From Pontibacter korlensis (GTDB lineage: Bacteria > Bacteroidota > Bacteroidia > Cytophagales > Hymenobacteraceae), in assembly GCF_000973725.1 (NCBI RefSeq), contig NZ_CP009621.1:2268501-2332500 (forward strand): a stretch of DNA of 64,000 nt, in the 5' to 3' direction. The notes below the pieces were generated by a model that was not told where the DNA came from, searched no databases, and worked only from the letters and a program-made list of their open reading frames with translations. The translations under genes were made by a program, and so were the position numbers. Within the stretch, counting starts at the first letter, position 1, and each line of letters begins with the position of its first letter. Below, one piece after another: positions 1 through 64,000 of the stretch.

Positions 1-1296
1 ATACAGGTGCCTAGCCAGTTCTTTTATGAGTGGTTAGAGGAGCACTATGTACAGCTTTTGAAGAAAGTGATTTACCAGGAGCTTGGTAGCGAAGGGCGCC
101 TAGAGTATTCTATTATAGTAGATAGGGGCAATGAGGTAAACAAGCCTCAGACTGTCAACATCCCGACTAAGAAGATTCCGGCAGCTGTAGTAAATTCGTA
201 TAAGCCGGAGCAGAGCTTTATTAAGAGCCCATTCGAGTCGAAGACAATTGACCGCAACTTCCTGAACTCACAGCTGAACCCAGCTTATACTTTTGAGAAC
301 TATATTGAAGGAGATTGTAACCGTTTGGCCCGCTCAGCAGGTTATGCCGTGGCAAACAAACCGGGTACTACTTCTTTCAACCCGCTCATGATTTATGGTG
401 GTGTGGGCCTTGGCAAAACGCACCTGGTGCAGGCCATTGGTAACAACATCAAAAACAGCAACCCAGAAAAGTTTGTACTGTACGTTTCGTCGGAGAAGTT
501 CGTGAATCAGTTCATCGAGTCCCTGAAAACAAACAACGTGCAGGACTTCGCAAACTTTTACCTGCTGGTGGACATCCTGATCATCGATGACGTGCAGTTC
601 CTGAGCGGTAAGGAGAAAACGCAGGAGATGTTCTTCCACATCTTTAACCACCTGCATCAGTCGGGCAAGCAGATCGTAATGACCTCAGACTGTCCGCCAC
701 GAGACCTGAAAGGTTTGGAGGAGCGCCTGTTGTCCCGCTTTAAGTGGGGTTTGACCGCCGACCTGCAGAGCCCGGACTTTGAGACACGTATGGCCATCAT
801 TCATAAGAAGATGCAGAGCGATGGTATCGATATTCCGGATAACGTGGTGGAGTATTTGGCCTACAGCGTGGATACTAACGTGCGTGAACTGGAGGGAGTA
901 CTGATCTCCCTGATTGCGCAATCGTCGCTGAACCGTAAGGAAATTGATCTGGAGCTTGCCAAGCAGGCCCTGAAGCATATCATTGAGGATGTAGAGACAG
1001 AGGTTAACCTCGACTTTATTCAGAAAACGGTAGCTGAGTACTTTCAGGTTAGCTTGGATTCTTTGAAGGCGAAGACCCGCAAGAAAGAGATTGTAACGGC
1101 ACGCCAGGTGGCTATGTACTTTGCCAAAGAGTTCACCAGCCACTCGCTTAAATCTATCGGTTACCACTTTGGAGGCCGCGACCACAGTACGGTTATTCAC
1201 TCAGTACAAACTGTTTCTGACCTGATTGATACTGACAAGAAGTTCAAAGCCAGCATTCAGGAGCTTCAGAAGAAGTTTAAGTCTAAAGCTGGTTAA
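1..1296 (+). CDS. dnaA: Chromosomal replication initiator protein DnaA (5'-truncated by window edge)
   Basis: DnaA binds DnaA boxes at the origin and opens the duplex using ATP. The reading frame is already open at base 1, so the first roughly 40-50 residues (start of the DnaB-interacting domain I) lie outside the window; the GTG at base 7 is an internal valine and not the start. Visible in order: the end of domain I (PSQFFYEWLEEHY), a short linker, the AAA+ domain with Walker A GGVGLGKTH near residue 130, Walker B ILIIDDVQF, the arginine-finger box LEERLLSRFKWG, and the C-terminal DNA-binding helix-turn-helix with the family signature GRDHSTVIHSV. The 3' end is complete and is followed by a strong bidirectional terminator. 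No cluster of DnaA boxes follows, so the origin is not visible here. Confidence 0.97.
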   Translation: MQVPSQFFYEWLEEHYVQLLKKVIYQELGSEGRLEYSIIVDRGNEVNKPQTVNIPTKKIPAAVVNSYKPEQSFIKSPFESKTIDRNFLNSQLNPAYTFENYIEGDCNRLARSAGYAVANKPGTTSFNPLMIYGGVGLGKTHLVQAIGNNIKNSNPEKFVLYVSSEKFVNQFIESLKTNNVQDFANFYLLVDILIIDDVQFLSGKEKTQEMFFHIFNHLHQSGKQIVMTSDCPPRDLKGLEERLLSRFKWGLTADLQSPDFETRMAIIHKKMQSDGIDIPDNVVEYLAYSVDTNVRELEGVLISLIAQSSLNRKEIDLELAKQALKHIIEDVETEVNLDFIQKTVAEYFQVSLDSLKAKTRKKEIVTARQVAMYFAKEFTSHSLKSIGYHFGGRDHSTVIHSVQTVSDLIDTDKKFKASIQELQKKFKSKAG

Positions 1297-1315
1297 GCAG
1301 GAGAATATAAGACAT

Positions 1316-1361
1316 AAAAAAGCGGCGGCCATACTTCTCAAAGTATGGCCGCCGCTTTTTT
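1316..1361. terminator. Bidirectional terminator between dnaA and the convergent membrane gene
   Basis: A perfect inverted repeat of 21 bp with a CTCA tetraloop (positions 1337-1340). The stem has a GC-rich core (GCGGCGGCC) and is flanked by an A-run on the left and a T-run on the right, so it can terminate both dnaA (plus) and the minus-strand gene ending at 1386. Confidence 0.93.
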
Positions 1362-1385
1362 ATGGTTAGAATAAATTGCGAAGGC

Positions 1386-1895
1386 TTAAATACTGCTGCT
1401 CACACTATCTGACACTTCAAAATTATGAGCGTCGGCTAAGTCGCGCACCTTGTTCTTGATACGCTCCAGGTCACGTTTCTTACGCACTTGCTTCAGGTCA
1501 AGGTATACCTGATTGCCATCATGGAGTGTAATACGCAGCGCCAAAGGCGTGATATGTACAGCGGCAATGTCTGGTATCTGAATAATGTGCTTGGTACGGA
1601 ATACCCCGAACTTCTGCACAATATACTGCGGTGTAACCTCGATGTAAGACTGCACTCCGAAGATTGAAGTATTTTGCAGCATCACATAAAAGAAGAAAAC
1701 AACTGCAAGCCCGAAGAAGGCATAATACAGATAGTTTTGCTCATAGTTGCGGTCGGCAGAGAAAAGAAGCATAACGGCCCAAGCCAGCCAGAACAGTGTA
1801 AGTATAAGCTGCACTGTAAAAGAAAGTTTCGCATTACGCGTAGGGCTCAGCTGCACAATCAACGTCGACCGCGCACTACTACCAGATACTGACAT
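1386..1895 (-). CDS. Small membrane protein with two N-terminal TM helices and a PH-like cytoplasmic domain
   Basis: I do not recognise a named family. Using the ATG at 1895 gives 169 aa. The frame stays open to 1952, but those extra 19 residues look non-coding in character. Two hydrophobic segments are seen (LILTLFWLAWAVMLLF and YYAFFGLAVVFFFYVML), separated by a short polar loop. They are followed by a soluble region rich in beta-prone residues (YIEVTPQYIVQKFGVFRTKHIIQ, written here only in outline as an ITP/QYIV/FGVFR pattern) that resembles bacterial PH-like membrane proteins. A charged helix (KQVRKKRDLERIKNKV region) is at the C-terminus. It lies 58 nt downstream of the osmC-like gene on the same strand and may be co-transcribed with it. 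The function is unknown; the PH-like reading is an inference from pattern only. Confidence 0.7.
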   Translation of the reverse strand: MSVSGSSARSTLIVQLSPTRNAKLSFTVQLILTLFWLAWAVMLLFSADRNYEQNYLYYAFFGLAVVFFFYVMLQNTSIFGVQSYIEVTPQYIVQKFGVFRTKHIIQIPDIAAVHITPLALRITLHDGNQVYLDLKQVRKKRDLERIKNKVRDLADAHNFEVSDSVSSSI

Positions 1896-1953
1896 TACTA
1901 AAGAATTTTGTGAAACATAAGTGGCCAGGCAAGGCTCCTCGCAATATAGCAAA

Positions 1954-2388
1954 TTATTCCTTAAGAGTGGCCTGAAGCGTTATCTCCGGCACGGCACCAA
2001 GCGCCTTTGATATAGGGCAGCCTTTCTTGGCATCCTGCGCCAGTTGCTGCAGCTTTTCGTTGCCCAGGCCTTGGGCTTTTACATCGGTGGTTAGGTCTAT
2101 TTTAGTGACAGTAGGCGCGCCGTCCTGCTCGCCCAGCGTTACGACAGCTTTGGTCTCCACATACTCTGGCGTAAGGTTTTCCTTTTCCAGCAAGGCGCTC
2201 AGGAACATGGAAAAGCACCCGGAGTGAGCCGCACCAATCAGCTCCTCTGGTGAAGTGCCGCTATTGCTGTCGCCGAAGCGGGAGGCATAGCTATATTTTG
2301 ACTGTACAGCTCCGTTTCCGGATTTTACCTCACCCTCGCCGCCTTTTAAGCCTCCATTCCATCGTGCTTCTGCTCTGTGTTTTCTCAT
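1954..2388 (-). CDS. OsmC/Ohr-family peroxiredoxin
   Basis: OsmC-family proteins reduce organic hydroperoxides and protect against oxidative stress in the cytoplasm. The 144-residue length fits the family. The two redox cysteines are visible: Cys in AAHSGCFSMFL, at the start of the long central helix, and Cys in KKGCPISKAL near the C-terminus. The SPEEL-IGAAHSGCF context is typical of the OsmC (not Ohr) branch, as is the N-terminal ARWNG strand. The ATG at 2388 is the first in the frame. Upstream is a 230-nt region shared with the divergent GH3 gene. Confidence 0.93.
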   Translation of the reverse strand: MRKHRAEARWNGGLKGGEGEVKSGNGAVQSKYSYASRFGDSNSGTSPEELIGAAHSGCFSMFLSALLEKENLTPEYVETKAVVTLGEQDGAPTVTKIDLTTDVKAQGLGNEKLQQLAQDAKKGCPISKALGAVPEITLQATLKE

Positions 2389-2621
2389 CGTTAGTTTATG
2401 TATAAGTGTTTAAATATCTGTTGTTGAGCCAGCTCCTGAAAGTTATATTTAAAGCTATAGCACTGGCTATTTTTTCTGCCTACTTACGTAGTAACCGGTA
2501 GTATGTGTTCAGGTTTGAACTAAGTACAACAGAAAGTAATGAGCAAACACGCCTATCTTGCCTGTGGGTGTGGCATTGCAGCATTATCTGGTTATCTTTA
2601 CTTCCCACTAAAGCTGATTGT

Positions 2622-4121
2622 ATGGGTGTAAAAGCGTTGTTGAGTAAGCCGTTGGCGGCTTATGTGCACCGGAAGAACCAAAGCTGGATAGAGCAACCGG
2701 CAGAGGCACAGCAAGCTGTATTCAAAGAAATTGTAAATAAGGCACAGCAGACAAAGTTTGGGCGTGACCACAGTTTTTCAAGTATAAAGACTCATGCCGA
2801 CTTTGTACAAGCTGTGCCAGTGCGCGATTACGAGGGCTTATCCACTTATTTCAACCAGGTAAAGCAGGGAGAGGAAAACGTGCTATGGCCTGGCAAGCCA
2901 CTGTACCTTGCTAAGACCTCGGGCACAACCTCTGGCACTAAGTATATCCCTATTTCTTCAGACTCTATTTCAAACCACATCGACGGCGCCCGAGATGCTC
3001 TGTTGGCGTATGTGTATGAAACAGGTAGATCCCAATTCCTAGACGGGAAACTGATTTTTCTTTCAGGAAGCCCGGTTCTAGAAGAGGTGGGCGGGATCAA
3101 AACAGGCCGTTTATCTGGCATTGCCAATCACCACGTGCCGGGTTACCTGCGCACCAATCAGCTGCCTAGCTACCGCACCAATTGCATAGAAGACTGGGAA
3201 ACAAAGCTCGACCAGATCATAGAGGAGACGATAGAGGAGGATATGACGCTCATCTCGGGCATACCACCGTGGGTGCAGATGTACTTCGATAAGCTTATCC
3301 GGCAGACAGGCAAACCCATCAAGGAGATATTTCCGAACTTTAACTTGTTTGTGTATGGTGGCGTGAATTTTGAGCCTTACCGTAAAAAGCTGTTTGATTC
3401 TATTGGACGGCATGTGGACTCTGTAGAGACTTTTCCTGCTTCAGAGGGATTCTTTGCATATCAGGACAGGCAAAGTGACCAAGGGCTTCTGTTACTGCTG
3501 AACTCGGGTATCTTTTACGAGTTTATACCTGCTGAAGAGTACTTCAGCGGAAACCCTACCCGCCTTACCATCGATCAGGTGGAGCCAGGAGTGAACTACG
3601 CCTTAGTGATCAGCAGCAATGCTGGCCTTTGGAGCTACTCAATTGGCGACACCGTAAAGTTTGTCTCCGTTAAACCCTACAAGCTGATCGTAAGTGGCCG
3701 CATTAAGCACTTTATCTCAGCTTTTGGGGAGCACGTGATAGGCGAGGAGGTAGAAAAGGCCATGAAGCTGGCCATGCAGAAGTTTCAGGAGGTGGAGCTG
3801 ATAGAGTTTACGGTGGCTCCATTTGTAAGCCAAAGCCAGGGAGCTTCGTACCATGAGTGGCTGATAGAGTTTGCTAAGGCACCTCTTAACCCTGCAGCTT
3901 TTGCCGAGGAACTGGATACACAGTTGCGTAGGCTGAATAGTTACTATAACGACCTTATTTCAGGTAATATCCTGCAGAGGCTAAAGATCACGGCTCTTAC
4001 GAAAGGATCTTTTCAGCGGTACATGAGGTCCCAGGGCAAATTAGGGGGCCAAAACAAGGTTCCGAGGCTCAGCAACGACAGAAAGTTGGCCGACGGTTTG
4101 CTAGAAGCCAGCAAGGTGTGA
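2622..4121 (+). CDS. GH3 auxin-responsive promoter family protein (acyl-adenylate-forming)
   Basis: The protein is 499 aa. GH3 proteins belong to the adenylate-forming superfamily; plant members conjugate amino acids to jasmonate or auxin, while bacterial roles are mostly unknown. An ATP-binding loop of the GH3 type is seen (KTSGTTSGTKYIPIS), followed by an FNLFVYGGVNFEPYR segment and the acid-binding motif region TFPASEGFFAYQ. A C-terminal part contains VSGRIKHFISAFGEHVIGEEV, the hinge region of GH3 enzymes. I chose the ATG at 2622, because the 39 codons before it (from 2505) encode a Cys/Trp-rich stretch without family character. A TATCTTTA box at 2593-2600 could be the promoter -7 element. 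The gene ends 195 nt before dxr and may be monocistronic. Confidence 0.88.
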   Translation: MGVKALLSKPLAAYVHRKNQSWIEQPAEAQQAVFKEIVNKAQQTKFGRDHSFSSIKTHADFVQAVPVRDYEGLSTYFNQVKQGEENVLWPGKPLYLAKTSGTTSGTKYIPISSDSISNHIDGARDALLAYVYETGRSQFLDGKLIFLSGSPVLEEVGGIKTGRLSGIANHHVPGYLRTNQLPSYRTNCIEDWETKLDQIIEETIEEDMTLISGIPPWVQMYFDKLIRQTGKPIKEIFPNFNLFVYGGVNFEPYRKKLFDSIGRHVDSVETFPASEGFFAYQDRQSDQGLLLLLNSGIFYEFIPAEEYFSGNPTRLTIDQVEPGVNYALVISSNAGLWSYSIGDTVKFVSVKPYKLIVSGRIKHFISAFGEHVIGEEVEKAMKLAMQKFQEVELIEFTVAPFVSQSQGASYHEWLIEFAKAPLNPAAFAEELDTQLRRLNSYYNDLISGNILQRLKITALTKGSFQRYMRSQGKLGGQNKVPRLSNDRKLADGLLEASKV

Positions 4122-4316
4122 TAAAACACAATCAGTTTACCTCCAGCCTGGCTTGCCTTGTGGGATAATGAAAAGTATGAGCTGTAGCTGAACTTTAGCC
4201 ACGGCTGCAAAGAATTGTAGATACACAAAATTCGTGTGCTTCAGGCTAAGCAAGCGTAGCAGCTCTTTACCTGAGCATATTATATACACTGGCGCATTTT
4301 GTGCCTTTAATACAAA

Positions 4317-5468
4317 ATGAAGAGAATAGCCATACTTGGCTCTACCGGTTCCATTGGGGTACAGGCCCTGGATGTTATCAGGGCCAACCCAGAAAGTTTT
4401 GAACTGGAGGTAATTACTGCCCACAGCAATGCTGACCTGCTAGTTAAGCAGGCCCTGGAGTTTAAACCTAATACAGTTGTGATTGCCCGCGAGGACTTGT
4501 ACGAGCAAGTGCAGGAGGCGCTTGGGAGGGAGGATATTAAGGTATATGCTGGCTCCAAAGCGTTATGCTCAGTAGTAGAAATGGGCACTGTAGACATGGT
4601 GCTTACCGCTATGGTGGGGTATGCAGGGCTTCTGCCAACCATTCATGCCATTAAAGCTGGCAAGCAGATTGCGCTGGCAAACAAAGAAACACTGGTAGTA
4701 GCGGGGCAACTCATCACCAATTTGGCAAAAGAGTATGGTGTAAACATATACCCTGTAGACTCTGAGCACAGCGCCATTTTCCAGTGCCTGGCCGGTGAAT
4801 TCCATAACCCAATCGAGAAAATTATACTTACAGCCTCTGGTGGGCCGTTTAGAGGGCGAGCCGCTGCAGAACTGGCAGAGGTTACCAAGGCACAGGCCCT
4901 GAAGCACCCTAACTGGGACATGGGCGCCAAAATCACTATCGACTCAGCCTCGCTGATGAACAAAGGGCTGGAGGTGATTGAAGCAAAATGGCTTTTTGGA
5001 CTGAAGAATGAGCAGATTGATGTGGTTGTGCATCCGCAGTCTATCATTCATTCGTTAGTGCAGTTCGAGGATGGCTCTATTAAAGCTCAGATGGGCCTGC
5101 CTGATATGAAGCTGCCGATACAGTATGCGTTAGGTTACCCGCAGCGCCTTAGATCTGATTTTCCGCGTTTCAGCTTCCTGGACTACCCGCAACTAACCTT
5201 TGAGCAGCCAGACCTGGAGACCTTCCGTAACCTGCAGCTGGCTTTTGATGCGATGGAGCGCGGCGGCAACATGCCCTGCATTCTAAACGCAGCCAACGAG
5301 GTGGCAGTCAGTGCTTTCCTGCGCGATGAGGTAGGGTTTCTGCAGATGTCCGACATCATCGAAAGCTGTATGGCAAAAGTTACGTATATTGCGAATCCTT
5401 CTTATGATGACTATGTTAGTACTGATGAAGAAGCACGCAAACAGGCTACAGTTTTATTAAACAAGTAA
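4317..5468 (+). CDS. dxr: 1-deoxy-D-xylulose 5-phosphate reductoisomerase
   Basis: This is the second step of the MEP isoprenoid pathway: NADPH-dependent rearrangement and reduction of DXP to 2-C-methyl-D-erythritol 4-phosphate, in the cytosol. The protein is 383 aa, a normal length. The N-terminal NADPH loop GSTGSIG is at residues 8-14. Substrate and metal-site signatures are present: ANKETLVVAG, VDSEHSAIFQ, TASGGPFR and MNKGLEVIEAKWLF, followed by HPQSIIHSLV. The ATG start is unambiguous because the NADPH loop begins at once. rseP follows 59 nt downstream, the dxr-rseP pairing common in bacteria. Confidence 0.98.
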   Translation: MKRIAILGSTGSIGVQALDVIRANPESFELEVITAHSNADLLVKQALEFKPNTVVIAREDLYEQVQEALGREDIKVYAGSKALCSVVEMGTVDMVLTAMVGYAGLLPTIHAIKAGKQIALANKETLVVAGQLITNLAKEYGVNIYPVDSEHSAIFQCLAGEFHNPIEKIILTASGGPFRGRAAAELAEVTKAQALKHPNWDMGAKITIDSASLMNKGLEVIEAKWLFGLKNEQIDVVVHPQSIIHSLVQFEDGSIKAQMGLPDMKLPIQYALGYPQRLRSDFPRFSFLDYPQLTFEQPDLETFRNLQLAFDAMERGGNMPCILNAANEVAVSAFLRDEVGFLQMSDIIESCMAKVTYIANPSYDDYVSTDEEARKQATVLLNK

Positions 5469-5527
5469 CTATACTTCCTGTTGCACTTGCCAGCAGAACG
5501 TTAGAAACAGAAATTTTTTCTTTTTAG

Positions 5528-6841
5528 ATGGATATATTGATCATGGTGGGCCAGCTCATACTGGGCCTCACAATTCTAGTAGGTTTACACGAGCTCGGAC
5601 ACATGCTTACAGCCAAATGGTTTGGAATGCGTGTGGAAAAATACGCAATCGGCTTCCCTCCAAAGGTTTTTGGTAAGAAAATAGGCGAAACAGAGTATAT
5701 GCTGGGCCTTATCCCATTGGGCGGCTTCGTAAAAATATCTGGTATGGTGGATGAATCCATGGATACGGAGTCTCTGAAGGAGGAGCCAAAGCCTTGGGAA
5801 TTCCGTGCTAAGCCAGCCTGGCAGCGCCTCATTGTAATGATGGGCGGCATTATTGTAAACGTAATCACAGGTATTGTCATCTTTATTGCCCTTACTTATA
5901 CTTATGGCGAACAGTATATCCCTGCTAAAGAGGTAAAATATGGTGTTGTAGCAAATGATTTAGGGCGCGAGATTGGTTTCCAGACAGGCGATAAAGTAGT
6001 GGCCGTAAATGGCAAAGAGCTGGAGAAGTTCGAAGATATCCGTTCTATGGATGCATTGCTGGGAAGCAACTCCTACTATACTGTAGAGCGTAACGGCCAG
6101 TTGGTAGACCTGAAAGTACCAGTTGACCTGATGGATAAACTGGCTGATAATAAAAACGAAGTGTTTTTTGTGGAGCCACGCTTGCCGTTCAAGGTTGGCC
6201 AGGTGGTAAAAGGTAGTGCTGCTGCCAAAGCTGGTTTACAACCAGAAGACTACATTACCATGGTTAATGGCCAGAGTGTAAAGTTCTTCCATGAGTTTCA
6301 GGCTGCTTTGAAAGAGAACAAAGGTAAAGCCATCACCATGACTGTGGAGCGAAACGAAAAGCTGGTAAAGCTGAAGGCAGAGGTAAGCGAAGAAGGTACT
6401 ATTGGCTTCCAGCCAGTGCCATTGCTGCAGTACGCTACCCGTGAGTATAGCTTGGCTGAGGCTATTCCAATGGGCACAGACCAGGCTTTTAGCGTGATTA
6501 CTGCTAACTTGAAGGGCTTCGGTAAAATATTCCGTGGAGAGGTATCTGCTTCCAAGTCTCTGAGCGGCCCGATAGGTATAGCCCAGATTTTTGGTGATAC
6601 CTTTAACTGGTACAAGTTCTGGAGCATTACAGGTATGCTTTCTATGGTGCTTGCGTTCATGAATTTCCTGCCAATTCCGGCACTGGACGGTGGGCACGTG
6701 GTTTTCCTGACCTATGAGATGATCAGTGGCCGCAAGCCGTCTGATAACTTTTTGGAAAATGCCCAGAAAGTGGGTATGGTTTTATTGTTAGGTTTAATGG
6801 CATTTGCTATCTTTAACGATGTATTTAAGATAATCTTTTAA
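5528..6841 (+). CDS. rseP: RIP metalloprotease RseP (site-2 protease family)
   Basis: This is an intramembrane zinc protease of the inner membrane that cleaves anti-sigma factors and remnant signal peptides. The protein is 437 aa. The zinc-binding HELGH motif sits in the first TM helix (His21, Glu22, His25). The third zinc ligand, in LDGGH, is at about residues 386-390 in a late TM segment. Two PDZ domains lie between, recognisable from GDKVVAVNGKEL and AGLQPEDYITMVNGQ. A final TM helix is at the C-terminus. It follows dxr closely and is followed 15 nt later by the LysM gene, so dxr-rseP-LysM is likely one transcript. Confidence 0.97.
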   Translation: MDILIMVGQLILGLTILVGLHELGHMLTAKWFGMRVEKYAIGFPPKVFGKKIGETEYMLGLIPLGGFVKISGMVDESMDTESLKEEPKPWEFRAKPAWQRLIVMMGGIIVNVITGIVIFIALTYTYGEQYIPAKEVKYGVVANDLGREIGFQTGDKVVAVNGKELEKFEDIRSMDALLGSNSYYTVERNGQLVDLKVPVDLMDKLADNKNEVFFVEPRLPFKVGQVVKGSAAAKAGLQPEDYITMVNGQSVKFFHEFQAALKENKGKAITMTVERNEKLVKLKAEVSEEGTIGFQPVPLLQYATREYSLAEAIPMGTDQAFSVITANLKGFGKIFRGEVSASKSLSGPIGIAQIFGDTFNWYKFWSITGMLSMVLAFMNFLPIPALDGGHVVFLTYEMISGRKPSDNFLENAQKVGMVLLLGLMAFAIFNDVFKIIF

Positions 6842-6856
6842 CCAAAGATTTTCAGC

Positions 6857-8020
6857 ATGAAATCCATCGTACCAATAGCCCTGGCAAACTTAATTCTTCT
6901 ATTTGTTTTTTCACTAAACCAGGCTCAGGCTGCCCCAGCCTCCTTGGGTAAAAGTATAAACCTGCACGCTGTTGTGGCTCAAAGCGACAGCGTGTATCAG
7001 GTACAACAGGGAGATACTTACTACAGCCTTTCCCGCCGTTTTGGCATTCCGTTAGACTCGCTTCAGAGCTGGAATAATAACAAGCTTCAGATCGGGCAAT
7101 CGCTGTACCTTATCAACCCCAACAAGAACAGACAAGTAGCGGCCAAACCAGCTACTACAGTACCTGCCGCTAAAGCTGCACCAGTAGCCCAAGCCACTTC
7201 TTCGGCACCTACACCGGCTCCTAAGACCACCGCTACAAAAAGTACTGCTGTGCCACCAAAAGCTACTGAGAGTACATCTGCCTCTCCGGCACAGACACCT
7301 AAGCCAGCCGCTTATAAAACCAAAAGCCGCATTCTGGTTGTGCCTTTCGACCCGCATTTATACTTCTCCGACGCTGACATGGAGATTGCGCGCCAATCCA
7401 GGATACCTCTCCAGAACGTACGCCACGTGTTCCGCCGCAGGCTTAACGCCATGCTGGCACCGGAAGGATACGAAACTATCCACTTGCTGGGTGGCGTGTA
7501 CCGCGACAGTGTGAGTGAGCTAAGTCGCCTGTACAAGTCTCTTAACTATGCTTACCTGGATAACAAGCAGTCAAGATACAACCACCAGCCTGCTGTAAAA
7601 GAGGAAAAAGGAGGCATGCTGAATTGGGTAAAGGAGCAGAAGGGGAAACTAGGGATTAAAAACGAGCCTGCGGTATTACCGGTAGCGCAAGACCCAGACA
7701 AGCATTTTGGTGTTACAGTTAAAGACCCAGAGTTCTTCAGCTATTTCAATAACCAGTACGGAATCGATTACTACGTTTTCATCAATCAGTTTGAGGTGAA
7801 GACGGTGTATGAGAACTGCTTGGACAGAGCTGCCCAAAACTACGAGCGCGACTTTACAGTTCACTACAGCATTTATGACAGCAAAGGTGAGCTTGTATCA
7901 GGTAATAAGGTGAAAGTGCCTTACGAGTCAAATATTAACGATGTGCAGCGCATTGTAAGCGATAGTATGCCTAATATGGCGAAGCGCGTGCTGGCTGATC
8001 TTCCAACTGCAAAGAATTAA
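6857..8020 (+). CDS. Exported LysM-domain protein with Ala/Pro-rich linker
   Basis: The protein is 387 aa. An N-terminal signal peptide ends near AQA-AP (about residue 26). A single LysM peptidoglycan-binding domain covers about residues 47-87 (VYQVQQGDTYYSLSRRFGI, IGQSLYLI). It is followed by a low-complexity Ala/Pro/Thr/Lys linker to about residue 153. The C-terminal 230 residues form a separate domain beginning RILVVPFDPHLYFSDADMEI that I cannot name. The likely location is the periplasm, bound to cell wall. It lies 15 nt behind rseP and 59 nt before the DUF6702 gene. Confidence 0.85.
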   Translation: MKSIVPIALANLILLFVFSLNQAQAAPASLGKSINLHAVVAQSDSVYQVQQGDTYYSLSRRFGIPLDSLQSWNNNKLQIGQSLYLINPNKNRQVAAKPATTVPAAKAAPVAQATSSAPTPAPKTTATKSTAVPPKATESTSASPAQTPKPAAYKTKSRILVVPFDPHLYFSDADMEIARQSRIPLQNVRHVFRRRLNAMLAPEGYETIHLLGGVYRDSVSELSRLYKSLNYAYLDNKQSRYNHQPAVKEEKGGMLNWVKEQKGKLGIKNEPAVLPVAQDPDKHFGVTVKDPEFFSYFNNQYGIDYYVFINQFEVKTVYENCLDRAAQNYERDFTVHYSIYDSKGELVSGNKVKVPYESNINDVQRIVSDSMPNMAKRVLADLPTAKN

Positions 8021-8079
8021 GCTACCGCAGGAACTGGTACTACATTTGCTTCCGTTTACCTGTTTACAACTACTGCCTT

Positions 8080-8586
8080 ATGAAGTATAGACTCCTGCTC
8101 ATTTTTTCCCTGCTGTTAACTGTTGGTTTCACCAAGCCTGTCCTTGCCCACGATTATCACGCCAGTATTGCCGATGTTCGCTTTAACCCGCGCACGCAAA
8201 GTTTGGAGGTGGCCGTTAAGGTATTTATGGATGACCTGGAAAATGCCCTGTCGCAGCGTAATAAGACAAAGGTAGTATACAGCCATACTTCGGAGCAGGT
8301 AAAAAAGTACCTCGCCGATTACCTTAGCACCAATCTTGTGCTGGAAGTTGAAAAAGGGAAGCCGCTTAAGCAGAAGTTCCTGGGCTCGGAAGAAGATGCC
8401 GATGTTGTTTGGATGTACCTGGAGGTGCCGTTACAACAAGCTTCGCTGCCCCAGCTTTACGTGAAGAATGCAGTGCTTACCGAGCTGTTCTCCGACCAAA
8501 TGAACATTGTAAACATCAACTACAAGGGCAAAACAGAAAGCGTACTGCTGGAAAGAAGTGATACGCAGAAAAAGATAACGCTATAG
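8080..8586 (+). CDS. Exported DUF6702-like protein
   Basis: The protein is 168 aa. A clear signal peptide (MKYRLLLIFSLLLTVGF, cleavage near VLA-HD) is followed by HDYHASIADVRFNPRTQSLE and VKVFMDDLENAL, the pattern of the Bacteroidota DUF6702 family. The function is unknown; members are usually periplasmic. It is the last gene of the dxr-rseP-LysM run and ends in a very long palindromic terminator that begins inside its stop codon. Confidence 0.8.
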   Translation: MKYRLLLIFSLLLTVGFTKPVLAHDYHASIADVRFNPRTQSLEVAVKVFMDDLENALSQRNKTKVVYSHTSEQVKKYLADYLSTNLVLEVEKGKPLKQKFLGSEEDADVVWMYLEVPLQQASLPQLYVKNAVLTELFSDQMNIVNINYKGKTESVLLERSDTQKKITL

Positions 8587-8655
8587 CAGCAACAGAAATA
8601 AAAAAGGAGCTGAGCTACTAAAGTGGTTCAGCTCCTTTTTTATTTCTGTTGCTGC
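8586..8655. terminator. 28-bp perfect palindromic bidirectional terminator
   Basis: The left arm 8586-8613 and right arm 8628-8655 are perfectly complementary over 28 nt, with a 14-nt loop. The left arm starts at the last base of the DUF6702 stop codon. The right arm contains the last codons and stop of the convergent DUF4184 gene. AAAAAA/TTTTTT flank the GGAGCTGA core, so it can work in both directions. Confidence 0.92.
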
Positions 8656-9386
8656 CAAACTTTAGCAATTAGCCCGGAAAGCAATAGAGCTATCAACCAT
8701 CCGCTGAGCAAAGTAACGATCATATGGCCCGGTGCTTTCATCAGGTGTTTCCGCATGAGCAGGTTTAAGAGCAGAAAAAGAAAACCTAGCGTTGCGGTAG
8801 CAAGCCAAAAACCTAACCAGGACTGCTGATCATCCTCAACACGGGGCTTTGCAGGTAAACGGTGTACATGCCAAAGTATAATAGCTAATCCCACTACCGT
8901 ACTGGCATGCTGCACTACGCGATGCAGCGCCATCTTTAGCTCAACAAAAGGAATCTCTACTGTTGTGTTTAGCACCGGTAATATTGCTGCAGATAAGGTA
9001 TGGCGATGTGTAAAGCTATCCCAAAACACATGAGAAGAAGCTCCAATCAGGGCTGATGCTGTAATTACTAACCAGTTCTTGCGGAAGTACTGTATCCAGC
9101 TTGCAGGGTAGTTAATGGCCTCTGCCCTTTGTCTAAAGTATGGAGGCAGGTACTCGATCACAAGGTCACGCACCACAGTATGGAACACAATGCTTAGTAG
9201 CAGCGCTACAGGCAAATCGAACAGTAGAAGGCCAGGTAAAGTATGGCTGACCTCACTTTTGGTTTTAAGCCTAAAGAAGTACTCAAAGTCAGGTGCAATG
9301 CTCCCCATTACCAGGGCTGTAGCCGATAACCAACGACGGCGCAGCAGCGGAAGTATAATAGCTGGATGAGCGGCGGTAAAAGGCAT
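8640..9386 (-). CDS. DUF4184 family multi-pass membrane protein
   Basis: The protein is 248 aa from the ATG at 9386, which gives the family-typical start MPFTAAHPAIILPLL; the frame is open 14 codons further but without family character. Members are uncharacterised integral membrane proteins. Conserved polar residues seen here are the HPA near the N-terminus, GSIAPDFEYFF, and SSHVFWDSFTH. These recall membrane metal-dependent hydrolases (His/Asp clusters), though catalysis is not established. About six hydrophobic segments are visible. The C-terminal QQQK and stop lie inside the right arm of the 28-bp palindrome. Confidence 0.85.
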   Translation of the reverse strand: MPFTAAHPAIILPLLRRRWLSATALVMGSIAPDFEYFFRLKTKSEVSHTLPGLLLFDLPVALLLSIVFHTVVRDLVIEYLPPYFRQRAEAINYPASWIQYFRKNWLVITASALIGASSHVFWDSFTHRHTLSAAILPVLNTTVEIPFVELKMALHRVVQHASTVVGLAIILWHVHRLPAKPRVEDDQQSWLGFWLATATLGFLFLLLNLLMRKHLMKAPGHMIVTLLSGWLIALLLSGLIAKVWQQQK

Positions 9387-9449
9387 ATGTATTTGATGGT
9401 TTCTCTTGGTTCTAACGCAAGACACCACCGCCAGATATACCTGATAACG

Positions 9450-11420
9450 TTATTTTCTTGGTTTGATGATCTTAAACTCGACGCGGCGGTTTATGCGGCG
9501 ATCTTCTTCAGTTTGCTCCTCCCGAATAGGCTTGCTGCTTCCATAGCCAACTGCATCGATGCGCTCGCCGCCAATATTTACCTTGCGATCTATGTACCTT
9601 TTGATAGCATCAGCACGGTCTTGTGAGAGGGAAAGGTTAAAGTCAGGGTCGCCGGCGCTATCGGTATGGCCTGCAATCTCAAGGCGGTATGTTGGGTGAT
9701 CGATCATGAAGTAAGCAACCTCATCCAGTATCGGCTCCATTTCCGGAGTAATGTTGGATTGGTTGGGCTCAAACTCAATGTTCTGGAACACCATTGGGAT
9801 GCTGTAGTCGATCACGGAGGTCATGACGTCTAGAGAAGTATCGCCTCTAAGCTCCAGCTCGCGCTCAATGGTGAAGAAGTCTGGGCTTTGAATGAGGATC
9901 ATGTACCTGGTATTATCAATCAGGCTAAACTCAAAAGAGCCGTCCGGGCGCACATACTTGCTGGATATCTCAATTCCATTATCCATATCAATAATGGAGA
10001 TAACAGCAGAGAGCGGCTTATGGGTAATGGAGTCGGTTAAAGTGCCTTCTACTTTGGTAACGGCCAATGGATGTGCCTCCATGGGCAGCGGGAACGAGTA
10101 AAGGTCAAGGTTCTTTATGTCGTCGGCCTCGGAGCGGGCATAATACAGGTTCTCGGAGGCGGCATCAATTGCAAAGTAGTACTCGCTGCCACGGCCGTTA
10201 ACTAAGGGGCCGATGTTTCGCGGTTCCTGCCATTTACCCTGCACCAGGTACGTTTTGTAGATATCAAAATCACCGAAGTTGTAGAGCTGGCCACGTGAGC
10301 TGAAGTATAACACTTGGAACTTAGGATGCAGGTACGGACTAACCTCGCTCTCTCGGGTATTTATAACCGGCCCCATGTTCTGAGCTGGTGCCCATGACCC
10401 TGATTTAGTCTTGTAAGTGTAATAGATGTCTGAAAGGCCAAAGCCGCCTAAACGGTCAGAGGCAAAGTATAAGGTATCCTCCTGTTTAGATAACGTTGGC
10501 TGAGAGTCCCAGGCACGGCTGTTTACATTGGCACCAAGGTTTTTGATATCTCCCCAAGTGCCATCGTCCTGCAAGGTGGCTATATAAATATCACAGTTGC
10601 CGTAGCTGTCGGGTGCTTCACACCGTGCAAAGTACAAGGTTTTGCCATCGCGGCTCAGGCAGGCAGAGCCTTCGTTATAAATACTGTTGATAGGCTTTCC
10701 GAACGATTGTGCCTCTGCCCAGAAGCCATTGTTCTGCTTGCTGTAGTACAGATCTTCATTCGCGCGGTTCTGCAGGCCTTTTACATTACGCTTAGAAGTA
10801 AAAATCAGCAGTTCGTTCTCACCACTAAGGGTGGGGCCATAATCAGCGTAAGGAGAGTTGATGGCATTACCCATGTTCAGGTAAACGCCTTTCGGTGGCT
10901 GATACGACACAATCGACTTCCGGTACTCTACCAGTTCATAGTAATAGTCCAGCGGCACGTAATAGTCTTGGGTGTTTTGATCCAGCGAATCGTAGTAAGA
11001 TTTTATCTCGCTTACGTCGGAGCGGTGGTGCTTAAGTACGAGACGGTACAGTGCTTTGGCTTTTTCTACGTTTCCATGGCGCTCATGCAGCTGCCCCAAG
11101 CGCCACAGTAGGTCAGTATCTTTGTAAAAATTCTGAACACCAAAGTTGTTTACATACTTCTCCAAAAGAGGGAGTACCTTATTGTATTGCTTACGTTTTT
11201 CCAGCCTCTGTATAAGAGAGAGCTGCTTTCGGTCGTGATAGTAAGGTATTTTGTTTAAATTAGGGAAGTCGAGCTGCAGCTCTGGGCTTGGCTGAGTTTT
11301 TTGAATGTTAAACTTGGCCTCAGACTCTTCGGGCTGTATAGGATTGAATTGCTGCCCCTGTACCATGGCAGGGCGCAGGAGTGTGAGCAGGAAGAATACC
11401 AACAGGAACAAGCGTTTCAT
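9450..11420 (-). CDS. PorE-like OmpA-family protein (TPR, beta-propeller, carboxypeptidase-regulatory-like, OmpA)
   Basis: The protein is 656 aa. A signal peptide (MKRLFLLVFFLLTLL) leads into a TPR region (about 60-165). PD40/WD40-like propeller repeats follow (LYFARCEAPDSYGNCDIYIA, LYFASDRLGGFGLSDIYYT, LYFSSRGQLYNFGDFDIYK). Next is a carboxypeptidase-regulatory-like domain (EGTLTDSITHKPLSAVISI onward), then a C-terminal OmpA peptidoglycan-binding domain (LEIAGHTDSAGDPDFN, RRVEFKI). This order matches PorE of the type IX secretion system, but similar architectures are common in Bacteroidota, so the exact assignment is uncertain. Unlike the known PorE lipoprotein I see no lipobox cysteine. I used the ATG at 11420; 11441 is an alternative. 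It is divergent from lon. Confidence 0.85.
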   Translation of the reverse strand: MKRLFLLVFFLLTLLRPAMVQGQQFNPIQPEESEAKFNIQKTQPSPELQLDFPNLNKIPYYHDRKQLSLIQRLEKRKQYNKVLPLLEKYVNNFGVQNFYKDTDLLWRLGQLHERHGNVEKAKALYRLVLKHHRSDVSEIKSYYDSLDQNTQDYYVPLDYYYELVEYRKSIVSYQPPKGVYLNMGNAINSPYADYGPTLSGENELLIFTSKRNVKGLQNRANEDLYYSKQNNGFWAEAQSFGKPINSIYNEGSACLSRDGKTLYFARCEAPDSYGNCDIYIATLQDDGTWGDIKNLGANVNSRAWDSQPTLSKQEDTLYFASDRLGGFGLSDIYYTYKTKSGSWAPAQNMGPVINTRESEVSPYLHPKFQVLYFSSRGQLYNFGDFDIYKTYLVQGKWQEPRNIGPLVNGRGSEYYFAIDAASENLYYARSEADDIKNLDLYSFPLPMEAHPLAVTKVEGTLTDSITHKPLSAVISIIDMDNGIEISSKYVRPDGSFEFSLIDNTRYMILIQSPDFFTIERELELRGDTSLDVMTSVIDYSIPMVFQNIEFEPNQSNITPEMEPILDEVAYFMIDHPTYRLEIAGHTDSAGDPDFNLSLSQDRADAIKRYIDRKVNIGGERIDAVGYGSSKPIREEQTEEDRRINRRVEFKIIKPRK

Positions 11421-11432
11421 CAGCGATGCAAT

Positions 11433-11462
11433 TTTGCCCAACGCTCAAAGATATTAATTTTG
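11433..11462 (+). promoter_or_regulatory. Bacteroidota-type promoter upstream of lon
   Basis: TTTG at 11433-11436 (-33 element), an 18-nt spacer, then TAATTTTG at 11455-11462, an exact match to the TAnnTTTG -7 consensus. Transcription would start near 11469, leaving a leader of about 160-180 nt before the likely lon start. Confidence 0.6.
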
Positions 11463-11647
11463 CGCTATATTATTGTAAGTGTGCTTCCGCTTGGTGCTAA
11501 TTTTTTAAGGTGTGTGCAAGAGCTATCCTTAATTCAGACAATTCAACAGCCAGAGCAGCCTTGGCACAAGTCTTGAACAAATATTGCATGGTAGGAAAAC
11601 CGGGGGAGATTTGGAGTTTTCCTGCCAAAATGGCACTTAATCTACTT

Positions 11648-14137
11648 ATGAACCAAACACTAAAGCATTTTCTACAAAACCTGCTTCTTAGTAGTGCTTC
11701 GGACGACGAAGGCACGGAACTTATACCTGTGATAACCGCTGAGATAGAGGATGATATGAACCTGATGGAGCTGCCTGAGGAGCTGCCGATATTAGCGGTA
11801 CGCAACACAGTTCTTTTCCCGGGAGTGGTATTGCCTATTACGGTGAGCCGCAAAAAGTCTGTCAAACTGGTACGGAAGTCGCATGCAGGCGATAAAGTTC
11901 TCGGGGTGGTAGCACAAAAAAATACCAACTCCGATGATCCTACGGCCGAAGACCTCTACACTGTGGGCACTGTGGCTAAAATCCTGAAGATGCTGGTGCT
12001 GCCCGATGGCAATACAACTATCATCATACAGGGCCATAGCCGCTTTCAGATAGAGGAGGTTACTCAGGAAGATCCATACCTGACAGCAAAGGTGAGCCTG
12101 TGCGAGGAAACGCCGATGGACAAGAAGAGCAAGGAGGTAAAAGCGTTGGTGCAGTCTTTGAAAGATGCGGCTGCCAAAATGCTGAAGCTCAACCCTGAGA
12201 TTCCGCAAGAGGCACAGGTAGCGCTGGATAATATTGACAGCCCAAGCTTTCTGACACACTTCCTGTCGAGCAACCTGAACGTAGAGGTAGCGCAGAAACA
12301 GGCTCTGTTGGAGGTAAATGACGGCAAGGAGCGTGGGACGCAGTTACTGGAACTCATGCTGCGCGAAATCCAGCTACTGGAGCTAAAGCAGGAAATTCAT
12401 ACTAAAGTACACACCGACCTGGACCAGCAACAACGCGATTACTTCCTGCGCCAGCAGATAAAGGTATTGCAGGACGAGCTAGGACAGGAGGGACCAGACC
12501 AAGAAATTGAGCGTTTTAGAGAGCGCGCTAAAAATAAAAAATGGCCAGAGGCTGTGGCCCTGCACTTCAAGCGGGAAATAGACAAACTGGCTCGCCTAAA
12601 CCCACAAGCGGCAGAATATCCTGTGGCGGTAAGCTATCTGGAATTTCTGCTGGACCTGCCTTGGAGCGAGTATACCAAAGACAACTTCAACCTGAAGCGC
12701 ACTAAAAAGATACTGGATGCCGACCACTACGGTCTGGAGAAGGTAAAGGAGCGTATTCTGGAGTACCTGGCTGTGCTAAAACTAAAGAACGACATGAAGG
12801 CACCTATACTTTGCCTTTATGGTCCTCCGGGAGTGGGTAAAACCTCCTTGGGACGTTCTATTGCCAAAGCCTTAGGCCGTAACTATGTGCGAATGTCATT
12901 AGGTGGTGTGCGTGATGAGGCGGAGATTCGTGGTCACCGTCGTACCTATGTGGGCGCTATGCCGGGTAAAATCATCAACCAGATCAAGAAAGTCGGTTCT
13001 TCTAACCCAGTCATCATACTGGATGAGATAGATAAGCTTGCTTCCGACTTCCGTGGCGATCCGTCTTCAGCTTTGCTGGAGGTGCTGGATCCGGAACAGA
13101 ACCATACGTTTATGGATAACTATCTCGATGTGGAGTATGACCTGTCGAAGGTGTTGTTCATTGCTACAGCTAACTCACTGGATACCATACAGCCTGCCCT
13201 GCGCGATCGTATGGAGATCATTGAGCTGACTGGCTATACGCTGGAGGAGAAAACTGAGATTGCGAAGCGCCACCTGGTGCCAAAGCAGATAACAGAGCAT
13301 GGGCTGGAGCCGGAAGACGTGAAGGTGCCGAAAGCAACAATACATAAGGTCATAGAAGACTATACCCGCGAGTCGGGCGTTAGAAACCTGGAGCGTAAGA
13401 TAGGGCAGCTGGTGCGTAACACGGCCAAGCAAAAGGCAATGGAAGAGGAATTTGCCAAGTCCATCAAGCCAGAGGATGTTACAAAGATCTTGGGCTCTGA
13501 AATTTTTGACAAAGAGATCTACCAGGATATTGATACAGCTGGTGTGGTAACAGGCCTTGCCTGGACATCGGTAGGTGGTGATATCTTGTTCATAGAAAGT
13601 ATACTAAGCCGCGGCAAAGGGAAACTGACGCTGTCCGGGCAATTAGGTGATGTGATGAAGGAGTCGGCCATGACGGCCATCTCTTACCTGAAGGCACATG
13701 CCGAGCTGTTGGATATTGACTACCGCCTGTTCGACCAGTACGACCTTCACATCCACTTCCCGGAAGGAGCTGTGCCGAAGGATGGTCCATCAGCTGGTAT
13801 CGCCATCTTTACTTCTATTGCCTCAGTGTTCACGCAACGCAAGGTGAAGTCGAGGCTGGCTATGACTGGTGAGATTACGCTGCGCGGTAAAGTACTGCCT
13901 GTAGGAGGTATAAAAGAGAAGATATTGGCCGCTAAGCGTGCTGGCATCACCGATATTATACTTTGCCAGAAGAATAAGAAAGACATCAACGAAATTCCGG
14001 AGCAGTACATAAAAGGCCTTACCATCCATTATGTAGACCGTGTGGATGATGTGGTGAAAATCGCACTGCTGAACGAAAAAGTGAAAAACCCGCTGAAACT
14101 GACGGTAAGGGAAGAAAAGACCGAAGCAGAGAGCTAA
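11648..14137 (+). CDS. lon: ATP-dependent Lon protease
   Basis: Lon is a cytoplasmic AAA+ serine protease that removes misfolded and regulatory proteins. It is 829 aa with the ATG at 11648. An ATG at 11630 and a GTG at 11510 are in frame, but the latter adds a Cys/Ala-rich stretch atypical of the family. Domains: LON N-terminal substrate domain (LPILAVRNTVLFPGVVLPI), a coiled-coil helical region, AAA+ with Walker A GPPGVGKT near residue 392 and Walker B VIILDEIDK, then the S16 protease domain. The catalytic Ser is in KDGPSAG (about residue 715) and the catalytic Lys in GGIKEK (about residue 756). It lies between two genes resembling type IX secretion parts, which is probably incidental. Confidence 0.97.
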   Translation: MNQTLKHFLQNLLLSSASDDEGTELIPVITAEIEDDMNLMELPEELPILAVRNTVLFPGVVLPITVSRKKSVKLVRKSHAGDKVLGVVAQKNTNSDDPTAEDLYTVGTVAKILKMLVLPDGNTTIIIQGHSRFQIEEVTQEDPYLTAKVSLCEETPMDKKSKEVKALVQSLKDAAAKMLKLNPEIPQEAQVALDNIDSPSFLTHFLSSNLNVEVAQKQALLEVNDGKERGTQLLELMLREIQLLELKQEIHTKVHTDLDQQQRDYFLRQQIKVLQDELGQEGPDQEIERFRERAKNKKWPEAVALHFKREIDKLARLNPQAAEYPVAVSYLEFLLDLPWSEYTKDNFNLKRTKKILDADHYGLEKVKERILEYLAVLKLKNDMKAPILCLYGPPGVGKTSLGRSIAKALGRNYVRMSLGGVRDEAEIRGHRRTYVGAMPGKIINQIKKVGSSNPVIILDEIDKLASDFRGDPSSALLEVLDPEQNHTFMDNYLDVEYDLSKVLFIATANSLDTIQPALRDRMEIIELTGYTLEEKTEIAKRHLVPKQITEHGLEPEDVKVPKATIHKVIEDYTRESGVRNLERKIGQLVRNTAKQKAMEEEFAKSIKPEDVTKILGSEIFDKEIYQDIDTAGVVTGLAWTSVGGDILFIESILSRGKGKLTLSGQLGDVMKESAMTAISYLKAHAELLDIDYRLFDQYDLHIHFPEGAVPKDGPSAGIAIFTSIASVFTQRKVKSRLAMTGEITLRGKVLPVGGIKEKILAAKRAGITDIILCQKNKKDINEIPEQYIKGLTIHYVDRVDDVVKIALLNEKVKNPLKLTVREEKTEAES

Positions 14138-14241
14138 TTGTAAGTGAGTACGGGGAATGATCCTTTGGAATTCCTCGATACGAACTCTCTTAATGTTCTA
14201 GTGTTGCTCACTTATTGACCTGTTTAAAATCATAGCCACCT

Positions 14242-15285
14242 GTGAGAAAAGCCGCACTTATACTTACTATGCTGTTGAGCCTGGCAGTTAGGGTGCAGGC
14301 ACAGGTTGGTGGCCAGCGCGGCTTTCCGTTCCTGGAGTTGCCGACTAGCGCCAAACAGGCGGCTTTAGGTGGTATAAACGTTACGGCAGCAGGCCATGAC
14401 GTAAATATGGTGGCGGCTAACCCTGCGCTGCTAAACGAGGAGATGGACGGGCAGATAAGCCTTAGCTATGTTGGCTATCTAGCCGATATTAAGCAGAGCC
14501 ATGCTGTATATGCTTTCAATTCGGAGAAGCTGGGGCGCTGGGCTGCAAGTATAAATTACCTCAGCTATGGCGATTTTGTAGAGCGCGATGCCACAGGCAT
14601 GGAGTTAGGTACCTTCAATGTAAACGATTATACCCTGGCCTTGACCCATTCCCGTGAAATGGAAGCTTTTACAATAGGCGCTACAGCGAAAATGGCTGTA
14701 TCTAGTATAGCGGGGAATCAGGCTGTTGGCTTGTTGGCTGATGCTGGTGCAGTATTTAAGCATCCGGAGAAAGACTTAACCGTAGGATTGGCGTTTAAGA
14801 ACGTGGGCTATCTGGTTAAGCCTTTTGATAGCGGAAAGCGACAAGAGATGCCATGGGATGCGCAATTGGGCATAAGCTATAAACCTGTGCATATGCCAGT
14901 GCGGCTATCGCTAACAGCGCACCGGCTTTACCAGTTCGACATCGTATACCTGGACCCCAACGCACAAGGCCAGTTGGATGAGAACGGAAACGAGGTGAAG
15001 GAGGAAAAAACGCTGGGTGATAAGATTGCCCGACATTTTGTGGTTGGTACGGAGTTCGTGTTCAGCAAGAACTTTCAGCTACGGGCTGGGTACAACCACT
15101 TGCGAAGAAAGGAGCTGCGCCTGGATGGTAATTCAGGAGGAGCCGGTTTCTCTTTAGGAGCCATGGTGCGGGTGCGGAGTTTTGAACTGAACTATGGTAG
15201 TGCCTTCTTTCATCCCTCAGGTGCCACGCATTACATCACCATTGCCACCAATACCAACACGTTCCTCAAAAAGAAGAGTAGTTAA
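14242..15285 (+). CDS. porQ: Type IX secretion system protein PorQ
   Basis: PorQ is an outer-membrane beta-barrel of the FadL-like fold, associated with the type IX secretion attachment machinery. The protein is 347 aa with a signal peptide (MRKAALILTMLLSLAVRVQAQ). The start of the mature part (GQRGFPFLELPTSAKQAALGG) and NMVAANPALLNEEMDGQISLSY are characteristic of PorQ. The start is a GTG at 14242; no ATG gives a complete signal peptide. It is 104 nt behind lon and 69 nt before hslU. The intergenic sequence before it has an 8-bp inverted repeat (TAAGTGAG...CTCACTTA) of unclear meaning. Confidence 0.9.
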   Translation: MRKAALILTMLLSLAVRVQAQVGGQRGFPFLELPTSAKQAALGGINVTAAGHDVNMVAANPALLNEEMDGQISLSYVGYLADIKQSHAVYAFNSEKLGRWAASINYLSYGDFVERDATGMELGTFNVNDYTLALTHSREMEAFTIGATAKMAVSSIAGNQAVGLLADAGAVFKHPEKDLTVGLAFKNVGYLVKPFDSGKRQEMPWDAQLGISYKPVHMPVRLSLTAHRLYQFDIVYLDPNAQGQLDENGNEVKEEKTLGDKIARHFVVGTEFVFSKNFQLRAGYNHLRRKELRLDGNSGGAGFSLGAMVRVRSFELNYGSAFFHPSGATHYITIATNTNTFLKKKSS

Positions 15286-15354
15286 TAACCAAACGGACCT
15301 GCAACTGGTATGTAGCTTATGGCCGGGTTTGATTTATAAACACAAGAAGAAGAC

Positions 15355-16746
15355 ATGTTAGATAATATTGCATCGTTAACGCCAGCTCAGATTGTAGCGG
15401 AGCTGGATAAATATATCATTGGGCAGAAGGATGCCAAACGTAATGTGGCCATTGCGCTGCGTAACCGTTGGCGTCGCATGAATGCTGATAAAAACATCCA
15501 AGGGGACATTGTACCAAACAACATCCTGATGATTGGAGCCACAGGTGTGGGTAAAACAGAGATTGCACGCCGCCTGGCCAAGATTGCCGATGCGCCTTTT
15601 ACCAAGGTAGAGGCCTCTAAATTTACCGAGGTTGGCTACGTGGGCCGCGACGTAGAAAGTATGGTGCGCGACCTGGTTGAGCAGTCGGTAAACATGGTGA
15701 AGCAGAAGAAAAAGGAGGAGGTGAAGCAGAAAGCAGCCGAGGTGGTAGAAGATATCATACTTGATGCGCTTATCCCGCCGATCCAGGGCCGCTCTACGCC
15801 ATCGTTTTCTACTACTGCCGATCCAAATGCCATGCCGGACAACGATTATGAGCTGAACGAGCGCACCCGTGAGAAATTCCGTGAGAAGATCCGTAACGGT
15901 GAGTTGGAAGACAGAAAGATCGAGATTAGGGTACAGCAGAATGCTATGCCAGGCGTGGGTGTAATGGGCCCTGGTATGGACGAGGCTTCTATGATGAACA
16001 TCCAGGAGATGATCAGCGGCATGATGCCGAAGAAGACCAAGAAGCGTAAAGTATCCATTGCGGAGGCACGTAAAATTCTTCTGGAAGAGGAGGCTGCCAA
16101 GCTGATTGATATGGATGAGGTGAAGGAGGAGGCCATTTTCAAGGCTGAAAACTCTGGTGTAATCTTTATCGACGAGATCGACAAGGTAGCAAGCTCGAGC
16201 AAGAAAGGTAGCGGACCTGATGTGAGCCGTGAGGGTGTGCAGCGCGACCTGCTGCCAATTGTGGAAGGTTCCACGGTGAACACGAAGTATGGCATCATCA
16301 ACACCGACCATATTCTTTTCATAGCTGCCGGTGCGTTTCACGTGGCTAAGCCATCAGACCTGATCCCGGAGTTACAGGGCCGTTTCCCAATTCGTGTGGA
16401 GCTGGACAGCCTGACCAAAGACGATTTCTATCAGATCCTGAAGTTCCCGAAAAACGCGCTCACCAAGCAGTATGAGGCGCTACTCTCTGCCGAAGACGTG
16501 GATCTGACGTTTAACGACGAAGCGCTTGACGAGATCGCCTCCATTGCCTACGAGGTAAACACAGAAGTGGAAAACATAGGTGCGCGACGTCTGCATACGG
16601 TCATGAGCCGCCTGCTAAACGATATCCTGTTCGATGTTCCGGACAAGATTGGTGCTAATGCACATATTGTAGTCACTCGCGAGATGGTGCAGGAGAAGCT
16701 GTCTGGTATGGTGAAAAACCGTGACCTTAGTCAGTATATTCTGTAG
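15355..16746 (+). CDS. hslU: ATP-dependent protease ATPase subunit HslU (ClpY)
   Basis: HslU is the AAA+ unfoldase that pairs with the HslV peptidase. The protein is 463 aa, normal for the family. The N-terminus LTPAQIVAELDKYIIGQ is diagnostic; Walker A GATGVGKT is at residues 61-68. The central I-domain insertion (about 120-250, including a Met/Gly-rich MPGVGVMGPGMD stretch) precedes Walker B GVIFIDEIDK. The C-terminal tail (NRDLSQYIL) is the part that docks into HslV. No hslV gene is in this window. ATG at 15355. Confidence 0.97.
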   Translation: MLDNIASLTPAQIVAELDKYIIGQKDAKRNVAIALRNRWRRMNADKNIQGDIVPNNILMIGATGVGKTEIARRLAKIADAPFTKVEASKFTEVGYVGRDVESMVRDLVEQSVNMVKQKKKEEVKQKAAEVVEDIILDALIPPIQGRSTPSFSTTADPNAMPDNDYELNERTREKFREKIRNGELEDRKIEIRVQQNAMPGVGVMGPGMDEASMMNIQEMISGMMPKKTKKRKVSIAEARKILLEEEAAKLIDMDEVKEEAIFKAENSGVIFIDEIDKVASSSKKGSGPDVSREGVQRDLLPIVEGSTVNTKYGIINTDHILFIAAGAFHVAKPSDLIPELQGRFPIRVELDSLTKDDFYQILKFPKNALTKQYEALLSAEDVDLTFNDEALDEIASIAYEVNTEVENIGARRLHTVMSRLLNDILFDVPDKIGANAHIVVTREMVQEKLSGMVKNRDLSQYIL

Positions 16747-16793
16747 TTAGAATGTAGAAAGTTAAAAGGCTAGAAAATGTAAAAGTGAGTTAG
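16746..16793 (-). repeat. Degenerate 8-nt-phased TAAC-type repeat, copy 1 (reverse orientation)
   Basis: Directly after the hslU stop, plus-strand units such as GTTAGAAT, GTAGAAA, GTTAAAAG, GCTAGAAA and a terminal GAGTTAG recur about every 8 nt. Read on the minus strand this is the same TAACTTTC-like unit found at 17391, 56410 (inverted) and 56597. Confidence 0.6.
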
Positions 16794-16832
16794 TGGCTCG
16801 CCAGCACATTTTTATACTTTCAACTATACTTC

Positions 16833-16874
16833 AAAAGCTGGCGTCCCTGCTAAGGTAGAGGCGCCAGCTTTTTT
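16833..16874 (+). terminator. Intrinsic terminator downstream of hslU
   Basis: An 11-bp stem, AAAAGCTGGCG (16833-16843) with CGCCAGCTTTT (16862-16872), followed by more T. It sits between hslU and the small gene at 16919. Confidence 0.75.
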
Positions 16875-16918
16875 ATTTTTAGCCTTGATTTTATACTTTG
16901 AGGAGTACAGAGCGCAAC

Positions 16919-17359
16919 ATGAAGAAGACAAGCAAAAGTATTGTGATGCCCGCAGTGGTAGCAGTGATAACTCTTCTTCTGTTTGCAACAGTGCTAGCAT
17001 ACTTTCTAACTCTTGAAGCACACTATTCTAAAGACCGGGAAGAGACGCGGAAATTTTCATTTTTAATCAAAAGCTGTGAAGAAGCAGAGGAGAAGGCTGA
17101 AGCAGATTTTGAGAAAGAGGAAATACGGATGTTCTTTAGTAGTGGTGTTGAGGATGAGCATCATAGTAAATTTCCTTACAGCTTTTATAAGCGGCTTGAA
17201 GAGGATTTTGGTATAGATATCATTTATACTGGAGATGTCTTCTCATCATTCCACAAGTGCTACAATCTTAAGATGGATGATCTGCTAGATGAGAAGCTTG
17301 GGGAGCATATTATTGAGGGTCTGTTCAATGAGCTTAGAGACAAAGAGTATGTTCAATAA
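16919..17359 (+). CDS. Small single-pass membrane protein of unknown function
   Basis: The protein is 146 aa from the ATG at 16919 (a TTG at 16898 is an alternative). There is one N-terminal TM segment (IVMPAVVAVITLLLFATVLAYFL), followed by a highly charged, Glu/Lys-rich soluble part with FFSSGVEDEHHSKFPYSFYKRL and an acidic C-terminus. I do not recognise a family. It is somewhat richer in A+T than its neighbours. It lies between an inverted pair of 8-nt-phased repeat tracts (16746-16793 and 17391-17422) and is preceded by a terminator, so it looks like a self-contained insert. Confidence 0.6.
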   Translation: MKKTSKSIVMPAVVAVITLLLFATVLAYFLTLEAHYSKDREETRKFSFLIKSCEEAEEKAEADFEKEEIRMFFSSGVEDEHHSKFPYSFYKRLEEDFGIDIIYTGDVFSSFHKCYNLKMDDLLDEKLGEHIIEGLFNELRDKEYVQ

Positions 17360-17390
17360 AGCATCCTCTCCCAAACCTCCTCCGTACCTT

Positions 17391-17422
17391 TAACTTTTTA
17401 ACCTACTAACCTTCTAACTTTG
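17391..17422 (+). repeat. 8-nt-phased TAAC repeat, copy 2
   Basis: Four consecutive octamers begin with TAAC at 17391, 17399, 17407 and 17415 (TAACTTTT, TAACCTAC, TAACCTTC, TAACTTTG). The last octamer also matches the TAnnTTTG promoter consensus and contains the TTG start codon of the dehydrogenase gene. Confidence 0.75.
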
Positions 17423-18148
17423 AACATCTACATCATCACTGGAGCCAGCAAAGGCATAGGCAAGGCACTGGCCGAAGAACTTCTGAAAGACGAGAATAAC
17501 TTAGTAGTAGGCGTATCTCGCAGCAGCACGATCAAACATCTTAACTACCGCCACCAGCCACTCGATTTCTCAGATGTACCTGCCGTAGAGCACAACCTGC
17601 ACAAGATTTTTCTGCCTTATAAGGATGCACAAAAGCTGGTACTAATCAACAACGCTGGTGTGCTGGGAGATATAGGCTACGTGGGAGAGGGAATGCCCAA
17701 TGAGCGGTTTGAATTTGTGTTTGATGTGAATGTTATTGTTCCGGCCATGTTGATGAATACTTTTCTGGAAGTATACAGTCAGCACCCGGCGCAGAAAGTG
17801 GTGGTAAACATTAGCTCCGGTGCAGGCAAGTATCCAGTGGATGGTTGGGCAAGCTACTGTGCTTCTAAAGCCGCCATCGATATGCTTTCGCAGACGGTGC
17901 AGCTGGAGCAGGACAAACGTGGTACAGGCGTAAAAGTATATGCTTTATCACCTGGTGTGGTAGATACGTACATGCAGGGGCAAATCAGGGAAAGTGATGC
18001 TAGTCGCTTCAGTGCTGTAGAAAAATTCAAACAGTATAAGGAGAACAACGAACTTGCCTCACCCGAAGAGGTAGGTCAGAAGATCGCCAACTTTCTCAAC
18101 AACACCGACGCGTATAATAATGTGGTAGTATCGGTTCGTGATATGTAA
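17420..18148 (+). CDS. Short-chain dehydrogenase/reductase (sepiapterin/benzil reductase-like)
   Basis: The protein is 242 aa. It is an NAD(P)-dependent Rossmann-fold oxidoreductase. The cofactor loop TGASKGIG is at residues 8-15, LINNAG follows, and the catalytic Ser (NISSGAG) precedes YCASK (Tyr and Lys of the active site). The PGVVDTYMQ segment and overall length match the branch annotated as sepiapterin reductase or benzil reductase; the real substrate is unknown. The start is a TTG at 17420: the strand leading into the cofactor loop begins immediately and no upstream ATG exists. This TTG lies inside the last unit of the TAAC repeat tract. Confidence 0.88.
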   Translation: MNIYIITGASKGIGKALAEELLKDENNLVVGVSRSSTIKHLNYRHQPLDFSDVPAVEHNLHKIFLPYKDAQKLVLINNAGVLGDIGYVGEGMPNERFEFVFDVNVIVPAMLMNTFLEVYSQHPAQKVVVNISSGAGKYPVDGWASYCASKAAIDMLSQTVQLEQDKRGTGVKVYALSPGVVDTYMQGQIRESDASRFSAVEKFKQYKENNELASPEEVGQKIANFLNNTDAYNNVVVSVRDM

Positions 18149-18170
18149 TAACCACCAAGATACCTTCTTA

Positions 18171-18197
18171 GGCCCTACCAGTTGGCAGGGCCTTTTT
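18171..18197 (+). terminator. Terminator after the short-chain dehydrogenase
   Basis: GGCCCTACCA and TGGCAGGGCC pair with one mismatch, and a T5 run follows. Confidence 0.7.
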
Positions 18198-18482
18198 GTT
18201 TTCAAGCCTGCCTGCAGGTAACAAGTTGGTGCTGAAGTATAAAAAGCATCTATTAATTAATGATTCGCTAAATTATTATATATAAATATCTTAAATTGTT
18301 AGACGCAGGCAGGCTTTTTATACTATGCTTGTTGCTGCATAAAAGTATAACTGTTGGAGATACAATGCTTCCAAAACTGTACAAGGGGCAAGCATCAAAG
18401 CATAAGTTAGAAGGAGATAATAAGGCTGAAAGGGAACGCACACAATGCCGATAGTGCTGAGCTTTGGGAAAAAGCAATGAGC

Positions 18483-18523
18483 TGTTACTGTAACAATACC
18501 ACCTATTTTATATCTAACCTTTG
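18483..18523 (+). promoter_or_regulatory. Palindromic operator and promoter-like box before DUF4212/symporter
   Basis: A perfect 13-nt dyad, TGTTAC-T-GTAACA, lies at 18483-18495. TAACCTTTG at 18515-18523 is one base longer than the TAnnTTTG -7 consensus and ends 6 nt before the ATG. The dyad would overlap the -33 region, the usual place for a repressor or activator site. Confidence 0.45.
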
Positions 18524-18529
18524 TGAATA

Positions 18530-18793
18530 ATGGAAAATAACAGACAAAAGATGCATGAGTATTGGAGGCGTAACCTGCGCATCCTGCTTACGCTGCTCGG
18601 GCTCTGGTTTGCAGTATCGTACCTGTTTGGCATTCTGCTCGTGGATGAGCTCAACCAGTTTATGCTGGGTGGCTTTAAACTAGGGTTCTGGTTTGCCCAA
18701 CAAGGCTCTATTTACTTCTTCGTGCTGATCATCTTCATTTATGTATGGCTGATGAACAAACTCGACAGAGAGTTTGATGTGGATGAAGAATAA
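18530..18793 (+). CDS. DUF4212 family protein, putative symporter small subunit
   Basis: The protein is 87 aa. It has two TM segments (LLTLLGLWFAVSYLFGILLV and IYFFVLIIFIYVWLMN) and an N-terminal YWRRNLRI motif typical of DUF4212. This family is nearly always encoded directly upstream of a sodium:solute symporter and is thought to be its small subunit. Here the symporter follows 28 nt downstream. Confidence 0.93.
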   Translation: MENNRQKMHEYWRRNLRILLTLLGLWFAVSYLFGILLVDELNQFMLGGFKLGFWFAQQGSIYFFVLIIFIYVWLMNKLDREFDVDEE

Positions 18794-18821
18794 GAACATC
18801 ACACCTTAAACACTGACATTC

Positions 18822-20513
18822 ATGAGCATTTTAGCTTGGACATACCTGATTGTGGGCATTACGTTTGCCCTCTACATCGGCATCGCCATTTGGTCGCGGG
18901 CCGGATCTACAAAAGAATTTTATGTGGCTGGCGGCGGTGTAAGTCCGCTTGCAAACGGCATGGCCACTGCCGCCGACTGGATGAGCGCAGCCTCCTTCAT
19001 CTCCATGGCTGGCCTTATCTCCTTTATGGGCTACGACGGCTCTGTATACTTGATGGGCTGGACGGGAGGCTATGTGCTGCTGGCCCTGTTGCTGGCACCC
19101 TACCTGCGCAAGTTCGGTAAGTTTACTGTTCCGGATTTTGTGGGCGACCGCTATTACTCCAGAACAGCCCGCCTGGTGGCTGTTATTTGCGCCATCTTTG
19201 TCTCGTTTACTTATGTGGCCGGGCAGATGCGGGGCGTGGGTATCGTCTTCTCTCGTTTTCTGGAAGTGCAGATCGAGACAGGTGTTATCATCGGTATGAT
19301 AATCGTACTGTTCTACGCTGTGCTGGGTGGCATGAAAGGAATTACCTATACACAGGTTGCACAGTATTGCGTGCTGATTTTTGCCTACATGGTACCGGCT
19401 ATCTTTATCTCTTTGATGCTTACCGGTAATCCTATTCCGCAGCTTGGCTTGGGTGGCAATGTAGAAGACGGAACCCCACTGCTGCAAAAGCTCGATGGCA
19501 TGCTTACAGAGCTGGGATTTGCGCCCTACACCGACGGCACAAAATCAACCATTGACGTATTCTTTATCACGGCAGCCCTGATGGTGGGAACAGCAGGTTT
19601 GCCACACGTAATCGTGCGTTTCTTTACGGTGCCTAAAGTAAAGGATGCCCGTAAATCGGCAGGATATGCGTTGGTGTTCATTGCCATACTTTATACTACA
19701 GCTCCGGCCATCGGGGCCTTTGGGCGCTACAACATGCTCAACAACATCAGCAACCGGTCTACTGCAGAAATGCCACAGTGGGTGCAGAACTGGCAGAAGA
19801 CAAACCTGATCAGCATCGACGATAAAAACGGCGACGGGCGCATACAATATGTAAAGAACCCGGATGCGAACGAGCTGACAATAGATAAAGACATTATGGT
19901 GCTGGCAAATCCGGAAATTGCTAACCTGCCAAACTGGGTTATTGCTTTGGTAGCAGCTGGTGGTTTGGCGGCAGCCTTGTCAACAGCTGCTGGTCTGCTG
20001 TTGGTAATATCTACTTCCATTTCGCACGACCTGCTTAAGAGATCTTTCATGCCTGATATCTCTGAAAAGCACGAGCTAATAGCGGCTCGTGTAGCAGCCA
20101 CAGCGGCTGTGGTGGTGGCTGGGTACTTTGGCATCAATCCTCCGGGCTTTGTGGCCGAGGTAGTGGCTTTTGCCTTTGGTCTGGCAGCTGCTTCTTTCTT
20201 CCCGGTTATCATCATGGGTATCTTCTCTAAACGCATGAACAAGCAGGGGGCCATTTGGGGAATGGTGATAGGTCTGGTCTTTACGCTAGCCTACATTTTA
20301 TACTTCAAGTTTATCAACCCAGAAGCTAACCTGCCTGAGAACTGGTGGTTTGGTATCTCTCCGGAAGGTATTGGTACATTGGGCATGATACTCAACTTTA
20401 TAGTGTCTTTTGCCATATCAAGGTTTACCCCGCCGCCGCCACCTTACATTCAGGACCTGGTAGAGGATATCCGAATCCCGAGGGGAGCGGGTGCTGCAAC
20501 GGTAAACCACTAG
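18822..20513 (+). CDS. Sodium:solute symporter, acetate/organic-acid permease type
   Basis: The protein is 563 aa in the inner membrane, with about 13-14 TM segments of the LeuT-like SSS fold. Typical features are [27 protein letters not shown] (first TM2-3 region, quoted for its [14 protein letters not shown] core), [13 protein letters not shown] and HVIVRFFTV. It belongs to the branch paired with DUF4212 that carries acetate or other short carboxylates; the exact substrate is inferred. The nearby acyl-CoA synthetase ORF (20893) supports acetate or propionate uptake. Confidence 0.92.
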
Positions 20514-20892
20514 AGATAACGTAATAATCTGCTGAAAACATGAATGGTTGGCTTCATAAGGTCAACCATTCATGTTTTACCTGCTTTAGGGCGTCATGTC
20601 ATAAGTTCTCAACCCTCATATTCTCAATGCTCTAGGTAAGACAAAGAACGAAATATGCTGATGCCATCATTGTTTCTGATGTGTCATAATAGCTTTCAAA
20701 TGTCCTTCATTCGTAATGGTACAGAGGCCATCAAAAGTGAAGTTGCTGGTGTTGGATATGATGGTGCTAAATAAGGGCGTTTAGAAAGTGCGCCCTACAC
20801 GGGGAAAGAAAACTTGAGGAGGTAGAACGGCTGGAGGTAGAGTAGCTATCAAAAACATTTCTGCACACGCATAAACCTAAAACACCGAAACT
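20514..20892. other. Intergenic region between symporter and synthetase ORF
   Basis: After the 16-bp hairpin at 20535-20578 the region has short inverted repeats (CATCA/TGATG near 20667, AGGGCG/CGCCCT near 20775) and a purine-rich GGAGG-containing stretch 50-70 nt before the synthetase start. I see no gene and no clear TAnnTTTG box. Confidence 0.5.
20535..20578 (+). terminator. Terminator hairpin after the symporter
   Basis: A perfect 16-bp stem: AAAACATGAATGGTTG (20535-20550) and its complement (20563-20578), with a 12-nt loop. The T4 end follows directly. Confidence 0.75.
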
Positions 20893-23800
20893 ATGGAGAC
20901 TTTAACTCGAGCACCCAAAAGTTATGCTGAGGCATACGCACAAAGTATCTCTAACCCCGAAGCATTCTGGAGAGAGCAGACAGAACAGGTGGCATGGTAC
21001 GAAAAACCGCAGCAGGTGCTCACCACCGATGAGAACGGCTTTTATCGCTGGTTTGAAGGTGGCAAGCTCAATACTGCCTACCTGGCGCTCGACTACCATG
21101 TAGAGAATGGCCGTGCCGATCAAACAGCCCTTATTTATGATTCCCCTGTTACTGGTGTGGTGAAGAAGTATACTTACACGGAGCTTCGCGATTTTGTAGC
21201 TCAGTTTGCCGGTGCGCTGCAAAAGCTTGGTGTGGGTAAGGGCGATACGGTGGTTATCTACATGCCCGTGATACCGGAAGCAGTGGTAGCCATGCTGGCT
21301 TGCGCGCGCCTGGGAGCTATACATTCTGTTGTGTTTGGAGGCTTTGCCCCGCACGAGCTGAGCGTGCGCATTGATGATGCTAAGCCCAAAGTAGTCGTTT
21401 CTGCTTCCTGCGGTATCGAGTTCGCCAACGTAATCCCTTACAAGCCTTTACTAGATAAAGCACTTGAAAGCAGCACACATCAGCCAGATTATACCATTAT
21501 TTTTCAGCGGCCGCAGTTACAAGCCGATATGCAACTTGGGCGCGACCTGGATTATATGGAGGTACTGCAGCAGGCAGAACCTGCTAATTGTGTACCTGTA
21601 GAGGCTACAGACCCACTGTACATTCTTTATACCTCTGGCACCACGGGCAAACCAAAAGGCATTGTACGCGATAATGGTGGCCATGCCGTAGCGCTAAAGT
21701 ATAGTATGAAGGCTGTGTATGGTGTTGATCCCGGGGATGTGTTTTGGGCAGCCTCGGATGTAGGCTGGGCCGTGGGGCATTCGTACCTGGTGTATGGACC
21801 GTTTATCCATGGCTGTACCTCCATACTCTTTGAAGGTAAGCCTGTGCGTACTCCCAATGCAGGTACCTTCTGGCGCGTAATTCAGCAGCACGAGGTGAAG
21901 GTGCTTTTCACGGCTCCAACGGCTTTCAGGGCCATCAAAAAGGAAGACCCGGACGGACTTTTCAAGAAAAAGTATGACACGCCATCTTTAAAATACTTAT
22001 TTTTAGCTGGAGAGCGGTGCGATCCGGACACTTACTACTGGGCTAAGAATCTACTGCAGGTGCCGGTGGTAGACCATTGGTGGCAAACCGAATCGGGCTG
22101 GCCTATGGTAGCAAGCATGGTGGGGCTGGAGGAAGTATCTGCCAAGGCAGGCTCTGCCGGTAAGCCTGTTTGCGGCTACGCTGTACAAATCCTGAATGAG
22201 GAAGGACAGCAGCTCATCCCGAACCAGGAAGGTATAGTAGCCGTGAAGCTGCCGCTGCCACCAGGTTGCCTGCCCACCTTGTGGAACGATGATGAGCGCT
22301 TCCGAAAATCATACCTGGAGCGGTTCCCGGGCTATTATATGACCGGCGACGGCGGCTATATAGACGAAGATGGCTACGTGTACATTATGGGCCGCATCGA
22401 TGATGTAATCAACGTCTCGGGCCACAGGTTGTCTACCGGGGAGATGGAGGAGATGGTATCGTCGCATCCGGCGGTGGCTGAGTGTGCCGTAGTAGGTATA
22501 GCTGACGAATTGCGAGGACAGCGGCCAATTGGTTTAGTAGTGCTGAAAGACGGCCAGACAATAGGAGAGCAGCAACTGGAGAAAGAACTGGTAAGCCTGC
22601 TGCGTGAGAAAATCGGGGCGGTGGCATACTTTAAAACAGTGCTGCAGGTACCGCGCCTGCCTAAAACCCGATCTGGCAAGATACTGCGCCGCACGCTGCG
22701 CCATATTGCCGACGGCACACCTTATGCCGTGCCATCTACCATTGATGATCCGGCTATACTTACTGAGATACGCGACCTCCTTAAGAAGAGGCGCGTTGGA
22801 TATGCATTTAAGAACCTTAAAAATCAAACTAACCAAGAATTAACTCTTGCCATGACGAACTATCAAGTAAAAACCTACAAGGAGTACCAGGACGCTTACA
22901 AGCGTAGCGTGGAGAATCCGGAAGGATTTTGGGCCGATATAGCCGACACCTTTACCTGGCGCAAGAAGTGGGATAAAGTACTGGAGTGGAATTTTGATGA
23001 GCCGAATGTGAAGTGGTTTCAGGGTGGAAAGCTCAACATAACTGAGAACTGCCTTGACCGCCACCTGAAAACCAGAGGTAATAAATTAGCCCTAATTTGG
23101 GAGCCTAACGACCCGAAAGAACGTTTTGTACGCTACACTTACCGTGAGTTGCACGAGAAGGTGTGCCAGTTTGCCAATGTGCTCAAGAAAAACGGAGCTA
23201 AAAAAGGAGACCGCATCTGTATCTATATGCCAATGATTCCTGAGCTGGCTATTGCAGTGTTGGCCTGTGCCCGCATTGGGGCCATCCACTCGGTAGTATT
23301 TGCCGGTTTCTCCGCTTCGGCCATGGCAGACAGAATAAACGATGCACAGTGCAGTATGGTACTCACCTCTGATGGATTGAACCGTGGTGCCAAGCAGATA
23401 CCTGTGAAGCGCGTGGTGGACGAGGCGCTGGAAAGCTGCACAACGGTAGAAAAAGTAATAGTGGTAGAACGCTTGGGTTGGGCCGTGAATATGGTAGAAG
23501 GCCGCGATGTGTGGTACCACGACGAGGTGAAAACTGTTAGCAAAGAGTGTCCTGCCGAAGTGATGGATGCTGAAGACATGCTGTTTATACTTTATACTTC
23601 AGGCTCTACAGGCAAGCCGAAGGGTGTAGTGCATACCTGTGGCGGCTATATGGTGTATGCGCAGTACAGCTTCTGTAATGTGTTTCAGTACGAGGAGAGC
23701 GACATATACTGGTGTACAGCAGACGTAGGCTGGATCACGGGCCACACCTATCTGCTATATGGCCCGCTGCTGGCTGGTGCCACTACCCTAATGTTTGAGG

Positions 23801-24750
23801 GTGTTCCAACATACCCTGATAATGGCCGTTTCTGGCAGGTAGTAGATAAGTTTGGGGTAACTATTTTCTATACTGCTCCAACTGCCATCCGCGCCCTAAT
23901 GGGTGGCGACATAGAGGATGTGCTTTCTTATAGCCTTGACTCGTTGCGGGTGCTGGGCTCAGTGGGCGAGCCTATCAATGAGGAGGCATGGCAATGGTAT
24001 TACCGCCATGTTGGTAAGGGGAGAAGTCCATTGGTAGACACCTGGTGGCAAACCGAAACGGGTGGTATCATGATTTCCACGTTGGCAGGAGTAACACCTA
24101 TGAAGCCAAGCCATGCAGGACTTCCTTTGCCAGGTATACAGCCTATACTTGTCGACAGCGATGGCAATGAGATAAAAGAAAACGGAGTGGAAGGTTATCT
24201 TTGTGTGAAATTTCCGTGGCCAAGCATTATCCGCACCACCTACGGCGACCACGAGCGCGCGCGCCTCAGCTACTTCTCTACTTACAAGGGCTTATACTTT
24301 ACTGGTGATGGCGCCAAGCGCGACGAGAATGGCCTGTACCGTATCATTGGCCGGGTAGACGACGTTATCAACGTATCAGGCCACCGCTTCGGTACTGCCG
24401 AGATTGAAGAAGCCATCAACCACAACGAGCATGTGGTAGAATCAGCAGTAGTAGGCTATCCGCACGATGTGAAAGGCCAGGGCATCTATGCATTTGTGAT
24501 CCTGAAAGATAAACCAGAAAACGAAGACTGGCTGCGGGCAGAAATTGTGGAAACGGTGGTGGAAATGATCGGAAAGATTGCACGACCAGACAAAATTCAG
24601 ATCGTGAGCGGTCTGCCTAAAACGCGCTCTGGTAAAATCATGCGACGCATCCTGCGCAAAGTAGCCGAGGGTGACACTTCGAACCTGGGCGATACTTCTA
24701 CACTGCTGGACCCAGAAGTAGTGGAAGAGATAAAGGAAGGCGCATTGTAA
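20893..24750 (+). CDS. Tandem AMP-forming acyl-CoA synthetase: propionyl-CoA-synthetase-like domain fused to acetyl-CoA synthetase
   Basis: One 1285-aa frame holds two complete enzymes of the acetate-CoA ligase family, which make acyl-AMP and then acyl-CoA. Residues 1-653 resemble propionyl-CoA synthetase (PrpE/ACSS3 type: RDNGGHAVAL, DVFWAASDVGWAVGHSYLVYG, VVDHWWQTESGWP). Residues 654-1285 resemble AcsA (YWCTADVGWITGHTYLLYG, VDTWWQTETGGIMIS). Each half keeps its phosphate loop (YTSGTTGKPKG, YTSGSTGKPKG) and the acylatable lysine in PKTRSGK (Lys596 and Lys1248). The second half starts at an ATG (22852) that would be a normal acs start, and the about 20 codons before it read like translated intergenic sequence. 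Either a real fusion or two genes joined by loss of a stop or a frameshift. It is likely functionally linked to the upstream symporter. Confidence 0.9.
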   Translation: METLTRAPKSYAEAYAQSISNPEAFWREQTEQVAWYEKPQQVLTTDENGFYRWFEGGKLNTAYLALDYHVENGRADQTALIYDSPVTGVVKKYTYTELRDFVAQFAGALQKLGVGKGDTVVIYMPVIPEAVVAMLACARLGAIHSVVFGGFAPHELSVRIDDAKPKVVVSASCGIEFANVIPYKPLLDKALESSTHQPDYTIIFQRPQLQADMQLGRDLDYMEVLQQAEPANCVPVEATDPLYILYTSGTTGKPKGIVRDNGGHAVALKYSMKAVYGVDPGDVFWAASDVGWAVGHSYLVYGPFIHGCTSILFEGKPVRTPNAGTFWRVIQQHEVKVLFTAPTAFRAIKKEDPDGLFKKKYDTPSLKYLFLAGERCDPDTYYWAKNLLQVPVVDHWWQTESGWPMVASMVGLEEVSAKAGSAGKPVCGYAVQILNEEGQQLIPNQEGIVAVKLPLPPGCLPTLWNDDERFRKSYLERFPGYYMTGDGGYIDEDGYVYIMGRIDDVINVSGHRLSTGEMEEMVSSHPAVAECAVVGIADELRGQRPIGLVVLKDGQTIGEQQLEKELVSLLREKIGAVAYFKTVLQVPRLPKTRSGKILRRTLRHIADGTPYAVPSTIDDPAILTEIRDLLKKRRVGYAFKNLKNQTNQELTLAMTNYQVKTYKEYQDAYKRSVENPEGFWADIADTFTWRKKWDKVLEWNFDEPNVKWFQGGKLNITENCLDRHLKTRGNKLALIWEPNDPKERFVRYTYRELHEKVCQFANVLKKNGAKKGDRICIYMPMIPELAIAVLACARIGAIHSVVFAGFSASAMADRINDAQCSMVLTSDGLNRGAKQIPVKRVVDEALESCTTVEKVIVVERLGWAVNMVEGRDVWYHDEVKTVSKECPAEVMDAEDMLFILYTSGSTGKPKGVVHTCGGYMVYAQYSFCNVFQYEESDIYWCTADVGWITGHTYLLYGPLLAGATTLMFEGVPTYPDNGRFWQVVDKFGVTIFYTAPTAIRALMGGDIEDVLSYSLDSLRVLGSVGEPINEEAWQWYYRHVGKGRSPLVDTWWQTETGGIMISTLAGVTPMKPSHAGLPLPGIQPILVDSDGNEIKENGVEGYLCVKFPWPSIIRTTYGDHERARLSYFSTYKGLYFTGDGAKRDENGLYRIIGRVDDVINVSGHRFGTAEIEEAINHNEHVVESAVVGYPHDVKGQGIYAFVILKDKPENEDWLRAEIVETVVEMIGKIARPDKIQIVSGLPKTRSGKIMRRILRKVAEGDTSNLGDTSTLLDPEVVEEIKEGAL

Positions 24751-24774
24751 AAAGAGAGTATTAGTTTAGTTGTT

Positions 24775-24809
24775 AAAAGCCCCGCAGCATTAGCAGTGGG
24801 GCTTTTTTT
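24775..24809 (+). terminator. Terminator after the synthetase ORF
   Basis: AAAAGCCCC (24775-24783) pairs with GGGGCTTTT (24798-24806), and the T-run continues to 24809. Confidence 0.85.
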
Positions 24810-25011
24810 GCTACTGGTGCTAATTAAGGTATTCATAACTCTGCGGGTAAGAAAGGTGGGAGAGTTGGTGAATATTTTGTGTTCGCCTGTGCAGTTACGG
24901 TTATCTGTAGTTTTCAGCAAAAAATCGTAAGTTTATTACTGTTAGCAATTAGCATTGGGTGGATAACCGGAACAACTCCTTATACACAGTAGTTGTAGCG
25001 CATTTAAGTAA

Positions 25012-25350
25012 ATGAAACAAATAAGAATACTTGCATTAACATTTTTAACCTTAAGCTATATTAGCTTATTTCTAATGCTGGTATTTGATAATGAGTTACA
25101 AGACATTAGCTTTCCACCCATATTTATCCTGTGGGGATTTGGAGTCATTAATTTAATAACGAACGCCATTTATGTAGACAAAGCAAAATTTAGAATTTGG
25201 GTTTTGCTCTTATTAGTTACTAGCGGATCAACTTGGGTATTTCCACCCTTGTTGTTTACATATTTCGGAATCCCATTCTTATTTGTTTACTTAATCGTTA
25301 GCATTTATGTGCACTTTAAAAAAGTGTTCAAACAACAGTTTAAGAGTTAG
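25012..25350 (+). CDS. Small AT-rich multi-pass membrane protein, unknown function
   Basis: The protein is 112 aa, ATG at 25012. There are about four hydrophobic segments (ILALTFLTLSYISLFLMLVF; FPPIFILWGFGVINLI; FRIWVLLLLVTSG; FLFVYLIVSIYVHF). It ends in a Lys/Gln-rich tail. No family is recognised. Its codons are strongly A/T-biased compared with the neighbours (by eye about one third G+C against about one half), which suggests recent transfer. It stands alone between two AT-rich intergenic stretches with no partner gene. Confidence 0.6.
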   Translation: MKQIRILALTFLTLSYISLFLMLVFDNELQDISFPPIFILWGFGVINLITNAIYVDKAKFRIWVLLLLVTSGSTWVFPPLLFTYFGIPFLFVYLIVSIYVHFKKVFKQQFKS

Positions 25351-25475
25351 TATATAAAATAAACGTGCTACAACCACACCTTTACCATAGCTACGCCATG
25401 GAAAAGCCCAGCACGGTTAGCAGTAAAGTTGATTATCATATAAATGAGTAAGCACCTATAGAAAATATTAGCCTC

Positions 25476-25489
25476 TCCTGCTAGCAGGA
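25476..25489. repeat. 14-nt perfect palindrome in intergenic region
   Basis: TCCTGCTAGCAGGA is self-complementary. It lies about 120 nt before the DMT transporter gene. Its role is unknown; it is too short and has no T-run for a terminator. Confidence 0.4.
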
Positions 25490-25584
25490 AAGGAAGTGCC
25501 CGTGCGGTATACTTTGCCCATCAGGTTTAGTGAGGAAAAGAGAAATAAGAAGTAGTATAAGATTAGTTGTGTATCTTAAGTTAA

Positions 25585-25598
25585 GTGTGCTGGCACAC
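25585..25598. promoter_or_regulatory. Operator-like inverted repeat before the DMT transporter
   Basis: GTGTGC-TG-GCACAC ends 11 nt upstream of the GTG start at 25610. It could be a repressor site or a small hairpin that limits ribosome access. Confidence 0.3.
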
Positions 25599-25609
25599 AG
25601 TTCTGAATA

Positions 25610-26506
25610 GTGTTTATACCGTTGTTCGAAACCGCATTAGTAACCCTCGCCGTTCTCTTAAGAATACTGTCTAATCCCTTAGGTAATGTTTTTCAGAAGC
25701 AACTAACCTCTAAAGGAAACCACCCCTTACTCGTCAACTTTATAACATACCTGCTCTTGTCCTTCGCCTGCGTTTTTATTGCAGCAGATGTGCAGTGGCA
25801 TGCTCTTCCAAATGAATTCTGGTATTACTCTGTACTGGCAGGTGTTGCAGGAGCATTAGGGAACGGCTTTTTGGTGAAGGCCCTACAGAAAGGAGATCTC
25901 TCAGTTCTTGGACCAGTCAATTCTTATAAGTCGGTTGTAGGCATTGTAGTGGGCATCTTTCTGCTTGGTGAGGTGCCAAATGGCTATGGAGTATTGGGAG
26001 TTGCCTTGATAATTTATGGGAGCTACTTTGTATTAGGTACAACGAAAGAAGGGTTCTCTTTGGACCTGCTTAAAAGAGCTGAAATCCAGTATCGAATATG
26101 GGCTATGATTTTAACAGCGGTAGAAGCTGTTCTCATCAAAAAGATAATAGTAGCTTCTTCAACTGCTGTTGCATTTATGAGTTGGTGCTGGTTCGGTGCT
26201 CTTTTCTCCTTCGTTCTGTTGCTGGTTTACCGGCTAGACTTGAAGAAAGAAATCAGTATGCTCGGCTACGCAGATCTTAGCAAATATGCGTTTCTTATTG
26301 TTTGTGTTGGTATAATGCAGCTTACAACCAACTATGCCTTTGACCACATGGCCGTTGGTTACGCACTGTCACTTTTTCAACTTTCAGTCATCGTTAGTGT
26401 ACTGTTAGGCAGCAGGTTTTTTAAGGAGCAGGAAATCCGAAGAAAGCTGATTGGATCTGCCATCATGATTGCAGGATCAGTTATCATCATTCTTTTAAAG
26501 AACTAA
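25610..26506 (+). CDS. EamA/DMT-family transporter
   Basis: The protein is 298 aa in the inner membrane, with about ten TM helices in two EamA-type halves. The first half is visible as NVFQKQL, ALGNGFLVKALQKGDLSVLGPVNSYKSVVG and FLLGEVPNGYGVLGVALIIYG; the second half ends with GSRFFKEQEIRRKLIGSAIMIAGSVIIILL. DMT proteins export or import small metabolites; the substrate cannot be read from the sequence. The start is a GTG at 25610. The gene appears to stand alone. Confidence 0.85.
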   Translation: MFIPLFETALVTLAVLLRILSNPLGNVFQKQLTSKGNHPLLVNFITYLLLSFACVFIAADVQWHALPNEFWYYSVLAGVAGALGNGFLVKALQKGDLSVLGPVNSYKSVVGIVVGIFLLGEVPNGYGVLGVALIIYGSYFVLGTTKEGFSLDLLKRAEIQYRIWAMILTAVEAVLIKKIIVASSTAVAFMSWCWFGALFSFVLLLVYRLDLKKEISMLGYADLSKYAFLIVCVGIMQLTTNYAFDHMAVGYALSLFQLSVIVSVLLGSRFFKEQEIRRKLIGSAIMIAGSVIIILLKN

Positions 26507-26682
26507 TAGTAGATTAACATGCGCACCTCTAGCTTTTTCAGAGTTGTGGCTTCACTGCAATCTTGTGTGGTAGAGCTTTGAAAGGCCTGCTACTTAAAAA
26601 CTTAATGCGGTAATCTCAGTAGTGCAATTTAGCTTAGCCTCTCTAAAACTGTAGGTCTATACTTCTACAACCTGTAATCTTT

Positions 26683-26690
26683 TATCTTTG
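26683..26690 (+). promoter_or_regulatory. Promoter -7 element of the Nudix gene
   Basis: TATCTTTG is an exact match to the Bacteroidota -7 consensus TAnnTTTG, 21 nt before the ATG at 26712. A TTTG -33 element is not evident at the normal distance. Confidence 0.5.
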
Positions 26691-26711
26691 TACCCAAACA
26701 AAGTATAAGCT

Positions 26712-27275
26712 ATGATTGACGAGACACACAACCCTTGGACCACCCTTTCCAGCAAAGACATTTACCAGAACCCCTGGATTAAAGTACGCGAAGACAAGGT
26801 GCTCAACCCGAATGGCGGCGAAGGCATTTATGGGGTAGTGAGCATGAAAAATAAAGCTATTGGTATTATTCCAATAGATAACGAAGGCAATACTTACCTT
26901 GTCGGCCAATACCGTTACCCGCTAAATGGGTATAGCTGGGAAATACCAATGGGTGGCGGATTGGTTGAAAACAATATTCTGGAGTCGGCGAAGCGGGAGT
27001 TGCAGGAGGAAACCGGTTTTACCGCCGCCAAATGGACGAACATCTGCCGTTTGCACACGTCTAATTCTGTTACCGATGAAGAAGGCTTTGTTTTTCTGGC
27101 TGAGGAACTAACAGCTGGCGAAACGGCTTTTGAGGAAACAGAAGAACTGCACATTAAAAAGGTGCCTTTTAAGGAGGCTGTGCGCATGGCCATGAACAAC
27201 GAAATTACCGATGCTATTAGCGTAGCTGGTATACTTAAGGCCGCTTTTTTGTTGCAGGAACAGGGTAAGCTGTAG
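26712..27275 (+). CDS. Nudix hydrolase, ADP-ribose pyrophosphatase-like
   Basis: The protein is 187 aa. Nudix enzymes hydrolyse nucleoside diphosphates linked to another group; the ADP-ribose branch is suggested by the N-terminal WIKVREDKVLNPNG strand and the VGQYRYPLNGYSWEIPMGGG segment. The Nudix box core RELQEETGF is intact (the two metal-binding glutamates included), but the first box glutamate position reads Asn (GGLVENN), a small deviation. The spacing and length otherwise fit. It is followed by the plsC-gatC run after 106 nt. Confidence 0.92.
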   Translation: MIDETHNPWTTLSSKDIYQNPWIKVREDKVLNPNGGEGIYGVVSMKNKAIGIIPIDNEGNTYLVGQYRYPLNGYSWEIPMGGGLVENNILESAKRELQEETGFTAAKWTNICRLHTSNSVTDEEGFVFLAEELTAGETAFEETEELHIKKVPFKEAVRMAMNNEITDAISVAGILKAAFLLQEQGKL

Positions 27276-27381
27276 CCATTTTTTATACTTACCAAGCGCC
27301 TGCTGCGTTAAAATATTGTACAGCTGCCGAGCCTGATGTTCAGGCGTTGTACAATGGTGGAATATGCTTACATTTGGACAT

Positions 27382-28188
27382 ATGAAGGCCGTAAAATACT
27401 TGTCACAACGGATTTATACTACCTGGTGCGTAACTTGGTTTGTGCTTCCTTTTGTGGTTACGTATCCGCTGCAGGCAGTGCTCATGCGCCGGAAGCAGTG
27501 GTACAGGCAGCTGCATGAAGTCAACAGGTTTTGGTCGACATCTGCCCTACGTATGTTCCTGACGCCGCTTCAGGTAGAGTGGCGCATGAAGTTAAACCGG
27601 AAGGAGCGCTATATTTTTGCTCCAAACCACAGCTCCTACCTCGATATTCCGGTAATGCTGCATGCCATTCCCGGATTTCTTAACTTTGTAGGCAAGGCTG
27701 ATCTGTGTAAAGTGCCGCTGTGGGGCAAGGTTTACGAGAAACTATACATCTCCGTAGATCGCAAAAGCACCGTTAGCAGCGCCAAAAGCTATATAAAGTC
27801 AGTAAAAACGTTGGAAGAAGGGCGTAGCCTGGTGATATTTCCGGAAGGCACTATCCCTAAAACCGCAGGTGAACAACTGATGGCTTTCAAAGATGGCCCT
27901 TTTAAACTGGCCATTGAGAAGCAGGTGCCGGTAGTACCGGTAACGATGCCTTACAACCAGCACTTTCTGCCTGACCTGGACGGAAAGCTGAAAGTACGCT
28001 GGCACCCGCTCAAGATCATTATTCATGAACCGGTTGAGACAAAGGGGCTAACGCTGGAAGACCTGCCAAGACTAAAAGAGCAGGTGTTCAGCATCATTCA
28101 AACAGAAATTACGAAACATACTAAAGTACATGTCAACAGATATTCAAACCATCCGCAAGATAGCGCACTTAGCAAGGCTGGAGTTTAA
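27382..28188 (+). CDS. plsC: 1-acyl-sn-glycerol-3-phosphate acyltransferase family protein (PlsC-like)
   Basis: Transfers an acyl chain to lysophosphatidic acid in phospholipid synthesis; membrane-bound. The protein is 268 aa with the ATG at 27382 (another ATG at 27364). An N-terminal hydrophobic segment precedes the catalytic NHSSYLD (His-X4-Asp), then GKADLCKVP and the substrate motif FPEGTIPK. The last 19 codons overlap the start of gatC by 59 nt in another frame, so the C-terminal tail (VNRYSNHPQDSALSKAGV) is probably a non-conserved extension from loss of an earlier stop. Confidence 0.9.
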   Translation: MKAVKYLSQRIYTTWCVTWFVLPFVVTYPLQAVLMRRKQWYRQLHEVNRFWSTSALRMFLTPLQVEWRMKLNRKERYIFAPNHSSYLDIPVMLHAIPGFLNFVGKADLCKVPLWGKVYEKLYISVDRKSTVSSAKSYIKSVKTLEEGRSLVIFPEGTIPKTAGEQLMAFKDGPFKLAIEKQVPVVPVTMPYNQHFLPDLDGKLKVRWHPLKIIIHEPVETKGLTLEDLPRLKEQVFSIIQTEITKHTKVHVNRYSNHPQDSALSKAGV

Positions 28189-28417
28189 CGAGGAGAAAGA
28201 GCAGGAAGTGCTGCAGGACCTGAACAAGATCCTGAACTGGGTAGACCAGTTGCGCCAGTTGGATACCGAGCACGTAGAGCCGCTCATCCACATGTCGGAA
28301 GAAGTGAATGTGCTGCGCGAGGATGAGCCGCGAAACACCATTACACACGAACAGGCATTGCTGAATGCACCTAAAAAAGACTCCGATTATTTCCGGGTGC
28401 CGAAGGTGCTGGAATAA
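28130..28417 (+). CDS. gatC: Asp-tRNA(Asn)/Glu-tRNA(Gln) amidotransferase subunit C
   Basis: The protein is 95 aa, the normal GatC length. GatC stabilises the GatAB amidotransferase that converts misacylated Glu-tRNA(Gln) or Asp-tRNA(Asn). Family marks: IRKIAHLARLEF near the start, LNKILNWVDQL, and the C-terminal DYFRVPKVLE. ATG at 28130, inside the 3' end of plsC. gatA and gatB are not in the window. Confidence 0.95.
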   Translation: MSTDIQTIRKIAHLARLEFNEEKEQEVLQDLNKILNWVDQLRQLDTEHVEPLIHMSEEVNVLREDEPRNTITHEQALLNAPKKDSDYFRVPKVLE

Positions 28418-28433
28418 ATCGATGGCTTAACAT

Positions 28434-31400
28434 ATGAGTAAGATCAAGTTTTGGCAAGGATGGGATACGTATACCAGGTATCCCTATCTTTTTTTACTGC
28501 TGTTGGGTATTCTGTCTCTGCTGCTAGCGGTATACTTCTATTTTACAGGTGAGGCCACGGCCATTGCCTGGGATAAGGTAACCGATATGCAGGTAGTGCC
28601 AATGCCGGTTCATGAGGTGTCGGGCCTGCTGGAGAATTTCACGCTCTCGGCAGACGGTTACCTGCTGTTTGAGCAGTATGACGTGGCGTTGCCCCAGGTA
28701 AAAGGCAGCGTGGCAGCATTGGTGTTAGCAGTATTAGCTATCTGCCTCGTCTTTTATGCAGCGGCCATAAGTACGATGCGGCAGCTGCCGTACTTTGGAG
28801 GTATACTGCTACTGATGCTGTTCCTGGCCACGTTTAATTTCGACCTGCTGGAGGTATTTGGCGGAGCCGGGCAAACAATGCTGTTGGTTAGCATTGTCAT
28901 GCTTGCCATCAGCAGCTACGCATTTCAGGCTTTTTGGCCAAACACAAGCTTTATACTAAGAGTGGTAGCGATGTTAGGCGTTGTAGCTGTGCTGGGGCTG
29001 CTAATATACTCTGAGGCGGCATTCCCAACAGAACTGGTAACGCTGCACCTGGTAAGCTACAGCTCTATCGGGTTGTTGGTAGCATCTGTGCTGTTCATGC
29101 TGTGGGTGAGCTACGAGAATATAAATGCCCTGCTCTGGATAAATACACAGGCTAAAACACCGGAGCGCCGCTTTAGTATGTGGCAGTTCCTGCTGATCAG
29201 CTTGCTATACCTGTCGAGTTTATTGCTGTTATACCTACGCCATACAGGCTATGTAGATGCAGAGGTAATACCACTAAACCCGTATCTAGTGCTGTTGCTG
29301 TCTGCAGTGGCCGGTTTTTGGGGTATGCGTCAGCGGGAGGCATTCTATGGGCGCCTGTTTTCATTCCATCCTACAGGGGGCATACTGTATTTGGTATTTG
29401 CAACCATCACTTTCCTAAGTATAGGATACGCCTTCGCAACAGCCAACGACTCCCTTACTTTACTGTACGGCAACCTGATTATTTACACGCACCTTACTTT
29501 TGGCTTTGGCTTTCTGGTGTATGTAATGTTCAACTTTGGACGCCTGCTGGAGCAGCGCCTGCCAGTGTATAAGGTGGTGTATGAGCCAAAGTCTTTTTCC
29601 CTGTTTTCATTCTTCATACTTAGCCTGGTGCTATGCGTGGTGCTGATCATGCGCACGCAGTATCGCTCTTACTTCCAGGCCCAGGCAGGCTATTATAGTT
29701 ACATTGGAGATTTGTACCGTGCTTCTGGTAACGATATTCTGGCGCGTCGCTTTTATGAGGAAAGCGATGTGTTTGACAATGGTAATGTGAAGGCAAATTA
29801 TAGCCTTGCCGCCATGCACCGCAAAGACCAGCAGCGTAACCAGGAGATATTGCGCTTGAAAGCGGCGCTGGAGCGCAGGCCGAACGCTAAGCTGTATGTG
29901 CGCCTGGCTAATCTATACGATGAGAAGCAATACTTCTTCGAGAAGCTGTATGTGCTGCAGGAGGGGGCAGAGCAGTTTCCGGAAAACTCAGAAATCTATA
30001 ACAACCTGGCCCTGTTATACTCTGAAACCAGCGTTCAGGACAGCACAGAATACTACTTTAACCTGGCGCAGGAGAATAGCCCTAACAACGATCAGGTGCG
30101 CAGCAACCGCTTAGCGTACTATACCCGCCAGGCCATGCTGGAGCCTGCAAAGGCAGTATTGGAAGAGTCCATCAAAGGCAAGTATAAAACACTGCGCAGC
30201 AATCAGGCTGTGCTGCGTCAGCTCTTAGGCATGGATCCACAGGACAAGGAGCACTTTATGCCTGACTCTCTGAAGGAGGTAGAGGACTTTACTTTGTTCT
30301 ACAACCAAACCATCAGCCGCCTCAGCGAAGGCGATACAACCCGCCTTAAACCTATAAACGACTACCTTGGCTCCCCAGGCAACCAGATATTCTTTAGTGA
30401 TCTGCTTTACCTGAAGGGATTAGTGCACCACTACAATGGACTGCCGCGCGAAGGAAGGCGCTTAGTAGAGAACCTGGCCCTGCAGATGGAGTCGGAGAGG
30501 GGGTATTATTACAACACCTTAGGGCTATGGATGCTGGAGGAGAAGAACAACCGCGCGGCAGCTGCATACTTTAAACAGGCAAAAGACAGGGGGTACATGC
30601 AAGCCTATCTGTCCCATGGTTATGCATTGGCCCTGGCGCACCAGCCAGAAGAAGCAGTAGCTGCCTTGGAGGAAGTAGCTTATACTCAGAATGAGGCAGC
30701 CTTGGCGGTGGCCCACGGGCTTGCGACTTTACTTCGCCAGGATCTGCAGACCGTGCTTCAAGAAGGGTCTGACAAAGATAAGTTGCAGTACCTGCTTACG
30801 TATCTGCCAACGCTCTCCCTAGATCAGATTAATGCAATGGCAAACTCGATAGAAGAAAAGGACCTGAAGCGTCATGCCATGGTGGCCAGAGTAGAGTACC
30901 TCTTGGGACAGAAACGCTGGAAGGCAGCCTACAATGCCATACAGGAGGCAAGTGCTCTGCAGCGGCCAGAGGGTAATCTGCGCTCGACACTTAACCTGCA
31001 GCAGCTAAGGCTATGGCTTTATACTGAAAAGTATGATTTGCTGAACGACAGGCTGGGCAAACTTTACCTGACCGACCGCGATAAGCGTATGAGTTTCTAC
31101 TTTAAAGCACGGATAGCAGAAGCAAGAGGGCGTACCGAGGAAGCTGCCTCACGTTATGAGCAGGCCATTAAAATGCTCACCTATGATGAGGAGACGCTTT
31201 TGGCTGCCGCTGACTTCTTCAGGAAGTATAAACCTGGTGATGAGAAGGCCTACAACATACTGCTGAGCGGAATTACCTATAACCCATATTCTGCACAACT
31301 GCACAAGGCATACGCCCTCGAAAGCGTGGAGCAGGGGCTATATTCCTACGCAGAACAGGCTTCAGAAACGCTACAGAACTTGCTTCCTGCCTCGGAATAT

Positions 31401-31472
31401 GCTACATTTATAAAGAAACTTGAACAAAAACGCCAGGAAGTAGAGGCTCGTGCTGATAACTGGCAACTATGA
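28434..31472 (+). CDS. Large polytopic membrane protein with C-terminal TPR repeats
   Basis: The protein is 1012 aa. The first roughly 420 residues contain about ten to eleven TM helices, beginning PYLFLLLLGILSLLLAVYFY. From about residue 425 there is a soluble solenoid of TPR-like helices (YYSYIGDLYRASGNDILARRFYEES, ENSEIYNNLALLYSET, YYNTLGLWMLEEKNNRAAAAYFKQA). I cannot assign a function; such proteins often act as envelope scaffolds. It starts 16 nt after gatC and ends 9 nt before the ABC ATPase gene, so it is probably co-expressed with both. Confidence 0.82.
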   Translation: MSKIKFWQGWDTYTRYPYLFLLLLGILSLLLAVYFYFTGEATAIAWDKVTDMQVVPMPVHEVSGLLENFTLSADGYLLFEQYDVALPQVKGSVAALVLAVLAICLVFYAAAISTMRQLPYFGGILLLMLFLATFNFDLLEVFGGAGQTMLLVSIVMLAISSYAFQAFWPNTSFILRVVAMLGVVAVLGLLIYSEAAFPTELVTLHLVSYSSIGLLVASVLFMLWVSYENINALLWINTQAKTPERRFSMWQFLLISLLYLSSLLLLYLRHTGYVDAEVIPLNPYLVLLLSAVAGFWGMRQREAFYGRLFSFHPTGGILYLVFATITFLSIGYAFATANDSLTLLYGNLIIYTHLTFGFGFLVYVMFNFGRLLEQRLPVYKVVYEPKSFSLFSFFILSLVLCVVLIMRTQYRSYFQAQAGYYSYIGDLYRASGNDILARRFYEESDVFDNGNVKANYSLAAMHRKDQQRNQEILRLKAALERRPNAKLYVRLANLYDEKQYFFEKLYVLQEGAEQFPENSEIYNNLALLYSETSVQDSTEYYFNLAQENSPNNDQVRSNRLAYYTRQAMLEPAKAVLEESIKGKYKTLRSNQAVLRQLLGMDPQDKEHFMPDSLKEVEDFTLFYNQTISRLSEGDTTRLKPINDYLGSPGNQIFFSDLLYLKGLVHHYNGLPREGRRLVENLALQMESERGYYYNTLGLWMLEEKNNRAAAAYFKQAKDRGYMQAYLSHGYALALAHQPEEAVAALEEVAYTQNEAALAVAHGLATLLRQDLQTVLQEGSDKDKLQYLLTYLPTLSLDQINAMANSIEEKDLKRHAMVARVEYLLGQKRWKAAYNAIQEASALQRPEGNLRSTLNLQQLRLWLYTEKYDLLNDRLGKLYLTDRDKRMSFYFKARIAEARGRTEEAASRYEQAIKMLTYDEETLLAAADFFRKYKPGDEKAYNILLSGITYNPYSAQLHKAYALESVEQGLYSYAEQASETLQNLLPASEYATFIKKLEQKRQEVEARADNWQL

Positions 31473-31481
31473 AAAAACTGT

Positions 31482-32210
31482 ATGAGCACCATCATCGAAA
31501 CCCATAATATCTCTAAAGTGTACCGCATGGGCACAGAGACCATCCATGCCCTAAAGTCGGTGTCTATCAGCATTAGCAAAGGAGAGTATGTGGCTTTCAT
31601 GGGGCCTTCAGGTTCGGGTAAGTCTACTTTCATGAACATCATTGGCTGCCTGGATACTCCTACTGGTGGCACTTACATTCTGAATGGCCAGGATGTAAGC
31701 AACATGTCAGACAATGAGCTGGCGGAGGTGCGTAACAAAGAGATAGGTTTCGTATTTCAGACCTTCAACCTGTTGCCCCGCCAGTCGTCGCTGGAGAACG
31801 TGGCCCTGCCGCTGATCTATGCCGGCTACAATAAAAGCCAGCGGGAGGAGAAGGCACAGAAGGCGCTGGAGAGCGTTGGCCTGGGCACCCGCGGTAAGCA
31901 CAAGCCAAATGAGTTATCGGGTGGTCAGCGGCAGCGTGTGGCCATTGCTCGTGCCCTGATAAACGACCCAAGTATTATACTTGCCGACGAACCGACAGGT
32001 AACCTTGATACAAAAACCTCCTACGAGATTATGGAGCTGTTCGAGAACCTGCACTCCAAAGGCAATACCATCATCATGGTAACACACGAGGAAGATATAG
32101 CCAAGTATGCACATCGCATCATCCGCCTCCGCGATGGCCTTATCGAGTCCGACACAGTAAACACAGATGTATCAACAGCTTCTAGGCTGCAGGCAGAGCA
32201 ACAACACTAA
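31482..32210 (+). CDS. ABC transporter ATP-binding protein (MacB/LolD-type)
   Basis: The protein is 242 aa. It carries Walker [11 protein letters not shown]-loop FVFQTFNLL, signature LSGGQRQR, Walker [14 protein letters not shown] and the H-loop VTHEED. The N-terminal [18 protein letters not shown] pattern and [20 protein letters not shown] are typical of the type VII (MacB/LolD/FtsE-like) group, which drives mechanotransmission and not import. No permease gene is adjacent, so its partner is elsewhere or is the TPR membrane protein just upstream (inference). Its stop codon overlaps the start of the next gene (TAATG). Confidence 0.95.
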
Positions 32211-32761
32211 TGAAGATATACACCAAAACAGGCGACAAAGGAACCACCTCGCTAATTGGTGGAACCCGAGTAGCAAAATCACACCTTCGCATTGAAGCCT
32301 ACGGCACCATAGACGAGTTAAACTCGTACATCGGATTAGTGCGCGACCAGGAGGTAAACAAAGGCCGCCTCGATATCCTTAAAGAGATACAAGACAGGCT
32401 TTTTACCATAGGAGCCACGCTGGCTACTGACCCCGATAAAAATGTGAAAATGGCCACTCCAGATCTTCATGAAGAAGATATAACCCTACTGGAGCAGGAA
32501 ATTGACAAGTATACGGCAGAGGTGCCTCCTTTGCGTGCCTTTGTGCTGCCGGGCGGGCACCAGTCGGTCTCTTTTTGCCATTTGGCCCGCTGCGTATGCC
32601 GCCGAGCAGAGCGTCTGGCTATCAGCCTGCAGGAAGTATCGCCGGTAGATGACCTGGTAATAAAATACTTGAACCGGCTTTCTGACTACCTTTTTGCGCT
32701 TTGCCGTAAAATGACACAAGAGCTCGGTGCGGAAGAGATAGCCTGGAAGCCCAGAATGTAA
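32210..32761 (+). CDS. pduO: Cob(I)yrinic acid a,c-diamide adenosyltransferase, PduO type
   Basis: Adds the 5'-deoxyadenosyl group to cobalamin, making coenzyme B12. The protein is 183 aa. The N-terminal ATP-binding motif YTKTGDKGTTSLIGG is diagnostic, and LPGGHQSVSFCHLARCVCRRAERLA is the conserved active-site region (its R-x-x-C-R-R-A-E-R core). It overlaps the ABC ATPase stop by 1 nt, indicating translational coupling. Its presence implies the cell uses adenosylcobalamin. Confidence 0.96.
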   Translation: MKIYTKTGDKGTTSLIGGTRVAKSHLRIEAYGTIDELNSYIGLVRDQEVNKGRLDILKEIQDRLFTIGATLATDPDKNVKMATPDLHEEDITLLEQEIDKYTAEVPPLRAFVLPGGHQSVSFCHLARCVCRRAERLAISLQEVSPVDDLVIKYLNRLSDYLFALCRKMTQELGAEEIAWKPRM

Positions 32762-32811
32762 CGACTCATACCCAATAACCCATAAAGGAATTAAAAGCCA
32801 AACTTAAAACT

Positions 32812-33885
32812 ATGTCTTTAGATATGCTTACGATACCAGCAAAATGCGTTTCAGAGTCACGCATTGCAGAGCTGGATTATAACAACATTGAGTTTGGGAA
32901 GATCTTCTCAGACCACATGCTGGTAGCCGACTACAAAGACGGCAAGTGGCAAAACCCACAGATTCTGCCGTATGGCCCTATGTCGCTGAGTCCGGCTACT
33001 TCTGCCTTGCATTATGGCCAGTCAATTTTTGAGGGCATGAAGGCCTACAGAGATGCAAGCAGAGACGTTTTGCTATTCCGCCCGCTGGATAACTTCAGAC
33101 GCCTGAACAAGTCTGCTGAGCGCATGTGCATGCCAGCTATTACGGAGGATATTTTTATGCAGGGCCTGGAGCAGCTGCTGCGTCTTGATGCAGCCTGGGT
33201 GCCGCCTACGGCTGGCTGCGCGCTATACATACGCCCATTCATGTTCGCCACTGACGAATTTATTGGGGTGCGTCCGTCATCAAACTATCGTTTCAGTATC
33301 TTTACCTGCCCGGTAGGCGCATACTATGGTCAGCCGCTAAAGGTGGCTATCGAGCCGCACTATGTTCGTTCTGCAGAGGGTGGTGCTGGCTTTGCCAAGG
33401 CTGCCGGTAATTATGGTGCTGCTCTGCTGCCTGCCCGTAAGATGCAGGAGCGTGGTTATCATCAGCTAATCTGGACCGATGCAAAAGAGCACAAGTACAT
33501 TGAGGAGTCTGGTACCATGAACCTGATGTTTGTGATTGACGGTAAGCTGATCACGCCGCCTGTAAGTACAACCATACTGGCCGGCATTACCCGCGACAGC
33601 GTTTTGCAATTGGCTCGTGATGTTGGCTACACTGTAGAAGAGCGTAAGGTGTCTGTAGAAGAACTTACAGCCGCTTATGAAGCCGGTACGCTACAGGAAG
33701 CCTTTGGCACTGGTACGGCGGCTACTATCGCACAGATTGCTATTATACATTATAATGGTACTGACATGGAGCTGCCTGCAATTGAGGAGCGTGAAGTGTC
33801 GAACCACTTGGCAACTGAGCTGGATAAGATTAAGACTGGGCAGGCACCAGACAAGCATAATTGGGTGCACCGTATCAGCCTGTAG
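32812..33885 (+). CDS. ilvE: Branched-chain amino acid aminotransferase
   Basis: A PLP-dependent class IV enzyme that interconverts Leu, Ile and Val with their 2-oxo acids. The protein is 357 aa, the type II BCAT length. Family signatures are LHYGQSIFEGMKAY, RPFMFATDEFIGV and GFAKAAGNYGAALLPARK, where the lysine of AKAAGNYG carries the PLP Schiff base. EESGTMNLMFV and LAGITRDSVLQLA follow. ATG at 32812; 50 nt behind the adenosyltransferase gene and possibly in the same transcript. A terminator-like hairpin follows at 33908. Confidence 0.97.
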   Translation: MSLDMLTIPAKCVSESRIAELDYNNIEFGKIFSDHMLVADYKDGKWQNPQILPYGPMSLSPATSALHYGQSIFEGMKAYRDASRDVLLFRPLDNFRRLNKSAERMCMPAITEDIFMQGLEQLLRLDAAWVPPTAGCALYIRPFMFATDEFIGVRPSSNYRFSIFTCPVGAYYGQPLKVAIEPHYVRSAEGGAGFAKAAGNYGAALLPARKMQERGYHQLIWTDAKEHKYIEESGTMNLMFVIDGKLITPPVSTTILAGITRDSVLQLARDVGYTVEERKVSVEELTAAYEAGTLQEAFGTGTAATIAQIAIIHYNGTDMELPAIEEREVSNHLATELDKIKTGQAPDKHNWVHRISL

Positions 33886-33907
33886 AAGAAGAGAAATAAG
33901 TATAGAG

Positions 33908-33947
33908 ATGCTGGAGTATAGGCGAGAGTTTATACTTCAGCATTTTC
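33908..33947 (+). terminator. Terminator after ilvE
   Basis: A 13-bp stem (33908-33920 with 33931-33943, including one G-U pair) with TTTT after it. The stem carries the AGTATA/TATACT word that recurs in this genome. Confidence 0.65.
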
Positions 33948-33981
33948 TCGTTTAATAGGAAGTATAACCCACAACACGCTA

Positions 33982-35059
33982 ATGACAACTGAGCAAGTAA
34001 AAGAGTTGAAGGCCAGAGTAGAGGCCTTGAGGAGGTATCTTTGACTACGATGCCAAGAAAGAACAGGTAAAAGAAACCGAAACACAAACCACTGCCCCAA
34101 ACTTCTGGGACGAGCCTAAGGAGGCTGAAAAGATCCTGAAGGAGATAAAGTCTGTAAAGGTATGGACTGATCATTACGAAGAGGTAGAGAAGGCAGTGTC
34201 TGATTTTGAGGTACTTTTCGACTTTTACAAAGAAGGAGATGTGTCTGAGGAGGACATTCAGCAGGAGTATAAAAAAGCAGAGGAGGCAGTAGAAGGGCTG
34301 GAGTTTAAACGCATGCTGAGTGGCGAAGAAGACCAGCTAAGCGCCATACTGGAAATAAACCCAGGCGCGGGTGGTACCGAAAGCCAGGATTGGGCCGAGA
34401 TACTGATGCGTATGTACATCATGTGGGCTGAGTCTCATAATTTTGGTGTGAAGCAAATCAGTTACCAGGCTGGTGATGGCGCAGGTATAAAATCGGCTAC
34501 ACTGGAGATAACCGGCGACTTTGCTTATGGCTACTTAAAGTCTGAGATTGGAGTGCATCGCCTGGTACGTATTTCTCCTTTCGATTCTGGTGGACGTCGC
34601 CATACGTCATTCGCGTCGGTTTTTGCCTATCCGGTGGTAGATGATACCATTAACATTGAAGTGAACATGAGCGATATTGAATGGGATACTTTCCGCTCAG
34701 GAGGTGCAGGCGGGCAGAACGTAAACAAAGTGGAGACGGCCGTTCGCCTGAAGCACAAGCCAACAGGTATCGTGATTGAATGCCAGATTGAGCGCTCTCA
34801 GCTGATGAACAAGGAACATGCTATTCGCATGCTTAAATCAAGGCTGTACCAAATCGAAATGGAAAAGCGAAATGCTGAGCGGGATCGTATTGAAAGCACT
34901 AAGAAACGAATCGACTTTGGTTCACAGATCCGTAACTATGTGCTGCACCCTTACAAGCTTATCAAGGACGTGCGTACGGGTGTAGAGCGATCTGACGTAC
35001 AGAATGTACTCGATGGAGATCTGGATGAATATATTAAGGCTTACCTAATGCAGGCTTAA
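33982..35059 (+). CDS. prfB: Peptide chain release factor 2, expressed by +1 programmed frameshift
   Basis: RF2 recognises UGA and UAA and triggers peptide release. The gene is split: 33982-34041 encodes [20 protein letters not shown], then TGA at 34042-34044. The shift site AGGAGG-TAT-CTT-TGA-C gives an internal Shine-Dalgarno sequence, the CUU slippery codon and a weak stop context. Reading resumes at 34043 and runs to 35059, for 358 aa in total. RF2 marks after the shift: the tripeptide SPF (residues about 198-200) for stop recognition, and the catalytic GGQ (243-245) in [11 protein letters not shown]. The shift is the usual autoregulation: low RF2 lets the ribosome slip. A GTG at 34196 is in frame but is not the start. 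Confidence 0.96.
34030..34045 (+). promoter_or_regulatory. RF2 programmed +1 frameshift site
   Basis: The site AGGAGGTATCTTTGAC contains the SD-like AGGAGG three bases before CTT, followed by the in-frame TGA and C. This is the canonical RF2 frameshift layout. Confidence 0.95.
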
Positions 35060-35080
35060 GAGCAGCATTTGATTTTATAG

Positions 35081-35108
35081 AAAGGCACCCGGTAAGGGTG
35101 CCTTTTTT
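35081..35108 (+). terminator. Terminator after prfB
   Basis: AAAGGCACCC (35081-35090), loop GGTAA, GGGTGCCTTT (35096-35105), then T. Confidence 0.92.
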
Positions 35109-35632
35109 GTTCGCTAACTACTAGGAGTATCTCCAAAAGCTGGTGGAGATAAATTCTCTTAAGGCTAAATCAAATCTTTTCGTCTACTCAAGTACTTCTA
35201 TGACTACTGTCATTGATAGTTTTTTTACGCTCAACTGAAGTAACAATATTAAGAAAAGCCCTATCCTCTGATATTTTTTATTTTCATCCTCAACAGTCTA
35301 TTTGTCAATCAGTTGTCTGCTGAAGATGAACTTATGATAGTCCATCTTCAGGTAAGTGATGAATCAAACTTTATCAAAAGCTTTACGCTTCATTTAGAAG
35401 CTACATGTTTGATTGTATGCTTTTGCCTTTGTGGATATAGTTCAAACCAAGTTTATTGGAATACTCAGTACAATTGTATTTATCAAAGTTGCTCTCTGCT
35501 TGTAAGGCAGTGAGTACTTGCTTTTTGATTTCAACTAATAACACAAGTTGTATTAGTCGGTTACTCACCACCGCTATTTGTTGTCACATCAATGTTATAG
35601 CTTATTTAATGATAAAATTATTTTAATAAAGC

Positions 35633-35666
35633 TATTTTGTTTTTAAATTCTTAAAATATATACTTG
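35633..35666 (+). promoter_or_regulatory. Candidate promoter of the first susC operon
   Basis: TATTTTG at 35633-35639, a 19-nt spacer, and TATACTTG at 35659-35666 (one mismatch to TAnnTTTG). It lies about 290 nt before susC1, matching the position of the promoter-like elements of susC2 and susC3. Confidence 0.4.
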
Positions 35667-35852
35667 TGTGTTGATAAAAATACAATAGTGGTAATTTTTG
35701 CTGGAAAAGAGAAAGAAGCATCTATAGAAACAGTATTTCTGTTGGTTGGCTAATGTATGCCATTGTTGTGTAGCCTTTTATCTACTAAAAAATTCTTTAC
35801 ATACTCCTGGTAGCTGACAAAGCCAAACTTGTGGTTTTGTTGGATATTTCAA

Positions 35853-35912
35853 AGTGCTACGATAGCGCTAATGGAATTGCTTTGCCTGAATATTACTATA
35901 AAACATGTCTAG
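35853..35912 (+). other. Leader hairpin plus short upstream reading frame (MELLCLNITIKHV) before susC1
   Basis: Stem AGTGCTA/TAGCGCT (35853-35869, one G-U, CGA loop) is followed at 35871 by ATG and a 13-codon frame ending in TAG (35910-35912), 78 nt before the susC start. The same arrangement precedes susC2 and susC3. Whether the peptide is translated is unknown. Confidence 0.4.
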
Positions 35913-35948
35913 CTAAAACCATTTGTTCACCTTAACCACAAATAGCAT

Positions 35949-38900
35949 ATGAGAAAATTGTTACTCATGAGTTTTGTTCTGACGCTAGCACTTCTACAGC
36001 AAGTGTATGCACAGAGTAAAACTGTGTCTGGTACAGTTACTGACCAGGCAACAAAGCAAGGGCTGCCCGGTGTGGCTGTTATTGTAAAAGGTACTGTCAT
36101 AGGTACCACCACTGGCCCGGATGGCTCTTATACCATAAGTGTGCCTGCTGGCTCAAATACACTTGTCTTTAAGTATATAGGTTACCTAGGTGCTGAAAGA
36201 GAGATTGGCAATGCATCCACTTTAAACGTGCTACTTACAACAGACGACAAAGTGCTGAATGAAGTAGTTGTAACAGGCTATGCTACGCAGAAGCGCGAGG
36301 AGTTTACAGGTGCTGCCTCAACTGTTACCGGAGAAGCCATCCAGGACCGGCCGGTGCAGAGTTTTGCTCAGGCTCTAACTGGTAAAGCAGCAGGTGTGAA
36401 TATTGTGCAGCCAAATGGCTTGATGAACAACCCACCTATTATACGTGTCCGAGGTGTTAATTCTATCTCACTAAGTTCTTTTCCGTTGATCGTGATAGAT
36501 GGTATACCTGTATCAACAAGCAATGTAGGGGACGGATATGCAGCTAACAATCCGCTCGCGGACATTAACCCAGCTGATATCGAGTCTATAGACATACTTA
36601 AAGATGCTGCATCAACCTCTATCTATGGTTCAAGAGCCGCAAATGGTGTTTTGATCATCACCACGAAGAAAGGAAAGCAGGGTAAAGCATCGGTATCTTA
36701 CAATGGCTGGTTTGGCGTGAACGAAGCTACAAGGCTGCCAGACATGTTGAATACTGAGCAGTACATGGAGATTAAAAATGAAGCGCGCCGCAACGCAGGC
36801 CAGGCAGAGGCCTTCTTTCCAAGCTATGACGCTAGCGGTAATCTTATAGATACCGATTGGCAGAAAGAGGTGTACCGTACAGCTCTTTCTCATAACCATG
36901 CGTTTTCTGTTTCAGGAGGTACAGATAAAACAACTTATTACTTCTCGATCGGAGCCTCAGAGCAGGAGGGCTTCTTAAAAACAAACGAGTTCGACAGAAA
37001 GTCAGCGCGCCTAAACCTAACCCATAAAGTAACTGACTGGTTTGCGATGAGAGGCAATGTTACCTACAGCAACTCTTTGAACTCAGGCATACAGAGTGGG
37101 TCTTTGCCAGGGTCAGGCTTTTCATCCTCTGGCTTGGGTCGACTAGCTGTGGTGCTCTACCCGAACGTTTCTCCACTTAACCCTGATGGAAGCTACAACA
37201 TAACTTCATCCAATACTATGGGTCCTGGTGCGAACCTGCTTACGCACAACTACATGAACCCTGTGCCTCTAATAGACCTAAACTCAAATACATCTGAGTC
37301 GAACAGAGTTATTGCAAACTTAGGTGCTGATTTCAATATCGTAAAGGGCCTGACTTTTAAAACAACCTACTCTTTAGACAGGAATAGAGTAGAGGATAAC
37401 ATCTTCTGGAATCCTCTACATGGCGATGGGTTCTATGCTAACGGCGAGGCCTGGAACTCCCACCAGAGAAGAAACAACTGGAACTGGATCAATACCCTGC
37501 AGTACCAGACAACTTTCGCAGATAAGCATAATCTTTCTGTGTTGGTCGGCTCAGATGCCCAAGAAACAACAAGAAACTACTGGTGGGCCGATCGTTGGGA
37601 TTTAGCTGACCCTGGCTTCAATCAGTTTCAGGCAGACTACCTCTCTAACGATGCTGGCGGAAGTATAGGTAAGAGAGTGTATGAGGCTTACCTAACGAGC
37701 CTGAGCTACAACTACGCGGGTAAATACTTTATTAGCGGTAACTTTAGAAGAGACGGTAACTCAGCTCTGTCGCCTACTATGCGTTGGGGTAACTTTGGTG
37801 GAGCATCGGTAGGATGGTTAGTTTCTGAGGAGGGCTTTTTCCAAAACTCGGTGGTTGCAGATGTTGTTTCCAACTTCCGTTTGAAAGCCAGTTGGGGCCG
37901 CGTAGGTAACGGTAACCTTTCCGACGACTATGGGTCTTATTCTTTGTACACAACAGGATTTTATGGCGAGGCTCCGAGTTTATACTTTAGCCAAGCTGGC
38001 AACACAGGCCTGGAGTGGGAAACAAGTAAGCAAACCAACATTGGTTTAGACTTAGGTTTTCTGAACAACAGAATAACTGTAGAGGCCAACTACTACAACA
38101 ACAACGTAGACGGCCTGATTCTCAACGCTCCTCAAGCTCCTTCTAAAGGTATACCGGGCAACTCCATTGCCATGAACATCGGCTCGATGTACAACAGAGG
38201 CTTTGAATTTGCTGCTTCTGCCACTCCAATAGACAGAGGCAAGTTTTCATGGACTACTAACTTCAACTTCACTACAAATAAAAATGAAGTAACCTCCCTT
38301 GTTGATGACGATACACCTATCATTGGCGTTACAAGTGGCTTAGAAACAACTAGTATAACTAGGGTAGGAGAGTCGGTAGGTAGCATCTATGTTGTTAAAA
38401 CAGGCGGTGTAAACCCAGAGACAGGCCAAAGAATCTTTATTAACTCAGCCGGTGAAAAAGTACAGTATTCTCACCCTTCTGTTTGGACCTACCTGGATGG
38501 TTCACCTGCTGCACCAGTTAATGGTTCGCATGCCTCGGCAGTTTACAATGCCTTGCCGACCTGGTATGGCGGTTTTACAAATAACTTCAAGTATGGCAAC
38601 TTTGACCTGAGCCTCTTATTCTCCTATTCAGGCGGTAACTATATCTATAACGGTACCAAAGCAGGCCTAAGGGACCAGCGTATCTGGAACAATCATACAG
38701 ACATGATGGATCGTTGGACTTCTGAAGGCCAGCAAACAGACATTCCGCGTGTAGTATACGGCGACAACATCTCTAATGGCTCTGCTTTTGCTATTGATGC
38801 CAACGTGGAGAAAGGAGATTTCCTGCGCTTGCAGAACACGGTGCTGGGCTATCGAATTCCGAAGCAGCTGTTTGGAAACTCTGGCATTAGCGGACTCAGA

Positions 38901-39059
38901 GTTTACGCACAGGTTGATAATGCCTTCCTCCTAACTAAGTATTCTGGTTCTGATCCTGAGATCTCTTCCAACGGACAATCTAATACAACTCCAGGTGTGG
39001 AGAGAAACTCCGTTCCGCAAGGAAGAATGTACACTTTTGGTTTAAACCTTAACTTCTAA
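35949..39059 (+). CDS. SusC/RagA family TonB-linked outer membrane protein (1)
   Basis: The protein is 1036 aa. It is an outer-membrane TonB-dependent channel that takes up oligosaccharides or peptides together with its SusD lipoprotein. Order: signal peptide (MRKLLLMSFVLTLALLQQVYA), carboxypeptidase-D-like domain (about 22-100, VSGTVTDQATKQGLPGVAVI), TonB box and plug (NEVVVTGYATQKR, then SIDILKDAASTSIYGSRAANG), and a beta-barrel ending in a terminal strand with aromatic C-terminus (YTFGLNLNF). The partner SusD follows after 17 nt. No nearby hydrolase gene indicates the substrate. Confidence 0.96.
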   Translation: MRKLLLMSFVLTLALLQQVYAQSKTVSGTVTDQATKQGLPGVAVIVKGTVIGTTTGPDGSYTISVPAGSNTLVFKYIGYLGAEREIGNASTLNVLLTTDDKVLNEVVVTGYATQKREEFTGAASTVTGEAIQDRPVQSFAQALTGKAAGVNIVQPNGLMNNPPIIRVRGVNSISLSSFPLIVIDGIPVSTSNVGDGYAANNPLADINPADIESIDILKDAASTSIYGSRAANGVLIITTKKGKQGKASVSYNGWFGVNEATRLPDMLNTEQYMEIKNEARRNAGQAEAFFPSYDASGNLIDTDWQKEVYRTALSHNHAFSVSGGTDKTTYYFSIGASEQEGFLKTNEFDRKSARLNLTHKVTDWFAMRGNVTYSNSLNSGIQSGSLPGSGFSSSGLGRLAVVLYPNVSPLNPDGSYNITSSNTMGPGANLLTHNYMNPVPLIDLNSNTSESNRVIANLGADFNIVKGLTFKTTYSLDRNRVEDNIFWNPLHGDGFYANGEAWNSHQRRNNWNWINTLQYQTTFADKHNLSVLVGSDAQETTRNYWWADRWDLADPGFNQFQADYLSNDAGGSIGKRVYEAYLTSLSYNYAGKYFISGNFRRDGNSALSPTMRWGNFGGASVGWLVSEEGFFQNSVVADVVSNFRLKASWGRVGNGNLSDDYGSYSLYTTGFYGEAPSLYFSQAGNTGLEWETSKQTNIGLDLGFLNNRITVEANYYNNNVDGLILNAPQAPSKGIPGNSIAMNIGSMYNRGFEFAASATPIDRGKFSWTTNFNFTTNKNEVTSLVDDDTPIIGVTSGLETTSITRVGESVGSIYVVKTGGVNPETGQRIFINSAGEKVQYSHPSVWTYLDGSPAAPVNGSHASAVYNALPTWYGGFTNNFKYGNFDLSLLFSYSGGNYIYNGTKAGLRDQRIWNNHTDMMDRWTSEGQQTDIPRVVYGDNISNGSAFAIDANVEKGDFLRLQNTVLGYRIPKQLFGNSGISGLRVYAQVDNAFLLTKYSGSDPEISSNGQSNTTPGVERNSVPQGRMYTFGLNLNF

Positions 39060-39076
39060 TCAAAAATTTTCTACCG

Positions 39077-40522
39077 ATGAAACTGATTGCTATAAAGAAC
39101 AAGAGATATATCCTAAGGCTTGCTTTGATAGCTGTGCCTTTGCTGCCAGTACTATCATCCTGTGAAGATGACTTTTTAGAAGCGGTGCCTGAACTGGAGA
39201 TTTCCGACGTTAATGCCTTCGATACGCCTGAACGTGTGCTAGCCCAGGTAAACGGGCTCTACAGTGGCTTGAAACATGGCCGCTTTCTGGGCGGTCGCTA
39301 CCAAATCTACAACGACATCCGTGCCGAAGAATTTATCAACCGTACTGGCAATAACGTAACAGGAACCAGCGTCTGGAATGCGACGGCAGGAGCTGATGAA
39401 ACATACATCACAGATATCTGGTCCAGAGGATACCAAGCCATAAACCGGGTAAACGTTTTTCTGAAAGGCTTAGAGGATAATGCTGCCAAGGTTGGTGCTG
39501 AGGATGCGCAAAGCTATGGTGCTGAAGCGAAGTTTATCAGAGCCATGTCATATTTATCCTTAGTACAGGTTTTTGCAAAACCTTATACAAGCGACAATGG
39601 AGCTTCTCCGGGGCTTCCGCTTCGCTTGCAGGCAGAAACAACCGGTGCAAACAACTCTTTGGAAAGAAGCTCTGTGGCTGAAGTCTATGCACAGATACTT
39701 TCTGACCTGAATGAGGCTGAGGCAGGCTTGCCTGAAAGTTATGGAGATCCTGTGCTGAATACAACGCGTGCAACGAAGAGCGCTGCTATTGCTCTTAAAA
39801 CAAGAGTATACCTGATAATGGGAAGGTATCAGGATGTTGTCACAGAAGGAAACAAGCTTGTGCCAAATGCTGCTCCATTTGCTTCTGCTTTAGCTCTGCA
39901 GCATAAACTGGAGGAGGATGTAATAGCGGTGTTCTCTAACTACACAAATTCTGAGGCAATCTTCTCAGTGCCTTTCACGGCAACAGATGCTCCCGGTACT
40001 CAGAACCAGTTGGGTTATTACTTTAACAGCGGCAATACAGAGTACTACCTTAACCAGTCGGCGCCTGGGATTTTTGCTAACCCGCAGTTTGAGGCAGATG
40101 ATGCTCGTAGAACAGAGCTGACTGCTACAATAAATGGCCAGCAGTATGTGACCAAGTTTAGTGGTGTAAACCCATACATCGATTGGGTTCCATTAATCCG
40201 GTATGCCGAGGTTCTGTTGAACCTGGCAGAGGCTGAAGCAGAGGTAGGCAGCGAGGAACGTGCTGTTGCTCTGTTGGAGGCTGTGCACCAGCGCTCCGAT
40301 GCATCATGGCAGTATACAGGCACTGGCCAGGAAGATCTAGTTGCCGCTATTTTGACAGAAAGAAGAATAGAGCTCATTACGGAAGGCTTTAGAGCAAATG
40401 ACATTCTGCGCAGAAGCTTACCGCTCTACTCCGCAGGAGCAGGAGTCTCTATCGCGCCTTCAGATGAACGTTATGTCTTTTCTATTCCAACCTCGGAACT
40501 TAACACAAATAGTGGGCTTTAA
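39077..40522 (+). CDS. SusD/RagB family nutrient-binding outer membrane lipoprotein (1)
   Basis: The protein is 481 aa, the surface lipoprotein that caps SusC. A type II signal peptide with lipobox LSSC (about residue 29) follows a hydrophobic stretch. SusD features: an N-terminal DDFLEAVPE segment, TPR-like helices, and the C-terminal region with IRYAEVLLNLAEAEAEVG and ILTERRIELITEGFRANDILR. ATG at 39077. A 29-bp palindromic terminator follows. Confidence 0.94.
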   Translation: MKLIAIKNKRYILRLALIAVPLLPVLSSCEDDFLEAVPELEISDVNAFDTPERVLAQVNGLYSGLKHGRFLGGRYQIYNDIRAEEFINRTGNNVTGTSVWNATAGADETYITDIWSRGYQAINRVNVFLKGLEDNAAKVGAEDAQSYGAEAKFIRAMSYLSLVQVFAKPYTSDNGASPGLPLRLQAETTGANNSLERSSVAEVYAQILSDLNEAEAGLPESYGDPVLNTTRATKSAAIALKTRVYLIMGRYQDVVTEGNKLVPNAAPFASALALQHKLEEDVIAVFSNYTNSEAIFSVPFTATDAPGTQNQLGYYFNSGNTEYYLNQSAPGIFANPQFEADDARRTELTATINGQQYVTKFSGVNPYIDWVPLIRYAEVLLNLAEAEAEVGSEERAVALLEAVHQRSDASWQYTGTGQEDLVAAILTERRIELITEGFRANDILRRSLPLYSAGAGVSIAPSDERYVFSIPTSELNTNSGL

Positions 40523-40570
40523 TTCTTAAGTGACATACTCTGCTTTACCAGAGTGAGTATATACCATTCC

Positions 40571-40630
40571 TGAGCTTTATAAAAGGAACCGCCCAATGCA
40601 CGCATTGGGCGGTTCCTTTTATAAAGCTCA
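40571..40630 (+). terminator. 29-bp perfect palindrome after the first susD
   Basis: Arms 40571-40599 and 40602-40630 are perfectly complementary; the AC between them means the innermost pairs must open to form a loop. The stem contains GGAACCGCCCAATGC. T4 at 40617-40620 lies within the right arm, so this could act in either direction. Confidence 0.88.
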
Positions 40631-41055
40631 TTGTATTTGTGCAAACCTGAAATAGTAGGAGCGACTAGTATGCTAGCATTTCGCTGCTAAAAAAAGTATA
40701 AGCCGGAGGTACAAAAAAGGAATCAAAGTGTACCCTATTTAGGAACAATAATGTGATATATAAGAGTAGATATAGGTACCCTATTGAATAACCTTTTCTT
40801 GTTTCTAAAGCCCTTTTTCCTGATGGTGGAGGTAACTTCTAAAAGGTTGCAAGAATTTTAAAAAATAGTCGATAATATTTCTAAATTAATGTCTGAACAT
40901 TGTCCTGTTGAAAGAATCATAATGTTAGCCTGTTATTACTAAAAATGTGTGTTTAGAGCCTGTAAATGGGGTTTTATAGTTAGTTATGAGTTTAAAGAGC
41001 ATTGGTAATGTTCTTGTTTATAATGTTTTAACATTAAAGCAGATTATTTTTTAGG

Positions 41056-41088
41056 TATTGCTTTTCAAATTTTAACTCCATATTATTG
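41056..41088 (+). promoter_or_regulatory. Promoter-like element of the second susC operon
   Basis: TATTG (41056-41060), 20-nt spacer, TATTATTG (41081-41088), preceded by TAACTCCA. The third operon has TATTG, the same 20-nt spacer and the same TATTATTG octamer. The shared sequence and spacing support a promoter, although it departs from TAnnTTTG. Confidence 0.5.
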
Positions 41089-41287
41089 ACATCGAATAAG
41101 TGCCCTTCCGGACATGAAGCTGTACAGGCCAACAGCAGTGGAGAGGAGGCACTGTCGCTCTAGCGAAGAGAGGGTGTGACTGTTGTAGAGCACAACCTGC
41201 CAGCGAAATTCAATCCAATTTATCAGTGCATGTCTACGAAGTGGGGTAGCTAAAGCAAACCATGGATAGGTGCATAAAATTTAAAAA

Positions 41288-41342
41288 CACATGAGATATG
41301 TGCATGGCGGAGCTATGTCCAAATCTGAAGCAAAAATTCTAA
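41288..41342 (+). other. Leader hairpin plus short upstream reading frame (MAELCPNLKQKF) before susC2
   Basis: Hairpin CACAT-GAGAT-ATGTG (41288-41302), one base, then ATG at 41304 and 12 codons to TAA (41340-41342). The ATG lies 75 nt before the susC start. The first bases, ATGGCGGAGCT, are identical to the element before susC3. Confidence 0.45.
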
Positions 41343-41378
41343 TAACAAACCTTTCAATCACCTTAATTCAAACAACAA

Positions 41379-44300
41379 ATGAGAAAACATTTATTAATGA
41401 GTTTTGTGATGGTGCTAACACTGCTCCAGCAGGTGTATGCCCAAAGCAGAACCGTGACTGGATCGGTTACCGACCAAGGCACATCGCAAGGACTGCCGGG
41501 GGTGGCAGTAATTGTGAAAGGCACTACTGTTGGTACCACTACAGGTGCTGATGGTTCCTATTCCATAAATGTACCTGAGGGTGGAAACACTTTAGTGTTC
41601 CGATTCATCGGATATCAGACTCTTGAGAAGGCTATTGGCAACTCAAGCACCGTAAATGCCGCTATGGCCACTGACCAAAAGCTTTTGGACGAGGTAGTAG
41701 TAGTGGGTTATGGTACACAGCAGAAGAAAGACGTAACAAGCTCAATCGCTTCTGTGAAAGGTGAGACATTGGCAAACCTTGCCACTCCATCTTTTGATCA
41801 GCAGCTGGCTGGACGTGCTTCTGGTGTGCAGATTACACAGCCTTCTGGCATTTTGGGTGCTCCTCCTAAGATTAACATCCGTGGTGTTAACTCTATCTCT
41901 TCTAGCACTCAGCCACTTATCGTTATTGATGGTGTGCCTGCTGCTTCTTCTGGTAACGTTGGTGGTTTTACGCCTGCTAACGCACTTGCCGACATTAACC
42001 CGAACGACATCGAGTCTTTCGAGATCCTGAAGGATGGTGCTGCAACAGCGGTTTACGGTTCTCGTGCTGCTAATGGTGTAATCCTTATCACTACTAAGAA
42101 AGGTAAGTCTGGACAGGCTAAGTTCTCTTACGATGGATGGGCTGGTACTGCAAAGGCTATCGAGCTGCATGACCTGCTGAACGCTCAGCAGTTTGTTGAT
42201 ATCACAAACGAGAAGTATGAAAACATTGGCCAGACTTCTCCAGCTCAACTGGGCGAGTGGGACACTGACTGGAACGATGAGGTATTCCGTACTGCTTTCC
42301 AGCACAGCCACGCTTTCTCTGCTAGCGGTGGTACCGACAAAACTACCTACTACTTCTCTTTAGGCTACTCTAACCAAGAGGGTATTGGCCGTGCCAACAG
42401 CCTGGAGCGTTACTCTGTACGTACTAACCTGACTACTAAAGTTACTAAGTTCCTGGACTTCGGTTTACAGGCTGGTTTAACTAACCAGATCAACGAAGGT
42501 CCACTAACAGGCTCTAACAGCTTGTCAGGTAACATCTTCAGTGTTATCCGTATGCACCCTAACGTGCCTGTATTTGACCCAACTCATCCAACTGGCTATA
42601 ACATCGATGTAGTTAACCCTAGAGCGCTTGGCCGTGGTCCAAACACTGCTACTATTGCAAACGGTATTCCAAACATCCGTTTCGTACTGGACAACAACCT
42701 GCGTAAATCAACTTCATACCGTGGTCTTGGTAACGTGTACTTAGACTTCAAACTAGTTGACAACCTGCGTTTCAAGACATTGCTTGGTGCTGACTTAACC
42801 CTGGTAGAAGACTTCCTATACAACGACCCACGTCATGGTGACGGTCAGGGTTCTAATGGTGTAGTTTCTCAGGCTTACTCTCCAATCAAAGCTTGGAACT
42901 GGCAAAACATCCTGAGCTATAACAAGTCATTTAACGATGTGCATAACGTAGATGCGACTTTAGTGCAGGAATATAACAAATACAGAAGCAGCTTCTTCCA
43001 GGCTCAGGGTACTGGCTTGTCAGATCGTTTCTTCAACGAGAACCTTGTAAGCGGTGCATTTGCTAACCAGTTTGCTTTTGGTGGTATAGGTGAAAATGGC
43101 CTTTCTTCTTACTTGGGTCGTTTAAACTACAACTACGCCAGCAAGTACTACTTCGGTGTTTCGATGCGTGCTGACGGTCTTTCTAAACTTTCTCCAGATA
43201 ACAAGTGGGGTTATTTCCCAGGTGTGTCTGCTGCATGGAGAATTTCTGAAGAAGAATTCTTCAAGAACTCTGCTGCTCTTAGCTTCATCTCTGACCTGAG
43301 ATTGCGTGGTAGCTATGCTGAGGTGGGTAACATCAACATCCCAGGTGGTAACTATCCATACCTTGGTTCATTCAGCGCTGCACAGTACGGTTCTATGAAC
43401 GGTATCTCATTCAGCAACACTGGTAACCCAGACCTGAAGTGGGAAGCACAGAAAATTACTGACGTTGGTTTGGACTTAGGTTTATTTGATGGCCGTCTGA
43501 ATCTGGAGCTTGCTTACTGGACTAAGGACAACTCGGATATCGTTCTTGCTGCTCCAACTCCTCCATCACTGGGTGTGCCAGGTAACTCTATCATCAGAAA
43601 CATTGGCCGTGTAGTTAACGACGGTATTGAAGTCTCTGTTTCTGGTAACATTATTGATAAGTCTAACTTTACCTGGAGCTCTAACTTCAACTTCTCTACA
43701 CAGCGTAACGAAGTGAAGGAGCTTGTTGATGGTAATGATATTGTATACGACTACACAATCCACCGCGAAGGTGAGTCTATTAACTCTATCTACGGCTATC
43801 AGTACGAAGGTGTAAACCAGACTAATGGTAACCCAATCTATCGTAAGGCTGATGGTTCTCTGGTACAGGGCAACATTGGTCTGGCTGGTGGTTCAGCTGG
43901 TGTATACTACGGTTACGATCCTGCTAATCCTTCTGTTCTGGGTGCTCGCTCTTCACTTTCTGCTGCTGACAAAGTTATACTTGGTACTACACTACCTAAG
44001 TGGTTTGGTGGTTTCGACAACAACTTTAAGTATGGCAACTTTGACGCGAACATCTTCGTGCGCTTCTCTGGTGGTAACAAGATCATGAACCGAACTCGCC
44101 AAGACCTTTTGACAATGGCATTTGAGAACAACGGTACTGAGATCCTGAACAGATGGCAGAGCGCTGAAAACCCAGGTGATGGTCAGACTCCTGCTCTTGC
44201 TGCAGGTGCAGGTTACAGCAACTTCATCAACACAAACGGCGAAGCCTCTTCTCGTTTCGTTGAGAGCGGCGACTTCCTGAAGGTGAGCAACCTGGCTATC

Positions 44301-44510
44301 GGTTATACAATTCCTAAATCTATTACAGAGCGTGCCAGCATCGATCGTCTGAGAGTTTATGCTCAGCTGCAGAATGCATTCGTGTTCACGAAGTATACTG
44401 GCCTTGACCCTGAGACTTATACTAACCTGAACAACAACAACCTGGGTGTTGACTGGAATGGCCAGCCACAGCAGCGTGTGTTCACTGTTGGTTTAAACCT
44501 TGGTTTCTAA
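41379..44510 (+). CDS. SusC/RagA family TonB-linked outer membrane protein (2)
   Basis: The protein is 1043 aa, with the same domain order as the first copy: signal peptide (MRKHLLMSFVMVLTLLQQVYA), carboxypeptidase-D-like domain (VTDQGTSQGLPGVAVIVKG), plug (DEVVVVGYGTQQKKDV, then SFEILKDGAATAVYGSRAANG) and barrel ending FTVGLNLGF. Codons are strongly biased to GGT, GCT, AAC, CTG and CGT, more so than in the first copy, which suggests very high expression. The partner SusD is 18 nt downstream. Confidence 0.96.
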   Translation: MRKHLLMSFVMVLTLLQQVYAQSRTVTGSVTDQGTSQGLPGVAVIVKGTTVGTTTGADGSYSINVPEGGNTLVFRFIGYQTLEKAIGNSSTVNAAMATDQKLLDEVVVVGYGTQQKKDVTSSIASVKGETLANLATPSFDQQLAGRASGVQITQPSGILGAPPKINIRGVNSISSSTQPLIVIDGVPAASSGNVGGFTPANALADINPNDIESFEILKDGAATAVYGSRAANGVILITTKKGKSGQAKFSYDGWAGTAKAIELHDLLNAQQFVDITNEKYENIGQTSPAQLGEWDTDWNDEVFRTAFQHSHAFSASGGTDKTTYYFSLGYSNQEGIGRANSLERYSVRTNLTTKVTKFLDFGLQAGLTNQINEGPLTGSNSLSGNIFSVIRMHPNVPVFDPTHPTGYNIDVVNPRALGRGPNTATIANGIPNIRFVLDNNLRKSTSYRGLGNVYLDFKLVDNLRFKTLLGADLTLVEDFLYNDPRHGDGQGSNGVVSQAYSPIKAWNWQNILSYNKSFNDVHNVDATLVQEYNKYRSSFFQAQGTGLSDRFFNENLVSGAFANQFAFGGIGENGLSSYLGRLNYNYASKYYFGVSMRADGLSKLSPDNKWGYFPGVSAAWRISEEEFFKNSAALSFISDLRLRGSYAEVGNINIPGGNYPYLGSFSAAQYGSMNGISFSNTGNPDLKWEAQKITDVGLDLGLFDGRLNLELAYWTKDNSDIVLAAPTPPSLGVPGNSIIRNIGRVVNDGIEVSVSGNIIDKSNFTWSSNFNFSTQRNEVKELVDGNDIVYDYTIHREGESINSIYGYQYEGVNQTNGNPIYRKADGSLVQGNIGLAGGSAGVYYGYDPANPSVLGARSSLSAADKVILGTTLPKWFGGFDNNFKYGNFDANIFVRFSGGNKIMNRTRQDLLTMAFENNGTEILNRWQSAENPGDGQTPALAAGAGYSNFINTNGEASSRFVESGDFLKVSNLAIGYTIPKSITERASIDRLRVYAQLQNAFVFTKYTGLDPETYTNLNNNNLGVDWNGQPQQRVFTVGLNLGF

Positions 44511-44528
44511 TTACTTAATTTTCCGACA

Positions 44529-46121
44529 ATGAAAAATAGATCATTCATAAAGAATAGATTGAAGTTAGCCTTACTTGCCCCAGCGGTTTGCTTTTCGCTG
44601 ATGCTGACTTCTTGCGACAAAGAGGTGATGGAGCTTGAGCCTTATGATCGCCTAACAGAAGAAAGTGCCTTTACTACGCCTGAGCGAATAGAGCTTACTG
44701 TAGCAGGTGTTTATGATGCTGCTCAGAGTGGTTTCTATGCCGGTGGTGCAGTACGTGGCTATCCGTTTGGTGCGGCACACATAGAGCAGGGCGATAACCG
44801 CGGCGAGGATATGCTGAACCTGGAGGCGTTCTACGCCATCACGTATGAGGCTACTTACAATGCTGCTTCTGCCAACAACGTTTACCACTTCGAAACACTT
44901 TATGCTGTTGTAAACAAGGCAAATATAGTGATTGAAGGTGTAGAGAAAGCTGTTGCTGATGGGTTGATCACTGCTGAGGTAGGTAATGCTTACATTGCAG
45001 AGGCCCGATTCCTGCGTGCCCTTTCTCACCACGAACTGCTGGTACACTTTGCACGACCTTATAACCATACTGCGGATGCTTCGCACCTAGGTGTGCCTTA
45101 TAGAACCTTGCCGGTTAACACTCCTGCTCGGGTAGAGGAAGCTCGTCAGCAAGGCAGAGACACTGTAAAGGAAGGCTATGCTAAAGTACTGGAGGATCTA
45201 AACTATGCAGAGCAGAATCTGCCTGAAACACGTGCCAAGCAAATCTCTAGAGCTACCAAAGGTGCTGCTATTGCCCTTAAGACTAGAGTTAAGTTACACA
45301 TGCGCGATTGGGCTGGTGTGATTGAAGAAGGCAATAAGCTTATTTCTGGAACAGAGGAGTTTACAAGCCCTATTGGTGGCTATGAGCTAACTGCTTCGCC
45401 AGAGGAGCCATTTGCTAACAACGGAGCCAACTCAGAGTCTATCTTCTCATTCGAGAACTCTGCGAATGACAACGCTAGTGTAAACGGGTCTCTTGGTCAA
45501 ATGTATAATGCTAACACCGGTGGCCGTGCGCTAGTAGCTATTAGCCCAATCATCTGGAACGCTGCCTTCTGGCCAGAAGAAGATGAGCGTCGTGATATAA
45601 CTGTAAGCACTGCCAGAGCCATCTATACTAACAAGTACAGAGATGCTGCAACGCAGTCTGACTGGTCTCCGATTGTTCGTTATGCTGAAGTACTGCTGAA
45701 CGTGGCAGAAGCTGAGGCTAGGCTGAACCCGCTGAGTGTTAGAGCCCTTGCGCTTCTTAACGCTGTACGTGGTAGATCAACAGATCAGCTTTACTCTCTG
45801 ACTACTTTGCTAAGCCAGGACGACCTGATTCAAGCGATTATCAACGAGCGCAGAATTGAGTTCTTGGCAGAAGGCTTGCGTTGGAAAGATATCCACCGTC
45901 TAGCTAAGGAAGGTGAGTTCGGTCCAGCTGGTATACCTGCAAAAGTTGCCTCTGCTAACCTGAAGCGTGATGACTACCAGGCTGCAAGTGGAACAGTTAG
46001 AGCTGATGCGATCAAAGTTCCGGCGATTCCTTATGAAGATTTCCGCTTCATCTGGCCTATCCCAATTTCTGAAATCAATGCTAACCCAGTGTTAGCCGCT
46101 CAGCAAAACCCTGGTTACTAA
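44529..46121 (+). CDS. SusD/RagB family nutrient-binding outer membrane lipoprotein (2)
   Basis: The protein is 530 aa. The lipobox LTSC follows a hydrophobic stretch (LALLAPAVCFSLML); then DKEVMELEPYDRLTEESAF, TPR-like helices, and the C-terminal SPIVRYAEVLLNVAEAEARL, INERRIEFLAEGLRWKDIHRL and FIWPIPISEINAN, all typical of SusD. It is paired with SusC (2). Confidence 0.95.
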   Translation: MKNRSFIKNRLKLALLAPAVCFSLMLTSCDKEVMELEPYDRLTEESAFTTPERIELTVAGVYDAAQSGFYAGGAVRGYPFGAAHIEQGDNRGEDMLNLEAFYAITYEATYNAASANNVYHFETLYAVVNKANIVIEGVEKAVADGLITAEVGNAYIAEARFLRALSHHELLVHFARPYNHTADASHLGVPYRTLPVNTPARVEEARQQGRDTVKEGYAKVLEDLNYAEQNLPETRAKQISRATKGAAIALKTRVKLHMRDWAGVIEEGNKLISGTEEFTSPIGGYELTASPEEPFANNGANSESIFSFENSANDNASVNGSLGQMYNANTGGRALVAISPIIWNAAFWPEEDERRDITVSTARAIYTNKYRDAATQSDWSPIVRYAEVLLNVAEAEARLNPLSVRALALLNAVRGRSTDQLYSLTTLLSQDDLIQAIINERRIEFLAEGLRWKDIHRLAKEGEFGPAGIPAKVASANLKRDDYQAASGTVRADAIKVPAIPYEDFRFIWPIPISEINANPVLAAQQNPGY

Positions 46122-46147
46122 TTCGGTTAAGTAGTGTATTAATTGCT

Positions 46148-46185
46148 AATCCCCGTCAATCGTCCAGATTGGCGGGGATTTTTTT
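46148..46185 (+). terminator. Terminator after the second susD
   Basis: A 14-bp stem with one G-U pair (AATCCCCGTCAATC with GATTGGCGGGGATT), loop GTCCA, then T5. Confidence 0.88.
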
Positions 46186-46439
46186 GTGCCATTTTTTCAG
46201 TAGTCTCTCAAGAAGTGTTATGGTTTTGTAAATTTTTTTTTTCTCTTATGTTAAAAAAAAGTCTGTTTGAATAAAAACATGTCACACTACGTGTCCTTTT
46301 CAAAGTAATAACATCGAACATGCTATATATCAATTATTAACATTTATGTAGATGTGACTGAGAATAGAAGTTTTCGTTTATAAGGTGTTAAAAAAGGTCC
46401 TGGTTGTTGTTGCAACATAGAGTGTTAAGGCTTTTACCC

Positions 46440-46472
46440 TATTGTATTTAATGTTGTAACCTCCTATTATTG
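46440..46472 (+). promoter_or_regulatory. Promoter-like element of the third susC operon
   Basis: TATTG (46440-46444), 20-nt spacer, TATTATTG (46465-46472), preceded by TAACCTCC. It matches the element before susC2 in sequence and spacing. Confidence 0.5.
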
Positions 46473-46670
46473 GTGAAAATTATCATGTGCGGTCAAACCG
46501 GTGGCCATTCAGGCCTACGGATACAAGTCTTAGCAATTAGAGGCAACTGAAAATCAGTACTTCTGAGGTTCCTGAGCAGGAAGACTTGAAATCAAACTTA
46601 AACTTGATAACAGGGCATACAGGTAGCTCTGATTTAGACTATCTAAGCTTATAAAGCTCTAAATCAAAAA

Positions 46671-46767
46671 CTCATAGAAATATGAGATGGCGGAGCTTTG
46701 TCTATTAGTGAAATCCAATTTTTACCAATACAATCTATTATCTAACTATTTTATTCATCCAACTTTT
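46671..46767 (+). other. Leader hairpin plus upstream in-frame start (MAELCLLVKSNF...) before susC3
   Basis: Hairpin CTCAT-AGAAAT-ATGAG (46671-46686) is followed directly by ATG at 46687. In this copy the short frame has no stop and runs in frame into susC, 81 nt before the signal-peptide ATG at 46768. It begins MAELC like the frame before susC2. Confidence 0.45.
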
Positions 46768-49700
46768 ATGAGGAGATTATTACTCATGAGTTTTGCTTTC
46801 GTGTTGATGCTTGCCCAGCAAGTGTATGCACAGAGTAAAACTGTGTCGGGTACGGTTACGGACCAAGGCACATCACAAGGGCTGCCTGGTGTGGCAGTTA
46901 TTGTGAAAGGAAGCACAGTGGGTACCACTACAGGGCTTGACGGAAGTTATACTATTAGTGTTCCTGCTAATGGTAGCACCCTGATTTTCCGATTTATAGG
47001 TTACAAAACTGTAGAGCGTGAGATCGGGAATTCGTCCAATATAAATGTTGCCTTAGGCGTGGACGACAAACAGCTTGAAGAGGTTGTTGTGGTAGCCTAT
47101 GGTACAGCAGACAAGGGCTCCTTTACAGGTTCTGCAGCGCAAATTTCGAGTGAGAAAATTGCACAGCGTCCTGTAACTAACATCACAAACGCTATTGCTG
47201 GTCAGGCTGCCGGTGTGCAAACTAACTCAGGTAGCGGTCAGCCAGGCGCAGGCCCGGATATTCGTATCCGTGGTATCGGCTCTATCAACTCTTCTAATGA
47301 CCCTCTTTATGTGGTAGACGGTGTACCTTACTCTGGTAGCATTGCAAACCTGAACGTAGATGATATTGAAAGTATCTCTATCCTTAAAGATGCCTCTTCT
47401 TCAGCGTTGTATGGTTCTCGTGCTGCTAATGGTGTAGTAATGGTTACAACCAAAAAAGGAAAGAGTGGACGCAACCAGATCAATGTAAAAATCTCTCAAG
47501 GTGTTACCAACAGAGGTATCAAAGAGTATGACCGTGTAAATGCTTACGAATACTACCCTCTGATCTGGGAAGCCCGCAGAAACTCACTTGTGGCTGCTGG
47601 TAAGCATACATTGGAGCAAGCAAACCAGGCGGCAACCAACGATGTGAAAGGTATTCTAGGTTACAACCCTTTCAATGTAGCTGATGATGCAATTGTTGGC
47701 ACAGATGGTAAAATCAACCCTAACGCACAGCTACTTTATGGTGATGACCTGGACTGGTTTGAACCTATGGAGCGCAACGGATCTCGTAGCGATTATGGCT
47801 TAAACTTTAGCGGTGGTAACGAGAAGAGCGACTACTTTGTGTCAGTTGGTTACCTGAACGAGAAGGGCTACATCATTAAGTCAGACTACGAGCGTTTTAC
47901 AGGCCGTGTAAATATTAATACACAGGCTACAAGCTGGTTTAAGACTGGTTTGAACCTTTCTGGTACTATCACAGAGTCAAATCAGGCAAATACAGGCAGC
48001 AGCAGCAGCTATGTTAACCCGTTCAACTTTGCACGTAGCATGGGACCAATCTACCCAGTATATGCTCATGACCCTGTAACAGGTGCTTACATCCTGGACC
48101 AGAACGGCAATAGAATATATGACTATGGCAATATGTCTGAATATGGCCTGCCAAGCCGTGGTAGCAATGCAAGTGTGGGTCGCCATATCGTAGCTGAGAC
48201 TAAATGGAACGACAATCTGTACAACAGAAACGTACTTAGCGGTAGAACCTACGGTGAAATTACTTTCCTGAAAGACTTTAAATTCACTACAAACCTAAGC
48301 GTAGACATCTCTAACTATCTTGCCGCAGAGTATGACAACAACCAGGTAGGTGATGGTGCTCCAGCAGGTAGAGCAAATCGTACAAGCTCTACAACTACAA
48401 GCTACAACGTCAACCAGTTGTTGAACTATGCTAAAACCTTCAACGACAGACATTTTGTAGAGGTGTTGTTAGGTCATGAGAATTACAACTATGAGTATAA
48501 GTACCTGTATGGTATGCGCCAGGGCTTAATTGTAGAAGGTAACACAGAGCTTGGCAACTTTACTACTACCAACAGCCTTAACTCACGCACTGATGTTTAC
48601 AAAACAGAAGGTTACTTCTCTCGCTTAAACTATACTTTTGACGACAAGTATACCCTGTCTGGCTCTTTCCGTCGCGATGGTTCTTCAAGATTCTATCAGG
48701 ATGTACGTTGGGGTAACTTTTGGTCAGTGGGTGCTTCTTGGCGCCTTGACAGAGAAACTTTCATCACTATGCCTGAGTGGGTTGATATGCTGAAGTTGAG
48801 AGGTTCTTACGGACAAGTTGGTAACGACGCTCTATTGACTTCAGGTGGTGCTAACAACTACTATGGCTGGCAAGCACTTTATGGCTTAGGCTATAACAAC
48901 GCTGCTGAGCCAGGATTCCTTCAGGAAAGCCTTGCAAGCCAGGACCTGGTATGGGAGTCTAACAACAGCTTAGACCTTGGTATCGAGTTCGATATTTTTG
49001 GAAGACTGAATGGTGGCATAGAATACTTCAACAGAGAGTCTGAGAACCTGTTGTTCCAGGTGCCACTGCCACTTTCAAGCGGTGTACTTACCAGATGGGA
49101 GAACGTTGGTACTATGGCTAACAAAGGTGTGGAAGTGCAGCTTTCTGCTGATGCTGTTAGAGCCAAAGACTTTACCTGGAATGTGAGCCTGAACCTTTCT
49201 TCGTATAAAAACGAAGTGAAGAAGCTACCAGAAGGCCAGGATGAAATCATCTCTGGAACTAAGAAGCTGATGGCAGGTCGTTCTATTTATGACTACTGGC
49301 TGCGTGACTGGTACGGTGTAGACCCTACTTCTGGTAATGGTGTTTTCATCGCCGATAACGTTGAAGCAGCAGACGTGTATGAGTTGGATGGTCAAAAAGT
49401 AACAACACTGGCTAACAATGCTAAATATCACTATGCTGGTTCAGCTATTCCTGATTTCGCTGGTGGTGTAACTAACACCTTCACTTACAAAAACCTGTCG
49501 CTTTCAGTATTGCTGACTTACCAGGTAGGTGGTAAAGTATACGACGCTAACTATGCATCTCTGATGAATGCTGGTACGCAGGGTGGTGCACTGCACAAGG
49601 ATATCTTGAACCGTTGGCAGCAGGAAGGTGATGTAACAGATGTTCCTCGTATGGACTTGACAGCTGCTACACAGTATAATGCTGCGTCAGATCGTTGGTT

Positions 49701-49932
49701 GATCGATGCTTCTTACCTGAACATCAGATCAGTGAACCTGAACTACGTGCTGCCTTCAAACCTGACTTCTAAGGTATTCCTGAAAAACGCTAGTGTGTTT
49801 GCTTCAGGTGAGAACCTTGGCTTGTTCTCTAAGCGTGATGGCATGAACGTTAATCAGTCTTACACAGGTGTTACATCTAACTCATACTCACCTGCCCGTG
49901 TTTACACAGTTGGTTTGAACGTTACCCTTTAA
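46768..49932 (+). CDS. SusC/RagA family TonB-linked outer membrane protein (3)
   Basis: The protein is 1054 aa from the ATG at 46768, which begins the signal peptide MRRLLLMSFAFVLMLAQQVYA. An in-frame ATG at 46687 would add 27 residues before the signal peptide. Then come the carboxypeptidase-D-like domain, plug (EEVVVVAYGTADKGSFTG, then SISILKDASSSALYGSRAANG) and barrel ending VYTVGLNVTL. The first about 95 residues closely match copies 1 and 2 while the barrel differs. The partner SusD starts 9 nt downstream. Confidence 0.96.
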   Translation: MRRLLLMSFAFVLMLAQQVYAQSKTVSGTVTDQGTSQGLPGVAVIVKGSTVGTTTGLDGSYTISVPANGSTLIFRFIGYKTVEREIGNSSNINVALGVDDKQLEEVVVVAYGTADKGSFTGSAAQISSEKIAQRPVTNITNAIAGQAAGVQTNSGSGQPGAGPDIRIRGIGSINSSNDPLYVVDGVPYSGSIANLNVDDIESISILKDASSSALYGSRAANGVVMVTTKKGKSGRNQINVKISQGVTNRGIKEYDRVNAYEYYPLIWEARRNSLVAAGKHTLEQANQAATNDVKGILGYNPFNVADDAIVGTDGKINPNAQLLYGDDLDWFEPMERNGSRSDYGLNFSGGNEKSDYFVSVGYLNEKGYIIKSDYERFTGRVNINTQATSWFKTGLNLSGTITESNQANTGSSSSYVNPFNFARSMGPIYPVYAHDPVTGAYILDQNGNRIYDYGNMSEYGLPSRGSNASVGRHIVAETKWNDNLYNRNVLSGRTYGEITFLKDFKFTTNLSVDISNYLAAEYDNNQVGDGAPAGRANRTSSTTTSYNVNQLLNYAKTFNDRHFVEVLLGHENYNYEYKYLYGMRQGLIVEGNTELGNFTTTNSLNSRTDVYKTEGYFSRLNYTFDDKYTLSGSFRRDGSSRFYQDVRWGNFWSVGASWRLDRETFITMPEWVDMLKLRGSYGQVGNDALLTSGGANNYYGWQALYGLGYNNAAEPGFLQESLASQDLVWESNNSLDLGIEFDIFGRLNGGIEYFNRESENLLFQVPLPLSSGVLTRWENVGTMANKGVEVQLSADAVRAKDFTWNVSLNLSSYKNEVKKLPEGQDEIISGTKKLMAGRSIYDYWLRDWYGVDPTSGNGVFIADNVEAADVYELDGQKVTTLANNAKYHYAGSAIPDFAGGVTNTFTYKNLSLSVLLTYQVGGKVYDANYASLMNAGTQGGALHKDILNRWQQEGDVTDVPRMDLTAATQYNAASDRWLIDASYLNIRSVNLNYVLPSNLTSKVFLKNASVFASGENLGLFSKRDGMNVNQSYTGVTSNSYSPARVYTVGLNVTL

Positions 49933-49941
49933 TTTTTGAAA

Positions 49942-51456
49942 ATGAAAAAAGTATTATATAGTTCGCTTGCAGCATGTATGCTGGTTTTCTCCTCCTGCGA
50001 AAAGGATTACCTGGAGACACAACCAACTGACGCTGTTTCTGAACAATCTGTATTTACAACTACTGCAAATGCCTGGGCTGCGCTGAATGGTATTCACAGA
50101 GCGATGTTCATACAGTATGATAACCAAGACCAGGCAGGCCATGGCTCAGTATTGATCAACATGGAGATGCTGGGCGAAGATGTTGTGATGACTGCAGCTG
50201 GTAATGGCTGGTTTAACAGTACTTACAAATGGTTAACGCACCGCAATGCCAATGCGGGTACAGTTCGTTTTGCCTATAGATTCTACTATAAGCTTATCGC
50301 CAATGCTAACATGATCATCAACAACATTGACAAAGTTGATGGTCCTGATGCGGACAAGAAAGAGATTAAAGGGCAAGCCTTGGCTTATAGAGCTTGGGCC
50401 CACCACCAACTGGTACAGCTTTTTGCTGAGCGTTATGATGCCTCTAAGGGTACAAACAATCAGTTAGGTGTTCCTGTACTGACTACTAACACTACTGAAG
50501 GTCAGCCGCGTGCTTCTGTTGAAGCAGTATATACGCAAATCAACGCAGACCTTGATGAGGCGATTTCATTACTACCGCAAGGCCGTAATGCCAAGTCGCA
50601 CTTCAATATTGATGTAGCTAAAGGCCTGAAAGCTCGCGTAGCTTTAACGATGGGAGATTGGGCAACTGCTGCTCAGTATGCGAATGAGGCAAGACAGGCT
50701 TATGCACTTATGAGCCAGGAGGATTACCTGGCTGGCTTCAGCAATGTAGAGAACAAAGAGTGGATGTGGGGCAGCGATCAGATTGCTGACCAGACGACAT
50801 ACTTCTATTCCTTCTTTGCTTATATGTCTGTTAACTTCAGCTCAACAAACATTCGCACTAATCCTAAAGCTATCAACAACAAGCTTTATGCTGAGATTGC
50901 TGATACAGACGTGCGTAAGCAGCTGTGGGATCCACAGCCAACCGCTGTGAAGGATGCTGAAGGTAAGACTACTGGCTACGATGTAAATGGATATACCATT
51001 CCTTCTACCTTCTCGCCTAAGCCTTACATGAACAGGAAGTTCCAGGCTGATGGCAACGCCAGCAGTATTGGTGACGTGCCTTACATGAGAGCAGCTGAAA
51101 TGTATCTGATAGAAGCTGAGGCTCTGGCTCGTTTGGGTAGAGATGGTGATGCTGCTGCTGTACTGGCTGAGTTAGTACAGGCTCGTGACGAGGAGTATAC
51201 AGTTGACGTTACAGGCCAAGACCTGATCAACGAAGTTCTGGTACAGCGTCGTATCGAGTTGTGGGGTGAAGGCTTCCGTTTCTTCGACCTGAAGCGTACC
51301 AACAGTGCACTTAACAGATTAGAAACTAACCACAACGCAACTCTAGTAGACAACCTATTTGAGGTGCCGGCAGGTGATAAGCGTTGGCAGTGGGTAATTC
51401 CGCAGGATGAGCTGAACGCCAACAGAAACCCTGGTATGGTGCAGAATCCACTGTAG
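49942..51456 (+). CDS. SusD/RagB family nutrient-binding outer membrane lipoprotein (3)
   Basis: The protein is 504 aa from the ATG at 49942 (a TTG six bases earlier is possible). Signal peptide MKKVLYSSLAACMLVF with lipobox FSSC, then EKDYLETQPTDAVSEQSVF. SusD landmarks at the C-terminus: MRAAEMYLIEAEALARLG, LVQRRIELWGEGFRFFDLKR and WQWVIPQDELNANRNPGM. It is paired with SusC (3) and followed by a terminator. Confidence 0.95.
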   Translation: MKKVLYSSLAACMLVFSSCEKDYLETQPTDAVSEQSVFTTTANAWAALNGIHRAMFIQYDNQDQAGHGSVLINMEMLGEDVVMTAAGNGWFNSTYKWLTHRNANAGTVRFAYRFYYKLIANANMIINNIDKVDGPDADKKEIKGQALAYRAWAHHQLVQLFAERYDASKGTNNQLGVPVLTTNTTEGQPRASVEAVYTQINADLDEAISLLPQGRNAKSHFNIDVAKGLKARVALTMGDWATAAQYANEARQAYALMSQEDYLAGFSNVENKEWMWGSDQIADQTTYFYSFFAYMSVNFSSTNIRTNPKAINNKLYAEIADTDVRKQLWDPQPTAVKDAEGKTTGYDVNGYTIPSTFSPKPYMNRKFQADGNASSIGDVPYMRAAEMYLIEAEALARLGRDGDAAAVLAELVQARDEEYTVDVTGQDLINEVLVQRRIELWGEGFRFFDLKRTNSALNRLETNHNATLVDNLFEVPAGDKRWQWVIPQDELNANRNPGMVQNPL

Positions 51457-51481
51457 TAAATAGATTTTAGTTGTATAATTA

Positions 51482-51514
51482 AGGCCCGCAGTCGTTTGAC
51501 TGGCGGGCTTTTCT
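51482..51514 (+). terminator. Terminator after the third susD
   Basis: GCCCGCAGTC (51484-51493), loop GTTT, GACT-G-GCGGGC (51498-51508, one bulged G), then a T-rich tail. Confidence 0.8.
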
Positions 51515-51544
51515 TTTTATACTTGCGCTGATACATTATTACTT

Positions 51545-52141
51545 ATGCTTTTACCAAACCACAGTGGCTTTACCCTGGAGGCGGGCGTAGACGAAGTAGG
51601 CAGGGGCTGCTTGGCTGGCCCTGTAGTGGCTGCCGCTGTTATACTTCCGCCAGATTACCAGCACCCGCTCTTTAACGATTCTAAAAAGCTGACCAAGAAG
51701 CTACGGGAACAGTTACGTGAGGAGATTAAGCGAGACGCTGTCGCCTGGGCTATAGGAGAGGCCTCGCCAGAAGAGATTGATAAGATCAACATCCTGAAAG
51801 CCTCTTTCCTGGCTATGCATCGGGCTTTAGATAAACTGCAGCAACGGCCGGAATACTTGCTGGTGGACGGAAATAGATTTAACCCTTACCAGAAGTTGCC
51901 TTATAATTGCATTGTGAAGGGAGATGGAAAATATCTCTCTATAGCGGCAGCTTCTATTCTGGCTAAAACCTATCGGGATGACCTCATGTGCAGCTTAGCA
52001 GCAAAGTACCCTCACTATGGCTGGGACAAAAATGCTGGCTACCCCACAAAAGTACATCGTGCAGGCATTGCCATCCATGGAGCCACAGCGCATCATCGTA
52101 GGTCTTTTGCCTTACTACCAAAGCAACTGGAGCTGCTCTAA
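51545..52141 (+). CDS. rnhB: Ribonuclease HII
   Basis: Removes ribonucleotides and RNA primers from RNA-DNA hybrids in the cytosol. The protein is 198 aa. Catalytic acids are visible in GVDEVGRG (Asp and Glu, residues 16-17) and [29 protein letters not shown] is the conserved central motif region, followed by [15 protein letters not shown] at 51545. It is followed by a 27-bp palindromic terminator. Confidence 0.97.
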
Positions 52142-52160
52142 CTTACTTAATGATTTAAGC

Positions 52161-52219
52161 TACATCATAAAGGCCGTGCCCGTACTTAACAGAAGTACGG
52201 GCACGGCCTTTATGATGTA
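52161..52219. terminator. 27-bp perfect palindromic bidirectional terminator
   Basis: Arms 52161-52187 and 52193-52219, loop AACAG. It lies between the convergent rnhB and response-regulator genes. The core is AAAGGCCGTGCCCGTACTT. The poly-A/T tracts flanking the core are short, so its terminator role is inferred from position and stability. Confidence 0.88.
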
Positions 52220-52227
52220 TAACTAGC

Positions 52228-52665
52228 TTATTTAAGCTTGATAAGGTCTAGGAATAGGCTAAAGCTATCAAGAGAGGAGTCACTGCGTTCGAAGCTGTCG
52301 AAAGAAAGAGGCTTAACAATATAGCCGGACACGTTAAGGCGCTGTGCAGCCATACGGTCAGACTCCTCGTTAGAGGTTGTCATGATGAAAACAGGAATAT
52401 GACTGAACTCTGGATCGCGACGTAACTCAGCCAGAAACTCAAGTCCGTTCATCTTTGGCATGTTAATGTCCAGAAGTATAACACTTGGGGCAGGAGAGAT
52501 CTTTTCAGCATCAATACCGCGCAGCATGTTTAATGCTTCTCTGCCGTTGCGTGCCTCATGAATTGGGTGGGTGATACCAATCTTCTTCAGCTCCCGCTCT
52601 ACATTCATTGTATCCAGGTAATCATCCTCCACCAGCAGGATATTAACTACTTCTTTCTCACTCAT
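52228..52665 (-). CDS. Single-domain response regulator (REC, Rcp1-like)
   Basis: The protein is 145 aa, one receiver domain with no output domain. The acidic pocket is in LLVEDDYLD, the phospho-acceptor Asp66 is in ILLDINMPKMNG, a Thr/Ser switch is in MTTSNEESD, and Lys118 is in YIVKPL. Such stand-alone regulators act by protein contact, often in phosphorelays with phytochrome-like kinases. It lies 34 nt downstream of the histidine kinase on the same strand, so the two are probably one unit. Confidence 0.94.
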   Translation of the reverse strand: MSEKEVVNILLVEDDYLDTMNVERELKKIGITHPIHEARNGREALNMLRGIDAEKISPAPSVILLDINMPKMNGLEFLAELRRDPEFSHIPVFIMTTSNEESDRMAAQRLNVSGYIVKPLSFDSFERSDSSLDSFSLFLDLIKLK

Positions 52666-52699
52666 TATACTTCAGTGCTTCTGATCGAATTAAACAAAG

Positions 52700-54190
52700 C
52701 TATAAAAAAATCTCATTTTCACCTGATACTTTTGGCCAGGTGAATGTGAATGTAGAGCCTTTCCCAAGCTCAGAGTTAACCCAAATGGTGCCTCCCTGCA
52801 GCTCTACAATCTTCTTTACAATGCTGAGGCCTACACCAGTGCTTTCCATGGCGTCACGCTCCTGCAGGGTCTGGAAAATAACAAAGATGCGTGCATGGTA
52901 GTCAGGGTCAATACCAGGTCCGTCATCTGAAACTGAGAATACATGAAACTCATCCGTTTCGTGGTAGCGAACGGTTACTAAGCCCCTGTCCTTATCATGA
53001 TACTTAATCGCATTGCTGATAAGGTTGCTGAACACTTGTTGCAGCTGTATACGGACAGTGTGTAATGTGGGTAGGTCTTCCTGAACATCTACAACAAAAC
53101 CTTTAGGCGGTGCTATAAGATCTACTACTTCTACCAAAAGCTCATTTACATCCACATTTTCTTCAGCTTGGCTGGTACGGCCAATGCGTGCCAAGGCAAG
53201 TATACCGTTAATCAGGTTCTCCATACGGTGTACCCGTACGCGCATCATGATCAGGTACTCCTGCACGTTTGGCGGCAGCTGTGTGCCCATGTCCTCCTCT
53301 ACCCATCGCGAGGCAACCTCAATACCGCGTAATGGCGCCTTAAGGTCATGTGACACCACGTAGGCAAACTGGTCAAGCTCTTTGTTTTTGAGGTCCAGCT
53401 CAGTAAAGGTTTCATCAATAGTTGCTGACATACGGTTTAGGGAGTACGAAAGTCTACTCAGTTCATCGTTGCTTGTGTCTACTATCTGTGTTTTATAATC
53501 ACCTTGGGATATTTGCTCCGCCAGCGTTACCATCTTCATAATTCGGTTAGAGATGAGGCGGGTAATATAATACGCCCAGCTCAGGCCAAGTATAACGGAG
53601 AGAATAGTAAGGATAGTGGAGAGCTGTCGGGTGTTATTTATACTTCTACTCAAGCGCTCCGTGCGTTCCTGCCGCACTTTATACTCATAGGCATTGAACT
53701 CTCGGAAGGCAGCACGAACAGAGTCGATGATAGCCTTTTCACCTAAAAGTAGAGGCTCTATCTGCGCATCAAACTGCTTTTCGGATATCTGAGTATCCTG
53801 ATTGCGCTTCATTTGAATCAGTGGTTCTGCGAAACCCTTCTCAAAGCGCGTCTGCAGGGCAGCAATCTCATCTATCTTCTTTACCTGCTCCGGCGAATTG
53901 GTAACAAAATCTCGCATCTCTTGCATCAAGGCAGGCATTTGGTCGCGGGCCAACCAATAGGGCTGCAGAAAGGTCTCGTTGCCGTTTAGCAGGTATCCAC
54001 GAAGGCCAGTTTCCATGTCAATGATGTTACGCTGCAGGGCTGCAGAGTTACGAACCACAATCTGAGAGCGCGATACCCACTGCGTGTTCTCCACCACGGC
54101 TTCTGACAGGCGGAAGTTCACAATGGCTACGGCAGTAAAGAGCACCAGAATCAGTACAAATCCGGCAAACAGTTTAACAGAAAGTTTCAT
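52700..54190 (-). CDS. CHASE3-HAMP sensor histidine kinase
   Basis: The protein is 496 aa. TM1 (about 7-27) and TM2 (about 191-211) enclose a periplasmic CHASE3 sensor domain with METGLRGYLLNG. Then comes HAMP (about 212-265) and HisKA with His281 in FAYVVSHDLKAPLRG. The HATPase domain has N-box SNAIKYHDKD, G1 VSDDGPGID and G2 ESTGVGLSIVKKIVE. The domain order matches Rcp1-type cognate kinases. The signal is unknown. ATG at 54190. The downstream REC protein is the likely partner. Confidence 0.95.
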   Translation of the reverse strand: MKLSVKLFAGFVLILVLFTAVAIVNFRLSEAVVENTQWVSRSQIVVRNSAALQRNIIDMETGLRGYLLNGNETFLQPYWLARDQMPALMQEMRDFVTNSPEQVKKIDEIAALQTRFEKGFAEPLIQMKRNQDTQISEKQFDAQIEPLLLGEKAIIDSVRAAFREFNAYEYKVRQERTERLSRSINNTRQLSTILTILSVILGLSWAYYITRLISNRIMKMVTLAEQISQGDYKTQIVDTSNDELSRLSYSLNRMSATIDETFTELDLKNKELDQFAYVVSHDLKAPLRGIEVASRWVEEDMGTQLPPNVQEYLIMMRVRVHRMENLINGILALARIGRTSQAEENVDVNELLVEVVDLIAPPKGFVVDVQEDLPTLHTVRIQLQQVFSNLISNAIKYHDKDRGLVTVRYHETDEFHVFSVSDDGPGIDPDYHARIFVIFQTLQERDAMESTGVGLSIVKKIVELQGGTIWVNSELGKGSTFTFTWPKVSGENEIFL

Positions 54191-54530
54191 GTATAGGGGC
54201 TGAGGCTAAACAATAGCCGGGGCTGTTGCAGCTGCCACGGCTGGCGATACTACAACTAGTTCTTTTGTGCGTTTTTCAGGTGCGAAAGTATGGGCATGTT
54301 GTAGTTTCGCAGAGCCACAGCTGTGGTGCGAACGGGTGCAATAGGGGTGAGCATGTCGAGATTCCTTTGGCTGTTATTTTGGTTTTCGCTCATACGGCAG
54401 CAAAATATATTTGTTACAGCATATTTGCCACTTGCCCGAAGAATGGCATGTAGGTGGCAGGGGATTAAATTTAGGATGAGCCCGAAAATTACTTAATTTT
54501 GCTATAAATCTAAGAACAGCTACTACTGAC
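54191..54530. other. Divergent intergenic region between the histidine kinase and gcvT
   Basis: The region contains TATATTTG at 54406-54413 (matches TAnnTTTG, plus strand) and TAATTTTG at 54494-54501 before gcvT. A 75-codon plus frame at 54226 is not protein-like. Otherwise nothing is recognised. Confidence 0.5.
54494..54501 (+). promoter_or_regulatory. Promoter -7 element of gcvT
   Basis: TAATTTTG, an exact TAnnTTTG match 29 nt before the gcvT ATG. A TTTA about 20 nt upstream is a weak -33 candidate. Confidence 0.5.
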
Positions 54531-55619
54531 ATGGAACTTAAAAAAATCGCTCTGAACGATGTGCATGAAGCCCTTGGCGCTAAAATGGTGCCTTTTGCCG
54601 GTTATAACATGCCTGTGCGTTACTCATCAGATATAGAAGAACACAAAACGGTACGCGAGGCTGTCGGCATTTTCGACGTGTCGCATATGGGCGAGTTTAT
54701 GCTGCGTGGCCCCAAGGCTTTGGACCTGATTCAGCGTGTTACCTCTAACGACGCCTCTAAGCTGTCAGATGGTAAAATACAGTACTCTTGCTTGCCAAAT
54801 GAGGACGGTGGTATTGTAGATGACCTGCTGGTATACCGCCTCGGTGAAGAGGAGTACATGCTGGTGGTGAATGCTTCTAACATTGAAAAAGACTGGAACT
54901 GGATCAGCAAGTATAATACAGATGGTGTGGAGATGGAAAACATCTCTGATGAAATCTCTTTGTTTGCAGTACAAGGTCCTAAGGCTGCCGAGGCACTTCA
55001 GCCGCTGACTAAAGTTGACCTGGCTAACCTGGTATACTATACGTTTGAGAAAGGCGAGTTTACAGGTGCGCAGGATGTGATTGTATCGGCTACAGGTTAC
55101 ACAGGAGCAGGCGGTTTCGAAATCTATGTGAAGAACGAAGATGCCAAAAAGGTATTTGACGCTATCATGGAAGCAGGTAAAGAGTATGGTATCAAGCCAA
55201 TAGGTTTGGGTGCCCGCGATACGCTGCGCCTGGAAATGGGCTTCTGCCTTTATGGGAATGATATTGATGATACTACCTCACCAATTGAAGCAGGGTTGGG
55301 CTGGATCACGAAGTTCGATAAAGATTTTGTTAATGCTGAGAACCTGAAGGCACAGAAAGAGCAGGGCGTGAGCCGCAAGCTGGTTGCTTTTGAGATGCTT
55401 GAAAAAGCTATCCCGCGCTCGCACTATGAGATTGTAAATGCAGAAGGTGAGAAAATTGGAGAGGTAACTTCTGGTACAATGTCACCATCACTGGGCAAGG
55501 GTATAGGTATGGGCTACGTTGCTAAAGACTATAGCAAAGCCGGTTCAGAGATTTTCATCCGTATCCGTAATAAAGATGTAAAGGCGCAGGTTGTAAAGCT
55601 GCCTTTCTATAAAAAATAG
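54531..55619 (+). CDS. gcvT: Glycine cleavage system aminomethyltransferase (T protein)
   Basis: Transfers the methylene group from aminomethyl-lipoyl-H protein to tetrahydrofolate and releases ammonia. The protein is 362 aa. Family marks: [27 protein letters not shown]-type region [45 protein letters not shown] and the C-terminal [21 protein letters not shown] at 54531. Other glycine cleavage genes are not in the window. Confidence 0.97.
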
Positions 55620-55625
55620 TTAACA

Positions 55626-55679
55626 ATGAAAGAGCAAGGACAAAGGGCTTATGTAGTGCCTTTGTCCTTGCTCTTTCAT
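55626..55679 (+). terminator. 21-bp palindromic terminator after gcvT
   Basis: Arms 55626-55646 and 55659-55679 are perfectly complementary, with a 12-nt loop. The sequence after the hairpin is not T-rich, so termination may be less efficient or factor-assisted. Confidence 0.7.
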
Positions 55680-55696
55680 CCAAAGTTTAAACATAG

Positions 55697-56422
55697 ATGC
55701 CAAATATAGATGTATGTTTCAGTCCGGAGCTGCTGCACTTGTATGACCTGAAGGGGAAAGCAGTGGTGGCTGTGGATATTTTAAGAGCGACCTCTACAAT
55801 GGTAACGGCTTTTGCTGAAGGAGCAGCTAATATTTTTCCGGTGATGGAGCTGGAAGAGTGTCGTGCTTTTGCCGGCCAAGGCTGCCTGACAGCAGCTGAG
55901 CGTAACGGAATAAAAGCGGAAGGCTTTGACTTGGGCAACTCACCTTTCGGCTACATGGGGGGCAATGTAAAAGGGCGCAACATCGCTATTACAACCACCA
56001 ACGGTACCCGGGCTATCCGTATGTCTGAAGAGGCGAAAGAAATAGTGATAGGCGCTTTCCTAAACCTGCAAGCTGTAGCGGATCATCTGGCTGAACTAGG
56101 GCTGGATGTTTTGGTAGTGTGTGCTGGCTGGAAAGGGCAGTTTAACCTGGAAGATACACTCTTTGCAGGCGCTCTGGCAGAGCGCCTGCAGGATACATTC
56201 TCCTCTGAAAGTGATAGCACCTTAGCCGCCTCCTACTTATATCAGACAGCAAAAACAGATATAGTTAGCTTTTTGCGCCAGTCGTCGCATGTGCGCAGGC
56301 TCGAGCATCTGGAGATTCATAAAGACATTGAGTTTTGTCTTCGCCACGATGTGTATGATGTACTACCTGTTTGGCGCCATGACAGACTGTTGGATCTTAG
56401 GTTTAAAGAGGTAGAGAGCTGA
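55697..56422 (+). CDS. comB: 2-phosphosulfolactate phosphatase family protein
   Basis: ComB removes phosphate from 2-phosphosulfolactate, first described in coenzyme M synthesis and also found in many non-methanogens. The protein is 241 aa. Family signatures are AVVAVDILRATSTMVTAFAEGA, RNIAITTTNGTRAI, VVCAGWKGQFNLEDTLFAGAL and the C-terminal RHDVYDVLPVW. In Bacteroidota a role in sulfonate or sulfonolipid precursor supply is possible but not shown here. ATG at 55697. Confidence 0.9.
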   Translation: MPNIDVCFSPELLHLYDLKGKAVVAVDILRATSTMVTAFAEGAANIFPVMELEECRAFAGQGCLTAAERNGIKAEGFDLGNSPFGYMGGNVKGRNIAITTTNGTRAIRMSEEAKEIVIGAFLNLQAVADHLAELGLDVLVVCAGWKGQFNLEDTLFAGALAERLQDTFSSESDSTLAASYLYQTAKTDIVSFLRQSSHVRRLEHLEIHKDIEFCLRHDVYDVLPVWRHDRLLDLRFKEVES

Positions 56423-56450
56423 GAAGTTAAAGAGTTAGAAAGTTTAGGAG
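56410..56450 (-). repeat. 8-nt-phased TAAC repeat, copy 3 (reverse orientation)
   Basis: Just before and after the comB stop the minus strand reads TAAACTTTC-TAACTCTT-TAACTTCT-CAGC, with TAAC-type starts every 8 nt. It faces copy 4 across the palindromic terminator. Confidence 0.6.
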
Positions 56451-56463
56451 TCATCAAACTCCT

Positions 56464-56520
56464 AAGTATAAAAGAGAGGGGCTGGCATTTAAGTATTGCC
56501 AGCCCCTCTCTTTTATACTT
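56464..56520. terminator. 24-bp perfect palindromic bidirectional terminator
   Basis: Arms 56464-56487 and 56497-56520 with a 9-nt loop. The stem begins with AAGTATAAAAGAGAGGGGC. It sits between comB (plus) and the MazG-like gene (minus). Confidence 0.9.
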
Positions 56521-56589
56521 TTCATACCCTACTATTCATAGGGACAGAAGCAAGTAGTAGGTAAGTGGTGAGTTATGTCATCTACATCT

Positions 56590-56627
56590 TGGCTTTCTAA
56601 CTCCCCAACTCTCTAACCTTCTTACTT
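56590..56627 (+). repeat. 8-nt-phased TAAC repeat, copy 4
   Basis: Units TAACTCCC, CAACTCTC, TAACCTTC, TTAC follow CTTTC with 8-nt phase, ending at the stop codon of the MazG-like gene (56622). Confidence 0.65.
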
Positions 56628-56948
56628 CAGTTTCTCGTTTTGCTTGTGCCGCTGGCTGTCGCGGTTGGTTTTTTTCTTCAGGTTTTTCTGTAGCGCTTCT
56701 GTCAGGTTAACTCCTGTTTGGTTGGCCAGGCAGATCAGCACGAATAGCACATCGGCTAACTCATCTCCTAATTGCTTTCCTTCGTCGCTTTTCTTAAACG
56801 ATTGTTCTCCGTACTGTCTGGAAATGATGCGAGCCACTTCACCCACCTCCTCGGTAAGTATGGCCATGTTGGTTAGCTCATTGAAGTAGCGCACTCCGTT
56901 TTCCTGAATCCACTTATCTACAATGGCTTGTGCTTCGGCTATAGTCAT
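56622..56948 (-). CDS. MazG-like nucleotide pyrophosphohydrolase
   Basis: The protein is 108 aa. It hydrolyses nucleoside triphosphates to monophosphates as a house-cleaning enzyme. The metal-binding acidic motif of the MazG fold is clear: LTEEVGEVARII (E-x-x-E-type helix) and LGDELADVLFVLICLAN (E-x-x-D). The C-terminal tail (KKKTNRDSQRHKQNEKLK) is Lys-rich and variable. It starts 12 nt downstream of the amber-interrupted gene on the same strand. Confidence 0.93.
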   Translation of the reverse strand: MTIAEAQAIVDKWIQENGVRYFNELTNMAILTEEVGEVARIISRQYGEQSFKKSDEGKQLGDELADVLFVLICLANQTGVNLTEALQKNLKKKTNRDSQRHKQNEKLK

Positions 56949-56959
56949 AAAGCTTTTTG

Positions 56960-57844
56960 TTATTTGCCAAATTTAACCACAAAATCTACATAAGGCACAC
57001 CAATAGCTATCTCCTGAGCAATTTCCGGGTTATTTAGAAAGGCCAGGTCTACTGTAATTTTCTCACCCATAAACCTGATTCCGTAAGAGTATATACCATA
57101 ATAACTCCCTGCTGGCACAAACCAGTTTTTAGTAACAAGCGCTGTTTTACGACTGATACGCTTCCTGCCGCTCAGGTTCACCACGGGTTCTGCCGACACA
57201 TATCCATCAACTGCTCCAAAGCCAACGCCGAGCGTAGCGTTATTGTCGCGGTTACCATACGTTACAATGCCGTAGCCGATGCCCAACCCCGGAAAATCGT
57301 CAGCAGAGGTGGAGTTGATGTAAAGTATACCAGCGCCTGCATTCCACTTGTCGCTAATAGGAAAGCTATACTTAGGGGTAACAAAAAATACTGGGTCTCC
57401 TGTAAAGGTAGTAATCAGCTCGAAGCCAGCTCCAATTGTAAACCTGTCGGTAATACCATAGCTGAAAGAGTTTAAGACCAAATAAGTGTTTTGGTAATAA
57501 GCTTCGCCTTTGCGTAGGCTGAACGCAGAAGGGGAGAAGAGGTAACGGGTAGCGTTAGGGTTCCCGAACCAATATTCCCCATTTATAAAGCTACGCTCAT
57601 CCAGAATTCTGTAACTTTTAGTGGCACTCAAGGGAATTGTAATCTAGCCTGTACTTTGAGTTAACAGACGGATATTTCCCTCGCTCTGCCCCAGGTACAC
57701 ACCTTGTATGGTGTTCCCGTCTTTTGTTTCTACCAGCCAACGTTGGGGAGCCTGCCCTTGCGTTTGGGTACTGTCGGTTTGAGCCATTGCAGATAGGCCA
57801 GCGCCCGCCCCTAAAACGATACACAAGGTGGCAAGTACAGCCAC
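56960..57844 (-). pseudogene. Outer-membrane beta-barrel-type protein interrupted by an in-frame TAG
   Basis: The minus-strand frame runs from a GTG at 57844 to the stop at 56960 and would give about 294 codons, but codon 67 (57646-57644) is TAG. Both sides are in the same frame. The N-terminal part is a signal peptide (VLATLCIVLGAGAGLSAMA) and an SH3-like start (WLVETKDGNTIQGVYLGQSEGNI, LLTQSTG). The C-terminal part continues with ITIPLSATKSYRILDE, then EYWFGNPNATRYLFSP and alternating beta-strands. Relatives known to me usually read LGEI/TGEI at this point, so GAG to TAG is the likely change. Either a new pseudogene, a strain-specific nonsense mutation, or read-through. No ATG start is visible. 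Confidence 0.75.
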
Positions 57845-57970
57845 CGAAATGCTGCAGATTTGTTTAGCTATAAATATAGGTAAATGATTGTATAACAGGG
57901 CGTTCGTTTACCTAAATGTATGGATATTTACCTATGTTTAAATCAACAGTGGATAAAAATAAATCTGGTG

Positions 57971-58423
57971 TTATTCTTTGTTTTTGGTGTCCATAACAAT
58001 GGTGACAGGCCCATCATTCAGCAGCGAAACTTTCATGTCGGCTCCAAATTCCCCTGTTTGTACAGGCTTGCCTAATGCGTCCTCCATTAGCTCCACAAAA
58101 CGTTCATACAGAGGGACAGATACAGCTGGCGGAGCTGCGTTAATATAAGAAGGCCTATTGCCCTTTTTAGTGCTAGCGTAAAGGGTAAACTGGCTAATAA
58201 CCAGCACATCACCATCTACATCTTTAACGCTGAGGTTCATTTTACCTTCGGCATCAGAGAAGATTCGTAAGCCTGCTACCTTTCCGGCAAGCCATTTAAG
58301 GTCTTCTTCAGTGTCGTCAGCAGCAAATCCGGCAAGCAGCAAAAGGCCCAGACCAACCTGGCCTTTAACGTTACCTTCAATTTCTACAGCTGCTTGGCTT
58401 ACCCGCTGAATCACAATCCGCAT
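57971..58423 (-). CDS. dtd: D-aminoacyl-tRNA deacylase
   Basis: Removes D-amino acids (and glycine) from mischarged tRNA. The protein is 150 aa. The start MRIVIQRVSQAAVEIEG is typical, and the two active-site motifs are intact: SQFTLYA and the cross-subunit GPVT in NDGPVTIVMD. ATG at 58423. Confidence 0.97.
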   Translation of the reverse strand: MRIVIQRVSQAAVEIEGNVKGQVGLGLLLLAGFAADDTEEDLKWLAGKVAGLRIFSDAEGKMNLSVKDVDGDVLVISQFTLYASTKKGNRPSYINAAPPAVSVPLYERFVELMEDALGKPVQTGEFGADMKVSLLNDGPVTIVMDTKNKE

Positions 58424-58503
58424 GCTATGCTTTGTTTTGGTTCAGGGCAAAGGTAGTAATTTGAAGGGAGAGACAAGGAGAGTATAAGTGTTAGGTAGTG
58501 TAG

Positions 58504-59127
58504 CTAATCTACATATCCATCATACAGAATCCTGCTTACTTTGCCTTCCTGCAGGTAAAAGTGCAGCATAACAGGTGCACCTTCTCTAGTGGAAGCTACT
58601 ATCTCGTTTGTTGTCTGGGTGATCTTCATGCCCTCACCCTGGCTTTTGAGGCTCTTGATCAGTTCTGCTTGTGTCATGCCAACGCGAAGGTTGTTGCGCA
58701 GTTTAATATCCGCACTGCGAATATCAGCCATCTGCAGCAGCAGGTCACCAGTTTGGGTTGGGGCGTAGAATTCCATAAAGGAGTTTCCAAAGCGGATGGT
58801 GTAGATGGTATCGGTTACGCTTGTCTTGTGGCGGTTTTCGATGGCATCAGCATCAACGGTGAAATCTGAGTCGATGCGGTCAAAGTAAGTCGTAAGATCG
58901 TTGCTTTGCTGGCGATTGGCTACAAACGGATTACCCAGTAAGTCGAGTGTGTTAACAGAGCGGTCTGGGCGTACTGCAGTAGTATCTGGTTCGGGAGCAC
59001 TATGGCGCTTGGCAGGCATCTCCGCCTCTTCTTCTATGGGGTTGTCGGTGGTGCAGGCAGTGGCAATGGTGTGTATAAGCAACAACAGCACGAGTAGGCG
59101 AGCCTTAAGACTACACCTGTAGCACAT
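58504..59127 (-). CDS. Putative lipoprotein of unknown function
   Basis: From the ATG at 59127 the product has 207 aa with a signal peptide (KARLLVLLLLIHTIATA) and lipobox cysteine in TAC-TTDN. ATGs at 59151 and 59220 would lengthen the n-region. After the lipobox comes a low-complexity acidic linker, then a folded region with TVDADAIENRH, FGNSFMEFYAP and a C-terminal GMTQAELIKSLKSQGEG and LHFYLQEGKVSRILYDGYVD, resembling a small beta domain. No family is recognised. Probably anchored in the periplasmic or outer membrane leaflet. Confidence 0.75.
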   Translation of the reverse strand: MCYRCSLKARLLVLLLLIHTIATACTTDNPIEEEAEMPAKRHSAPEPDTTAVRPDRSVNTLDLLGNPFVANRQQSNDLTTYFDRIDSDFTVDADAIENRHKTSVTDTIYTIRFGNSFMEFYAPTQTGDLLLQMADIRSADIKLRNNLRVGMTQAELIKSLKSQGEGMKITQTTNEIVASTREGAPVMLHFYLQEGKVSRILYDGYVD

Positions 59128-59217
59128 GCTATTGGTTAGGCGGAGAAACATAGTGAACGACGTATATAAGTAAGGGTGGTGGGCTAAAACTATACTTACA
59201 TACGAGAATCTACCGCT

Positions 59218-59250
59218 CAAAAGTTATAGCTTAAATGGCTATAACTTTTG
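59218..59250. promoter_or_regulatory. 13-bp perfect dyad between divergent genes
   Basis: CAAAAGTTATAGC (59218-59230), loop TTAAATG, GCTATAACTTTTG (59238-59250). The two flanking genes are divergent, so a terminator is unlikely; this fits an operator or a 5'-leader hairpin. It ends 46 nt before the ATP-grasp ATG. Confidence 0.5.
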
Positions 59251-59296
59251 CTTAGGCCCAGGATAAAGTATAATTTGGCGGCAAAGATGGTAAAAA

Positions 59297-60199
59297 ATGA
59301 ATACACAGCAAATAGCGCTGATCACTTATCAGGATGCTGGTAAATACAGCACTACATCAGAAGAAGAAAATAGCCGTTTATATGACTTTTTAACCCAAAA
59401 AGGGCTTCAGGTAACACTGGAAATTTGGGATGACCCAGCTGTTGATTGGGCTAAGTATGAGCTGGTAGTACTCAAGTCGCCTTGGGACTACTTCGATAAG
59501 ATCGACACCTTTTATGCCTGGCTGGATAAGTTGGAGAAGTTACAGGTGCGTGTGCTGAACCCAATCAACATTGTGCGCTGGAACAGCGATAAGCGCTACC
59601 TGGTAGAGCTGCAGGAGCAGGGTGTAAAAGTGGTGCCGTCGGTATGGCTGGAGCAGGGTTCGCAGCTAAACGTGGCGGAGGTGTTTGCCCAGTTGCAGTC
59701 TGAGAAGGTTATTGTAAAGCCAGCTATCAGCGGTGGCGCTAAAAATACTTTTGCGCTTACGCAAGCAGAGGCGGAAGCTAAAGCAGAAAGTATAAATGAG
59801 CTGTTGCAGCAGGAGAACTTCCTGGCACAGCCTTTCATACCCGAAATCCAAACCAAAGGGGAGTGGTCTTTCCTGTTCTTCAACGGAGAGTATAGCCACA
59901 CAGTGCTCAAAGCTGCCAAGGCCGGTGACTTCAGGGTACAGCACTTCTTTGGCGGAACAGTACATACCCCAGAGCCACCGGCTCAGTTATTGGAGGCGGC
60001 TCATAACCTGGTGGACAAGTATGCCCCTGGCTGCCTTTATGCACGAGTAGACGGCGTTGAGTTGAACGGCGAGCTGGTGCTAATGGAGCTGGAGTTGATA
60101 GAGCCTTTCTTGTTTATGGCTACCAGCGAGGGCGCTATAGAACGATACTATGAGGCGCTGTTAGCGCAAATGCATCAGCCTACCGAAAGTATAGCCTAA
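59297..60199 (+). CDS. ATP-grasp domain protein (glutathione-synthetase-like fold)
   Basis: The protein is 300 aa. ATP-grasp enzymes join a carboxylate to an amine or other nucleophile through an acyl-phosphate. Features: an N-terminal preATP-grasp part (VVLKSPWDYFDKI), the ATP-binding lysine in KVIVKPAISGGAKNTF, QPFIPEIQTKGEWSFLFFNG, and metal-binding ELELIEPFLFM near the end (the family E-x-x-x-x-P). It resembles the branch that includes O-ureido-serine cyclo-ligase-like proteins, but the substrate is unknown. Its TAA stop overlaps the TAG stop of the convergent stress protein gene. Confidence 0.9.
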   Translation: MNTQQIALITYQDAGKYSTTSEEENSRLYDFLTQKGLQVTLEIWDDPAVDWAKYELVVLKSPWDYFDKIDTFYAWLDKLEKLQVRVLNPINIVRWNSDKRYLVELQEQGVKVVPSVWLEQGSQLNVAEVFAQLQSEKVIVKPAISGGAKNTFALTQAEAEAKAESINELLQQENFLAQPFIPEIQTKGEWSFLFFNGEYSHTVLKAAKAGDFRVQHFFGGTVHTPEPPAQLLEAAHNLVDKYAPGCLYARVDGVELNGELVLMELELIEPFLFMATSEGAIERYYEALLAQMHQPTESIA

Positions 60200-61101
60200 A
60201 CCTTTTCCGGACTGTGGAAGATCAGCATCGGAACGTGAGCCTCCAGTACTAGCTTTTTGCTGAGGCTCGGTTTAAATATGCTGCTGAACAAGGTGCGCTG
60301 ATGGTTATTTATAGCTATCAGCTCTAACTGCTCTCGCTCCACAAACTCCTGCAGGGTGTCGGCTACATCGTCACTGCTTGGTAGTATTACGAACTGAAGG
60401 TTATGGTTAGGAAGGGCAGTGTACAGTCGAGCCTGTAGCTGCTCCATTTTATGGCTGTCTTCCGTTTCAGAGCCTTCGGTTCCGATGTGGGCACAGAGCA
60501 CTTCCGGGTTGAAAGGCTCAAACAATTGCAGCAGCGTTGCCAGAGCCTGCGCATCGGTTTTGTCAAAGTCGGTGGCATACAGGATGCGGCGCAGGCTGTG
60601 TTGAGTGTAGGGCTCTGGCACAGTTAGCAGAGGCACTCGGGCGTCCTCTACCATTTTGGTGGTAACGGTGCCGAAGAGGGAACGGGCTACATTATCCTCG
60701 CCTTTGGTGCCCATCAGCAGCAAGTCGGGCTTAAAGCGGTTAATTTCTTCAGGAATGATATCTTCCGGCATGCCATTAATAAAGGCATGTTTCAAAAGTA
60801 TGTGCTCCCCTTTAGCTTTGGCTGTAACCTGCATTTCGTTGTACAGGCTCTCTAGTCTTTCGTGCTCTTCCATGTGGTTGCGGTGCATTACACGGTCGGT
60901 CACTTTTTCTGAGCCGGGGCTAAGCGGGCTGCGGCCAGTATCAGAGAACGGGTCGTCGAGCTCTGGCTGTAACAGGTAGTCGCTGAAGCAGTGCAGCAGG
61001 AGTATCTCTGTCTTTTGCATGGCAGCGGCTAAGTGCAATGCATAACGGCAGGCGTTGGTGGTGCTTTCTGTGAAGTCTACAGGTATAAGTATTCTGAACA
61101 T
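60196..61101 (-). CDS. Tandem universal stress protein (two UspA domains)
   Basis: The protein is 301 aa. The first UspA domain begins RILIPVDFTESTTNACRYAL and keeps an ATP-binding motif of the G-2X-G-9X-G-(S/T) type (GTKGEDNVARSLFGT). The second begins RRILYATDFDKTDAQALATL and ends with FSSIFKPSLSKKLV, where this motif is not preserved, so only one half is likely to bind ATP. USPs help survival in stress and starvation. It shares a 4-nt overlap with the convergent ATP-grasp gene and there is no terminator between them. Confidence 0.93.
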   Translation of the reverse strand: MFRILIPVDFTESTTNACRYALHLAAAMQKTEILLLHCFSDYLLQPELDDPFSDTGRSPLSPGSEKVTDRVMHRNHMEEHERLESLYNEMQVTAKAKGEHILLKHAFINGMPEDIIPEEINRFKPDLLLMGTKGEDNVARSLFGTVTTKMVEDARVPLLTVPEPYTQHSLRRILYATDFDKTDAQALATLLQLFEPFNPEVLCAHIGTEGSETEDSHKMEQLQARLYTALPNHNLQFVILPSSDDVADTLQEFVEREQLELIAINNHQRTLFSSIFKPSLSKKLVLEAHVPMLIFHSPEKV

Positions 61102-61217
61102 ATTATCTTGATTGAGCTTGGCTGTTGTATACGTGGCGATGCTGTATGGGATATATACCTTACTCTGTCTGATCTTCGGCTTATTGTACTGCAGGGATGC
61201 AGTTCAAAAAATTACAC

Positions 61218-61225
61218 TATTTTTG
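61218..61225 (+). promoter_or_regulatory. Promoter -7 element of the large membrane-anchored protein gene
   Basis: TATTTTTG matches TAnnTTTG, 19 nt before the ATG at 61245. If used, the mRNA would have a very short leader and the earlier in-frame ATG at 61197 could not be the start. Confidence 0.45.
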
Positions 61226-61244
61226 TAGCCTGAAAACGCTTACC

Positions 61245-63965
61245 ATGCCTAAACGCATCGTATTCTTCTTTATTGGCTTTGTTATACTTGCTTCTCTGGC
61301 GTTCTATGGTTTTAACCGTTGGAAAGGCTCCAGAGAGAAAGTAGACCTATGGACGATGGTGCCAGAAAATGCGGCCCTAGTAGTAGAGACAAACAACCAC
61401 CAGGCGCTGATGGAGCACCTGCGCGAGACGGAGCTTTGGCAAAGCTTTTCGATGCTGCCGGTGATGCAGCAGCTCGAGGAGAATATGGCTTACCTCGATA
61501 GCGTTGCCCCCGGCAACCAGCGCCTCGACCGTTTTCTGGACGAAAAGAACATCCTTACATCGCTGCACGTGGAAGGCAAGTCGGAGGTGAGCTATGTGTT
61601 TTATGTACCTGTAAACTCTGTGGGCGAGCACCGCTTTCTGCGTACTCTCACTGAAAACATAAACAAGAGCACCATCTTTGAGGAGGACTCCAGAGACTAC
61701 CAGGGGCACCTGCTAACTGACATAACCAACACGCGCAACGGTAGCCGTTTTACATACTTCACTTATCACAACAACATCATCCTGAGTGCCTCTCCTGTAC
61801 TTATAGAGGAGATCGCGAGGCGTGCTAGCAGAGGAACCGAAGCGTCTGTTGTAGCCGAGTTCCGTAATGTAAATTACCTGGACCAGCCGGATGTATATGC
61901 CAATGTGTTTGTTAACTACAGGGTATTGCCAGACCTGTTTGGCTTGTTTCTGCAAGAGGATGTAATGCCACAGGTACGTTACCTGGCTACCCTGTGCCAT
62001 AACGCTTTGTTGGAGCTAAAACTGGATAGGAACAAAATATTTCTGAATGGCTTTTCGAATGCTGAGAACCTGAAGAACTCTCTGCACAATACCATGCAGC
62101 CACGAAAGCCTCAGCTGTTAGGAGTTAGAAATTACATGCCTAACCGCACGGCCATGTTGCTGCACTTCGGCCTACAGGAGATAGCACGCTTGCGGCAGCC
62201 TCAAAAGGCTAACAAGTCCGCTTATGCTGCCACTGTTGATAGCCTTGCCCAAAGTTTTAGACAGGAAGCTGCTCTTGCCTACATGGAGTCGAACAGCATG
62301 AGCCAAAGCCCGGATAAGGTGGCATACGCTCATACAAGTAACCCTGCGTTAACACAGCACCTGCTAAACCGGCTGGGAAATCAGTTGGCAGAGGCCCGCA
62401 AGGAACAGCCGTTTATAGAAAAGTATGCTGGGTATAGCATTCAGCTTCTGAACACTCCGGAGTTGCCTGAACAGCTCCTGGGGCGTGTATTCCAGGGTTT
62501 TGAACAGAGTTATGTGGTGCAGGTAGATAATTACCTGCTCATATCAGAGGAAATGGCAACGCTCCGTCACCTGCTCGATGACATATTGGAGGGAAACGTG
62601 TGGAGCAAATCAGTAGGTCAGAAAGCTTTCCTGGAAGAGACGCTGCAGGAAGCAAACTTCAGCCTGTACCTGAATACCGTAAATGCCTGGTACATCCTGA
62701 ATCGTTACACTACTGATGAGGAGCGGGAAAACCTTTTGCAGAACGCTACCATCATTAAGCGCTTCTCACAGGTAGGGCTGCAGTTCTCTATGGTTGAAGG
62801 AAGGTACTATACCAGCCTGGTTATTCGAAGACCGGAGCAAAGCAACACAACCGGGCAGGATGTTTTCGAGGAGGAGGAAACTATCACCTTTGATAACAGG
62901 CTTGATTCAAGACCTTTCCCAATCCAGAACGCCGTAGACCGAAGCCGAGAACTGGTAGTGCAGGATTCTGCCAATGTGCTGCTAAATGTAACTGCACTAG
63001 GCAAACGTGGTTGGACCGATAGCCTTGGCACCACCTTGCGCAGCGAAATAAAGCAGATAGAGTACGGGCCAGACAAGAAGCTACGCTACCTGTTTATAAC
63101 CTCAAACCGCATCCACGCTATCAACAACCAGGGGCAAGCGCTGGAGAACTTTCCGTTTAACCTGTCCGATACACTGAGCCTGCAACACTTGGCTGTGTTC
63201 GACTATGAAAAAGAAGGCGACTATAGGCTGCTGGTAGATGATAACCTTGGCAACCTGTACATGTACAACATGCGTGGAAGTGGCGTACAGGGCTGGCAAC
63301 CCCGCCGCATGGATTATCGTTTGGCAGCCGAACCACAGCACCTGCGCGTGGGTGGCCGTGATGTGATTCTGGTGCCGCTGGAAAATGGCTACATCTATGC
63401 CCTCAACCGCAATGGCGATACATACCCTGGCTTTCCTATAAACCTGAAGGCACCGTTAACCTCCGGTACCATGGCTAAAATTGGTGCCGACCTAAGGCGC
63501 ACAGAAGTAACAGCTGTAACACGATATGGTAATGTGGTAACGTTTAACCTGCAGGGCAAGGTGCTAAACCGTGAGCAGCTGATGCGTCCTAGCAAGCGTG
63601 CCTTGTTCCAGATGGTGCCAGAAAGCAGCAGTGCCCGTTCTTATATTATTGTGCGGCAGGAGCAAGGCAAGGTAGCCATACTAGATCAGGATCTTAATGA
63701 GCTGTTCGAGAAGCGCTATGTTACGTCAGCCCCTAAAATAGTGCAGTACTTCCACTTTGGCGGCGATAACAGGGTATACGCCATCACGGAAACAGGGCCA
63801 CGAAAAACATACCTGTACGATTCAAAAGGCAAGCTTATTGGTGGCCGCTCTATCGAGAACAGCCAACCCGTTACCATCTACTATAACGAGACTGCCAACG
63901 ACTACACCTTATACTACGTGATCAGAAACCAACTAAAGAAGATCGGCTTTAGTATTGGTGAATAA
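61245..63965 (+). CDS. Large single-pass protein with a DUF3352-like N-terminal half and a propeller-like C-terminal half
   Basis: The protein is 906 aa from the ATG at 61245. There is one N-terminal TM helix (IVFFFIGFVILASLAFYGF), then a long exported part. The first half (about 40-600) resembles DUF3352-type proteins (VPENAALVVETNNHQALM and repeated alpha/beta units). The second half (from about 600) has repeated short strands with NRIHAINNQGQALENFPFNL, DNLGNLYMYNMRGSGVQGW and NGYIYALNRNGDTYPGFPINL, a pattern of a PQQ/FG-GAP-like beta-propeller. The role is unknown; an extracytoplasmic anchored sensor or chaperone is possible. It starts 143 nt from the divergent stress protein gene. Confidence 0.8.
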   Translation: MPKRIVFFFIGFVILASLAFYGFNRWKGSREKVDLWTMVPENAALVVETNNHQALMEHLRETELWQSFSMLPVMQQLEENMAYLDSVAPGNQRLDRFLDEKNILTSLHVEGKSEVSYVFYVPVNSVGEHRFLRTLTENINKSTIFEEDSRDYQGHLLTDITNTRNGSRFTYFTYHNNIILSASPVLIEEIARRASRGTEASVVAEFRNVNYLDQPDVYANVFVNYRVLPDLFGLFLQEDVMPQVRYLATLCHNALLELKLDRNKIFLNGFSNAENLKNSLHNTMQPRKPQLLGVRNYMPNRTAMLLHFGLQEIARLRQPQKANKSAYAATVDSLAQSFRQEAALAYMESNSMSQSPDKVAYAHTSNPALTQHLLNRLGNQLAEARKEQPFIEKYAGYSIQLLNTPELPEQLLGRVFQGFEQSYVVQVDNYLLISEEMATLRHLLDDILEGNVWSKSVGQKAFLEETLQEANFSLYLNTVNAWYILNRYTTDEERENLLQNATIIKRFSQVGLQFSMVEGRYYTSLVIRRPEQSNTTGQDVFEEEETITFDNRLDSRPFPIQNAVDRSRELVVQDSANVLLNVTALGKRGWTDSLGTTLRSEIKQIEYGPDKKLRYLFITSNRIHAINNQGQALENFPFNLSDTLSLQHLAVFDYEKEGDYRLLVDDNLGNLYMYNMRGSGVQGWQPRRMDYRLAAEPQHLRVGGRDVILVPLENGYIYALNRNGDTYPGFPINLKAPLTSGTMAKIGADLRRTEVTAVTRYGNVVTFNLQGKVLNREQLMRPSKRALFQMVPESSSARSYIIVRQEQGKVAILDQDLNELFEKRYVTSAPKIVQYFHFGGDNRVYAITETGPRKTYLYDSKGKLIGGRSIENSQPVTIYYNETANDYTLYYVIRNQLKKIGFSIGE

Positions 63966-64000
63966 GCGCTAACCTGTGCTCGTTAAAAACTCCTGAACCA

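Follow-up and report, generated by a model that had tools for sequence, protein, structure and literature searches.

A candidate cis-acting leader element, consisting of a covarying hairpin and a conserved box, upstream of susC genes in Pontibacter

The window, i.e., the whole stretch of 64,000 nucleotides that was analyzed, covers positions 2268501-2332500 of a 5.46 Mb genome whose nearest relatives are Pontibacter species. Three tandem susC-susD pairs are located between prfB, encoding a peptide-release factor, and rnhB, encoding RNase HII (Table 1). The pairs (window 34196-52141) have no glycoside hydrolase or regulator alongside, and annotation of the surrounding genes revealed no regulator gene within the locus. 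The genome as a whole contains 75 matches to the TonB-receptor plug. SusC-type receptors rank with the most abundant and costliest proteins of the Bacteroidota, whose genes are generally devoid of Shine-Dalgarno sites. To our knowledge, little is known about the setting of SusC expression at the RNA level outside Bacteroides. The idea that the SusCD pairs are subunits of the BAM complex was dropped, because BamG is FadL-like.

Table 1. Positions in the window of the susCD genes and of the leader features upstream of them.
Feature	Position	Strand	Basis or content
Element copy 1 (divergent sub-type)	35850..35889	+	hairpin 35853-35869 + box GGAATTGCTTTGCC (35873-35886)
susC copy 1, TonB-dependent receptor, 1036 aa	35949..39059	+	Pfam Plug, CarbopepD_reg_2
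susD copy 1	39077..40522	+	Pfam SusD-like_3, SusD_RagB
Second hairpin upstream in copy 2 leader	41236..41270	+	fold + arm-swap test
Element copy 2	41284..41322	+	hairpin 41288-41302 + box GGCGGAGCTATGTC (41306-41319)
susC copy 2, 1043 aa	41379..44510	+	Plug match in genome search; PDB SusC homologues
susD copy 2	44529..46121	+	Pfam SusD_RagB
Element copy 3	46667..46705	+	hairpin 46671-46686 + box GGCGGAGCTTTGTC (46689-46702)
susC copy 3, 1054 aa	46768..49932	+	Pfam Plug; listed ORF from 46687 takes in leader
susD copy 3 (ORF as listed)	49936..51456	+	Pfam SusD-like_3, SusD_RagB

The hairpins read AGTGCT-acgat-AGCGCT in copy 1, CACAT-gagat-ATGTG in copy 2, and CTCATA-gaaa-TATGAG in copy 3. A preliminary description of this DNA had reported them together with a short reading frame starting directly behind each of them, and a check of the sequence agreed with it in all positions: the hairpins are located as given in Table 1, and an ATG follows after 1, 1, and 0 nt in copies 1, 2, and 3, at 78, 75, and 81 nt, respectively, before the susC start. 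The frames end after 13 codons in copy 1 and 12 codons in copy 2, and the frame of copy 3 continues in phase into susC. In addition, the stems of copies 2 and 3 differ by the A-T/T-A exchange that had been reported.

A conserved layout emerged from the sequences upstream of 60 genes related to the three susC genes and taken from Pontibacter genomes. It consists of a hairpin of mostly 4-8 bp, a linker of 1-5 nt, a box GG-N8-TGYC, and an AU-rich, unstructured leader. Two sub-types can be discerned. The first, with copies 2 and 3, reads [hairpin]-TGGCRKAGCYWTGYC, and the second, with copy 1, reads [hairpin]-GG-N6-YWTTGYC or a close variant thereof. The motif GG-N8-TGYC was found between positions -120 and -50 in 23 of the 63 related susC leaders, where 1.6 would be expected, and it is rare farther upstream. 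When leaders were selected by the box only, the adjacent hairpin in these 23 leaders had a mean folding energy of -4.16 kcal/mol vs. -0.71 kcal/mol in shuffled sequences (p=7e-7). Chimeras, in which the 5' arm of one leader was combined with the 3' arm of another, averaged -1.6 kcal/mol, and the native mean was reached in 0 of 20000 permutations, a result that did not change after removal of near-identical stems. Since the chimeras fail to reach the native stability, it is complementarity rather than sequence that has been kept. Thus, the combination of hairpin and box in susC leaders occurs more than by chance.

A covariance model was built from nine leaders (R1) and then extended to 24 (R2) and 35 copies (R3). 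Copy 3 is a member of R1. Copy 2, which is outside the R1 training set, was retrieved by this model in the genome with E=2.8e-4. Copy 1 was matched by R2, which had not been trained on it, with E=0.014 in 51 kb, and by R3 in the genome (G000:C1:2304350-2304389). In the R3 alignment, GG-N8-TG is present in 31 of the 35 sequences, and all five stem pairs have changed on both sides. The paired cells amount to 92% vs. 60% in shuffles, and the covariation score is 0.825 vs. 0.264 in shuffles and 0.06 after a shift of the partner by one column; as this alignment was fitted to the structure, the box-only shuffle and arm-swap tests are the less biased ones. Compensatory changes in the stem are beyond chance, as in a covarying structured RNA, and this covariation supports the RNA-structure reading proposed earlier. 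A further mini-hairpin within the box (GGCR/UGYC) was proposed by RNAalifold, but is not claimed here, because the changes in support of it are all one-sided. A covariance-model search of Rfam yielded no matching family at the elements. Elsewhere in the window (8538-8656), an Rfam match to the animal snoRNA SNORA14 exceeded the gathering score; in a bacterium, this is surely a false match.

Strong matches in 50 Pontibacter genomes are located mainly before genes of the susC clade of the window. According to the preliminary description, absence of the element from other susC genes would speak against it. The outcome is mixed: in this genome, the element is missing from most of the other susC and TonB-receptor genes, but related susC genes and some surface-protein genes in relatives do have it, with strong covariation. 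It is not a generic susC hairpin: position-wise folding showed nothing comparable in 53 other TonB-receptor leaders of the same genome, 35 susC leaders of other genera, or 24 other genes of the window, although this profile is coarse and shows a modest signal, too, for the 63 related leaders, a mixed set of which only a part has the element. In eight Pontibacter genomes, R2 and R3 found copies on which they had not been trained before genes of a second family of proteins, the N-termini of which resemble MKHxYN. The distance to the start codon is about equal to that in the susC copies, and two of these proteins match Ig_7 (CHU_C-associated) domains. In Pontibacter genome G032, two copies of the element are found in tandem, 90 nt apart, before a single surface-protein gene (L280, 1501-1629; also L370). 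Two other genera have untrained copies before TonB receptors (L365, L342). More tentatively, copies may be present before genes of other Cytophagales, i.e., a gene for an ABC-transporter ATPase in two different families (L379, L385) and a TolC-type gene (L383), all much closer to the start codon; a copy farther from the start codon was found at a pyruvate:ferredoxin oxidoreductase gene (L384). The best of the distant matches has E=5.8e-6 for one genome, and given a search of 390 genomes, none of the weaker ones is significant by itself. That some of them are genuine is suggested by their repeated occurrence before orthologous ABC genes.

Several look-alikes were set aside. The element is not a general terminator motif, as 143 terminators of the genome lack such a box. 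Matches at the termini of a mobile element with a transposase (L149, L273, L276, L279, L290, L344, L377) were read as minus-strand terminators, and matches that fall inside the coding sequence of signal peptides in other genera (L335-L337, L340) were not retained. The mobile element has a conserved end of ~290 nt (L149, L273, L276, L279, L290), which finishes with GGCATAGCTKCGCCA and a strong terminator, and several copies are present in genome G040. The 15-mer GGCATAGCTKCGCCA is complementary to the susC box. The frames of the mobile element are transposase-like, with a Zn-ribbon and a tyrosine-recombinase-like piece, and look IS91-like by eye. The same 15-mer as in the susC leaders, TGGCGTAGCTTTGCC, is located ~35 nt before a gene starting with MKILIIQTAFLGDVVLATAL (glycosyltransferase-like by eye) at L145 (G000:C1:2204973) and L175. 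It is conserved in two Pontibacter genomes, has no hairpin, and may there be no more than a promoter -7 box (TAGCTTTGC).

With respect to the strand on which the element acts, the evidence supports, but does not prove, the sense RNA. The non-Watson-Crick pairs in the R3 alignment are 17 G-U vs. one A-C on the sense strand, and stems requiring a wobble comprise eight G-U cases vs. one A-C in a leader set partly picked by eye; in both counts, alignments or arms were selected with sense pairing in mind. By itself, the difference in folding energy between sense and antisense gave p=0.09. The copy 2 family contains a second hairpin farther upstream, which is weak in the genome studied here and strong and covarying in orthologues (native -11.7 vs. 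swapped -8.0 kcal/mol; 0 of 20000 permutations). This second covarying hairpin suggests that the whole stretch is transcribed. A scan with a -33/-7 promoter model, trained on 388 upstream regions within 864 kb of the genome (L295-L334 and the window), found no clear housekeeping promoter directly upstream of copies 2 and 3. We infer that the element is transcribed together with susC.

Pairing that is kept while the letters change points to an RNA control element before these susC genes, of the cis-regulatory leader kind and without description in Rfam or in the literature searched. That literature reports antisense RNAs (DonS), small RNAs (FopS), and the protein RbpB acting at susC 5' regions in Bacteroides, and no such cis element. 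It is also possible that a protein binds the RNA or the transcribing complex at this site. As for its working, the elemental pause consensus of RNA polymerase comprises G-10, Y-1, and G+1 (PMC12288461). The near-invariant columns GG, T, and G of the box have the spacing of this consensus and supply all three of its letters, although the consensus is short and was defined in other bacteria; the additional conserved letters YC, at +2 and +3, fall outside it. Since the box fits the pause consensus and a hairpin lies upstream of it, a hairpin-assisted, promoter-proximal pause is proposed as the likeliest working. The hairpin would form in the nascent RNA while RNA polymerase reaches the box, the letters of which (G at -11 and -10, a pyrimidine at -1, and G at +1) would act as a consensus pause, so that the polymerase would halt ~60 nt before the start codon. 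During the pause, a ribosome or an elongation factor, such as NusA or a NusG-type protein, could have time to join before transcription of the long susCD operon. The reading of the element as a cis-acting part of the susC mRNA leader that pauses the polymerase before susCD is thus a tentative one, to which we give somewhat less than an even chance; both the pausing at the box and the identity of the binder are what we infer from the sequence.

The main rival to such a pause is a binding site that acts post-transcriptionally. A protein, e.g., one like RbpB, or a small RNA acting in trans would recognize the box by the hairpin in the sense leader RNA and set susC translation or mRNA stability. 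Both readings share the covarying hairpin and the box, and they differ only in the proposed mode of action. The shuffles, arm swaps, and covariation therefore serve the rival equally well, and in Bacteroides, FopS small RNAs and RbpB do act on susC 5' regions (PMC11697453). Against it, sites complementary to the box occur at chance level in the own genome, which led us to reject a trans-acting small RNA complementary to the box as a candidate, and FopS pairs at the start codon, whereas the box is located ~60 nt upstream of it. Post-transcriptional binding is possible, if on balance not probable.

The element could also act as DNA, i.e., as a promoter containing a dyad. In this reading, TTTG, TATG, or ATTG at the end of the box would be the -7 element, transcription would start immediately behind it, and the dyad, lying in the spacer, would be the operator of a regulator or a structured DNA site. 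The Pontibacter promoter consensus derived de novo comprises TAnYTTTGC with a TTG ~20 nt upstream of it, and is mostly found 13-100 nt upstream of the start codon. The resemblance of copies 1 and 3 to this -7 box fits a promoter, as do the start of the unstructured, AU-rich leader directly 3' of the box and the scores of copy 3 (6.8), copy 1 (7.1), and L246 (11.3), which exceed the 99.5% null level. However, the score is -3.1 for copy 2 and is below zero for many others as well, because in the element A or C stands at positions that are at least 95% invariant in -7 boxes. No -33 TTG is found at the expected place, and copy 2 and most of the second sub-type lack the housekeeping pattern (TAnnTTTG with TTG ~20 nt upstream). 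Moreover, the letters of the dyad vary even among orthologues, and there is the G-U bias. A promoter is therefore an unlikely explanation.

A very unlikely one is a feature of the minus strand, where the hairpin plus a U-run would terminate a DonS-like antisense RNA covering the susC start. An A-run, i.e., a U-run on the minus strand, indeed precedes the hairpin in copies 2 and 3 and in most leaders of that sub-type, and antisense RNAs of polysaccharide utilization loci (PULs) are known in Bacteroides (PMC10994844, PMC7366714). The sub-type of copy 1, however, has no U-run on the minus strand, and the G-U bias favors the sense strand. Minus-strand -7-like sites at +63/+68 in susC scored above a synonymous-codon null, and an antisense promoter within susC appeared significant at first, but selection for it is not backed by codon usage: the codon that switches the site (Gln CAA/CAG) is used half and half, like in the rest of the gene. 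In codons 20-25 of susC, both in the window copies and in their relatives, the serine after the signal-peptide site is always encoded by AGY and the arginine always by AGA among the listed leaders, unlike in the rest of the gene. These codons form a minus-strand -7-like box, which may reflect ancestry only.

The proposal that a translated leader peptide or upstream reading frame (MELLC/MAELC) controls susC is hardly credible and, as a conserved function, already refuted. An ATG is present in all three window copies, but it is gone in nine of the 15 leaders whose box is of the copy 2/3 type, where it is replaced by CTG (L207, L228), GTG (L246, L255, L247, L248), TTG (L208, L221), or TTA (L226), and an in-frame TAG is found at codon 3 in L205 and L249 (ATGGCGTAG) and in L221 (TTGGCGTAG). 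Neither the start codon nor the codons are kept in related leaders, no peptide is common to them, and no sense-strand terminator, i.e., a hairpin with a U-tract, is found between frame and gene: in the aligned copies the GG box follows the hairpin, and the leader beyond is unstructured. As the short reading frame is not conserved, it cannot be a shared function, and its presence in the window copies is incidental on this sequence evidence.

A defined, covarying leader element that is common to SusC operons and large surface-protein genes would offer a directly testable handle on RNA-level control, and several known systems invite comparison. The DonS family, which comprises PUL-associated cis-antisense RNAs of Bacteroides (PMC10994844, PMC7366714), is likewise a small RNA-level feature at the susC 5' end, and one sub-type of the element shares the antisense U-run. 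The element differs in that the second sub-type has no U-run and no antisense promoter is supported; in addition, a conserved box and a sense wobble bias are not part of the DonS description consulted. The FopS/RbpB system of Bacteroides thetaiotaomicron resembles the element in post-transcriptional control at susC 5' regions, but FopS binds its targets by pairing at their translation start, ~60 nt downstream of the element, for which no complementary small RNA was found.

The likeness to consensus pauses and to hairpin-stabilized pauses in leaders concerns the spacing GG, 8 nt, TG, the upstream hairpin, and the position in the leader. The distance from the end of the hairpin to the proposed end of the pause is 12-15 nt in the alignment, as compared with 11-12 (10-13) nt reported for hairpin-stabilized pauses, and the conserved YC is extra. 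The ops element, too, begins with GGCG. As the RfaH site, ops matches the pause consensus (PMC7819879), but its inner letters (GGTAGCG) are absent from the susC box. Recognition by a NusG-type protein would be by analogy and the inner letters are not shared, so the susC-leader element is not claimed to be an ops element. Like the element, the specialized NusG proteins UpxY, from Bacteroides (PMC7819879), and LoaP act through signals in 5' leaders; no protein of this type is encoded by the ten genes annotated around the element. UpxY and LoaP target capsule or antibiotic operons, whereas the element precedes genes for receptors and surface proteins. By analogy, the element might be an ops-like leader signal of the Cytophagales, a doubtful extension in which a covarying nascent-RNA hairpin and a GG-N8-TGYC pause box would mark operons for outer-membrane receptors and very large surface proteins for the recruitment of an elongation factor or a ribosome.
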